DNA from: Pomacea canaliculata
Lineage: Eukaryota; Mollusca; Gastropoda; Architaenioglossa; Ampullariidae
Direction of reading: 5' to 3'
Assembly: GCF_003073045.1 (NCBI RefSeq)
Contig: NC_037592.1
Coordinates: forward strand, 1,957,371-2,021,370
Length of the DNA stretch: 64,000 nt
Positions 1-64,000 of this stretch are shown here, one piece after another. How positions within the stretch are numbered: position 1 is the stretch's first letter; each line of letters begins with the position of its first letter. The notes below the pieces were generated by a model. It searched no databases. It was not told the DNA's origin and saw nothing but the letters and a program-made list of their open reading frames with translations. The position numbers and the translations under genes were made by a program.

Positions 1-915
1 TATAAATCCTCATTATTATTATTAGGCTTAAACATCTAGCTCTGTCCACATCACTCACGTTCTTTTGATCCACCATTACTCTTTCCCAGTCTGTCAGGAA
101 TCTTGGAGTAATTTTCAACACACCATTGTCCTTCAAGAATCATGTTAACTCAGTCTGCAAGTCTCTCTTTCTTGAACTGCATGGATTAGCCACATCACAC
201 ATCACTTGGTCGCTTCCACCAAGCAGCTTATATTGGCATTAGTATTGTCCAGGCTTGACTGTTGTAACTATTTGTGGATCTTCCTGGCTGCCTGCTTAAC
301 AAGCTCCAGAGAACTCAGAACAATGCTGCTTGCATTGTATTCAACACATAGAAGGCCGATCATACCATACCACTTCCACAGGATATGCATTGGCTGCCAG
401 TGTGGGATTGCATTAAATTAAAGATTGTCATACTTTGCTATCATGTTGTTCATGGCCTTGGCTCAGTCTATATGTCTGAGCTTTTGTGGCCATACCAGCC
501 TAGCAAGACAGCTTGCTCAGTCCACACCAGTTTTTCCACTATCCTGTATGTGACTGGAGAAGTTTTACCATCACTCATTCTCTTTCTCTGGCCCCAGTAT
601 TCAGAGTCCTGTTTTGTCTCTTCTAAGTGGGGGCACTCCTTGCTTTTTGGTCTGGACTTACCTCTTTCCAAAATACCTAGGGTAATTGGTCTACCCTGAC
701 TATTCCTTTCTCCACCATTCTCCTATCTCTGCATTTCTTCATGTTCCTGGGAGTGTGAACTGTGCATGTGAAGGTATGTATTGTCTGCTTGAATGTAATG
801 TCTGTCTCAATCACTTGGCCTTGTTCCCTACTGCTCCCCTGTCTCTTGTAAAGTGCATCAAGCTTACCTTCATTTGGGAAAAATGTGCTATTTAAATCCT
901 ATCATTATCATCAAC
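1..915 (+). mobile_element. 3' end of a CR1/L2-like LINE (non-LTR retrotransposon), decayed
   Basis: Conceptual translation across several broken frames gives phrases typical of the C-terminus of CR1/L2-group reverse transcriptase ORFs: SVRNLGVIF near 92-115, LALVLSRLDCCNYL near 230-275, HWLPVWDCI near 388-412 and HGLGSVYMSELLWPYQPS near 451-504. The 3' end (about 868-915) reads TTCATTTGGGAAAAATGTGC and runs into a simple ATC/ACC-rich tail, as in LINEs of this group. The element begins left of the window, has multiple frameshifts and stops, and sits in a synaptojanin intron. Family placement is from recognition only. Confidence 0.7.
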
Positions 916-1265
916 ACCACTACCACCATTATCATTGTAATTGTCATTATTGTCATCCTTATCTTATTAATTATTTATGATAATTTTGTTTCTCTGTGAT
1001 GTTTTATGGCCACTAGTTTTTAAATAGTTGTATGCATTTGCTCAGAGGTTATGTGGATGCCTTTTTTAATATATGAATATTAACAGCTATCAGTTTGAAT
1101 CAGTTTATGCTTAGCACACTGAAACAAGAAGCTTATTGTTGTTTAATATTGCTACTGACAGAGATATGAAATATATTGAAATTAAAAAAAAAGCTAGCCT
1201 GGTTCTTGTACTTCAAAATCAGAAATAGTCATCAGCTGTTCAGACCCCTTTTGATGTATTCTCAG

Positions 1266-4200
1266 GTATTCCAGGGGTTGTTTGAAGGGAAAACCAATTT
1301 TCCTCCTACATACAAGTATGATATGTTCAGTGACGACTGGGACACAAGTGAAAAGTGTCGCACTCCAGCCTGGACTGACCGCATACTGTGGCGCCCTCCA
1401 TCTGCACCAGGCCGTGAGCTCAGTGCAAAGCAGCTTCTGTATACTCGAGCAGAACTGCGCATGTCAGACCATAGGTCAGGATTTTTAAAGTGTCAGATTG
1501 TATGTGGGAAAGTATAAAATGCTACATCAGACCAAAGTTTTAAATGTCATGAAAATCAGTTGCTTTCTATCAAAAGCACTGTCATTAACATTCCACCCTG
1601 TGTTTGTTGATGCTGTCAGTCACATATAACAACAATAGCACAAATAAATTCCCAGTGTGGAGGTGAGAACGGTGCATTATATTCATAGGAGTATGAGCAA
1701 ACCAACAGTTTAACATACAACAAAGAATACTATTAAATACTTCAACAGCTGCATAGAGGCTACACAGTAACAATATGACAGAGCATGGGGAGTTGCGACA
1801 TTATAGAGTGTCAGGAATTCAGGTGTGACACTATTATTTTCTTTATGAGATAAGTTAATCTAAAAAATGTCTGAAATTGTTTTTTAAAGGAAGGACAAAA
1901 ATCTTTCTTCGCTAGAAAGTTATTTTAGTTAATAAAGACCTTGGATGCTGAATTTTACGGGAACGTGGACATTTATATTGATATGTTTTTTTGCGTGTGT
2001 CTTTTTCTGTGAATGTAGTTCATATGCCCCTTTTCAAATCATATTTTCCTTGCCCTTAGATTGAATTGAATTGGAACCCATGAAATTTTCTCACAAAATT
2101 GCTATTTAATATTTTAATAGACATAACAAACAAATCAAACAAACCCTAACCCTTTATTGATAATTTTATGTGGAGAAATGTGACTGAAAAATTTGTTCTT
2201 CTTTATCATCATCATAGTATCCATGCATCCATCCATTCCACCTACCTATCCATCAATTATCAACAGTCATCATCTCACTTGGTCCTCAGTTCACCTTTAT
2301 CCATTTACTTTCTTTATGTTTTCCATGGTACTGTGTTTGCTGATACTTGTTTTTCATGTGCGGTTGACTATTGGCTTGCTTGTGGTCTTTGTGTACAGAG
2401 CATTGAGCACACCTCTACCCAGAAAAGTGCACTCTACAATTTCAATTATTATTTTGAAACCACCTTCACAATAAATGTTCTGAAGTGGTTGATGTTGCAG
2501 ACCAGTGGTGGGACTCTTTGAAGTGGACACTCTGCAGGTGGTGGAGGAGGATAAAGATCGTGTGCTCCGGGAAGTTATAGGTCAGCAAGGACCTCCTGAT
2601 GGCACTGTCATTGTCTCTATGGCCTCAGGGGGAGAGTTCACAGATGAGGCTGTGTCAGAAATTATGGAAAAATTCACTGAGTTTGGGGAAGTTATCATCG
2701 TCAGGTACTGTGATAAATGAAAACATGGCTCTTTTGGATCAGTTTTTGTTGATATTTAAATATTTTAACGATTCATGCAAAATTGTTCTCTCAGTCAGTG
2801 CTCAGAAAATCTAGAAGCAAAGACAGTTACAGTGAGCTGAATATATGGAGTTGTGAAGTGTTTTAGTGTTGTAAGGAATAAGCCATGCTACGCATACATA
2901 GACTCTGGTTCTGGCTTTCAGGTTTGTAGGTGCAGACATGTGGGTGCTATACAAAAATGGACAAGACGCTATGGAAGCTTTGCAGATGAATCAGAAAGAA
3001 GTATGGAATTTAATGTGTGTTGGTTTGTCAGTCCTTTGGTTTAGTATCAGTCCTTTTCAATCATAATAGCTCATAATTTGTTTTAAAAAAGTTCTTTTCC
3101 TGGGAAGATACCATAGCCTTTTAGTGTGTTTGATTTTGAAGTAAAAGGACATGGGCCTGTAGCTGGGAAACTTGTGCTGCCCACCGATTGCACCTTATTT
3201 ATCAGGAAAAGCAAAAGGCGGCAGGAGTGGTTGGACTCTCTTCCATGTGTGACGTAGACGTAACAAACTATTTACCATTTGCTACCCTATGGGATCCTTT
3301 ACCTTCATGATTGATGCATGCTTAAATTTCTTAGTTGAGATTTTTCTAAACTCTGTGTGGGTTTGTGAATGTGTGTGCATGTGCAATTGGGTGTGCGGGA
3401 CTTGCTTGCATATGGAGAAGGTGTGTGGAGAAGTCATCAAGGTTTGCTTGAAAACAGAAGCTTGGGAGAAGGCGATAGATCGTGAGGTGAAGCTGTGTGC
3501 AGCCAACACTGGCGCTTTATACAATGCTTTCACCAACAGCCTTCTAGGGGATGACTTTTCTATTCCATCCATGGAATTTGACATGGATGATGAAGGTATT
3601 TCTTTCATTTTTCACATAGTACTGGCATGTTACTAAATTTATTTTTTAAGAATAGATCAGTATTTCTTCCTGTCTTTTCAGTTGGTTTTTGGCTAATGCT
3701 GCCACCTGAAAATATGTACCTACTATCACTTCCATTACCTTCTTTTGCATTTGCTGCCTCCTCATCCTTGAGCTTGAGGACTTCAAATTGCTCATTGATC
3801 TTAAACTCACCTTCACATGGGGAAATCTGCTTTACAGATTTTGTTATTTTTTATTAATATGCAAAATAAAACCCACTAAATTGGTAATGACTTCACTACA
3901 GAAGAATCTTCATTGTCATCAAATCTATGTATGAGTGTGCAATTGCATTGATGTTTTGCTGTGTGGCTCTAACTCTTGCTTCCTGATAGAGCTCCTACCA
4001 ATTTCCCTATGGGTAAATAAAATCATATCTTAAAACAGGGGTGGGCAATTAATTTTCCCAAGGGGCCGCATGAGAAATTAGGATGGTTTTAGAGGGCCGG
4101 ACTAATATAGTTAACTCAGTTTTACCCAATACTGTGTATATAGTATATATACTAGCGGGCGGGCCAGCGGGCAGGCCGGTCAGCGACAGGAGGCGGGCCG

Positions 4201-7200
4201 GATGCTGCCCACGGGCCGGCCTTTGCCCAGGTCTGTCTTAAAAGATATTATTTTCAGGTTTGTGCTTCCACTCACTCATATGTGCTTGCATGCAGATGTG
4301 CACAAAGCAAATGTCTGCAGATATCTTCACAAGCTTGCTTACTCACGATCAGTTTGTAGCTGGGTATATCAGGGTATGCTGCTGTATGCCACAGGTGGTG
4401 ATGAAGATTACGAGGCAGATCAGTCAGCAGAAACACAGCATATGCCACTACAGCCAGAACCTGTACAGCCACTGATCTCTACTGGTCTGTGCCATCTTTC
4501 TGTTTGGTTCTTTTCTTTGAGGGTTTTTTTATTATTATTTTACTATACCTTTTATAAATATTACAGTTGGAATCCTTTTGGAGAAGGTATTGCCTGAATA
4601 AAAACCCATAGTGTCAGTCATTCAGCCAAAAGGGTTTTTTGAAAGTCTTTCATTTGCAAGATAAATTGTGAATGTTTGCTGTGGGGATTATACTTAGTTT
4701 GCTCTGCATTGATTACTTGCCTAAAAGAATTCTTAGTCATGCCTAAAAATTTCATAAAGCTCTCCTAATTATTTTTCTACCAAAGACCTACAGCCAACAT
4801 TATTTACAGGCCTTACAGATTCTCCGGCAGAGGAGAGAAGTGACTGGGAACCACCCAGTAGACAGCCAGCACGCCCCCAGCAACCTCAGAGGCCAGACAA
4901 AGCACCAGAACGACCACCATCTGCTGCCAAAATAATTGCAGATTCTTCACATTTGTTAATGGCAGAAAAAAATGTGCCATTGCGTGCTTCTCCATCACCT
5001 GAGGTCAGCTCTCTTTCTCTTCCTGCTTTTACTTTGTCATCGTATTGTCATTGTCTTTGGCCTTTCCATCTTTGCCTTCATCTTTCTTCTATTCATCTTT
5101 CTTAGCTGCATCAGTCAGTCATGTTGTATATGTATTAAAAAGAATTCCCATGCAACAAAGTCCTGAACATTTGTCATCAGATCTCAGAGCACCAGATTTG
5201 CAGTTTCAGTTGTCTTTTTTTTTTTTTCACTTTCATGTTATACTTACAAGACATTGCTGTCATTATTTATACAGCTGCAGAGAAAGCAGCCTCCCCAGAG
5301 ACCTATGGCTCCTCCTGCAAAACCACCTCCACCTCAGAGGCCATCTGGCGGTCCCCCAAAACCTTCCCCTCCAGTGTCCAGATCTACACCAGGTATGGAC
5401 ATTATATTCATGACAGGCTTTAGATTGCATTTTTTAAAAATAGGTTACATTAATTTTTTTATGCTTTCAGCTATATTTCACTTAAAGTCTTACTTCTTTT
5501 AGTAAATCCACTTGAATCTAGTTCGTACCTTTTTTCAGGTTCCCCTGGCAGGTCAGAAACACCAAAAATGCGGCAGCCACTGAGGCCACCTCCATCAACT
5601 AACACTAAAGTAAAAAAATCTCCCAACAGAGTGAGTAATGTTTAATCCTTTACCCCTGCTGCCAAAGCTTATGAGGAAGACAAAATATTTCTACCTTTTC
5701 CTTTGTGTCTTTTTGTTTCTTTGTTCTTTGTTTCCTGGTTGTTTTTATACCTCTTTATGTGTTATAATCCTTATTGTTTATTTTTGTCATTTGGTCATTG
5801 TATTATCAATATATTTGTATTTTTTTCTGTTGATAATTATATTGTTAATAAATTGATATTTTTGTCATTTGGTCATTGCATTGTCAATATATTAACATGT
5901 CAATATATTTGTATTTTTGTTGTTTGTTCATTGTATTGTCAATACACATGTATTTTGTATTTTTGCATTTTGGTCATTATATTGTCATTATATCTGTATT
6001 TTTGTCTTATTTCCTTTATTTCTCAGTCTCCATCACATTTCTCTTCTCTCTCACTCTCCAAGCTGTATGTTATCTCTCATTCTGTGTGTTTTCAGATCTG
6101 TTCCCTGATCCTTGTCCAGAGTTTTTTTGTTTACTTGTTATAATTTTCATGATTTATCTGGTTTTCCATTACTCAGCACCTACAGACAGCTCTGCACATT
6201 TCTCATTATCAAACAGCAAGTTTCGTAGAGCCAAGGAGAAGGGTGATAAAATGTAAAACCATGTATTTTTTGCAGTAGACAAGATTTTATTAGTGATGTC
6301 CTGTGCTTTGCAGATCACCTCAATTGGATGTCCTACAAATGTTAAACACACTGGACATGCCTCAACCCCTGAGGAAGCCCAGAAGCTGATGGAGCTGCTG
6401 TTGCATGGTGATGGTGTTGGAGGGACCAGTCCACTCCCTGCTCCCCTCAAACCCTCAGTCTCAGCTTCTGACCTCCTGGCAGGTATGATAGTGCTTGTGA
6501 TTTTGCTTATAGAAGTCATTTCAAAGGAACTATTTTTGATTATAGATTGGGTGAGGAACTTTTATCTTCTAGGCGATGTTATACATATCAAAATAGTTAT
6601 GGTTCTTCTTATTATTTTTCTGATCTCTTGTCTGTCTGTCTAAACTCCGGCTAGAAAATACCATTGCTATAAAGACAGCTCTTGACTCCTTCTTAGCATT
6701 CATTATTCAGACTCAACATTCAAACAATCAATTAAATCAATTTGTTTATAAAATACTATTCATGATTTAATTTTTGTCCATTAAATAGCAAATATTATGC
6801 ACTACAACTTTTTTTAAAAAATATTGTTTTTTATGAGTCAAATGTACTTTAAGACTAGATTTGCTTACCCTGTTGTTGTTTCTTATTTTTTTTTTTTTTC
6901 ATATCCTTCATTATCTGTCTTAGAGGCTCGGTGTTTTTGGTGTATTATAGCAAGTCATTGTTAGCTAGCATTTTTGTGTCTCTTTATCTTGTTGTTTTTA
7001 ACATTTGTTGGTCTGTGCAGAGAGCAAGACTTATTTGGCTGTGATGCTTTGATTAAATTTGAAAATGTGTATCCTCATTAGAAGGTCTTCTAGTAGGCAA
7101 AAGTCCTATAAAGCAATCTGAACAAAGAACCTAATTTGTTAGAGGGCAGACTATTCATCTGTAAGTTAAAGTGACCATGTTTGTGTTATTATTTCTCAGA

Positions 7201-8398
7201 CAATGGTATGGAGAGGTTATGTGCTGCACCAAAACCTATTCCTCGCAGTCGCACATCTTTTGACATGGATGGAGAAAGCAGGAATAAAGACAGTGCTGAT
7301 CTGCGTGCTCCAGCTACAACGCCAGTTCCAACACCTCGCACTCGCAGCATTGACAATCTTCTGGATGAGCCCTTGATGAATGACATTCCAGCTCCTCTTC
7401 CACGTCCCAGACCTGTCTCAAGGAGAGACTGTCCTTTGTCTGGAGAGCTTGATGGTGGTATGTCACTTACATCTCCAGCAGGTGGGCTTGCAGTTCCACC
7501 CATCCCCACCAGACCTGCTGCTGTCAAAGCAGAAGGGGCAGGACAGAAAAGTGCTTCCCCTAATACACCTTCCAGCCAGCCAGGTGTTTCTCCTTTGGTG
7601 CCAAAGCACCCTATCCCTGTCTTCTCCCAGTCCCAAATTAATCCACTGGATACGCCCATCTCCCTAGTACATGATATTTCAGACCCTGACCCCTTTGACA
7701 CTCGCCACATTGCCGACCCCTTCTGCACAAGACCTGCAGCTCATCTGCAGTTTAGTGAATCTCCTATGAATGGGGAACCAGCTGGCAAGGTGCTAAGCTC
7801 AGGTGTTGCAGGTAGCCATGGTCCTAGTCTATTTGAAAACATCTCTTCCCATTCTAATATTTCTATGGACCCCTTTGAGATAAGATCTTCAATACCTCAG
7901 ACCTCTACAGACCCCTTTGATACAAGATCAGTATTATGTCATGTCCCTTCAGATCCCTTTGACACTAGCTGTATTACCTCCCACATACCCACTGATCTCT
8001 TTGATGCTAGCTCCACTGGACGCCAGATTTCAGCAGATCCGTTTGATACCAGTGCGTTTCACATAGCAATCATGTCTACACATTCTGATACTCAGGAGCC
8101 CACACGGTCCAGTAGTCTGTCTGATGAGCAAGATGGTGAGGGAAGTGTGACCTGCCCAGACACCAGCCCTCCAGCTTCACCTTCCTTCACCTGCCCAAAC
8201 CTTCCACCACCCCAGTTACCTGCTATATCTGCTGGTCCACCCCCTCCACCACCAAGGCGTGACCTGACATCTTCAACAGGAATTTCATTACCTCCTCCCG
8301 TCCCCACACGGCGTGCTCCAGGGAACGTTCCCCACCCTAATCCTGATGTACCACCTGTGCCAAGCCGCCCAGGGCCTCCTCCTGTTCCACGCCGCTAA
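1266..8398 (+). CDS. SYNJ1: Synaptojanin, C-terminal half (inositol 5-phosphatase end, RRM-like domain, proline-rich tail)
   Basis: Phosphoinositide phosphatase that strips PI(4,5)P2 from endocytic vesicles so that clathrin coats are shed. Ten exons fit by splice sites and phase: 1266-1474, 2501-2704, 2922-3000, 3421-3595, 4395-4484, 4810-5003, 5275-5392, 5539-5630, 6314-6482, 7200-8398; about 842 residues are visible. Exon 1 carries the 5-phosphatase end ([24 protein letters not shown]) and the catalytic SDHRPV motif is completed across the exon 1/2 junction. Exons 2-4 encode the synaptojanin RRM-like (DUF1866) domain with QGPPDGTV. Exons 6-10 are rich in PxxP SH3 ligands, and the last exon holds DPF motifs of the AP2-ear-binding type. 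The SAC domain and most of the 5-phosphatase lie off the left edge. The SYNJ1 rather than SYNJ2 label is nominal, because invertebrates usually have one gene. The start of exon 4 was chosen because it keeps alignment length with the human protein; exon 6 could instead start at 4819. Confidence 0.93.
3799..3865 (+). mobile_element. Short LINE 3'-tail fragment in a synaptojanin intron
   Basis: The stretch CACCTTCACATGGGGAAA followed by CTGCTTTACAGATTTTG and a T/A-rich tail matches, with substitutions, the fragment at 34573-34650 and the 3' end of the LINE at 868-915. It is read as an isolated, heavily 5'-truncated 3' terminus of the same CR1/L2-like family. Evidence is sequence similarity within this window only. 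Confidence 0.45.
4036..4235. mobile_element. Non-autonomous hAT-type element (MITE), 200 bp, with intact 8-bp target duplication
   Basis: The element starts CAGGGGTGGGCAA and ends TTGCCCAGGTCTG, whose reverse complement is CAGACCTGGGCAA, giving 13-bp imperfect terminal inverted repeats. It is flanked on both sides by the perfect 8-bp direct repeat TCTTAAAA (4028-4035 and 4236-4243), the duplication length of hAT elements. The interior is rich in GGGCCGG blocks, as in many hAT-derived short elements of animals. No transposase is present. It lies in the synaptojanin intron between 3595 and 4395. Confidence 0.88.
5786..6010. repeat. AT-rich degenerate minisatellite in a synaptojanin intron
   Basis: The phrase TTTTTGTCATTTGGTCATTG and its variants recur about four to five times, each followed by TAT-TGTCAATATATxTGTAT. 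The spacing is irregular, roughly 40-80 bp. It lies between the exons ending at 5630 and starting at 6314 and has no coding signal. Confidence 0.7.
7868..8077 (+). repeat. Five tandem 42-bp (14-codon) DPF-motif repeats inside synaptojanin
   Basis: Units begin at 7868, 7910, 7952, 7994 and 8036, exactly 42 bp apart, in frame. Their first residues are DPFEIR, DPFDTR, DPFDTS, DLFDAS and DPFDTS. Four of five keep the DPF tripeptide bound by the AP2 alpha-appendage; the fourth has DLF. Two further DPF motifs lie upstream, within about 7690-7730. Confidence 0.9.
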
Positions 8399-11300
8399 TA
8401 GCTTGTTTGTGCTTGTATGTCCTTGATAATAATCCATGACACATCAGACAGCTTATCAGCATCTGATGCAAACATTTGAAATACTGATTTAATAAGCAGG
8501 ATAAGGAGACTGAACATGTCAAAAGCGGATTTGTTGCAGAGAAGGGAAGCACACAACATTCTTGAAGGTGCACTTCTTGGGACACCAAAAGGGTATTTCA
8601 CAGTTTTTGTTAAGAGCAGAAGTAAGTATTAAAGTAAAATGTGACATGGATGTGAGCACTCAGAGCAAGGGATCAGAGATATGCTCTGGTTACTTTTGTC
8701 ACCTTAAAGTTGATGGTTATTGTTTTCTTGTTTATGTTTTAGACATAGCATGGACATATGTGTTTTATTTTTATTTGTTACTCTCTGTCTGACTGCAATG
8801 TACATGCAATAGGTGATGATGTGACATTGGGTATGTCGTTTATGTTAAAAATTGCTAACAGTTGGTTATTTAGATCATAGTTGTTTTATTTATACAGATG
8901 ATATTTGTGCTTTTAAACCTGAGAACTTCTGCACTGGTTAAACAAAGACATAAGTCTTGTGGTGATATAATCTGTGTGATATGTATAGATCTGGTTTATT
9001 AACCCTAATTTTGTCTTCTAGTTAAAAATCTATGTCAATATTTCTGAGAACAAGTAATAGTATGTATAATACCTGTGTTCTCATACAACCGATTTATGTG
9101 TTAGTCTCAATATTTTTTAAATTTGTGGTTCTCTGTAAATATAAAATTCCCAAGAGATGAGGCAGGACCATTTGTAGTGTAACTGCTAGTGCCCTGTTAA
9201 CAGTTGTGTTCACAACCTACTTTATCTACAACAGGTGTGTATTTAGGTGATGCAGGTCTGAAAAGTACTTTTTGTACAGAGATGCATCATTGGCTGTCTT
9301 CTTGCAGCAAACCAACCTGCAGGCCAGGTGTTTGTCCACTTAAAGGATTTTAATCAGCATAACCATTTTTCACCTAAAATCTTTACCAAGGGAACATATA
9401 TTTTCCATCGCAATTCTTAGATTTTCTCCCCCTTTTTGTCCTGCTTTTGTAGCTTGAGTGACAATTAAGTCTCATCTGTTGTCCAGTGACAGACTAGAAC
9501 ACCATGGTTTTGCAGCTGCTGCAGCTGCAGAGAGCTCAAGAAGTGATTTGTGCTCATGGGATACTGAGACTAGAAGAGAATGTAAATGTTGGGGCAGCCA
9601 TCTTTGATCAATTGCTTGAGGCCGATGAATAAACAGTTTCTAGGGGTGAAGAGACAGAATCAACAAGCTAGTTTTGAAGTTAGCCTCATGCTTAGTTTTA
9701 AAAATGGAACTTTTTTTTAAAGTGGAAATCTATTTTATTGGTCTTCAGAAGTTTTGAATAAGCATGCCAGCTTCATTGTGAACGTGTCACTTTTTAGGGG
9801 AGATGATAACATTTGTAGGCACCTCAAAGAATCTTTTGATGTGGTGTAAGGCAGTTATTGATAGTTTTTGAGCTGGGGAACCTGTATGATCCAGCCATAA
9901 TATAAAATCTTTTAATATTTAATACCCAGTAAAATATTTACCCTGCCAAGTGTTTCCTTAAACAATTTTTGACAACATTCAGGTTATGGGTCAAAGCTTA
10001 TGATTTTGATACAAAAATAAAGATAACATTTTTGTTTTCACTTTTTCAAGGAAAATGTGCCCCTCATGTGTGTGCATAATTCGAAGGCCGTTTATATTTT
10101 ACAATTCTAAATCATTGGTCATAAAGTTTTGCTACCACAGATTTCCTGTTAATTATCCAGCAGACATGAAAAATAGTGTTACTCTTATGGTGTATCCACC
10201 AAAGGCTTTTTGTGTATCAGTGCTAGCAAAGGCTTTTTGTGTATTAGAGTTCTAAGTAACTGATCATAAAGCTTTGCTGCCACATAGATGGCTTTAGGTG
10301 GATCTTAGAGATGAACAAACTGTCATAGACAGACAGGGTGATGGGTGGGTTCACAGTTTGCTCATAGTTCTCCTGCTGACAACCTTAGTCTCAGACATTC
10401 AACTTACAGATATTTGCTTTCTGTTTTCATGCACTAAAAAGCAAGTCTAATACAAAGCAAAATATAAACAAAGTTAATATTGATAAAAAAAATCTGATTT
10501 GCAGGGCAGAAAATGGTTGCTCCAAAAGCTTTTAGAGATAAGTGGAACTTCTGTATTTATTGTCAAGCTAGAAACCGAGGATCAGGGGTGGATGTGGTGC
10601 TTCTAGATTATTCCAGTATGTATTCTAGTTTTCGAATTCGCATTCTTGTCTTGCCATGTCAGGGAATTCCAGTTGCTGCATTTCAAGAAAAAGATGTATT
10701 CATTTCCTTTGTGCATATAATTAACATTGAATTTGGAGTTTGAATCAGAACAAATTTTCACTAGATTTTGTGGTTAATTGATGTGTATTTGTGTAATGTG
10801 TCAGGCTTGTTGGTGTATAAATTCAGCTGCAATTGATATTAAAATCCAGTATACTTAGTATGAGTTATAAAGTGTGTAAACATATGACACACCCACATGT
10901 TATGTATTGGAAAGGCATTGTAAATTTCTAAAGTTTGTGATTTTTAATGTGACATAGAGATGGGCATAACAGCTACACTGGTTTTAGCTCTGTACAACTC
11001 TCCCTCCAACCAAAAATAACCCATAAAAATTGAGTGGCATTTATATCCAGGATAGTGATTTTAAAGTTATATTTTAACTAAAATATTGGCATCTTAATAT
11101 TTACTTTTTTAATGTGTTCTTGCTCTGGTTCTTTTAATGATGTTGGTTTTGTCCAATAATAATTAAATTCTAATTTGGTTGTAGGCCACGATCTGCCTTT
11201 TATAAAGGGACTTTGGTTTATGATGTAATGTGTAATCATTGATCAAAGTGTAAATGCAAGAAGTAGTGGCCATGTTCATAACCTGAAAACACTGCAAATA

Positions 11301-12791
11301 AGGCCTGGGCACAAGCTGCCACTAAAATATGCACCAGCCAACTGGATGAAACATAATTGTGTACAGGATAAGAATATAATAACAATAATGATGAGAAGTG
11401 ATGATGAGTTGCAATAGATAGATGTATTTGTAAAAATTGTTCAGTGCAGCTCATATCAATGTTGCTAATAAACTGTTTAAAAATTATAACTAAATTATAA
11501 TATCAATCATCATACTCATCTAACAGTGTAGAATAACTCCTTAAACTGGTTTTGTAGCATTGATCAATACATACTACAGTTGGATTTCAAACTACTAGAC
11601 CATCTTGTCACACAGGACATAGGATAGCACACAAAAACACAGGCACAAACAAGAAAAGAAAGAGTAATAGGTTATAAGTTTGATAAGGTTTCTATCATTC
11701 TTAAAATTGTGTAAAAGTTTGTAGGCTCATGTTGGTGCGTGCCTGGTTTTGTGCATGCCCAAATGGAACAGTTATATCTTGGTATTATTGGTTGGTGCTT
11801 GTAAAACTATAATTAGATCTGCAGAATGTGTTTCCTTGTATGGAGTCAAGTTTACCTATGGATGTACATATAAGGTAATGTTTAACTGCAATAATGAAGA
11901 TTTGCACTTTTCATTAGAACCAGCATTCAATTCCTTGAGAGTTCATATCCATGCTATGTTAAATCCTTTATATAGTTATATTGTTGTACATTCCTTAATA
12001 AGTGTTTAAGTGAAAAGAACCTTGTCGGGGGACTCTTGAAGAAACAGAAGAGTAACAAAACAAAGAAACCTCAGAAGCTAATGATATGTGCAAGAGGTCT
12101 GTTTCTATAGGACTCCATATGGGCATAGTGTGACATACACAGAGGATGTCACTTAAATTTTAATGGCAGCAAACTGACACATTCTCTAAAATCAGAATGA
12201 CCAGAGCTGTTTTCTGGAGGTCCATAGACTGTACTTTTCAAGTGTTTTGGAGGCTGTGATTGTTTCACTGTGCTGTTAGCATGTATAAACTGTTTTGCAT
12301 TAACTGTGATTAAGTTTATTTTGAATTTGAAACTGATCCAAGTGGCACATTAAGTTCTGGACTATAACAAAATATTCATCAAATGCATTTGTTCGCATTA
12401 TCAGACTGAGGCTTCCCAAAGGGAGATAAAATTTATTGTGGGATCCAGTTTTTTGTGTTAAATCTCTGCAGACTGGAATTAATCATAAATGTTTGCTAAA
12501 AATGTTAAAAGTTTCTCATTGTTTCATGACAAGAATTCTGGCAGGACAATTTTTGTTTTTTCACATTTGCCAGTTTCTTCTTTCCTCTGTAGCACTAGTA
12601 ACAGTTACATATAAGAGCACCATAAAAAATATTTACATTAATGATCAAGTCAGTGTGGCTGCGAAAGACACTTGCATGATCAGGCGAAAAAGTATGCAAA
12701 GGTCAGATGGCATTTTGGTCTTGATTTGGAATTTGTTTTCACATTACTTTTAATACTTTATTATTCAGAATAATGTTCTCAAATATTTGGT
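8399..12791. other. Synaptojanin 3' UTR and intergenic sequence
   Basis: No coding exon could be supported on either strand. The proximal part is probably synaptojanin 3' UTR; an AATAAA at 10016-10021 is a possible polyadenylation signal, with another AATAAA near 9626. The rest is AT-rich unique-looking sequence with only short chance open frames. Confidence 0.5.
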
Positions 12792-12806
12792 CTCAGAATA
12801 GTGTTG

Positions 12807-12994
12807 CGGTCCGGTGGCGCAACGGTTAGCGCCTGTCACCAATACAGTGAAGGTTGGCTGCCCAGAGTTCATTTCTCGTCTCGGGCACGCTGTTCTTTCT
12901 CTGCATGTGGCATCTGTTTACAGGGCTGGCTGCCTTGCCGTAATATAGCCTCAGTTGCTGACACGGCGTAAAATACCAATTCCCCCCCCCCCAC
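12807..12994 (+). mobile_element. tRNA-derived SINE with perfect 15-bp target-site duplication
   Basis: The head GGTGGCGCAACGGTTAGCGCC resembles a tRNA 5' half with a pol III A box; a decayed B box (GAGTTCATTTC) follows. The body (TGCATGTGGCATCTG, ATAGCCTCAGTTGCTG, GGCGTAAAATACC) ends in a C-run. The same 15-mer CTCAGAATAGTGTTG flanks it at 12792-12806 and 12995-13009, a hallmark of LINE-driven retroposition and of a fairly recent insertion. It is not a functional tRNA gene, because the acceptor stem is absent. Confidence 0.85.
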
Positions 12995-13309
12995 CTCAGA
13001 ATAGTGTTGTTATCCTGCATCTAGATTTTCAGATGAATCCTGAGAATATGGAAACTTATATATTATCTGACATTCATAAGAACACAGGTAGGACTCTGTC
13101 GCTTACCAAAGAATAAACTGCTAGACAGGATCCCTTACTTCAGGATAGAAACTTAAATAAGCAAGATAGCACAGAACCTTTGAAGAATAGCTGACTGTAA
13201 GTGTATGATGAAGAGTGTTTTTAAATTGCCTTGACCTGACATCTGCTTGCCTTGAGTTTGACAGAAAAGAATGTCTATCTTCTTCAGATAGCTTTATGTC
13301 AACCTTTAA

Positions 13310-13370
13310 ATGGTCCTGCACATTGCTCTCGCCATGAGATAGCCTCAGTTGCTGGCATGGTGTAAAACTC
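13310..13370 (+). mobile_element. 3' fragment of the same SINE family
   Basis: GATAGCCTCAGTTGCTGGCA followed by TGGTGTAAAA repeats the tail of the SINE at 12807-12994 with few differences. No tRNA-like head is seen, so this is a truncated or decayed copy. Confidence 0.6.
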
Positions 13371-15491
13371 GAGCTTGACTTTGACAGCCTTCTGCTTGCA
13401 AAGGGTTTCTTGCTTATTAAGTTTACAATATGTATTGACAATATATAGGGTCTGCATCCTCATTACTGTGCAGCAAGGTGAACATGCATCTTTGGAGGTA
13501 GGTGATTGTGACTTCGAAGTATGTCATGAGATGAAGGGGGCATCCTTTGCTCACTCCCACATAGTGTTACACATCATGGGTGGGTGCAGTGTTCTAATAT
13601 TTCATGAGTTGTTTCTAACTTGATGACATTTTTAACATTTTTCTTTCACTCTTTATAAGCTTGCTAGCATTTTTTAAGCTTATCTGGACTGACTTTTACT
13701 GTTGGGTAATATCCTTCTCAGCTGCTAGCTAGATCTGTACTTTAGTGAGAAACTAGCTGCACAGCTACACCTTGCACTAGTCAGAATAAATGTTGTCAAT
13801 AGCTTCTTGTGGTGTCTTCTGTTAATAGCGTGATAAGGATGAGAGCTGGTGTAAATGGTCAACATTTTAATGGCAGGTTTGCTGGAGACATTTAATTAAA
13901 TCCTGTATCAATCTGTGTTAAATTACTGAACCTTTGGATAAACTTTGCTTTTCAAGCAACATGCGCATTATAATAAAATTTGTACATTGCATTCCGTGTG
14001 GAGGTGAGCTAATGCACCAATATAATCTACACCCTAACTTTTACATGTTAGGTGTATCCTATATGCAGTTCATCATAATCATCATTCCCTTGACTGGTGC
14101 TGACTGGACTCGAAGCTGACCCGGTAGTTACCAACCATGATTTCTTTTGCCTACCATAAAAATGTCCTCCATCCATGTACCCATCTGGACAATGAACAAA
14201 CCCTTGGACATTATTAGAGTTGTTGGCCATGTCAGCTGAGGGGCAAACCGCACAGTCCTGCTTTGTCTGTATTGAGGCTTGGTCCACTGCAAGCTACACT
14301 ATGGATCCATCATCTATAGCTCTGCTTGAGAGTCCTATCTCAAAATTCTCAATCCTATTTCACAACCACTCAACAGTTTTCAAGAAAACTGCTTTTCACT
14401 GGACTGAAGATATTCCAACATACCCAGATAAATGGCATACCTCCACTTACACCCCAATGATAAAATTTTCCCAGTACACACCAACAGAATATAACCACAT
14501 TTCTAAAGCTTCTTATTAAAAAAAATACCCTAGGTTCATCCTTGCTTCTCCATGTGTAAATAATCATTTTAACAATTAGTAAAAGTTTTCTCAAGAATGC
14601 ATCATTACACTTATCAATAATTTACACCACCTTTCTACATGATACAGAACCTGACAAAATAGATCAGCCATACCCCTATCTCACATGCACAAAACTGATA
14701 ATTTGTCAGCCATGATTCTCACAGTTGCTGTAAATACAAGTGTACACACACACAAACAAATAATAAAATGCAAAGAATACAAACAGACTGCACAGGCATC
14801 TTGATTTACTGAATGAAAGCTCGGACTACAAATTATTTACTTTCTTTCTTAGTTCAATTTTAATATCCCTCAGTCTTTTCTTTAAAGGCTGAAATTAATC
14901 AAGAGAATAATATTGAGATTGAACAATAGCAATACAGCCTCCACTGTAAGCTGATTCCTTAGCAAACCTATAAAGCTTCTTGGTTTTTTTTATTTTTTGG
15001 GGTGGGGGATAGGTAAATTTCACCATCTGGAAAAGGAAAGCACAGACTGTGTGGTGTCTTTCATAAATTTGTGATAGTCACTACCTTTGTCAAAGTCTTT
15101 ATTTCATCAATGCATATCACATCTCTAAAGACTTCAACTTTGTCTCTAGTGATCTATCTATGTACATATCCAAGACTTTTGCAGTTGTAACTTTATGACA
15201 AGCACTTTCCACTGTATAGCATAACAAAGCTCCTGAAGTGCTAGCTGGTGGCAGTGCTTGTGCTTTTTGCAGCCATGGCCAGAATGACATTCCACTTTTT
15301 GTTGCACCACAGCTAAAAGTTCCTTCGAATGGTTAAAATTCAAGAATTGGTTAACTCATGTAGTTGAGCACATTTTTGGCCTTTTTAAGGATTGGTTTTA
15401 AAATCTTGTTTTCTTACTCTTGAAATGCTTACAAGAAGCTGTTATAAGTACACTCAATGACATTTGTTTAGAATTATTAAATTCCCTGGGT
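13371..15491. other. Intergenic sequence between synaptojanin and PINX1
   Basis: AT-rich sequence without supportable exons. Open frames of up to about 100 codons around 14048-14519 lack recognisable domains, splice context or biased codon use. A short CA-rich run lies near 14738-14760. Confidence 0.5.
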
Positions 15492-15497
15492 TTTATT
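15492..15497 (-). terminator. Polyadenylation signal AATAAA for PINX1
   Basis: TTTATT on the plus strand reads AATAAA on the minus strand, about 20 nt downstream of the PINX1 stop codon at 15516-15518. This implies a very short 3' UTR if used. Confidence 0.5.
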
Positions 15498-15515
15498 TTC
15501 TAGATTTCCCCTGTC

Positions 15516-16230
15516 TTAATTTCCATATCCTTTAATGCTGCCTAAATTGGATCCAGGAAACTGCTCCAGTTTCTGTCTGTCTGTACCAGCAACTTCTTCA
15601 GATCCTGCAGCCACTATCTCTCCACCTTCAAGAGAAAACCGCACTAATCTTTTGCGTCTTGCAAAGTTTATATCCTGGCCTGGTTTAGCTCCTTCAGCCA
15701 TTCCATACCCTTTAATGCTGCCTAAGTTGGATCCAGGAAGGTGCTCCAGTTTCTGTCTGTCTCTACCAGTAACTTCATCAGATCCTGGAGTCACTATCTC
15801 TCCACCTTTGAGAGAAGAACATTCTATAGCCTGACCTGCTTCTTCAGCTTCTTTATGTCTTTTCTTATGTTTCTTTTTTTTCGGGCATTCTGGTTCAAGG
15901 ATGTCCACAGGCATTATACTTTCATCTTCTGTATCTTTTCGTTTAGACTTTTCATACCCTTTAATACTGCCTAAGTTGGATCCAGGAATCAGCTCCAGCT
16001 CCTGTCCATATGTATCACTGATTCCATTAGATCCTGGAGTCGCCATCTCTCCACCTTTGAGAGAAGAACAGTCTGTAGCATGGCCTGCTTCGCCTTCTTC
16101 AGCTTCTTTATTTTTTTTCTTGTGTTTCTTCTTTTTCTTTAAACTTATCACAGAATGTTCTGGTTCATGGATGTCCACAGGCATTCTACAGGTGCTGGTT
16201 TCATCTTTTGTATCTCTTTGCTTGGACTTT
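15516..16230 (-). repeat. Internal repeats in the PINX1 last exon
   Basis: Reading the minus strand, the block GSNLGSIKGY occurs three times, near 15990, 15740 and 15555. The first two are preceded by related lysine-rich segments of the form MPVDIxEPE, KKKKxHKKxxKEAEE and ECSSLKGGE or DCSSLKGGE, and the third by a shortened unit. The DNA repeats are equally visible on the plus strand as CCTTTAATGCTGCCTAAxTTGGATCCAGGA. Confidence 0.85.
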
Positions 16231-17346
16231 TTCTTCTTTTTCTTTTCAGGTAAACTGGCAATGGAATCCATGTCTGCTATGTCACGCTTGCGTTTTCTGT
16301 GCTTATCTGTTTGTAAACTGCCCTCTTGAAGTTCTTCAGTTGGTTTATTAGAAGTTGAGTCTGAGAAACTCCCAATATCAGCATTCTGCTGCTTCATTCT
16401 CCCCTGCATTTTTTGGGCAAAATACTCCTGGATACTGGAACTGCTTGTGACAGTGATGACACCATGGTGATGTTCGCTTGTCTTGCTTGGGCTGCTGCCA
16501 CTAGTGTCAATAGAGGCAGGCTCTGAGTGCAAAGACTGCTGGGAGCTGTCATCAGAACTTTCCTGGAAACAGTTTCAGAATGACCCTCAGAAAAGGTTGG
16601 CACTACTATAATGTAAAAAGTATGATTTGTGAGTTAAATCTAGACTATGTCAAAAATTCAATCTTACAAAAAAGAGTACAGAAAGGTCTGTTGAAACTTT
16701 ATCCCAATCACATTTTTCAGCTCTGACTATAACCACACATTAACAAGTTCACTAGACTTGCATCAAGTAGTACAAAATTTGGACCTTTACATAGCTATTT
16801 TCATTTCAGAATACGAAACTGAATTTTCCACATTTCAATCATTAAAACAATGACAAAATCATGCGCATTTAAAATGCCTCCAACCATTAAAAAAAAACAC
16901 TTTGTATCAGACCAACAGCAACAGCAACAACAACAACAACAACAACAACAACAAAAAAGTTGTACATATTCATGTGTATATGTCCACAAATTATTTACTG
17001 ACCCCAGATATATTGGGTGTGCTTTGCTGGGAAGACTGAATAGTTTTCCTTCCAAATATGCAGTTTAGGTCATCTGATGATTTTGATGACAGATCCTTTC
17101 CTCGTGTCAACTTGTGGTAACTAAGCAAGAAAAACAAATAAAGGTAAAATACCACAAATGAAAAATAAATATAAAACCAAACTTTACTATTTCATTATAA
17201 AGCATTTCTTTTTTGAAAAATTCCCAAATCATCTCATATCTATTTTGCATTAGCCTATTTAAATATTCATTTATAATTTAATTATGTATTTGTGTAATAA
17301 CTTTTTCTTCAGTGCAATGAATTCCACAATAATCTGTTATTAAATC

Positions 17347-17381
<35 letters not shown>

Positions 17382-19046
17382 CCACAACAACAACAACAAC
17401 AAAAAAATGTTGATGCTTTACTTGAAAACTAGGTGAAAACTAGGCATGCTGCCATGAGTTGTAATGGGGTCACTTACTGTACTCTGCTGCGGGAAGATTT
17501 TGATTTGGCCTCAAGGCTGAGTACTAAAGACTTCTCTTTTCCTGTCTCATTCTTCTGAGATTGCTGCTGGTTTAAGGTCTGAAGCAAGGCATTAAAATCA
17601 TCCTGATGGGCTATCCAGCTGTCTGCGTACTTTTTGGTGCAACCAACTCCTGGCAACCATGAAGAATTCATTAATAATCAGCTGTTCTGTATTTTTAAGT
17701 TCTGTGATTGTATATCATTTAAAATGATCTACAAGAATATAATAATAATAATAAATGCAAAATTTGTAAAGCGCACACTCAAACTCCTAAGGAGTATACT
17801 CTTAGCGCTTAAGAATAAGAACTAAACATGGACAGCACAGGAGGGACAGGAAAGCAAACAGCATAAGAACTTTAAAAGAATCAACAACCGTACTAAACAA
17901 AATCAAATACAGAAAACACAAAGAGGAACCAAAGAAAAAGAACAAGAGCTAAGAGTAACATGATATTGAGAAGGGATGTGAAAAAGGACTAGCATTATGG
18001 AAAAGGTTGTTAACAATAATAATAATAAGTGGGAATTTATAAAGCGCAATATTTCAGCCAAATGTGAACTTATTGTGCTGAACAAGATCATAAAATAGTA
18101 ACAAATATGTCAAAGAAAGAAAAACACGAAGGAAGAACAATGCGAGGACTCGCTGCGTTCTGACAGTAAAGTGCAATCACTGTAGATTTAACAGTAATGA
18201 CTCCAGAGAATTAGGTTAGAGACATCAGGAGAATACTGGGACGATACTGAGTAATCTTGAGGATATAAAGAAATGTTATCAGATGAAACTCCAAAAGGGT
18301 GATCATCACTTCAGTTTACTGAATGTAGCTCAAGGTCGCTCCCGAAGCAAGTGAAGCGGGCGGAATGGAATATAGCCAACAGATCCAAACAGTTCGCACT
18401 TCAAAATAACATTATATACTGTCCTGTTGCAAACCAGAAGAGTATAAACGAAGCAGAAGCACATGTAAACATGAAGGTCCAACACTTTTATCCAAATCGA
18501 ACCACGACAATAAAGCATTAACAATATCAAGGAGAACTGATCTCCAAATAATTGTCTTCAGGTTGTACATGAGCTATTTACTATGTGCTCTCACTACTAC
18601 AATAAGTCAAAACAATCTTCTATTGGTTCTGACTACTGTCACTTCCACTAATGCAAAAAAAGACTTGCTTGGCATCTGCCATATGTACCATACATACCTC
18701 TAACATCATCTCTGGCTTTGAACACTGCTGTCACGTTGTGTGTTCTACCATTCTCGTTAGCACCAAGTCCTTTACCCTGTGTCCATCCCATTTTCTCCAG
18801 CATACGCTGTCCAAACTTATTTCCATCTGTAGGAACAATCGCTGGAGTAACTTTCATGCAGAATTGTAAGTCAAATACCGAAAAATCTGTTTTACGTGTC
18901 TCTAGCAACTGACATGATAACAGCTGACATCATCCACTTAAATGTAGGTGGAAACCTGTTATAAATTGCTTACCATTACTCCAAAAAGTATTTCGAGGAT
19001 CGGTCCCAAATTTTTGCTTTCGGCGTGGTTGGGCAAGCATCGCCAT
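15516..19046 (-). CDS. PINX1: PIN2/TERF1-interacting telomerase inhibitor 1 (PINX1), G-patch protein
   Basis: Nucleolar G-patch protein that in vertebrates binds TERF1 and TERT, and whose yeast orthologue activates the Prp43 helicase. Five minus-strand exons fit phase: 19046-18974 (begins MAMLAQPRRKQKFGTD), 18826-18698 (G-patch: KFGQRMLEKMGWTQGKGLGA), 17649-17478 (SWIAHQDDFNALL), 17120-17003 (KLTRGKDLSSKS, LNCIFGRK), 16562-15516. These give about 512 residues, against 328 in human from memory. The family-conserved block SSSIQEYFAQKM is in the last exon. The extra length comes from lysine-rich stretches (KKKKKHKKK) and three copies of a module ending PGSNLGSIKGY. The gene is divergent to PLK1, with 368 bp between start codons. 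Confidence 0.95.
16915..16956. repeat. (CAA)n microsatellite in PINX1 intron 4
   Basis: CAACAGCAACAG followed by about ten CAA units and an A-run. It lies in the intron between exons 17120-17003 and 16562-15516. Confidence 0.95.
17346..17402. repeat. (CAA)n microsatellite in PINX1 intron 3
   Basis: Roughly nineteen CAA units with one CCA interruption, ending in an A-run, between PINX1 exons 3 and 4. Confidence 0.95.
17737..18005 (-). mobile_element. LINE 3' end, minus orientation, family shared with 33280-33625
   Basis: The reverse complement contains CTAGTCCTTTTTCACA, TTTGGTTCCTCTTT, TTTTCTGTATTTGAT, GTGCTGTCCATGTTT and CGCTTTACAAATTTTGCATT, ending in (ATT)n. The same order of blocks occurs on the plus strand at 33280-33625, so both are 3' UTR ends of one LINE family. 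It sits in PINX1 intron 2. Confidence 0.75.
18014..18110 (-). mobile_element. Second, different LINE/SINE tail adjoining the previous one
   Basis: An (AAT)n run is followed by a segment reading TTTATAAAGCGCAATATTTC on the plus strand. A3'-tail of this general form (cell-size simple repeat plus TATAAAGCGC) is common in mollusc non-LTR elements. It abuts the element ending at 18005; the family is not assigned. Confidence 0.4.
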
Positions 19047-19414
19047 GTTGTCGGAAGTCTTTCCAAATGCAAGAGAAAGAATGACAATGATAGGACATTG
19101 CTAAAATATTTCACCCAATAAAAATTTGTCTTTCATTACTCGCATGTCTGTGTATTAGCCATACAATAGCAACTGCGATCGGTCTCCCACTATTTGCGCA
19201 ACAAACCGGGCACAAGTCTACCTGCATGAACTCAAGCCGAGATTTCCACCAATCACATGCTCTCATCTCTGAATCTGGCCAATCACATTGGACATGCATA
19301 CAACATTCGTCTTCTGCTAAATTTGAATCGCGTTGTCTGGAAACGACTGATTGAAAGGTAGACGGAACATATCTCAACTCAAGTTATAAACTGAATGAAA
19401 TTTAAGGTGCCAGA
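19047..19414. promoter_or_regulatory. Bidirectional PINX1/PLK1 promoter with CCAAT boxes and a CHR-like element
   Basis: Only 368 bp separate the two start codons. CCAAT occurs at 19249-19253 and 19279-19283, 30 bp apart, and its complement ATTGG at 19287-19291. TTTGAA, the CHR core of G2/M genes, lies at 19322-19327, about 90 bp before the PLK1 ATG. In vertebrates, NF-Y CCAAT pairs plus a CHR drive mitotic genes including PLK1. Conservation of that logic here is inferred from motif presence only. Confidence 0.5.
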
Positions 19415-27191
<7,777 letters not shown>

Positions 27192-28739
27192 TGCACAGAC
27201 TGCCTTGAAAGTCTCACTGTGTACTTTTGTGGTTAGCCCAAGCAGATTGAAGTGGATCGTTGGTGCCTCTTGTAGTTCTTTACTGCACAACTGTAATATG
27301 GATAACTGTAGATAATGGGTTCAGCAACTTTTAAGTAAATGTACTGTGGATCTATTGTGATTTGAACTTTTTTCCCAGAGGGCTGTAAAATTACCAAGTT
27401 GTAGGAAGTACATTGAATTATTACTTGCACACATCACTTAGTCTGCCCAACTGCATAATTTGTTGGGCATCTTGGGATTGGTTTTGGCTGCTGCTGTGTA
27501 AAGGTCCTCCAAGCAGCAAGAAATTCTGTTTGGGGAAACCAGGAATAGTTAAAGCAAACCAAACATTTAGTGCAGAAGAGGATTTTTCCACCCCGACGAG
27601 TGCAATGCTTTTTTTTTTTTTTTTTTTTTTTTTTTGTAATGGAGTTAGGGAGTATTCTGTGCACACCAATTCAAGCTGCTGATTTGCAAAGGTTTTGTGG
27701 GAAGGTCCAAAAATATTGAAGGATTTGTGATTCTTACTTTTCAAATGTAGAACCAGAGAATTCAAGCCAGTACTAATTGGGTATAGCTTTCTTAGACTGT
27801 TAACGCTGATTTATCTTGATTACCTAACCTGATTGAAAAGAATTGTATTTATCTTCTTGAATAGCATCTTTAACCTGGACGATTACGTACTGTGAATGTA
27901 TGTGTGTGCATCTTGCTTATCCAACTGACAGGATCTGTTTGCATTCAAGCATCTGGTTCAGTAGCTAATGGTAGCATCAACATGCACAAATTTCCCTTGT
28001 ATGTGATCCTTTTTTAAGTTGCCTTTCTTGTTTGCCAAAAGTACATCGCTGAAGTTTGCTATGAAGTCCAAACTTTCATCAGCTTATAATAGGCAAGTCA
28101 CGGTACAAAGCAAGTGATGTTTATATTGTGTTGGCTGTCTGTCAAAGATGAGGATTTCCTTAAAGCTGGATCCGTACTTTGAGATGTGGTGGTGGTACTT
28201 TCTTGTGTTTCTGTATGCTTCATGCAAGGCTTATGATGAGTTGACCAAATGCATCATTTTTTGACTGCATGAAAATGTGTATGGAGTGGATAATGAACTT
28301 TGTGACAACCGTCAGAAATATGTACAATAATCACTTGTTCATATTAACTGCATTCACATGCACACATGCCATGTTTGTTCCTAATCATGACCAAGAAAAT
28401 CATATTGATTGTTTTATGTGGCATGATATATGAATGACATTGCTACATGCAAGAGTGAAAACATGTAAGGATCTTAGCTGTTACCTTTGTGAGAATGCAT
28501 ATTGCCTGGAAGGTTTTGGACTTTGTCAATAGTTAGATATTACTGCTCTACTACTTTTTGTACATATATTCCACACAAAGTGTTCACCAGGATGTGGCAG
28601 ATATTTTCTAACAGCAGTAGACAACCTTCAGGCCAAGTGTGACTTGTCTCCTGTGTCAGCTGTGCTCTGGAGTATTTATACATGTATGCTTACATGTATC
28701 CTTGAAGGTAACAGATAGTTCATGAAAAAATGAAATAAA
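27192..28739 (+). other. PLK1 3' UTR
   Basis: No coding signal. AATAAA at 28734-28739, 1.5 kb after the stop, is followed by a GT-rich stretch and is the likely polyadenylation signal. A T-run of about 27 bases lies near 27609-27635. Confidence 0.6.
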
Positions 28740-28781
28740 GTTTTATCTTGGTTTTTCTGTGTATGCTGCAAAAAGTTTTTT

Positions 28782-31700
28782 TCATGTCCATGGTAAAAAG
28801 TTGGAGAAGGCCAGTGTGCCTACTACAAAGTAGACCAAGAAGTAGCACAATATGAGTTTAAAATGTTTACTGGTCTTTGTCTGAATGGTCTTTAGAATCC
28901 ACCAGCATGAAATGTTTGCATGTCCTCTGTAATTCTGAACCCAAAAAGATTGATCCTGGGTGTGACGAAGAAGAAAGTCTGCCGTAAACCAGTAAATGAC
29001 AGGTGATGCAGAAAACAGCAGTCGAGTCAACACCTGATGAAAAAAAAACAAAATTGACTTAACATGGAATTTTCTGCATACATTATTGCTTTTAATATAA
29101 GCTAGTTTTATTGTGCACCTACTGAATTTTCTTATCTGTAAGGATACACGAGGCTAGGAGTTTCCATCTAGTCTGTCACCCCTCTGACTGCTCTAACTTC
29201 AAAGAAAACAATGCATGAAAATCCAATAATCCATAAATAAAGGAATGGGATGAGGTGACAACAAAAAGGCCTACCAAATACTGAACTCTCATCAAGATTG
29301 GTCATCATAAGACAAATCGCTGCTATCAAAGTTATGAATATCTCAAAGAAAGCACTGCTCTATTAAACAGGCACATGTACAAATTCCAGCTAAGGACAGA
29401 TGCTATCCTTAAAAACTAAAGTTCTCTTATATGAAGTGTGGCCAAGTAATGAACTGCTTCAAATCCACCAAGAAAAAACTGCTAGCTAAAGAATGGTCAA
29501 GGATGTCCCTGTTGAATATATTCTTAGAGAATAATATGCTCAAAGCTCTCTATGACCATCATACTGCCATCTCAATTGGTGGAAGACTAATCTGCAACCT
29601 ACACTTTGCAGACAACATAGATCTGTTAGCAGACACTAACAGGAACTGCAAGACCTCAACAACAGACAGTTCAAATGCATATGGAATGGACACAGCACTG
29701 AAGGAGCAAAGTTATTGTCAATGGCAGTGGCAAAGCAGAGATCTCTATGAATCAGGTACAGGTCAAAGAGGTAAACAGCTTCAATAACTTGGGAGCCGCC
29801 CTCTTCAAGGATGGTAGTTCCACACCAGATATCCAAATCAAGATCACAATGGCAATGGCTAGACTAGATAGGATCTAGCCTAGCCATAAGATAAGATTCA
29901 CTTCTAAGTACAAGCTGTACAAATCCCTGGTAGTGCCAATCCTACTCTATGGATGTGACACATGGACTTGGCTCGCCCAGATGGAAAGGACAATCCAGGC
30001 ATTTGAGAATAAGTACCTGAGGAGGCTGCTCTGGATCTCATACAAAGAACAATGACCCAGTGACTTGGTACAAAACAAGATGGCCACACTTGTAGGATAC
30101 CAGGAACCTCTACTTTCAACAGTCCAGTGACATAAGCTGGCTTTCTTTGGTCTTCACATGTGACCTGGCAAGACAGTCACCTGAAAGGCACCTTGGAGGG
30201 TAGCCGATGCCTTAGTGGCCAGAGAAAGAACTGGCTTCACATGCAAGTATTTTGAGACTTGGATAATTCAATTCAGACTTGTTTCATATACACATATATA
30301 CAATATCCAAAAATATATAAATCTTTCCTTAATGTGGCATTGTGTACAGAGGGTTTCACATGCAAGTAAATGGCTAATGATTTCACTTTATGTGGTTGGA
30401 ATTGTGTTGCCTATCCAACAAAATTTTTTGTCAAATATCCAACTTACCTGAATATGCATGAAAAGACAACCAAAGACTGTGAGGAATAAAAGATGCAGGA
30501 TGTAGACCATTACATCTGGTTGGGCCCATCCTCTAATTTGACTCTCTCCATCTGCTTTGTGTTCTGTCTTCTTTGTCATGATCTTTATCAGACCCAGGGT
30601 GTGGCATACACTTTTCTGTTTCTGGTAGTAGTCCCAGCAAGAACCAAAGCTTAGAATTATCACCGGGGCAGCGAGAATAAAGTTAGGGATTTGTTTCACT
30701 TGAAAATATGTCAACAATCCAACCCCCCAGTGCTGATTCTGCACATATGAATAGGACAGTGGGAGCCAGTAATAGCACCATGCAGATGGTGGATCTCCAA
30801 CCATGGTATACCTCTGTAATCGTCCATACACAACAATTTCACTAGACACTGAGTCTATAAGTTGCTTTTTTGGATTACAAAACAAGTGATAAATGTAATA
30901 CTGGTAAAAAGCAAATGGAGCTATTACTATAGCAAAAACACAAACTGCTCGAAAGATAAAGTGAAGCATAGGCCACAATAGCTCTTTGAAATTTCCTCTG
31001 CCTGTTTTAGCTTTCCATATAGCAGCACCTTGAAAAATGTATGTTTGAGTGAGATAATGTAAAATGAACCCAACAGAAACCAGGCCATTTGATCTTGTCA
31101 GAGCTGATGCACTCAGTACAAAGGCTCCTGTCCACACTAGTTTCTTGCTGATGTAAAGCATTCCCAAAAATGAAAGGAATGCAAAGAGTGTCTCTGTGTA
31201 TGGTGCTATCATAAATATACTGGCAGGATTGATACAAAAAAGATGAGCAGCACACAATGCAAGCTCTAAATCTTTCACCACTGTTTTTCCAAGATGGAAC
31301 AGTATTACTGCTGTAGCTGCGAATAGCAGCAGATTTACCCCCACAGCAAACAGTAACAACTGAGATGCCTGTGATACAACGGTTATTGGTAGTACTTTCA
31401 CTAAAGAAACTATCATAGGATATAAGGGGAAAAAGGCCACACAGTTTTCAAAAGTATAGCCATGCTCTGCAATATGTAAGATATACACGGCATCCCAGCG
31501 ACGAAATCCACCCAGGATGAAGAAGACAAGCTTGTCAAAACTGGTGAACTTGTCTGCACTTGCAATCGGAGGGTTGAATACACCAGCTTCATGATCTGGA
31601 ATCAAGACGTTGCCTACAAACTGAAGAGAAAGAAAATAATATTGGGAAGAATGAATCTAACGAGAAACAATTGTTATTTAAAAGTGCAAATATTAGTCAG

Positions 31701-32072
31701 TATTAATCGAGGCAACACAACTCCAAGCTCCATTCTAAAATCTACAATATAGGATAGTACACGATATCTTTATTTGTGTCCTCAGGTCGTTATAACATAA
31801 AAAGTTGAATTGGTAAAATATTTAAATCGCAGAATTGGTTTTTGGGTGGAAATGTCGTCTGCCACTCGAGGCTCGTCAAACATGGTCCAAAACAAAGTAG
31901 ACAACAATTTAATTTCTGCCTCAATATTAGCTGATAACAAGCTTGCCCTTATTTACAATAATTTCAGCGAAATGATTACATACACATGTATTTGTGATAT
32001 ATTTACCTGTAGAATGATTACAGCAAACCTTGAACATAAAGCTAGTTTTACTATTTCCCTGGTGACCGCCAT
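28782..32072 (-). CDS. PIGV: GPI mannosyltransferase 2 (PIG-V)
   Basis: ER-membrane enzyme that adds the second mannose to the GPI-anchor precursor, using dolichol-phosphate-mannose. Three minus-strand exons fit phase 0: 32072-32007 (begins MAVTREIVKLALCSRF), 31620-30448 and 29033-28782. These give 496 residues, against about 493 in human. Family hallmarks are FRRWDAVYILHIAEHGYTFE near the lumenal N-terminal loop (the DxxYF-like WDAVY), FFPLYPM, ASALTRSNG and a polytopic hydrophobic profile; the C-terminus reads QSFWVQNYRGHANI followed by a last membrane segment. Most of the protein is in one 1.17-kb exon. A LINE fragment sits in the last intron. The gene is divergent to TADA3 and its stop lies only 43 bp from the PLK1 poly(A) signal. 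Confidence 0.94.
29395..30245 (+). mobile_element. LINE reverse-transcriptase fragment in PIGV intron 2
   Basis: Translation across several frames gives LLNIFLENNMLKALYDHH, AISIGGRLICNLHFADNIDL (the catalytic FADD with Asp to Asn at the second position), then SFNNLGAALFKDGSS, YKLYKSLVVPILLYGCDTWT and IQAFENKYLRRLL, the usual order at the end of non-LTR RT ORFs. Multiple frameshifts and stops show that it is long dead. It is antisense to PIGV. Both ends are ragged, with no poly-A or target duplication seen. Subfamily not assigned. Confidence 0.85.
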
Positions 32073-32838
32073 AGCCGGAAGCAATGCTATTCGTCCGATA
32101 GTAGCGTAGATTTGATTGGAGTTTTGTTTGAACGGGTTTGTACAACAGAAGTGATTGGTCGAACAATAAAACAAGTTAGGCTGACATGGTGCAAACCTAC
32201 AAGTGTTTGCTGTTTTCTTTTGTAATTTAGTCGTACATACATTCAAACTAAAGTCATCGATTTAGAAAAGGTAACACATTTTTGGTGTTTACAATGTATC
32301 CGTGGTGCACAATTCACAAAAAATAAATAAAAGATCGCAACAGCCTTTTCTTTTTCCATAGAATACGACAGAACTACACTAGAGCATCTTGAAGTTCCAT
32401 AGCAGACCACAAATGTGATATAATGCTATACATTAGAACATAGTAATACAGAGATACGGTTTGCTTTCAGCAAATACAGCGGACTGTTTGATGTCTTCTA
32501 TAAAGGGAGTCAGATTGTTGCTTTGTAGAGCAGCTATATTTGTATAGGATAGAGGAATAAGATACATGGTACGTATTTGTTTTCTTTTATTGTAGTGGTA
32601 ACTTTTACATAGCTGTTTCAAATTTGTTAGTCAAGACATTATTAAACATCACTTTATCACGATTAAGTGTGTATTTCTGTCATTATCTTTGTTGTGACTG
32701 CATCTTTCATTCTTCCTCTCTTTATCACACAAAATATTCATAAATGGTTAATTGAAACATTATAATGTAATAATTATTACATTCAATTAACTTCTACTTT
32801 ACTTTAACAGCGAGAAGTGTTCATTGTGAGGAGTGAGA
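32073..32838. promoter_or_regulatory. Divergent PIGV/TADA3 intergenic promoter region
   Basis: 766 bp separate the start codons. For PIGV, ATTGG at 32115-32119 and 32154-32158 reads as CCAAT on its strand, 43 and 82 bp upstream of the ATG. The TADA3 side is AT-rich and shows no clear core motif. No coding exon is supported. Confidence 0.4.
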
Positions 32839-35800
32839 ATGAAAGGAAAAGGGAAGACCCCTCAACAAGACAGTAAAGACTGCCCACTACAGTTTCCAGA
32901 CTTAACACCGATTGACCACACCAAAGAGTGTCACAAATTCACCCAAGGTTATGCATTTTTTGAGTCCAGAGAAATCCTTTAAATTTAGCAGGGTTTAACA
33001 TTTGAGCATTACAGTGAAGAGCTGGTCACCTGGATTCAGATCTGATCCAGAGCATTGTTTTTTTCTGTAACTGGTTATACAAATACAATACTTAATTTCT
33101 TTGCTGGCACCTGCCCTGATTATTTCTTAGAACTTCCCTTACGTCCCAGCCAGACAACTCCACTCCTCATTTGACGATCGTTTCCTGTCACCAGAACAAT
33201 AAAAAAATGGACACAGGATTTTTAGTTATTTTGCAGCAAAACAATGGAGCTCTATTGCTTTCCATATATCCACCACCTACCCACATGTGCACTGAAAACA
33301 TATCTCTTCAGTAAAAATTACTCCTAAGACCCTTTCCCACCATGCTAGTCCTTTTTCACACCCTTTCCTGCTTGTCTTCCTTTTTGTAGTATTATGTTAC
33401 TCTCAGTTCTTGTTATTTGGTTCCTCTTTTCGTTTTCTGTATTTGATGTTATTCATTGTTAGTTATTTATTCTTTTATAGTTCATACATTATTTCTTTGT
33501 TTTCCTGTTCGTCGTATGCTGTCCATGTTTTGTTCTTGTTCTTAGATGCCAAGAGCATGCTTCTTAAGAGTATGGGTATACGCTTTACAAATTTTGCATT
33601 TATTTATATATATTTATTTAATTTAAAACATCTTTATTAATCCCTTTCAGGAAATTAATTTATCTGCCATGCATATATGACATTACATGATGGTTAAAAA
33701 AAATAAAACAAGAATGGGGCCAGCTGCATAAGAACCTTCACTCGAAGATATGTCCTGACCATGATTTTGCTGTATATGTGGATTCAGTTTGTTATACAGA
33801 AGCTTATGATTCAGTGTCTCTAAGTGATTTTGCCCCCTCCCAATCACCCCTCCTGCTTTTTTAATGTTTTTGTTCAGGTTGTCCCTATCCTGTTTGGCTA
33901 TGCTCCCACCCCAGCACACTTGGCCAAAAATTACAATGCTGCATATTAGTGAGGTGTAGAATAGTTGCAAGAGTTCAGGGCACACATTTAGAGATCTAAG
34001 TTTTCCCAAACCTTAAAGGTGGCTATGCATTATCTTGTCCACACTATCAACATAAGCTTTTAAAATGAGTTCATTGTTGATAGTTGTACCTAAATATTTA
34101 TAACTGTCTACTTTTGTTATGACCTCACCCTTTATGAGTATATCATCAAAATCAGCCTTCTCTTTCCTGAAATCTACAATCATTTGTTTTCTTGACATTT
34201 AAAGAAAATGTTCCATCTCCTTTCTATAGTAGGAGTCATCATTGTTGGAAATCAGTCCTGTGAGTCTGGTGTCATCTGCAAATTTAACTGTAGGGCAGTT
34301 TTCATTCCTGTATCTACACTCTGCAGGGTACAGGGAAAACAAGAAAGAAGAGAGCTCCTTGGGGAGCACCAGCAATGGCGTACAAAGTATCACAAATGAC
34401 ATTACTAGAAATTCTTATAAACAGGTCTCTTGGTCAGATAGTCTAAGATCAACAGAGAAGTTCTAGTATCAATGTTCATCCGAATTAGTTTTTGAACAAG
34501 CATACATTGTGTTGTAAGCACTGGAAAAGTTAAAAAAAAGCATTAGATGAATGCAGGTGTTGGGATTCTCTTTGTGCATGGCATATTGTGTTCACCTCCA
34601 CATGGGGAAACATGCTGTACAAATTCTGTGATTATTATTATTATATTTAGGTTCAAAGACTGCCACTGTATTTAAAGCTTTTGCCATTTTTTAAGTTTTT
34701 GAACATTCAAATATAGAATTTCCTTTTTTTCCTTTTTTATTTTTTTGTCAGTTTAATGGAAAGTTTTCCACATAACACTTTTCAGTGTTGACCCGTAACC
34801 AGGATGATAACCTTGGTCTTGAAGAGCTTGATACACTGCAGGGAGATCTTGAACGGCTTCTAGCATCTGTTGGGAGGCGCCTGAAACTTTTGGAATCTGA
34901 GATTCAAGTCCTGGTTAACTGGCAGGACAAGAAAGATAAAAAGCCTCTGACGGTGGGAAAAGTGGTATGCAATGATATGAAATTGGACTTTTTTTTACCT
35001 GATTTAATGATTGTTTATTTAGAGGGATTTTTTTTTTTTGGTTTTGTTTTTTGTTTTTGAAATATGACAACATTTCAGCCTTAATTGTTGAAGTCTTTGG
35101 TGGGCTTATTTTATGTCTGGCGTATGCCTTGTCTGTTTATTTGGGTTTCGCATGTGGATTTTCTTTCTTTTTTTCTAATTTTGTTTTTGTATCCTTTTAA
35201 AAAAAATTTATAGGAAAGAGTGCATGATGTTTTATGTTCTTTTTGTCTAGTTGGTGCATGCATCATATACCTTTTTATTACTTTGGCCTGTGTGCTCTGG
35301 ATTATTATGATTAATGTTATTATTACAGAAAAACATTTTTATTTCTAGATATGACTGTTTTTAAAATGATCAAAAGTTAGAATGTACGATTGGGTGGTCT
35401 GTTGTTACTCAATTTGTGAATATTAGAGTTGTCTACTTTCAGCAGCCAGAACCTGTCGCAGGAAAACGAGGAAAGGGTGCGATGGCAGAGGAGCGACCAA
35501 GCAAAAAGTTTAAGGACATGAGTGGCACCAGTAAAGCCACGCAGGCATCCAGTAGTGTAGCATCTCCTTTGTCCCGCAGCAAGAGCAAACTTCCGCAGGT
35601 TGGTAAACAAATTGGTACATGCATTATATTTCGGTAGACAAATTGGTACATACATTATAGTCGTGATGGAGAGGATAGTAAAATTTTCATATGCCTGGAA
35701 TTATTTTGTTTATTGCTTTTGTATCTTATTGATTTCTTTAGGGTTTTGGATCATAATGACTATGCTCATTAAATCAGAAAGCAAATGCTAACTTTTTATT

Positions 35801-38800
35801 CTTTTCTTAATACATTTCAAATCATTTTTAGAACATGTCGCTTGCATTTTATTGATTACTAGTGATATGTTAAATTCATATCTGGTATTTTAACTCTGCT
35901 ACTTAATTATTTTTGCAGACCAAAGGTGTGGAAGGTGAGGGGGGAAGTTTGTCCACAGATCTGCCACGAGTGGTAAAGAATGAGTGTGTTGACCGTTTCT
36001 GGCAGGCCATGGAGGCTTATTCACGTCCCATCACCGATGATGACATCCGTTTTCTTGAGGATCAGCTGCGCAAACATGATGATGAAGATGCTGCGTACTT
36101 CAAAATACCACCTTTGGGTAGACATTATCGTGATGTGTGGGCAGAAGAGGATCTTCTTGAGGAAATGACAGAAGGTATGCTTTTTCCTTGCACTTGCTTT
36201 AGAATTGTACTTGTTTAGAGTTTCACAAGATGGGTAAGATTTCACTGCTATTGTAGAAAAGTGTCTTTTGAATTCATGGTAGTCTACATCATGTAGCACA
36301 TCTTTCACAATCACAGGCTATGTTACACAGGCTCTTGAGTTGCCATGGAAAAACAAAAAAAAATTTTTAATCTGAAGTCTAGTAGTCAGGTGGTTTCTAT
36401 GCTGAATCAGAGTGAGATAATCATAATAAGCAAACTTGGATATTTTATCATTGCATCATCAGCAAAGTGCATCCATTTTGTCTTCCTCTTTCTGGTGGTG
36501 CTGCTGACAAAAGGAGACTGAACATTATTAACATGCATTTTTCATGCAGGTGCGAAAGTGAATGACAAAAAGCGGATCTCAAATCACTCAAGTCAGAATA
36601 GCAATGGACCAAATGAGGCCTCTGCTTTGCTTAAGAAAGCGGAAAGCAGGTTTGTGGTGTACATATTCCTTTATTTGTTGCATACTTCAGTTATCTGAAT
36701 GAATACTGGTACCTGGTTGTCCAATACTGTTCCACCAAGCATTTCTGTATTTTGCATAGTTTTGCAGAGTACGAGTGAGAGAGAGAAAATGAGTGAGAGA
36801 GCAAGAAAGGGTAGATGTTAGAGCTGTGTACTAAAGACTATGTGTTCACAAGGCTACTACAGTTAAATATTCATCAGAAAAATGATAGATAGCTGAAATA
36901 AAATACATCTGTGCTTCAGCATGGAAGAATCCCCGTTTGGTCCCCTCACCCAGCGTCTGGTTTCTGCCTTGCTCGAGGAGAATCTCATGACTCCAATGGA
37001 TGATGTGATGACAGATATGGGAGGTGAGTAGTTGGAACATTGCCTTAATGCATACTTGTTACTTCCTTACTTTCTCTTCCCCCAGCATCTGGAATGCCTT
37101 GCTCCTCTCTCAGCTTAGTGACTACCTTTGATGCCTGCTATCCTTAAGACCAACAGATAGTGGTCTCATCCTTTTTTTAACATGGTATTCTCCCTTCTCC
37201 CTCCCCCCTCCCACTGTTGTTATATTTTGAAGGCTGTGCCTATTTGTTTCTTGTGCTACTCTTTTAGTAAGTACATTAACTTACTGCCTGACAAAGAAAT
37301 GTTATATTTGTTGTTGTGGCTGGTATCTGAGGAATACAAAATCATTTCACTGCATGGGTATTGAGGATTTATAGCATCAGTTGACAGGTGACATTTCACT
37401 TTCCCTGGGTTATGGCTAATCTTCCTCCTCATCCCTTCTAATTCAGCATCACCATTTTCCCATCCCATTTTACATATTTAAAGCATAATACAAAGTCATT
37501 AGGAACCAATTGAATGCTAGCGAAGACTATATTTTTCAATGTAAGAAATTCACTTTTGTAGATAATGCTGATGAAGCACCTGCCATCTCACCACGGATGC
37601 TGGCCAAGCAGCTGAACATAGGTAACCCAGCCACACTGGAACGGCGCATACAGCAGGAACTTGAAGAACAAGGTTGTTTGGCACACCTGTGTTGTTTTGG
37701 TGGTTGCATTATGAATGATTTTGTGTTTGTATTAACATGTTTGTGTGTACATGCTAGACTGATTGTTTTACTTTTGAACGCAGGCATTCTAGAGACAGAG
37801 GAAGAGGTGGAGGATGACCCAAGTGATGAGATCCTGCAGGAGCTGAAGCATGCTCAGGCAGAGCTGCGGCCTCTCCTGCAGTGGAAAGTGAAGCACCTTA
37901 AGGATCTGCTGAAGAAAGCCAAAGAGCAGCAGGCTCGACAGCAGCTGTGGAAAAAGTTTGATGAATGTGATGCCAAGGTTAGCTTCCCTTTCATTAATAA
38001 CCAGTATTGAAGATATTAAAATCTGTAACTACTTGATAGAAGTAGCAGCAGTGTGTTCTTTATATTTTCTCATTTGAATTCTTAATAATAGCAAGTTTTT
38101 ATTCTGTCAGCCTATACTGCTTTTTACAGTGTTCCTGTGTTTTCTTGTCAAAACGTGGACTTTGACCTTAAAGAACTGGGTATGTGGGTGACAGTTATGA
38201 TGTGATTCTAGCTACCCACATTAAGACAATCCTGCAGTAGAACAATACAATGTTCACACATCCGTCACTAAAAACCTTGCCACTTAGCTTATGAGCCCCC
38301 ATCCCTGCTCTTCCCTGAACAAAACATTTAAAAGATTTAATAACACACCAATCATGCTAAGTACAACTATTTGGCTCATTTATAAGTACTTTCTGAGCTA
38401 TTCATACTTACAACTCTACAGTGCTGTTAACTCCCATTAAAAACACCATCTACTCTCACATACATCAGCTTAGCTCTGGCAGTTGTTGCTGCTGCTCTTA
38501 TACTGCAAGTTCTTCCCTCATCTCAGTCTCTGAATGTTTCGAGTCCATTCTTGTGATGCAGTGAGCACACTAATGACTCTTCTCAAAGCATTCTGTCTGC
38601 GCTGTCATTTCCCCGCTCAGTCTGCCACCACATCAGAGAGCAATGACTACTCTCCCAGTAACATAGATACTGAGCTCTGTCCCACTCCAGGGATAGCACA
38701 TGATTTCTTCCACAACTGTTTGTTCATAACTACACTGTTATACAGCACACAGTAGGATAAACAGCCACCGAATGAACACCACCTTGATGTGATGTAATCC

Positions 38801-39980
38801 TCCCAACCCAGCACCAGTCCTTTAGAGTGCTCTGTTGGTAGTTTTAAAGTGAGGGTAAGTATTTGCCTTGGGCAACATGGGGAACTCAAGGACAAGCATC
38901 TTGTTTCCAAAATTATAAAGTGGTATTCAGACCCTGCATGTATTGTTTTACCCATATAACCATAGTTATAAAGCAGTGGTAAAAATGCCCTGAGTTAAAA
39001 TAATATGAAGTAGTGCCTGCGGTGTGTGAAGGCCACTTTTGAATTTTGGAAAGAAGACACTTTTCGAGTTCCCTATTTTGCCTTGGAGAAATGACTTAAC
39101 TCTTGCTTCATAACTATGGCACACAGACATCCTCTTCTTCCTTGAAAACAACTCCTTCTACCAGCCTCGGCATTGAACATACCTCTCACAGATCACCCAA
39201 GTTCTGGTCATGTAGTTCTTGGAGTTTTATGACAGCAGTTGGCAGTCCTCGTAGTCTGCTGTCACTGACTCGCCCCTTATGTCAAGGTTTTTTTAACCCA
39301 AGTATTCAGGCCTTGGTCTCAAAGAAAAGTTCCCTGGCGTAGAAGAAAGCTGAAGATGTATCAGTTGTTGACCAAGTGCTCTGTTCATGTTGCCGAGCTT
39401 AGAAATGCCCTTCAGAGTTCTTGTTCCCTTACTTTGTGCGTTCACAACAAATGATGCTATTGGACAAACACATGCACCCAACACTCTTCACCTAAGGCCA
39501 TCTGGGGCCGCAACCACACCCTGGCATTGGACCCGGTTCTATACGTCTCTTTCCGGTTGGAGACTAGACCTTAATTGTGAGCTATTTTATGTCCCGCTTC
39601 AAGTTACCACATGACACTGCTGTGACCTTGAAACCTGTTTGAATGAGTGCTGTGGCGCATTACAGGTTAAAGCCATATAAAAGTAGTCATTATTTCATTA
39701 TTTTGCACTTGCCAAAAGAGGTTTGCGAGGGCCTAGCAATGTTTAAGTTATATTCTGTAACTTTAATCCAGTAAAGTGTACTTGATTTTACTCTATCAAA
39801 AGCATATTTAGTCAGATTTGTGTGACCTTTGTCTGGCAGTTGCATGAGGAGTATCGCAAGCTGACCTTGGCTCGACAGAAGAAGAAGCTCAACCTAAAAA
39901 GGGAACGAGAGTCAGTGAAGAAGATTCTGAAAGAGTGGTGGACAATATACCAGACATTAGACGAAAGCTATAATGAATGA
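32839..39980 (+). CDS. TADA3: Transcriptional adapter 3 (ADA3), SAGA/ATAC subunit
   Basis: Adaptor in the histone acetyltransferase module (GCN5/PCAF, ADA2, ADA3, SGF29). Nine exons fit phase: 32839-32947, 34786-34964, 35443-35598, 35919-36174, 36550-36649, 36920-37023, 37562-37672, 37784-37977, 39840-39980. These give 449 residues, against 432 in human. The first exon was recovered by its match to the human N-terminus (KDCPLQFPDL, DHTKECHKFT). Other hallmarks: LEELDTLQGDLERLLAS, NWQDKKDKK, YFKIPPLGRHYRDVWAEEDL, SPFGPLTQRLVSALLEEN, and a C-terminal coiled-coil region ending RQKKKLNLKRERESVKKIL. AATAAA at 40197-40202 is a likely poly(A) signal. Confidence 0.96.
33280..33625 (+). mobile_element. 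LINE 3' end in TADA3 intron 1
   Basis: Plus-strand copy of the family seen in reverse at 17737-18005: shared blocks CTAGTCCTTTTTCACA, TTTGGTTCCTCTTTTCG, TTTTCTGTATTTGATGTT, TGCTGTCCATGTTTTG and CGCTTTACAAATTTTGCATT, then an AT-rich tail. The 5' part translates as CALKTYLFSKN, resembling the final residues of CR1/L2-type ORF2. Confidence 0.75.
33683..34402 (-). mobile_element. LINE reverse-transcriptase fragment, minus strand, TADA3 intron 1
   Basis: Minus-strand translation across three frames gives CPTVKFADDTRLTGLI (RT motif with intact FADD), KQMIVDFRKEK, KVDSYKYLGTTINNEL, and LLQLFYTSLICSIVIFGQVCW followed by SIAKQDRDNLNKNIKKAGG. This order matches the end of CR1/Rex1-like RT ORFs. At least two frame breaks are present, and no 5' end or endonuclease domain is seen. 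Confidence 0.88.
34573..34650 (+). mobile_element. Short LINE 3'-tail fragment in TADA3 intron 1
   Basis: TTCACCTCCACATGGGGAAA followed by CATGCTGTACAAATTCTGTG and (ATT)n; it matches the fragment at 3799-3865 and, more weakly, the LINE end near 868-915. Confidence 0.5.
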
Positions 39981-42383
39981 GCTGATTTCTGTTTAAGTAT
40001 CTTTCTACCTGACCTGCCTTCACATTGAAACATGATTGTGAACCTCCAGCCTTGACAATTTGTCACAAATGCTGACACAATCTTGTTTTCCCACATGTTT
40101 GTCTATTCTAAGGATGTTATTATGATGGGTCATGGTGTTGGTCTTGAGAACCTTATGAACAAGTCTGTGCAGCAATTAAGCATCTATTAGCATTCAAATA
40201 AATTACAGGGATTTTATTTTTCGTCTGACATCCAATCATTATTTTTTATTTTAAATAAAAACTAGAAAATGAGAAAGATTAATTGGCTGCTGAAACAGAA
40301 AACAACTGATTGTCTTAAGAGCCTCATTTTTTATTTTCATATTTACATGAAAATATTTTTCCTTAATCTGAGGAAACATTAATGGTGAAACAGGCAAATT
40401 ATTGTTAAAAAGCATTTGTTTTTGCGAGGCCTTTTGGTCACAACACATGCTATCTGCGGTATGAGGGAAGTGCTCTTACTTTATACTGTCTTCTGTTAAA
40501 ACCATCTGTGTCCAGTTTTGTTGCTTTCCTTGGAAAAACTGTGCATTATGAAGAGTAAAACGTGATGAAGTGTGCAATTATAATTTGGTGTCTTTGCCCA
40601 CCCTGATGAAGAGCAAATATGTGGCCTGACTGACAGGATGGGTTCTTTAGATCTGGAGCTGTATGGGGCTGTAAGATTTATTCAAAATATTCCAGGTTCT
40701 GGAAAAAATCTCAAGAATTGCAAGGTTTGAACGTGAAACAAGCAAGCTGTGTAGTTTTTCGCTGAAGGGCACTTCTAAATGTTGTTTACTCACTAAAGAG
40801 ACTACGATCTGACATGTCTGGCTTACTGATTCATTGGTCTTGCAATCTCGGCTTTCTCCATTGGAACAAGTTTAAAACTCCTACTTGGAGTTTGCTTATT
40901 CTTGAAAATAGTCTTGAAAACAAGACTTGGAGGTTCATCATTCAGGTTAGGCATGCTTGAATGTGTGAGATCCCATGCATCAAGGAAAGTCACTCTCAAA
41001 TGTTATTGTTTTGAGATCCTTAGATTTGAAGGTCACTGCAATTCCATGTATGTATGAATAGCATTTATGAAGGTTATCTTTCAGCATGAGTTTGAGAGAG
41101 ACTGCCTCTTAAAACTTTGTGCTCCTAGAAAAGAATATGCAAGAAGCTCCTGTGCAGAAATCTGTGTTCCCAGAAAAGAACACACTGGAAGGCCATGTAC
41201 AAAGATCCCAAATGAAGAACCTGCTTCTTGTGAGTTTTTATGTTTATGTGAATGCTTAAAAAAATTATGATTTGAGATTTCATGTTCTTAAGAATAATAA
41301 AATACCACAAACAACGTATTTGAATTTGTTTTTGCATTTGATATTTTTCAGCCACAGATTTGGTAAAAGAAAAGTAAAGGTGATGCTCCTAAATATCGAT
41401 AGGCATGATCACTCAGATATGTAACCCTTCCACATTTGCATAGGCAAGCAACATTGACATCACAGTCACATATTCCAAGTGTGATTATCTCAGGGTTGGT
41501 ACCAAAGCTAGGCTGCATGTTCATCTTTAACAGTAGTGTTTGAACGTCACTGAAGTATTCAAACAATTTTTTTCAGGCAGAATTCTCATTAAAATTTGAG
41601 TCTATCACAGGGCCATTCTTGTCCTCTTTATAAAGTTTTCCATAAAAATTTTCAGCACTTAAATGCATACTTTGTATGTTGACTGTAAGTAGTCATTTGG
41701 TTAGAAGGTGCCTAAGAGCTGGAAATTGACAAGGGAAGTAACAAATTCCATGAAAATGTGTGTGCTACAGAACAAAAAAAGTGAGTCTTTGGAGTTGCAC
41801 ACCACTGGCAGCTGCTCGGGTTTTGACTTCTGTATACCATTCAAGGTTAACTAATTTTACATAAAATTCCAAGCTTGAATAATGCTTACAATTATCGCCA
41901 AGGAGGTTAAGTGGCTAAACTGGGGCTAGAAGCTAATCTCAGCTTAGGTTTCAGTTAGATTCTATGTGGTCTTGGTGCGAGCAGATAACTATATGATAGA
42001 GGTCAAAGGATTATGCCAGAGCTGATGCCTCTCTGTAAATCACTTAATAATAGACAAGATTACAGCAAGTTTAATGCACACAAAATTACTTTATCATTCT
42101 AGGAGTAGAAGATTTATTAAAACATGCAAACAACAAGATTGTAAAACCTTTTACACAAAAAAATAATTTGTAAAGTAAGCTGAAAAGCACTATTCAATTG
42201 GTGAAAAACATAATAAATTAATCTAATGTAACATTAATAAACAGGTTATTGCATTTTTTGTGATGTGTATATTTTGATTAAAATATAAAATAGACATAAT
42301 CATATGCTAATTTGCATGTAAATTACTCCATGTGGAAGGACTGATATGCAAGAAAAATCCTGTATCCTTTGATAGCACTGTGA

Positions 42384-42605
42384 TGATGGGGGCGCCTGGT
42401 CACGTAGAGGTTAAAACACTTGCTTATCACCACTGCAGCGATAGGCCCTGGATTCAGATCGTGTCCTGGAACGCTCTTTGTATGCGACACTTGTTTGCAG
42501 GCCTGATCATCAGGGATTTCTATGAGTACTGTGGTTTCCTCTTTTCTTTTTCCCTCAGTGTGAAATCAGCTTTAGGTGGAAACACCAAAAGAACCAAGCA
42601 ACAAC
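42384..42605 (+). mobile_element. tRNA-derived SINE, a different family from 12807-12994
   Basis: GGGGGCGCCTGGTCACGTAG begins a tRNA-like head with an A-box-like segment (TGGTCACGTAGAGGTTA) and a B-box-like segment (GGATTCAGATCGTGTCC). The body includes GAGTACTGTGGTTTCCTC and CCTCAGTGTGAAATC, resembling conserved central domains of widespread animal SINEs. No clear target duplication was found, so it is probably older than the 12.8-kb copy. Confidence 0.65.
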
Positions 42606-42699
42606 ACAGAACATATTAAATACTGGTACACATATTTTCAAAAGCTTCATTGCAACAATAAAAGTCATTTTAAAAACACATCTGAATTTTATACCTGAA

Positions 42700-43975
42700 A
42701 CAATCAGGGTTGGTTCTACCAATAGTCAAACTAGACTTGCTTAGGGAGCAGTCACGAAGGGGAAGCAAAGATGGCTTGCTGTTTCGTTTGTTTGTTTATT
42801 TGTTTTTAAGTGATGAAAAAAATGTTAGGGAAAAATATCACTTTCATAGAATGACATTTGCAGGACATCTTTCCTCTGCTTGTAGGTTCACTTCACCACA
42901 TGAGCTTCTCAGGTTATGTATTACAGGAAAACCACATTATTCACGGGCACATTTGAAGCTAATCAGCAGGGAAGATTAGAGGGCGGAAGGGTGAAGGAGG
43001 GACCACAAAGGCAAGGGAAGGGCGGTGTTGGTGAGTAGGGAAGGTGACGGTCGGGGCAGAACCCTAGCAGATGGATGGGACCACATGCCAGCCTCACCTT
43101 TCTCTTTCTTTCCAAAGTTAGAAGTTCCGCACTCATGCAAAGGAAACACTGCAGCTGAGTTCAGCGAGGACAACAACATGCACTGACTTAATTTTGCTAT
43201 GCATGTTTCTTTTTGGTTATGACAACTGTTTTATGCTCAATATTTGTATACACTATGAACTGAAGAAACTTAGCTAATGTCACAATAATGTCCTTAGTTG
43301 ATAAGAGTATTAAGGCCTTTAATAGATATCAATTAGACATGTGCTGCTGTTTGAATTTATTTTGTAATTGTCTGTTTTGGGAACTTAATTGGATCTCTAT
43401 CATCCTTCCAAAACTGAATCATTAAAGGTATGTCAGAAGATCTGTGAAATGAACTGTTCTATAAGAATATATCTGTGAACTGGGCTTAGCTGTATAAGAC
43501 GGAACAATGCATCCATTGTCCTGCAGCCACGTCATGAGAGTTTGTGAAGTTTGCATCATTTTTATACCCTGTCAAGAAGCTGTGAATATTTTATTACCTT
43601 AATTTGTTTTTTTTACCTTAATTTTATTTCCTTATTTCTTATAGTGTTTATTTGCTTGTGTAGATTAAAGGGTTGCAATAGTGGTGTTGTAACTTAATTT
43701 TTTGCACATTTTTTCATTGCACAAATGGGTCGTTACAGTCGTGGTCTTTATCACGTAACAATCACTCTGAGTCCTGAGACTGACCGCAACAATCATTACT
43801 GATAATATTTAAGCTAGATTCATTGCTTGAAATTTCTATTAAAAATAGACTTAAAAGCATCATTATATTTGTGCAGATAAAATAAATGATATTCACTTTT
43901 AATGGGGTAAGGGGCCCAGCATTTTGTCTTTTGCCTGTAGGGCCCAGCACAGCATGCAGCTAGTGCCGATTCATT
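42700..43975. mobile_element. Possible decayed hAT transposon remnant
   Basis: The left side reads AGGGTTGGTTCTACCAATAG then TCAAACTAGACTTGCTTAGG, resembling hAT termini of the CAGGGCCGGCTCTACCATTAG kind. The right side, reversed, contains CGGCACTAGCTGCATG, GGGCCCTACAGGCAAAAG and TGCTGGGCCCCTTACC, similar in style. No transposase frame and no target duplication are seen, so these may be two unrelated fragments. Confidence 0.3.
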
Positions 43976-44161
43976 ACTTTCCTGAATATTCTAAAAAATG
44001 TGATAGGTTGAAACAAAAATTATACTTTTTTCTCCATGCATGACATATATTCTAATGCAAACTTGATCAACAGTGGCATCTTTTCAAATACAATGTTCTA
44101 ACATAAATTTTGTCTTCTCAAATCTTATCCACCTTCTGTCTTCTGAGGAAAGACTTGATCA

Positions 44162-47100
44162 CTAACGATAAACACGGGTGACAATCGCTGGTTCTCCAAA
44201 CACATTATCAGAGGTGCGTCGCTGTAAGAAGCGCGGAATTTTGCTCCAGTCAAAGCTTGTAAATAATGTGAGTGATTTTTTTAGACGGCGATTAAGGATG
44301 GCCTCTTCTGGATTTTCATGAATGGGGCTGTAACATACAGAAACAAACAAAAAAAATCAGAATCTAAGACACCTTTTTCAAAGTACAGTACAATTAATTT
44401 CTTCTCCATAGACAATCAGTTATTTATTAACCTCATATCCCATAACTTGGTGATGCTCATTATCAAAATGCACATTATACTAAAAATCACATCATTGTCA
44501 AAAATAATCTTCAGCCCTGGTCTGCCAGCTTTTTTTGTGCCCAATGTATTGCAGATAAATATTTTTGTTTGGAAAAACTGAAGCCATTTCAACTTGTTAC
44601 AAAATAATAGTACACCAAAATAAATGAAAACTCAGTTTTTAACAGACCTGTTCTTTAAATAGTTGTTTGCATATTCTTTCTCTCCTACAGGAAAAAAAAA
44701 GAGTAAATGTTAAACACAGCCATTAAGGATAACTTTAAAATGTTAAAATAAGACCAGTTAGTAGGCTTACACCGATACAAAAGACTCAAAAAAACAATTT
44801 CCAGCAATTGAAATGCTGACGTGTCACAGGAGCAAATCATCAGTAAACCTTGTTAAGGTGCTATGTAACAATGAACAATATCTTGACAAGCCAGGGCATG
44901 TTAACTCACATTTCTTTTATACTTTCGCTTATGTAGCCTTAATTTAAATCATTCTATTTTAAGACATATTTAAATAAAACAATAAGATAGAAAAGACCTC
45001 ATTATCAGTAAGAACATTTAAAAAGAACTTTTAAAGATTAACCCACCTAAAACACAAAAAGTTACTGGAAATCTAACAAAACATAGAGTTGTCATTAGTT
45101 TGTGACAACAAATAAGCTTCGGGGTTTTTTTGATGAAGGAAAGCACATATGGATTGACCTAAATTCTAGTTTATGCTGCTACTGAAGGCTGCAGCCAATG
45201 AAAGAATTTTTAGTATATGCTAATGAGGTGCTGCCCAATCAGTGAACCTACCTTTCTGACATTGTGGAAAGTGAGATCTCTTTCCAAAGCACACGTGAGA
45301 GATGTAATATTCAATGGGTTCTATCTCCTAGATGGGAATGAGTTTTTTCTTTTTCTTTTTTCTTTTATCACTCGATCAGGTCTTAAGGAATGTAGTATCT
45401 TTCACTAAATGACTTGAAAATGGTTTTGCATGAGAGTTGGCCTTTAAGATACACTATATCTTTCCCACTAGACACTGTACCTGTATATGTGACAGATTTT
45501 GGACGTCTACATGATGGTGGGTTATGGAGGGGACCTTTTACACAATGTCCAAATGCTACTCTCTCTTGAATCTTGACAAAGCTATTATCAAAAATTCTGC
45601 GTGCAGCATCCTTTTCTTTTTGGCTCACTTCTGTAAATTCCAAAACATAATACAGCTAGATTGTAGGTATGTCCTCCAATGGTGAATACAATTCTTTCAG
45701 CAAACATGCAACATATAGTGTATTTCAAACATGCAATTCTTTGCAATCTCAGATAATGAACAATTAAAATCTTAGACAGATGAAAGTTCCCACAAAACAG
45801 AAAAGTTAGTGTGGTTAGTATCTGAAAAATGAATGGAAACACCCACAGACATGCGCAAGCAGATGAAATTTGTATATGCATGTACGCATGCATGCAATCC
45901 CATAATACATACACACATGAACATGTTCACCTTGTCTGTCCAAGAGTGATAGTGAAGGTACCTTGTGGATGACAAAAAGGCGGTATTCTGGCTCTAATGC
46001 AATGGGGTTATCAAAAAGACCTGTAAAAAAAATTATAAAATAACATTGTACCATATAAAGCAACAATTGAGATGCAAATGTTAACATCAATAACCAACTT
46101 CTCATGCTTTTGCATATAACACGGAAGTCATCATAATCCAAGTATTACCCAGAGCTTGCACAGAATTTGTAGGGGAGGCAGGGGACTCTATTAACATGAA
46201 TGATATGGAGAATTAAGAACTATTGATATACCTACTGAGTGTCTGCAGACTCAGCATCTTCTGAAGCTCAGAGAGGACTTTCTCAAGTTTGGTCAGCTGA
46301 TTGTTGTGCAGCATCAGGACCCGCAAGCAGGTCAAGTGTCTGAGTGCACCAGGGATTTCTGTTAACTTGTTGTCATGCAGGTAGAGTTCGCAAAGTCGAA
46401 AGTTCGTGCTTAGGCATGTGATGTATCGTAGCTGGTTTTTTTAAGGATACATTGCCATTAATAGGATCATTAATTTTCTTCACTCTTACACATGCACATA
46501 CACATACAAAATTATATATATATGCACATAAACAGTTTTCTCTCGCTCACTGTCTCAGTGATACACACACATAGAACAATATACAGACTCTCTCTTTCTC
46601 TCTCTCACACACACAGAGACACATATTCTATAATAATTCTTGCTTTCCTTTCATTGTTTTAAAAATCTGAGATACAAGTTTTAAGTTAAGGGCTTATGCA
46701 AGGTATATATACATTTGCACAACACTGATGAGGATCTTGACAATAAACCTAAAAGAACACCTCTTAATGTCTTATGGACTGCACTATACTCATGCACATT
46801 GAATGCTCTCACCTGATTTCCATTCAACCACAGTATCATCAAATAAGGAAACCTCTTCAAGTCATGTACGTCAGTCAAGTTTCTGCAAGACAGAATCAAA
46901 GAATAGAAGTAAGTTATTGTAATGGTAAACCCATATTATCACTGATAAATTAAGCTTGTCATTGTATGAGAAATTTTGCATTTCAAGTATGACATTTCAA
47001 GTGCCATGTTCATTATGACAATGGATTTGGAAGGCAGTGGTCTGTATAACTGCTCATTTTGAGTGTACTCTCCATAATGCTGTTGATAATGATTAAATTA

Positions 47101-48182
47101 ATTACAACACTACACTAAACTGATAGTGATAATAATGATGATAATGTTAACAGTGACATTACTAGCACTAATTTCACCTCTTGTTCAGTCCTAAAATCAA
47201 AAAGAAAAGAAATAAAGATTCTGAATAAAAGTATATTGTGGCTCTAAGCAAGTAAATCAGCAAATTACCTATGCGCTAGGTATAATTCTGTTACGTCTTT
47301 GTCTTTTTTAATTCGGTTACTAACCATAATGCCATTCACAATCTGCACACAAAACAGGAATAAGTATTATCAGTCTACTAAAACAAAATTTAAAATAAGT
47401 AAAATAAAAGTAAGTGATAAAACCATATATATGCACCAGCCAGGTAATTGACATTTTCAAGAAAACAATTTGGTCACCCGACCTTTATTGCAATATCCTC
47501 ATTTTCTGACTCTCATTTTGTATAGGTTGCCTTGCCAAATTGTAATCAAATAAGCTAATACTGTTTATGATTTTAATCATACATATTTGTTGTCTGCTCA
47601 GATAAATGAGCATATATATATAATCCTATAGGATTCACAGTCCCTATAGCTACACTGTATTCAAGTGCTTGAGTGAACAATAGGCTACTTTATTCTATAT
47701 AAAGATTTCGGACATGGATGGGGGAAGAAGTGAGATATCAGATAAATAATCCAATAGCAAAGCAGAGAGCCTGAAATATCTGGAACAGTAATTTTTGCTG
47801 ACTACATTTTAAAATTCTTTTTTGGATGCTCTCTTTTCTCTTCAGGACTAGATGCCGCAAAGGTTGTTTTTTTTATGAGTATTTGATATCATATTCCCTC
47901 TGGAAATCAGATCTGATGAGTATCAGTCTGCAGTTTAGTTGAGCTGTTGCTAATTTCTGTCTGGGAATACTCGTCGAATTTTTATAATCATTTCTATATT
48001 TTAAAAATCAATTACTGGTGGCACTTAATTAAAAAAAACTTTCAAATATTTTCGACACGTTAATGAAATAAATAACGTTTACTTATAGTTAAATTTCAGA
48101 TAGATTAAATATCGGGCAGCCATCCCCTACTTACTAATTCGCTCAAAGTAGAATATCGCGTTATCTGAGGCGCAGCTGCCAT
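44162..48182 (-). CDS. LRRC72: Leucine-rich repeat-containing protein 72
   Basis: Small leucine-rich repeat protein of the SDS22/LRRC9-like class. Its function is not established; the neighbourhood gives no clue. Eight minus-strand exons fit phase: 48182-48135 (begins MAAAPQITRYSTLSEL), 47342-47269, 46882-46813, 46431-46236, 46020-45931, 45630-45481, 44684-44648, 44327-44162. These give 276 residues, against about 287 in human. Repeats include DVTELYLAHRNLTDV, LMILWLNGNQ, LCELYLHDNKLTEIPGAL and CLRVLMLHNNQLTKL, followed by an LRR cap (PSLSLLDRQEVSQKEKDAA). The C-terminal SLTLFTSFDWSKIP matches the human tail in position. The 37-nt exon 7 was found because it restores phase and family similarity. 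The gene is divergent to the zinc finger-helicase gene. Confidence 0.9.
46496..46620. repeat. Low-complexity CA/TA/CT-rich tract in LRRC72 intron 3
   Basis: Mixed short runs of CACA, TATATA and CTCTCTCT between the exons at 46882-46813 and 46431-46236; imperfect microsatellite. Confidence 0.7.
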
Positions 48183-49347
48183 TTTGCAGGTTGCTACAAT
48201 AACTGCAAGGAGTCATTTTAAACTTTCTGAGTATTTATCCCCCAAAACAATAGATTTACGTCATGTGATATTAATTTTAAAGTTTCATGATATAGGTTAA
48301 AGCATTTATTAATTGTTTGATTTAAATGTGGTGAAAGCAAATATATGTGGCTTCATCTGTTTCCTACTTCCTCTTGCTTGTTGCAGTTATTTTGTGCAAA
48401 AAGTTATTGACATTATGGTGAGGGCATTATGGTAAGAGAGATTAAAGCTCACCAAAAGCATTGATTTCAGTTGCCTTCATTAAAAAATAAAAAATAAAAA
48501 GTTTAACACATCATGCCACTGATAGTATGCACAACTTAGTTTTTCCACCGGTTATTCATTAATTAAAAACCTTGTAAGTGATAAAGTGAAAGTACATAAA
48601 TTCACGGAAATTAAACTATTGTCCAGCAGTCTGAACAGGGAAATCCCCAACAGCTGCTAGCAGTTTCCCATATTTTATTTTTGGTATTTAAGTGTGTGCT
48701 ATTTTACGTAATGCTGAATGGAGTGTTCTCTTAAGGTGGGGTAGATAATGACAATGCCAATAATACAAACTGTACATGGCTCTGTGTAAGTACATTTAGA
48801 TATTGTGGATGTGGAGTATTATGAATATTTATCAATAAAGTCGTAGCTATGTCGTTTGGGTAAATAAAGGCATTTTTTTAAAAATTATACTGGATTAAGA
48901 ATAGAGGCTAACATAGTTAAAACAATTTAAAATCTCCATTACTGACATCAGACTCATTTTTAACTGCCATAAACAAATTATTCTATAAATTCAGGAAATT
49001 TTGAAGTTTGCTAGCACCAGAGACACAAGTTTCCTATTGAGACTTCCCTGCTTGACCGTTCTGCAGTTCGTACCAATATTAAATAACTGCAAACTATCAT
49101 ATTCTACAGTATTAAAAGAAAAATATTTTACTGGGGCTGCTTTAATCATAATGAAAGTAATTTTAGGAAACATAATAATATATTTCTGTCTCAGCTGTTT
49201 CTGATACTGATACTATGGACTCATTAACAGGTTCAAGTCGTGAGAATGCTAATGCTTGGAAATGTTTTTAATCAAAGCATAATTTTGCAGCATTCTTATG
49301 TTTACAACATATGCATCTAGTATGTATAAATGCTTGTGAATTTTCAG
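48183..49347. promoter_or_regulatory. Divergent region between LRRC72 and the zinc finger-helicase gene; probably holds the latter's missing first exon
   Basis: The exon starting at 49348 opens inside a zinc finger, so at least one upstream coding exon is needed. Candidate donors are GTGAGG after CATTATG near 48417 and GTAAGT near 48786, but none gives a start codon in the required phase (two bases carried over). No homology helps, so the start is unresolved. Confidence 0.4.
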
Positions 49348-52300
49348 ATGCCAGACATGCAACAAGAAGTTTAGTGGAGCAGTGCCTCTTCATCAGCATC
49401 TTCAAAGTGCTGAGCATCAGCGGAAACTTCAGCAGCAGGAACAGGAGGGTGCGGCCCTTCAGTGCACAGCATGTAACATTCCCTGCAACTCGCAAAGGCA
49501 GTTGGCTGAGCACTTGCAGTCACCTCGTCATCAACAGGTTGTGGAAAGGTCTGCCCAAATTCAGCAGCTGCAGTGTCTAACAAAAGAATCATTGCAAAGG
49601 CAGAGATGGTGTGCTGAACGTCTTGTGGAGGGCTCCAGCATTGACCAAGGGCCACCAGGAACTTCTGATGCAGAAACTGTAGGGGATGCATCAACCATGT
49701 ACCCTTTAACACAAGCTTACAGATATAATTTTCCTGCACAGCAGCAGATGCAGTTTCCAAGTATGCAGACACCAGGCATGGCAAGTTTATTCTCACCACC
49801 TTTGCCTCCCCTGACCTCAGGAGTGGAGCAGAACAACGAGTATGTTTTCGCCAATGGTAAAGGCCATTGTTATGTATGTAATATAGAACTGACATCGGCG
49901 CAGCATAAAAAGCAACACATTGAGGGAAAGCCGCACAAGAAGAAAGCTATGCAAGGTGGTGGGAGTGTTAATGGCACTGGTGGTGTAATGATGTGCAGCA
50001 TCTGTAATGTGGCACTGTCAGGGCAATTAAATGTAGAACAGCATTTTTCTAGTGAAAAACATCGCCGGAAGGCAGGTGCTGCACCCACCCACATGATACC
50101 TCCAATTCCACTGCAACAGCCCTTGTTAGCTCAGAGTACTCAGGTGACTGGAGCAACTACACCTGTTTTTGTGCCTGTTGGAATAAACAGAGCACCTTCT
50201 GAACTAAATGCAAGCCAGGATTTTATTCCAAATATTAGTCCTAATATCTCTAGCTGGAAAGGTATGAGTGGGGCTGAGATATCAAATGGGGAAGCTTCAA
50301 GAAGTACGTTGTTAGTGCAGAGTAAGCCAGCATCTGAAACCATGTTGTTGAAAAATGTGGAGCAAACTACATCATCCAGTAAGCATGCTGAACAAGTGAG
50401 GCCTAAATTTTTTTGCCCTTTCTGCGATCTTGATTTTGACTTGGGTGATATGATGCTGGATCATCTTGCTAGTCCAAGCCACAAGCAGCAGGAGGAGTGC
50501 ATTAATAGTCTCAAATGTGATGTGTGCAATGAGAGCTTCACAGATACTTTAAGCTCCATTAAACACTATCAAAGTGATGTACATAAAAAAAACCGAGATT
50601 TTCGTGCTAATTCTGTGTATTCTTCTAGTTATCACAGACCAGAATTGGAATCTAGTTTCCCGGGAAGTGCACAGTATAAAAACGTAATGGCTTCAGACCT
50701 GAGCCATATCATGTCTCATACCTTGGACCAAGATCAGACGCTAAAAAAGCTCCTTGGTGTAGAGCCAGTGTCTCGAGAGGCTTTTAGATCCATTGTTCCA
50801 GACAGTGGTAAGGATGCTAGTGTCCAGAACACTGCCCTCAATCCCTTAAGTGGAGAAACAAAGAGTGCTGCACCGTTAATTCAGTTCAACATACCGCCTG
50901 TTGTGCCAACTGTAGAAGAGGAGGTGGGAGCTTCTGGTAATCTGGTATCTGGAACCCTTCCCGAACCATCTACCATACAAGAGGTTGTCTTTGATGGCCA
51001 CCGAGGAGTTTGCAATGCTTGTAGCGTGACTCTGACTTCCCCACAGCTTGCGAAGTCTCACCTGGCAGGTGCTAAACACCAGAAGGCCAGCCAGAGGTGG
51101 CGCATTGCACGGATGTCTACTCCTTCAACAAGAGGCTTTGTAGAGGGCAGCAGCGTGCAGCCTCTTACCACTAATGAGAGCACAGCATGCACAGAGTCTG
51201 GAACAAAGGCTTACAAATTTGATGGCGAGCGTGGTTACTGCTTTGCCTGCAAAATTGATTTGACATCAGTGGCACATGCTAACCAGCACTTAGTGGGGCG
51301 AAAGCACCAGATGGCAGTGGAGAGGTGGGTGCAGGAAGGTCAAGGCTGTGTGTACCCACTATACTGTAACACCTGCCACAAGCCATTCACAGGCCAGGAG
51401 AGTGCAGCCCAGCACTTTTCCTCAGAAAAGCACAAGAAAAAAATGCTGCTGACAGCAGAGGCAGACCCTAATCGGATTGATCCTTCAACTGGTGCTCTGA
51501 TAGTTATTCAAGATGGCCAGACTTGGTATGTGTGCAATGTCTGCAAGTGCCCACTTAACACCCGTGAACAAATGGAGATACACCTTCGCAGTCCGCGCCA
51601 CCTGAAGGAGCAGGAAAAGGTACATCAGCAGCCCACTGTCCTCAAGTCCGAGCAGGAACCCAATCCACTCCTCTTGGTAGATGGAAACATTAGCAGCAGT
51701 GAGCAGACTTTAGAGAAGACTGCTGCAGTATTGGAGAAGTCCCCTCCTGATCTAAGACATCTCATCACTTGCTCACCCATTCTTAAAGTGCAGCAACCAG
51801 CTAACTTAACCCAAGTACCATCTAGATTGACTGTAGGACCAGGTACAGGACTATCAAATCATGCTGCATTGACTGGGCCATCACTTGAGATGGATGGACC
51901 AGCTCACAACTCAAACAGCTCCAGTAAGGCTCATGGTGAGAGACAAAATGGTCAAGATTTTTCAGCATCTAGCATTGGTAGATTTAGGCAGGGGATGCAA
52001 GGCAGTTTTTCAGATTCACAGCTGGACTTAACAGGCACTGCAGGACAAGGTAACGTTGGGAGGGGACAGCTTCCAGCAGACCTTGTAAATGACCTCTATA
52101 ACCTCAATGTGGCAGTTAGCCGGTCTCAAGTCAGGCCAGGACTCAAAAACAATCGTAGTGGCAGGTCTGCTGCTCAGGTACTTAGAAGAGATGGTAATTA
52201 TGATTTTGATGACGATAATGAGGATATAATGAAAGAGATACCCACTTCTCCGTTAACCACCTGTTATGATGACTCTGCTGTTAGTGGTAATAGGGAACAA

Positions 52301-55300
52301 ATTGATTTGAGCGAAGGAGACAATGTGAGTGGTATTCATTCTGGGTCTTATCAGATGTCCATGACACAGTGAGTTGGCTCCGCATGATGTAGGCTCTATG
52401 GCTTATTCAGACTTGACTTTATCAGATGGGCAACAGCTGACATCAGTTGTGGGATCCTTGAGCACTGGTATCAATGAAAGCTTGGCAGGCACTCAGCTAC
52501 AGCGGCCGCCGCATGTGCCACAGACCATGTTTCCAGGCTTCAAGTTTTCATGTAACCTCTGTAGGAAGCCCATGAACACAAAGGAGGATTATGATAAGCA
52601 TGTGCTAGGCCTGAAGCACCAGCGGCAGACTGCCAGTGTGTGTGCACCAGACAAAAGTAATGAGCCTTTGATGAAGAAGGACTTGAATGCAGGACTACGA
52701 AAAGGCATATAGTAGCCTCAATAAATCCACACCTCGTGTATACCAGGTGGAACTCATGCGCAAAGCAATGACTAATGACTCCACAGTCATTTTTCTCCCC
52801 ACAGGTCAGTTTTGTCTCTGTCCTTCCTTGTTTTGGGGGAGGTATGTATTAGCCTTTTCTTTCTTCTTTCAGGTAGAATAGATTTTTCTGGAAGTATTAT
52901 GTTGTTTTTTTCTTGGCTTTGCACCAATGACAACCTATCCTGTCATTGTCACAGAGTCCTTATCAGTTTTTTTTGGTTTAAAAACAAAAATCATATTCTG
53001 TATTTCCCAGTGAAAGGTGAAACCGTCTGCTCTTACCTTCAGGGTCTCTGAAGATATAACCTACCTCTGATATGTTAAAGTATATGCTGTGGCCCCTTTA
53101 CTTCAAGATAGTCAAAATAAATAAAGTGAACTGAGATTGCCAGTGACCTCTTGTGCAGGAACTGGCAAGACATTGGTAGCCATGATGACAATCAGCTACA
53201 TGCTTACCTTGAACCCTACACGACCTGTCCTGTTCCTTGTGGACAAGGTGCTGCTGGTGTTACAGCAGGCTCGCTACATCATCAATGAGCTTGGCTCCAA
53301 GAATTTTAGAAGGTACAGCTCTTAGCGCTTCTGTTTTCAAGGAACAGTGGTATATACATGTATGCCAAGAGAGGAACAGTAGTTTGATATATTTGTATAT
53401 GCAGATGCACATTGCTTTTAGTTTGGAAACATTATTTCAAGGGAATTTTTTGCATGCATATGCTGACTACAATATTTATCTTACACGCTTGCTCATACAC
53501 ATAGACACTTATATTTGTCAAGATTTCTGTGTTGTTTTTGCGGCCTTTGACTTTTTTCAGCAGCTGTTAAGTTCAGAAACATTTTCTTTGTAAGTAAATT
53601 AGTGGTGAAGCTGAATTAGTTTAGTCAGGGCTTCTGCTTACGCAAAAAATTGCGTACAGTACGCATTAAAAGTTCGGAGGACCCCTCCAATTTTCGTCAA
53701 TGGGGTCCCCTTCAAATCTGGGCGAAGAACAGGGACCCCTTAAAAATCTGAAGAAGGGGTCCCTGTGACCCCAAAGAATTTAGCCTTAGCAGAAGCCCTG
53801 GTTTAGTCCTTGTTACTCCTTGAGGAGCATAGGGCCATAAGGTGAAGCAGAATACAGGCTGAAAAATTTGATTATGATTGCAGTAGTTTTGTTTTTGATA
53901 TTACATAGTTAAATGTTAATGTATTCTAATGGGGAATGAAGGTATCATTTTAATTCAATGTCAGTGCCACTTTTACTGATCATATCAAGCTATATAAATA
54001 CTCATTATTATAAGGCCTAATCTGCAAAATGACCATTTGGAGGAGCGCAAGTTAAAGGTGGCAGTTCTTTGTGGGGGCCTCAACACACGTGATGGCACAC
54101 CTATATATAAGCATGACGTCATTGTAACAACTGCAGGTCAGTTTGTGTTCTTTCCCTTTGCTGTGACAGAGTTTCTAGCATTTGTGGAACAGTCCATGTG
54201 AACTGTTTCAACCTCTTTCTGGATTGCTTAGGTGGATGATTTCTTCAGCTTTACTGTAAAAAGACAATTTACTCAGGAATGCATTTTTGTTACTTCTTTA
54301 TGGTCTTTGATACAATTAGGTGTTAAAGTGAACAAATACATGTGTAAATCTTGCATCATTGATTATTCTAAAAAAAAAATGTTGTTTTTGTGTGTGTGTA
54401 GCCTTCTGCCAGAACCTGTTAATGGAGGGAGTTTTGCGCTGGTCCAACTTGTCATTGGTGGTGTTTGATGAAGCACACCACTGTACCAAGAGCCACCCTT
54501 ATAATTGCCTCTTACGGGACTATCACCTCAAGCTTGTGCCAGAGAGTCGTCCTAAAGTTTTAGGTCTGACAGCCTCTCCAGCAGGACGTCGCACTAAAGA
54601 GGAAACCCTGCAAATGCTTCAGGAACTTCTCAACAACCTTGGTGATGCATGCATTGCAACAGTAGACAATCCATCAGCACGTGAACAGCTGGAGAAGTTC
54701 TCCTCCAGTGCTCGGCTAATTCCTATCTGTGTGCCAATGACGGAAGCTGAGATGCGCTTCCACATGGAGTTGCTAGCCTACTTCATCCGAGCATACATTG
54801 AATTGATGCGCTGCTCAAATCTTCACCAGATGAGCAATAAAGCTTTCAGAGACATCATCAACAGCAACCCCCTGGAAGAATCTCAGGTGCAGGAACTGGC
54901 AAAACGCCTGATGCATGAGCCAGATGAATTGAGTGAGATGTTTCAGCTTGTGCAAGTGCTCGCAACAAACCTAGTGTTGATTCTAGCAGGTAGTGCTTAT
55001 CTTTTTCTTATATCCTTCTGCATGATTTAAACTATTTAAGAGTCCAGGTATTATGATGGGATTTATTACACAAAAATCTGTATTGTGGGCTATATACATG
55101 TCAAAATTCTTCAAGACAAACTACTCAACAGCTATTTGTTCAGGTATAGATTTAGAAACAAAGACCACAAAATGTCACAAACTACTCTTTTTTACTAATT
55201 GGTTCACTCAGATGCAGATTTTCCATTTAGATACTTAAAAAATGCAGTGCTATATTTTGTTTGTTTTGTTTTTGTAAGGATCTGTGGATATGGTCTGTTG

Positions 55301-56148
55301 ACTGCTTGTTGGACCTGTATGTGGATGTCCTTGGTGCTTGATGCTGGGTCTTACTGTGTTACAGGTTTGAGACAATCCGCTTGCATGTAATGACAGTTGG
55401 AATGTCACTACTAAACTCAGAAGATGGCATTGATTTTGTCCTGGAGGACTTGGACAGAGAATTCAGTCCCCAGCTAAACCAAAACCTCTCAGAGCTTCGG
55501 CAACTTGGGCTACCCTGTGACACCATCGCTAAGTTTGTTCAGACCCTTTGTGATGCTTCTCGTGTGCGAGACACAGATGCACGGTCTGAAGGTGAAGCTG
55601 GAACCTCTCCATCAAGCATGTCTATTTTCCAAGAACTCCTGTGCACACTTAAAGACACCAAGTACATGGGCTGGGGCATGGCTGATGCCATGGCGCTGGT
55701 ACTGGTGCGTGAGCGCAAAGTAGCCCACAAGATTAAGGAACAGTTGAAGCGCACATCCTTTGTCCGAGAACGAAAGATGCGCGTGGCAGTAGTGGTAGGC
55801 CATGGAGCAGGGGGTGGCGAAGGAGAGGGCATGAACCTGCGTAAGCAAGACAGAGTGTTGCAAGGCATCCGCGCGCATCGCTACCAGATAGTGGTGGCAA
55901 CATCTGTGGCGGAGGAGGGGGTCGACATTCCGGAGTGCCAGCTGGTGGTCTGCCTCAACCCTCCTACCACTCTCAAAGCCATGGTGCAGATGCGTGGCCG
56001 TGCACGCAAGAAGGACAGCTATTTTGTGGTGCTATGCAGCAGCCAGCGGGAGAAGGAGAAGTTGGAGGGACTGCAGAAGCAGGAGTATAACATGAAGTGG
56101 GCAGCAGCGCAACTAGCCCAGCAGAACTGTCCAGCCAACCAGTTATGA
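49348..56148 (+). CDS. Multi-U1-zinc-finger / Dicer-RIG-I-like SF2 helicase fusion protein
   Basis: The first visible exon (49348 to about 52368) is one open frame of about 1,000 codons with ten C-x2-C-x12-H-x5-H fingers of the U1/JAZ (ZNF346, ZFR) class, for example CYVCNIELTSAQHKKQH. An eleventh lies at 52551-52619 in another frame. Helicase exons then fit phase: ~52693-52804, 53159-53312, 54015-54136, 54402-54951, 55365-56148. Motif I PTGTGKT is split by an intron; then VIVTTA (Ic), VFDEAHH (II), LTASPAG (III), ATSVAEEGVDIPE (V) and MVQMRGRARKKDS (VI). An insert between the helicase lobes (about 54750-55600) is consistent with the HEL2i of Dicer/RLR proteins. The protein ends 50 residues after motif VI, without RNase III, PAZ, CARD or C-terminal regulatory domain. 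A dsRNA-related role is inferred from both domain types. The start, and the joint at 52325-52693, are unresolved. Confidence 0.85.
53619..53807. mobile_element. Short DNA transposon (MITE, hAT-like), 175 bp, in a helicase intron
   Basis: The element spans 53626-53800. It begins CAGGGCTTCTGCT and ends AGCAGAAGCCCTG, perfect 13-bp terminal inverted repeats. It is flanked by GTTTAGT on both sides (53619-53625 and 53801-53807), a 7-bp perfect duplication one short of the hAT norm. Inside is a second perfect 12-bp inverted repeat, CAGGGACCCCTT at 53730-53741 and AAGGGGTCCCTG at 53754-53765. No transposase is present. Confidence 0.9.
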
Positions 56149-58640
56149 TGATGGCTATGTTAGAGGGTGCAGCAACTCTCACTTGCTGTTGGTTGTTCAC
56201 AGTGACCTTTACTGTTGCTGTTGAGCTCTCGGCTACAGTAAACTTTGCTGTGTAGAATGTTCACAAATTTTCATGTTTATGTTCAGCTGGCTGTTGAAAA
56301 TTCCAGAGTAGCATTCTTACCCGCTGTCAGGTTTGTGCTGAGCTAATGATAGAAACCTCAGCAGTTTTTTCAGTGATTTGAGTAAACTGTTGGCTTTCCC
56401 AACCAGCAAAAGCATGAAAATGGTTGGACATCTACAATGCTTCCTGCAGTTGTTGTGCAACAGCTGCGCAAAAGTTGCAAAACAGGACATAGTTATATAA
56501 CTGTGAGGTAGAAATGATTTGTAAGTTGAACCCCCAGTGTCTTAGCTTATTTGGAAGCAGCTCCATTCTTAATAGGGGTACACATTTAAAGAAACAAGGT
56601 GGTTTTTTAATAACTTTTTTTTGTTAATATGTAAAGTGGTGAGTGGAGGAAAAACATTTTGTTTTTTGGAAGTGACAATTTTTCAGTTTAAAGGTCGAGT
56701 GGAGTGTCATTTCTTTCAGGTGACTGGGCTTAGCTGCATACTATTTCTCCAAATCAGAATAAATAAGACCTATCTGTTCTTGAGATACAAGCCTACAACC
56801 ATCAGCATGCAGGTCAAAGCTGTGGCCTCACAAATGTCTGGGGATTTGTTTTATTAAAATATGGTCCCAGCTGTAGTATTGGTTGTATCCTTGACGGTGT
56901 AAACTGTATATATATTATTGATATCTGTATTTTTTTACCTCTTTTTCTTGTGCATGGGGATGTTTTGTAGGTATTTTATCTTGAGAATGAAGGGGATTTA
57001 TTCGATCAGATATTAGTCTTAGATTCTGAGAAATGGTATTTTTTTGTCAATCCTTTCATTTGATACACAAGACAGTTTGATGTTTGTTTATTTTCACTTA
57101 ATGGTCATCAGGTTTAAATCACATTGACAAAATTGATGAAAATGCCAGAGCTTTTTTAATATTTATGTTTGTAATAAGATTATATCACTTCTGGTTGAGG
57201 AGTTATGATATTGGCTGTGGAACTGGACTCTTATCTACTCCAGTTATTTCCTGAAATGGTTTGATTATGACAATCTGTTGATTTTAAGAGAAAACATGAA
57301 TGATCGAAGATTGTATGTCTTTATATGTTATTGCAGTAACCAGGTTGCTAGTTCATGAAACATAATAGGTTTTTCGGACTATGATCATAATTTTTCTGCT
57401 TTATCGGGCATTGTTTATTGAGCATTTGGTTTCATGCCTTCAACATTCATGGCTTCATGTGTGGTTGTATGCCTGCATACGTTGGTCTGTGTGTGCATGC
57501 ATATATGTGGATTATAAATATATTATAAAATGCAGTCTTAAATGCTGCAGTTGCCGCAGTTGACGTGTTATACTTAGATTGTGTTGTCAATGTGATTATG
57601 TAAGACTTGGTGCTGTGAGAGTGAAAGAATCGAGGAGACTGTCATCAGACCCCAACGAAGTGCTGTTTTCTTGATTTTGTTCTTAAAATTTAGGTTTAGT
57701 TTCTAGAGGGCTTAGTGCAGGATCTGAACAGCAAGTCTTGAAGAACCATGGCTTAAAGTCAATAAGTAGTCCCTTTTCTGGCACCTGTCGTTGGGGCTTA
57801 AGCTGAAAAGGTCATTAACTGTTACACCTTTTTTGGACAATACCGTCGCTGTGGAATGACCGGGTGAACAGCGTGCAATGGACATTTGAACTCTATTCTA
57901 AAAATCCTAACAAAGCAATCGACAGCTGCTGTCTCAGGACAAGATGCATGATACGGTAAATTAGAATCCAGAGCTTGACCAAGGGCAAGGGTTGGATGCA
58001 CCATGGCGTTAGATGGAAATTAACGTCTATCATCTAAAATAATGAGATAAATTATTAGCAGTTTAACTGATTTCTGTGCTTCAGAATCCAGCTAGCATCA
58101 CCGTTCACCTTGCCCCAGAACCTAGAAGTCGGCGACCAGCTAATGCCAGAGAGCGTGATGATGTCAAATGAACATACTATATAGCCCACTACCCTAAGGA
58201 ACTCAAAGTGCTGTGTTCGTTGCACGCTGTACTCGAGTACTTTTATATATGTTAATATATTGTCCGAAAACACTGGTGACCATGAGCGCGTTCGATCGTG
58301 GTAGGGTAGCTAAGGTCGTAAAGAAGCTGAAAAAAAAAAAATGGTGTAGCCCGTGCACATCGGTTACTGCTAAAAACAAAGTGTGTGTCTGTGTGTGAAT
58401 GCGTGCTTACGCGTGTTTCTGCACCCCCCGCCAGTTTTCTGCCCGAGAGAAAAGGAGAAATGGTGAGCACTGCTGTACATCCGATGACAGATGCTGTTCT
58501 TTTTCGTTAAGTATTTCTGATGAGAATTTTAATTTGGACTAATCACTTTGTTTTGGTTTTTCCACAAATTCAGTAAAATTGCATAAGCGTTTTTTTCTTC
58601 TTTTGAAAAAAAAAAAAAAAGACTGTGGATGAGTGGGGTG
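56149..58640 (+). other. 3' UTR of the zinc finger-helicase gene and following intergenic sequence
   Basis: No coding exon supported. AATAAA at 56758-56763, about 610 nt after the stop, is a possible poly(A) signal. The rest is AT-rich with short chance open frames. Confidence 0.45.
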
Positions 58641-59265
58641 TGTTTGTAATCTGGTCATGCCCGAGCCATCATGGCGCTGAACTCGTGTCTCGTGCCATAG
58701 GTTGACGGCGAGGAAGGTTCGTAAGATAACAGCTAGTCTCCTTTCACAGACGAATATTTTCTTACACTGGTCTTGACTTAGGGAATCTTTTGACCGGGAC
58801 TGGATAAAATCTTCGTTGCAGACGATAAGACCTCCTAACCTGTTCTACGCACGCGCGAACAACCCAAGGCGGTTGCTGACTACCGAGCCTTTGATCTCAG
58901 CCGACTGTTTTCTTTGCCCCATCATTTTGCAAAGACAAAAACCTGCCTCTATACCCCCATGTTGCAACACTGTTTTGTGCACACATTTTGATTGAACAAA
59001 ATATAAACAAGAAAAAAAAAGTAAAAGAAGATTATGTGCAGTGACATTTGACAATTTTATTTATTCACCCCATGAGAGGTATGGAAAAACTTTATACACA
59101 ACTGTTCGCCCATATAAAGCTTGATTAAATGTTCAAAGATAAAAAATAAAAGTAAATATAGAACTACATTGTATGAGAAAGGAAAGCGTAACAATCATAT
59201 AATGTTGAACGTTATGTGGCTAATATAAATAGATTTTAGACGATATACTGTCCACAACAATACAA

Positions 59266-59839
59266 TTATGAAATCTTTGCAATACTCTGATGAACCCAGT
59301 GCATTGACCTAAGCGGTTCAGTAAACAAGGTTTTGTTCGTCATGGCATACTTGTCCAAAACTGATAACATGGTAGACAACATAATTTTTCTTGTGCATGT
59401 AATTGTTTTTCAAATCAGTGAATATAAAGCTTGTACTGACAACAGCAAACTGACAAAACTTGTTGAATTAATTGTTTACTCTTACCAGTAAATCCTAAAA
59501 AGCGAAACACATGGAAAGTGAAATACAACTTTGACGATTTCATGTTTAAAGACATCAGAATAAGAAATATCTTTACACAAAACCTCTTCACTCTGGTAGT
59601 TTCCAACTATTGTGAGTCACAATCGCAAACGGCAACGACGTTATCATTTATTCATGAATTGTGCATCTCTGGCCCCAACATCAAATCCCTTCCACCCAGA
59701 CATGGCGTTTCCTACAGTTCTCTGAGGGAAGAACTCATTCTTCTTTCCACCAGCATTTAATCCGCGAACTCACAAATATTCCTTTAATCTGGCTACTTAA
59801 TTCCGCTTTTAAATAATTATTTTCTTCGTCACCACTCAT
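59266..59839 (-). CDS. Putative small minus-strand gene, unrecognised
   Basis: At 59839-59774 an ATG opens 22 codons (MSGDEENNYLKAELSSQIKG then IF) followed directly by a consensus donor GTGAGT. Lower down, a very good pyrimidine-rich acceptor (TTTCGCTTTTTAG) precedes GATTTACTG and GTAAGA near 59476-59490, possibly a 9-nt microexon. A further frame, closed by TAA at 59266-59268, reads LSVLDKYAMTNKTLF then TEPLRSMHWVHQSIAKIS. AATAAATAAA on this strand near 59056-59066 could be its poly(A) signal. Codon phase between the last two pieces could not be reconciled and no family was recognised, so only the first exon is moderately convincing. Confidence 0.3.
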
Positions 59840-60480
59840 GTCTGTCTCACGAGCTTTCGATCGGCTCGGTACTTCGGTGCGCAAGGGACATAAACGCGTC
59901 AGCTTATTCTCAAAAGGGAGGTAACAACCAGCACGGCCTCGCCTAATAGTGGAGTACAATCCACGGTTTGTTTAACATCAGACCCTGACACTTGAAGTTT
60001 TTATTTTCTAAACAGCAAAACTGATATTTCTGCGGTTTAAAGAATTCTAAATCTTTTGATATTAATGTTAATCCAATGTGTTTTTCGTGTTCATAGCAAG
60101 TCACCATCCAAACTTTCAAATTCGATTTTAGAGCACGATTCTCTCCCCTACGTGAAGAAATTATTTAATTTTTGGTCATTAATTATGACACCCGGGGCAG
60201 GAATTAAACGCGAAAGTCTATAGTAATGTCTGATTACGGCCATGACCAACGTTTGGGCCGAAGCACGCTTGAGGAGTTTAGTTCTTAGACATTTTTGTGC
60301 TATTTATTTGCATACGTAGTCATAAAATCAACCACACTATTTAACTGAAAAAAAGATTAAATATTGATTACATATTTAAAATATATTCAAGGGTAGTGTT
60401 CAAAATGCAAAAAATACAGGATGGTAGAAAGTGAGGAAGTACTCACGAAAGTACGTCCATGGACGGATATTAGCTCGTGG

Positions 60481-60650
60481 TACGTCACAGGAGTATCTAA
60501 TAAAAGGACAGAACTTCCTGGCTTCACAACAGGCGCATGCGCAGAGCGTGGCAGCGGAAGTCGATAGGAAAAGGAGAGTCGCCTTCAGGCGGCAGTATGG
60601 CGGCTGTGCTTTTCTGACCTTCTATCTTTGAACTTCTTCGTCTCCATGGA
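60481..60650. promoter_or_regulatory. CpG-rich promoter-like patch with NRF1- and YY1-like motifs
   Basis: In an otherwise AT-rich neighbourhood this patch has ACGTCA (60483-60488, CRE half-site), the palindrome GCGCATGCGC (60533-60542, NRF1 core) and TATGGCGGC (60596-60604, YY1-like start-site motif). On the minus strand an ATG at 60647 opens METKKFKDR followed by a possible donor GTCAGA; no second exon was found. Which gene it serves is unknown. Confidence 0.35.
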
Positions 60651-62843
60651 GAGCCAGTCCCGTAGAAGGCGTACTCTGGGTGTGGCATTTGGTCATTTGA
60701 ACCAAATTTGAAAAATAAGATCGAGGAACATCCTCTCTTGACCTTAAAAAAATTCTTGGTAAATCTGCCTTTCATGCATCCCGAAGCACACTTGTATTCT
60801 GCATGGCAATCTTTTGTGGCGCGAAGAACATATAAAAATGTGCGACACAGTCGAATTTCCTGTAACCTGTGTGTCGGGTCAGTGATAAACACTATGACAA
60901 CAAACGTTTTCTGCCTGGATTTTTTTCCCTTTTAATTTCACTCTTCCGGCCATCGGAGGAAACACAGTTCACAGCTAGCTTTAAGAATATAAAGTCGGGG
61001 TAGACTGCATTGCTCTGTTTAGATATCGTCAGCGTGGTTGTAGTGGGGGTGTAGGCTGGGGTTGGCACTGGGGTGGGAATGTCGTTCGGGAATAGTCCGT
61101 AGTCTTCTTTGTGTTCGTATCGGTGTCTGTGAACCCAATAGCAACCTTAGAAGTGCATGCAGCTCTTGCTCTGTCCACACTGGTGACATATACCCTCCAA
61201 AGACCACGAGGAGCGGTCTTAGACAATACAATGCCGTGCCGGTTCACACGACAAACCAGACCAGCTTGCCAGAAGAGGTTCGAGTTCCTACTGGCTCCTG
61301 TGCTTCATACAAATTGCTTGGTCTTACTCTCCATGTAGGAAACTGGGAGTAGTTTTGGTCCTGAATGCCTGGATTCTTTCTTCTGATTGGGCAATAAGAG
61401 TGTACGTCTCATGTTAGGGACTATGAGGGACTTGTCCAGTCTGAGTTTGGGAGCAGACGTGATTGTGCTATCTTGTCCTAACGGACCTAACCTCTCCGGC
61501 CTGACCATGGCTGGCCATGCTGCTGCTGCAATCGTGATGCATATTACTGTCGTGCAGCTGTTATTTGTGGAAAGTTTGGCCGACATGACACCACTGAACC
61601 TTAAAATCAGTGTGTCAAGTCAGCAAGCCTCGCTCAAAGTAATTGTCATGATCTAAATACTCGCAATGGTTTTAGACACCATTATTTTTCTACTCTAGAA
61701 GTTTAGATAAGCACAATGCTGCTTCCTAACATTCTGTTTGATCGGTAGTGAGTGATCGTGTATGGCCCAGCGCTGAGAGGAATTTTAGCCAGGAATATTG
61801 TTGTTAAATTATAGGGCTGCAAATGTCGGAGCAGGTCATTGTGACCAAGACAGGAATTTCCTACACGAGTGCGCTCCTCTCTCTCTGTCTGCAATTGCGT
61901 TATATAGAAGTCCGTGTGTGAACACCAGGTATTGTCAAATTTCTCCACCTCCTCTGTTCTTTTTTTTTTTCTAGCAGATAGTATCAAGATTGCCCCCATG
62001 TCACGTGACATGTTTGGCTGACTAAACATGATTTATCAGCACTGATCCCTTGCGCTCCCATTATGTTTTCGTCTTATATTGCCGTCATGTCATGTTTTGT
62101 GCTATTTATGCTTTGTTCTACTTTCCCCCAAGTGGATTAAGAATAAACATAACACCTGAAGTCCGCTTGCGCCTAACAGAGGGTCTGTCTTTCTATTTTT
62201 TAAGGCAGTATTTTCATCTAACTCTGCCACCTTCAGCTTTACGATATTTTCTTCGAACATCCACGCATTTTTTGTTTTTTTGTTTTTTGAATGTTTGAGC
62301 GTTTCTATCTCTCCCTGCGTGCGCGCACGTGTGTGTGTATGTGTGAGAGAGAAGGAAACCGGAGGGGATTACTATCAGCAGTAAGGCAGTATTTAACAAT
62401 GTTATAATGCCATGATGAGTTATCTGACACTAAATATTTATTAATTATCCAGAAGGATCGAAGTTTTCCTCCATAACCACAGAAAAACAAAGTGCGACAG
62501 GCATGATCTCTGGAATGCGAAAGAAAGGAAGAAATAATACCGTCCTTGCTATATCAGTCTCGATACCTTGTTACTGCTGGAAGTGGTTGTTTGTGACAAT
62601 AGTGCTGATACCTGTGAGTACTTGTAGAAACCTTGTGGTGCCAGTGTCTGTGAGTTCCTTAATTGACGGCCTTCAACTTGACGCTGGACGCGATAAGCGT
62701 TGTGTACTTCCGGCACTCGCTGGTTGGTGGCGAGACGAACACCACAAAATGTTTTCTCGCTGCTCGATGTTGTTCTCAGAGATGATGTCGCTTGTAGACA
62801 TGGAAATCTTGATTATACTTTGCCGGGCAGTGTTCTTACAAAT

Positions 62844-62907
62844 TGTCTGTGAGTCCAGTTATGTACATGTGAAGATGTCTGTGAGTCCAGCTATGTCCTC
62901 GTGAACA
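62844..62907. repeat. Two-copy 32-bp tandem repeat
   Basis: TGTCTGTGAGTCCAG-TATGT and the following bases are repeated once with a 32-bp period and a few substitutions. Confidence 0.75.
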
Positions 62908-63011
62908 TGTCTGTGGTGCCTTCAAACACGTTGCCAAGGATGTTGTGCGACTAAAAGTCTCGTATACACGAAAAAAGAGAAAGATCTGCTTCTATGTATG
63001 TGCGTAAGCGC

Positions 63012-63066
63012 GCATGTGTGTGTATGTGTGTGTATGTGGTGTGTGTGGTGTGTGTATGTGTGTGAG
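63012..63066. repeat. (TG)n-rich microsatellite
   Basis: Runs of TGTGTG interspersed with TATG and GGTG, ending in GAGAGAGAAG. Confidence 0.9.
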
Positions 63067-64000
63067 AGAGAAGAAATAATGATTGACACATCCTATACAC
63101 ATACATCACATTCAGGACTGTCCGTCACTCCTAAAAGGAAATGATGAACGAAATGACAGAAACAATGGTGTGTAGTACAAGGCTGCTAGACAATATCATA
63201 CACACCAACTCTGTCCCGGACATTATTTGTGAGAGACTTGTGCAGGTATTAGACATGAACATTCTGTAGTCAGCCGCCATGTGTAGAACATTTTACACCC
63301 ACCGCAAGCAGTCCTCTAAATGTCTTTCCCTCCAAATCAGAATGTTTTTGTCTCTAGAAATTTTGTTATTAATATCTTAAAATGCGGACAACACTTGTGT
63401 AACAGAGATGTTAATAAAGGATATGGAGGTGTACAATGAATCCGATGACATACGAGCCTCGGTATACTTCCGTGAGGTTGGTCATAATTAACACCGTAGT
63501 CACTAGTCACCTCACGTGTACACCCGAGCTTTTGTGCGTGAAATGAATACCGAGCTTTGTGGATGAATCGACAAGTGTTTAGCAATACACTGAGTGTATA
63601 CATGCATGCCAATGTGTGGAAAAATTATATAGATGACAGGATGCACAGTAAGGGGTGACAGACGGTCGAAGGTTAACTAACCGAATACATGTTAGCAGGC
63701 ACATATGTTACACTAGAATATGCTTGATGCTATGAACACACATGGTGTGCGCGTGTGTACGAGAGATGCGCGTGTGAGAGGGAGGGACGAGGGATCGAGT
63801 GAATAAAATAAGATGATGCGATGCGATTCTTCTGATTCATTCTCGCCATCTCCCACAAACGTCTCTGCCCAAAGGTTCGCTAAGTATCCCCCGATGTGTT
63901 CATTGTGTGCAGACCACGACAACGATGGCCATCAGACGCCATGTGTAACGAGCTTCAGGGAGCAGGACGAGGGTGGAGGTAGTGAAGGTGGATGGTGGGC

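Follow-up and report, generated by a model that had tools for sequence, protein, structure and literature searches.

A candidate gene joining U1/JAZ-type zinc fingers to a Dicer/RIG-I-like helicase in Pomacea canaliculata

One gene in the analysed window (the whole stretch of 64,000 nucleotides, 64 kb) may encode ten or eleven U1/JAZ-type zinc fingers followed by a helicase of the Dicer/RIG-I kind, making a protein at least about 1,580 residues long. By analogy with LGP2 and the DRH proteins, its product could act as an accessory dsRNA translocase in which the fingers recognise the RNA, and we judge this combined reading about as likely to be right as wrong.

Results

Gene model and zinc-finger array

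The original prediction placed fingers and helicase in one gene. A splice search gave an intact model that runs from ATG to stop through GT-AG introns (1,580 residues), with ten fingers and the helicase in one frame (Table 1), which sustains the single gene for these ten fingers but leaves finger 11 outside. The limits proposed for the gene are exact, given that 49348 is the first base past a CAG acceptor and 56148 is the end of the TGA stop (56146-56148). The finger exon follows the frame of ORF 49340-52372 (1010 codons), which past the donor stays open up to TGA at 52370. Upstream, six phase-compatible ATG-to-donor candidates were found, three of them without a stop at the junction, and two of these three use the donor TGT/GTAAGT. 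For the last exon, the acceptor at 55396 is in frame, while the one at 55364 has a better pyrimidine tract but is off by one base in phase.

Table 1. Features of the finger-helicase gene, in positions of the window
Feature	Position	Strand	Details	Basis
Candidate first coding exon	48748..48785	+	MTMPIIQTVHGS and split Val codon; donor TGT/GTAAGT	in intact model
Large finger exon	49348..52324	+	fingers 1-10 and long linkers; donor AAT/GTGAGT in intact model	ORF, Pfam, splice model
Ten C-x2-C-x12-H-x5-H fingers	49349..51601	+		pattern scan
368-base segment	52325..52692	+	removed by splicing in intact model	splice model, composition
Finger 11	52551..52619	+	CNLCRKPMNTKEDYDKHVLGLKH; in ORF 52365-52712, frame other than that of fingers 1-10	
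Helicase exon	52693..52804	+	TPRVYQVEL and first part of P-loop (PTG/)	
Helicase exon	53159..53312	+	rest of P-loop (TGKT), motif Ia	
Helicase exon	54015..54136	+	motif Ic region (DVIVTTA)	
Helicase exon	54402..54989	+	motif II DEAHH, HPYN, motif III LTASPAG, start of HEL2i-like insertion	
Last exon	55365..56148	+	remaining HEL2i-like helical region, HEL2 motifs IV-VI (QMRGRAR), one pincer-like helix	
AATAAA poly(A) signal	56758..56763	+	about 610 bases past the stop	

At least eleven fingers had been predicted, and a six-frame scan of the 64 kb found exactly eleven matches to C-x2-C-x12-H-x(4-6)-H, all with x5 and all on the + strand (starts at 49349, 49463, 49868, 49994, 50414, 50516, 51011, 51239, 51365, 51533 and 52551). 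Base shuffling of the window (200 shuffles) gave a mean of 0.065 and a maximum of 2 patterns per shuffle. The proposed finger class was borne out by Pfam, where these C-x2-C-x12-H-x5-H fingers exceed the cut-off (fingers 1-10: zf-met 1.2e-35 in 8 stretches, zf-C2H2_jaz 1.1e-22); a phmmer search of the PDB with the fingers as query returned 0 matches at E 0.1. Class and spacing are those of ZNF346/ZFR/ZNF385-type (JAZ, zf-met) proteins which, to our knowledge, carry no helicase, unlike the snail gene. Fingers of the JAZ type hold dsRNA irrespective of its sequence.

Fingers 3-4 and 8-9 are likely copies of a duplicated two-finger module, each pair being spaced by 126 bases.

Helicase core and its relatives

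The motifs reported earlier for the helicase (PTGTGKT, DEAHH, LTASPAG and MRGRARK) are all present, with motifs I, II, III, V and VI intact, and DEAD, ResIII and Helicase_C exceed their Pfam cut-offs on the joined protein. By sequence and predicted fold, this is a DExD/H core of the duplex-RNA ATPase type. Kinship with Dicers and RIG-I-like receptors (RLRs), as suggested, and also with DRHs is upheld by PDB sequence matches, of which the best is AncD1D2 (4.2e-39; 137.5 bits), with Dicers and RLRs next (Dicer 112.9, LGP2 104.4, RIG-I 104.1, Hef 93.7, MDA5 93.7, DRH 72.2, Dicer-2 69.3 and FANCM 61.5 bits). NCBIfam returned Hef and other generic helicases, PADLOC generic helicase hits only, and Rfam nothing at gathering thresholds.

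As had been predicted, no RNase III, CARD or C-RD domain was found in a Pfam scan of the 1,580-residue model, which gave no CARD family among its 11 hits up to E 0.1, and the protein ends about 36 residues past motif VI. In the genome, RIG-I_C-RD (PF11648) has 10 matches at 7 places and RNase III (PF00636) has 3 matches, on contigs C8 and C11, with none of either on C3, the contig of the finger-helicase gene. The last exon matches ten genome places, namely the gene itself, seven RLRs, one Dicer and one FANCM, and fingers occur at only one of the ten, the gene itself.

Animal Dicer and the ancestral HEL-DUF AncD1D2 are the closest known helicases in sequence (44.5% over 211 aligned block positions), and Dicer shares with the finger-helicase the motifs TPRxYQVEL, HPY and GRAR and the same side of the tree; the snail protein differs from it by having fingers in place of RNase III, and DEAH rather than DECH. 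With the RLRs, including LGP2 and DRH-1, it has in common the helicase core, a probable helical insertion and the GRAR-type motif VI, but it lacks a C-terminal C-RD, has hardly any pincer and carries its fingers at the N-terminus. LGP2 also is without CARDs. FANCM/Hef proteins share the core layout, probably including the insertion, and the DEAH motif II, but not motif VI, which is GRTGR in 3/3 FANCM/Hef rows and GRAR in 5/6 of the Dicer/RLR rows that reach this motif. The Cys of ECQLVV is likewise the Dicer/RLR state, and is also found in archaeal Hef L114.

Two helicase trees were built. The smaller had three FANCM/Hef rows, with motif VI added for two of them, and the larger had a further 14 archaeal Hef rows, chosen so as to be diverse and to have a recognised motif III (78 loci were parsed of 80 kept out of 228 matches). 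In the larger tree, the finger-helicase and the Dicers are split from RLR/FANCM/Hef at 98.8/96, and in both trees a clade of Dicers with AncD1D2 leaves the finger-helicase out at 97-98. By the AU test, placements within FANCM and together with Hef are rejected (larger tree, 0.001 each), while a stem position with FANCM/Hef is not (0.36 in the smaller tree, 0.518 in the larger). The RLR stem obtained 0.042 (smaller) and 0.316 (larger), and a place next to RIG-I is rejected in the smaller tree (0.0005) and not quite rejected in the larger (0.0745). Sister to snail Dicer obtained 0.023 (smaller), and with crown Dicers 0.326 (larger). The trees thus place the finger-helicase outside FANCM and Hef proper and favour the Dicer side, but a FANCM/Hef stem position fits as well; the predicted Dicer/RLR affinity is partly sustained.

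A structural model of HEL2, from a 31-row alignment, reached a mean pLDDT of 72.3, with ten-residue blocks at 70-95 from residue 81 onward; the alignment was built on Hef rows, and the insertion part is of low confidence. The top 14 Foldseek rows of this predicted fold include dsRNA-bound LGP2, MDA5 and DRH-1, and FANCM is 15th (3.2e-10), level with AncD1D2. The region before HEL2 is predicted to be helical; its blocks have a pLDDT of 39-50 in the better model, while values were low throughout in the first, a single-sequence fold of the last exon with a pLDDT of 39.7. A comparable insertion between HEL1 and HEL2 is carried by Hef and FANCM.

The same data bear on a nuclear translocase of RNA metabolism or DNA repair, that is, a FANCM/Hef stem relative that works on branched nucleic acid and plays no part in antiviral or small-RNA processes. 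The fingers would then have structured RNA or nuclear partners as their ligands, as in ZFR-like proteins. This is the best of the alternatives, although we consider it rather unlikely. It agrees with the Hef bit score, with NCBIfam Hef matches in the two large helicase exons (9.4e-10 and 1e-16; scores well short of the model's cut-off), with DEAH as motif II, a FANCM/Hef state, and with the AU result for the stem; the Foldseek rank of FANCM fits as well, as does the genome search, in which no second copy of the gene was found, unlike for the RLRs. Nonetheless, the rejected nesting, GRAR and the ECQLVV Cys argue against it, and the match to FANCM (61.5 bits) is far from the 306.8 bits of the snail's own FANCM.

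Fingers and helicase: proposed function

In the preferred reading, an accessory dsRNA translocase, the fingers would bind dsRNA regardless of sequence and thereby concentrate the helicase on the duplex, and the helicase core would hydrolyse ATP and then move along or clamp it. Like LGP2 or nematode DRH-1, the protein might pass the duplex to Dicer, RLR or ADAR-type partners, or keep it from them. The fingers would take over RNA recognition from a C-RD or dsRBD, and an antiviral role is conceivable. In favour of this reading are the eleven strict fingers, the intact motifs, the PDB and Foldseek matches, the open frame through both halves, the genome search that found no second copy, and the split that groups the gene with the Dicers. 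In C. elegans, Dicer is described as acting with DRH-1 (accessible text of PMC11095941).

Some observations weigh against this reading. The snail RLRs are other dsRNA helicases, so that no gap need be filled, and the FANCM/Hef stem (AU 0.36 and 0.52), the RLR stem on the larger matrix (0.32), DEAH and the Foldseek rank of FANCM point elsewhere. Also counting against it are the omission of finger 11 from the intact model, the weak acceptor at 52692 in that model, the Hef rows and low-confidence insertion of the HEL2 model, and the phmmer search of the PDB that matched nothing to the fingers.

An improbable variant is that the helicase is an ATPase-competent, detached lineage of the ancestral Dicer-type helicase, predating crown Dicers, whose fingers recognise dsRNA and which supplies in trans the ATP-dependent dsRNA handling lost by snail Dicer. 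In snail Dicer the P-loop is degenerate and the box reads DDCH, which makes the idea of a Dicer-type helicase working in trans testable.

The junction between fingers and helicase

Fingers 1-10, finger 11 and the start of the helicase lie in three different frames. The 368-base segment is exon-like (GC 0.486, T 0.25), the four introns between helicase exons having a GC of 0.34-0.37. Its donor at 52325 is consensus-like (8/9), while the acceptor at 52692 has a poor pyrimidine tract (5/14) and an intronic side of exon-like composition. Finger 11 falls slightly short of the Pfam cut-offs (jaz 2.2e-4, zf-met 0.0021), and shuffling the segment 20,000 times produced its pattern twice. Keeping it within one exon requires two frame changes. 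Since finger 11 lies in an exonic-looking segment that the intact model splices out, it must be due to alternative splicing or to assembly indels.

A need for three one-base breaks was considered and dropped, as the in-frame splice model has none, although that model leaves finger 11 out. Programmed frameshifting was rejected because two sites would be required, neither like a site known to us.

Retention of the segment could yield a finger-only protein ending at 52370, and its splicing the fusion of fingers and helicase. Such alternative products, of low probability, suit the good donor, the frame open to the TGA and the exon-like composition, but not the weak acceptor tract, and finger 11, past the stop, gets no explanation.

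Even less probable is a reading with two coding units, in which TGA 52370 closes a ten-finger protein and the adjoining unit, starting at ATG 52687, encodes the helicase on its own. Here the three frames overlap where they adjoin, by 8 and 26 bases, the ATG is right behind a stop and an AATAAA lies at 52720. Nonetheless, finger 11 and coding-like sequence stand between the units, the 109 bases from its last His to the TPR motif leave little space for a promoter, and the 368 bases are joined out by an in-frame GT-AG pair amid exon-like composition throughout.

A gene decaying or already broken, in the individual or the species, is very unlikely: read without introns, the frame changes twice within 0.4 kb, and the acceptor that scores best for the last exon (55364) is out of phase, but the finger exon has 1,007 open codons, all helicase motifs are intact, the model is fully open, and similar single-base breaks in FANCM and in 2/5 near-full-length, apparently intronless HSP70 copies on contig C1 of the same assembly point to assembly indels.

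Discussion

Pattern scans returned no relative of the gene: of two scans of viral contigs, one gave no match and the other 9 pattern matches, none confirmed, and a scan of genome contigs gave 28, none confirmed. In the literature searched, largely open-access, no title or abstract opening indicated a protein combining such fingers with a Dicer-type helicase. The accessible text of PMC8998645 describes lophotrochozoan RLRs of non-canonical build, onto which N-terminal domains (CARD, death, DED, IG, SAM and CASc) have been grafted; like the snail gene, these place a new domain ahead of an RLR-type helicase in lophotrochozoans. That survey, as far as this text goes, rests on the C-RD, which is absent from the finger-helicase, and its main text has 0 occurrences of "zinc" and "Pomacea".

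Duplex-RNA helicases (Dicer, RLRs and DRHs) are a small, well-studied set, and the snail gene may encode an RNA-handling machine of a kind that has no name yet. If it forms one more lineage, recognising RNA by a different part, it would represent another way to build a dsRNA machine. The molluscan Dicer helicase is reported, in the accessible text of PMC11114477, as likely inactive, with which the snail Dicer described above agrees, and ATP-dependent handling of long dsRNA in molluscs thus becomes a question. The finger-helicase and the seven RLRs make such handling directly testable.

Gene structure and zinc-finger array

A six-frame scan of the whole 64 kb found exactly eleven fingers with C-x2-C-x12-H-x5-H spacing, all in the finger-helicase gene, in agreement with the original prediction of at least eleven, while shuffling the bases of the window 200 times yielded 0.065 such patterns on average and never more than 2. 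In Pfam, fingers 1-10 match zf-met (1.2e-35) and zf-C2H2_jaz (1.1e-22), and finger 11 matches jaz at 2.2e-4, slightly under the curated cut-off. Given that pairs 3/8 and 4/9 rank first and third in similarity among the 55 finger pairs, and that modules 3-4 and 8-9 have identical spacing (126 bases), a two-finger module has probably been duplicated within the array.

In the unspliced DNA, fingers 1-10, finger 11 and the start of the helicase lie in three different frames. A splice search showed that donor AAT/GTGAGT (52325) and acceptor CAG/GAC (52692) bring the ten fingers into frame with the helicase, and that phase at the last junction is kept with acceptor 55396. Adding a candidate first exon gives a single open frame of 1,580 residues, with Pfam matches to zf-met, jaz, ResIII, DEAD and Helicase_C and, as had been claimed, no CARD, RNase III or RIG-I C-terminal domain (C-RD) at E up to 0.1. 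The proposal that fingers and helicase form one gene stands in so far as one predicted open frame unites both, although finger 11 lies outside that model.

The skipped 368-base segment holding finger 11 has an exon-like GC content of 0.486, versus 0.34-0.37 in the four introns. In 20,000 shuffles of this segment, a 110-codon open frame arose by chance in 198 and the finger pattern in 2, and acceptor 52692 is weak (pyrimidines 5/14). All of this speaks against the intact model and argues that finger 11 is probably coding, via alternative splicing or after assembly indels. The available text of PMC6129957 describes the P. canaliculata assembly as built from PacBio reads with Pilon correction. 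Breaks of this kind are present elsewhere in this assembly. The snail FANCM shifts frame by a single base in motif VI, within QRMG-RTGRKRQGRIV, with matches to PDB FANCM on either side of the break, which points to residual assembly indels. Six HSP70 places on C1 look intronless; three of them are whole, two are divided between two frames and one is broken into six pieces, a count that leaves out the remaining members among 58 matches.

Features of the window and of related loci
Feature	Location	Strand
Exo_endo_phos2 exon	window 1170-1514	+
Pro-rich ORF, DPF repeats, without Pfam match	window 7175-8398	+
PIG-V mannosyltransferase	window 30391-31656	-
Ada3	window 37489-38007	+
Leucine-rich-repeat gene	window 46213-48193	-
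Candidate first exon	window 48748-48785	+
368-base segment with finger 11	window 52325-52692	+
Helicase exon	window 52693-52804	+
Helicase exon	window 53159-53312	+
Helicase exon	window 54015-54136	+
Helicase exon	window 54402-54989	+
Snail RLR, coding match	L037 211-411, 849-941	
Snail Dicer, P-loop and motif II	L043 5238-5393, ~5790-6000; G000:C8:16.99 Mb	
Snail FANCM	L044, G000:C8:18407000-18416900	
HSP70 places	C1 13.858-13.870, 14.727, 39.327-39.333 Mb	

Placement of the helicase

The helicase motifs are present across five exons: PTGTGKT, DEAHH with HPYN, LTASPAG, ATSVAEEGVDI and QMRGRARKKDSYFVVL. The top PDB match is AncD1D2, an ancestral Dicer helicase construct (4.2e-39), followed by Dicers (1.2e-31), LGP2 and RIG-I (~5e-29) and, lower down and in order, by plant Dicers, Hef and MDA5 (8.1e-26), then DRH, Dicer-2 and FANCM (4.6e-16). 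The strongest match reaches 137.5 bits, against 253.8 bits for a snail RIG-I-like receptor (RLR; L040, a patchy construct) with RIG-I and 306.8 bits for snail FANCM with PDB FANCM, which makes orthology to RIG-I or FANCM unlikely.

The smaller tree (16 rows, 219 columns) places the helicase weakly on the Dicer stem (61.8/76). The AU test rejects nesting with RIG-I (0.0005), nesting with the snail Dicer (0.023) and the RLR stem (0.042), the latter two being retained by SH. With 14 further Hef rows, the window helicase and Dicers are split from all others (98.8/96), RLRs are not monophyletic, and neither nesting within FANCM nor grouping with Hef survives AU (0.001), though SH keeps them (0.14); AU does not reject the RLR stem (0.316), crown Dicer (0.326) or RIG-I (0.0745). 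The original prediction assigned the helicase to the Dicer/RLR group and neither tree put it outside, although a FANCM/Hef stem position survives AU in both (0.36 and 0.518). Diagnostic columns are mixed, at 2:1 for Dicer/RLR versus FANCM/Hef (neither, 1) and 5:9 for Dicer versus RLR (neither, 7).

The last exon, modelled from an alignment with 30 archaeal Hef rows (out of 66 prepared), gives a HEL2 predicted with confidence, a pincer-like helix of 28 residues and a helical insertion of low confidence. Foldseek rows 1-14 are LGP2, MDA5 and DRH-1, and rows 15 (FANCM) and 16 (AncD1D2) have equal E-values; the rmsd is large in many rows and their meaning is therefore confined to the HEL2 part.

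Related helicases and genomic neighbours

The genome comprises 440,159,624 bases in 24 contigs, and the window covers C3:1957371-2021370. A genome search with the last exon returned ten matching places (E up to 1): the finger-helicase gene itself, seven loci close to a RIG-I C-RD, one FANCM and one Dicer, which has RNase III within 10 kb. No fingers of this spacing were found around the other nine loci in the fetched stretches (L034-L044, of 5.1-9.9 kb, some of them short of a whole gene). The genome yielded no second copy of the finger array or of the HEL1 exon, the latter giving three weak matches only, at RLR loci. In one snail RLR (L037) the coding match stops after QARG and restarts at GRAR, with similar match ends at other RLR loci; this interruption suggests that motif VI is divided by an intron. 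In the finger-helicase gene, by contrast, no intron lies there, and the P-loop is split by one instead.

No protein with this layout is described in the titles and abstract openings of the literature searched, and the word zinc is absent from the main text, as available, of a lophotrochozoan RLR survey (PMC8998645); unnamed orthologues may exist in other animals. The leucine-rich-repeat gene has a likely start, read by eye, at MAAAPQITRYSTLSEL followed by GTAAGT. This gene and the finger-helicase gene are arranged head to head, which suggests a common promoter region. None of the four other neighbours (Exo_endo_phos2, Pro-rich ORF, PIG-V, Ada3) suggests a defence cluster.

Possible function

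The P-loop of the snail Dicer reads GSGSSKV, and its motif II reads DDCH. The latter agrees with the accessible part of PMC11114477, where DDCH is reported for most gastropods and the molluscan Dicer helicase is judged likely inactive. Because of this degenerate P-loop, read provisionally from one assembly with indels elsewhere, and of DDCH, the ATPase of the snail Dicer helicase is probably dead. Nonetheless, P-loop and DECH box are intact in all six of the seven snail RLRs in which HEL1 was seen, which counts against the need for a Dicer replacement. A nuclease-free relative, DRH-1, is reported in the available text of PMC11095941 to cooperate with Dicer. The most economical reading is that the window protein would be a dsRNA-bound translocase or clamp that carries its own RNA-holding finger array.
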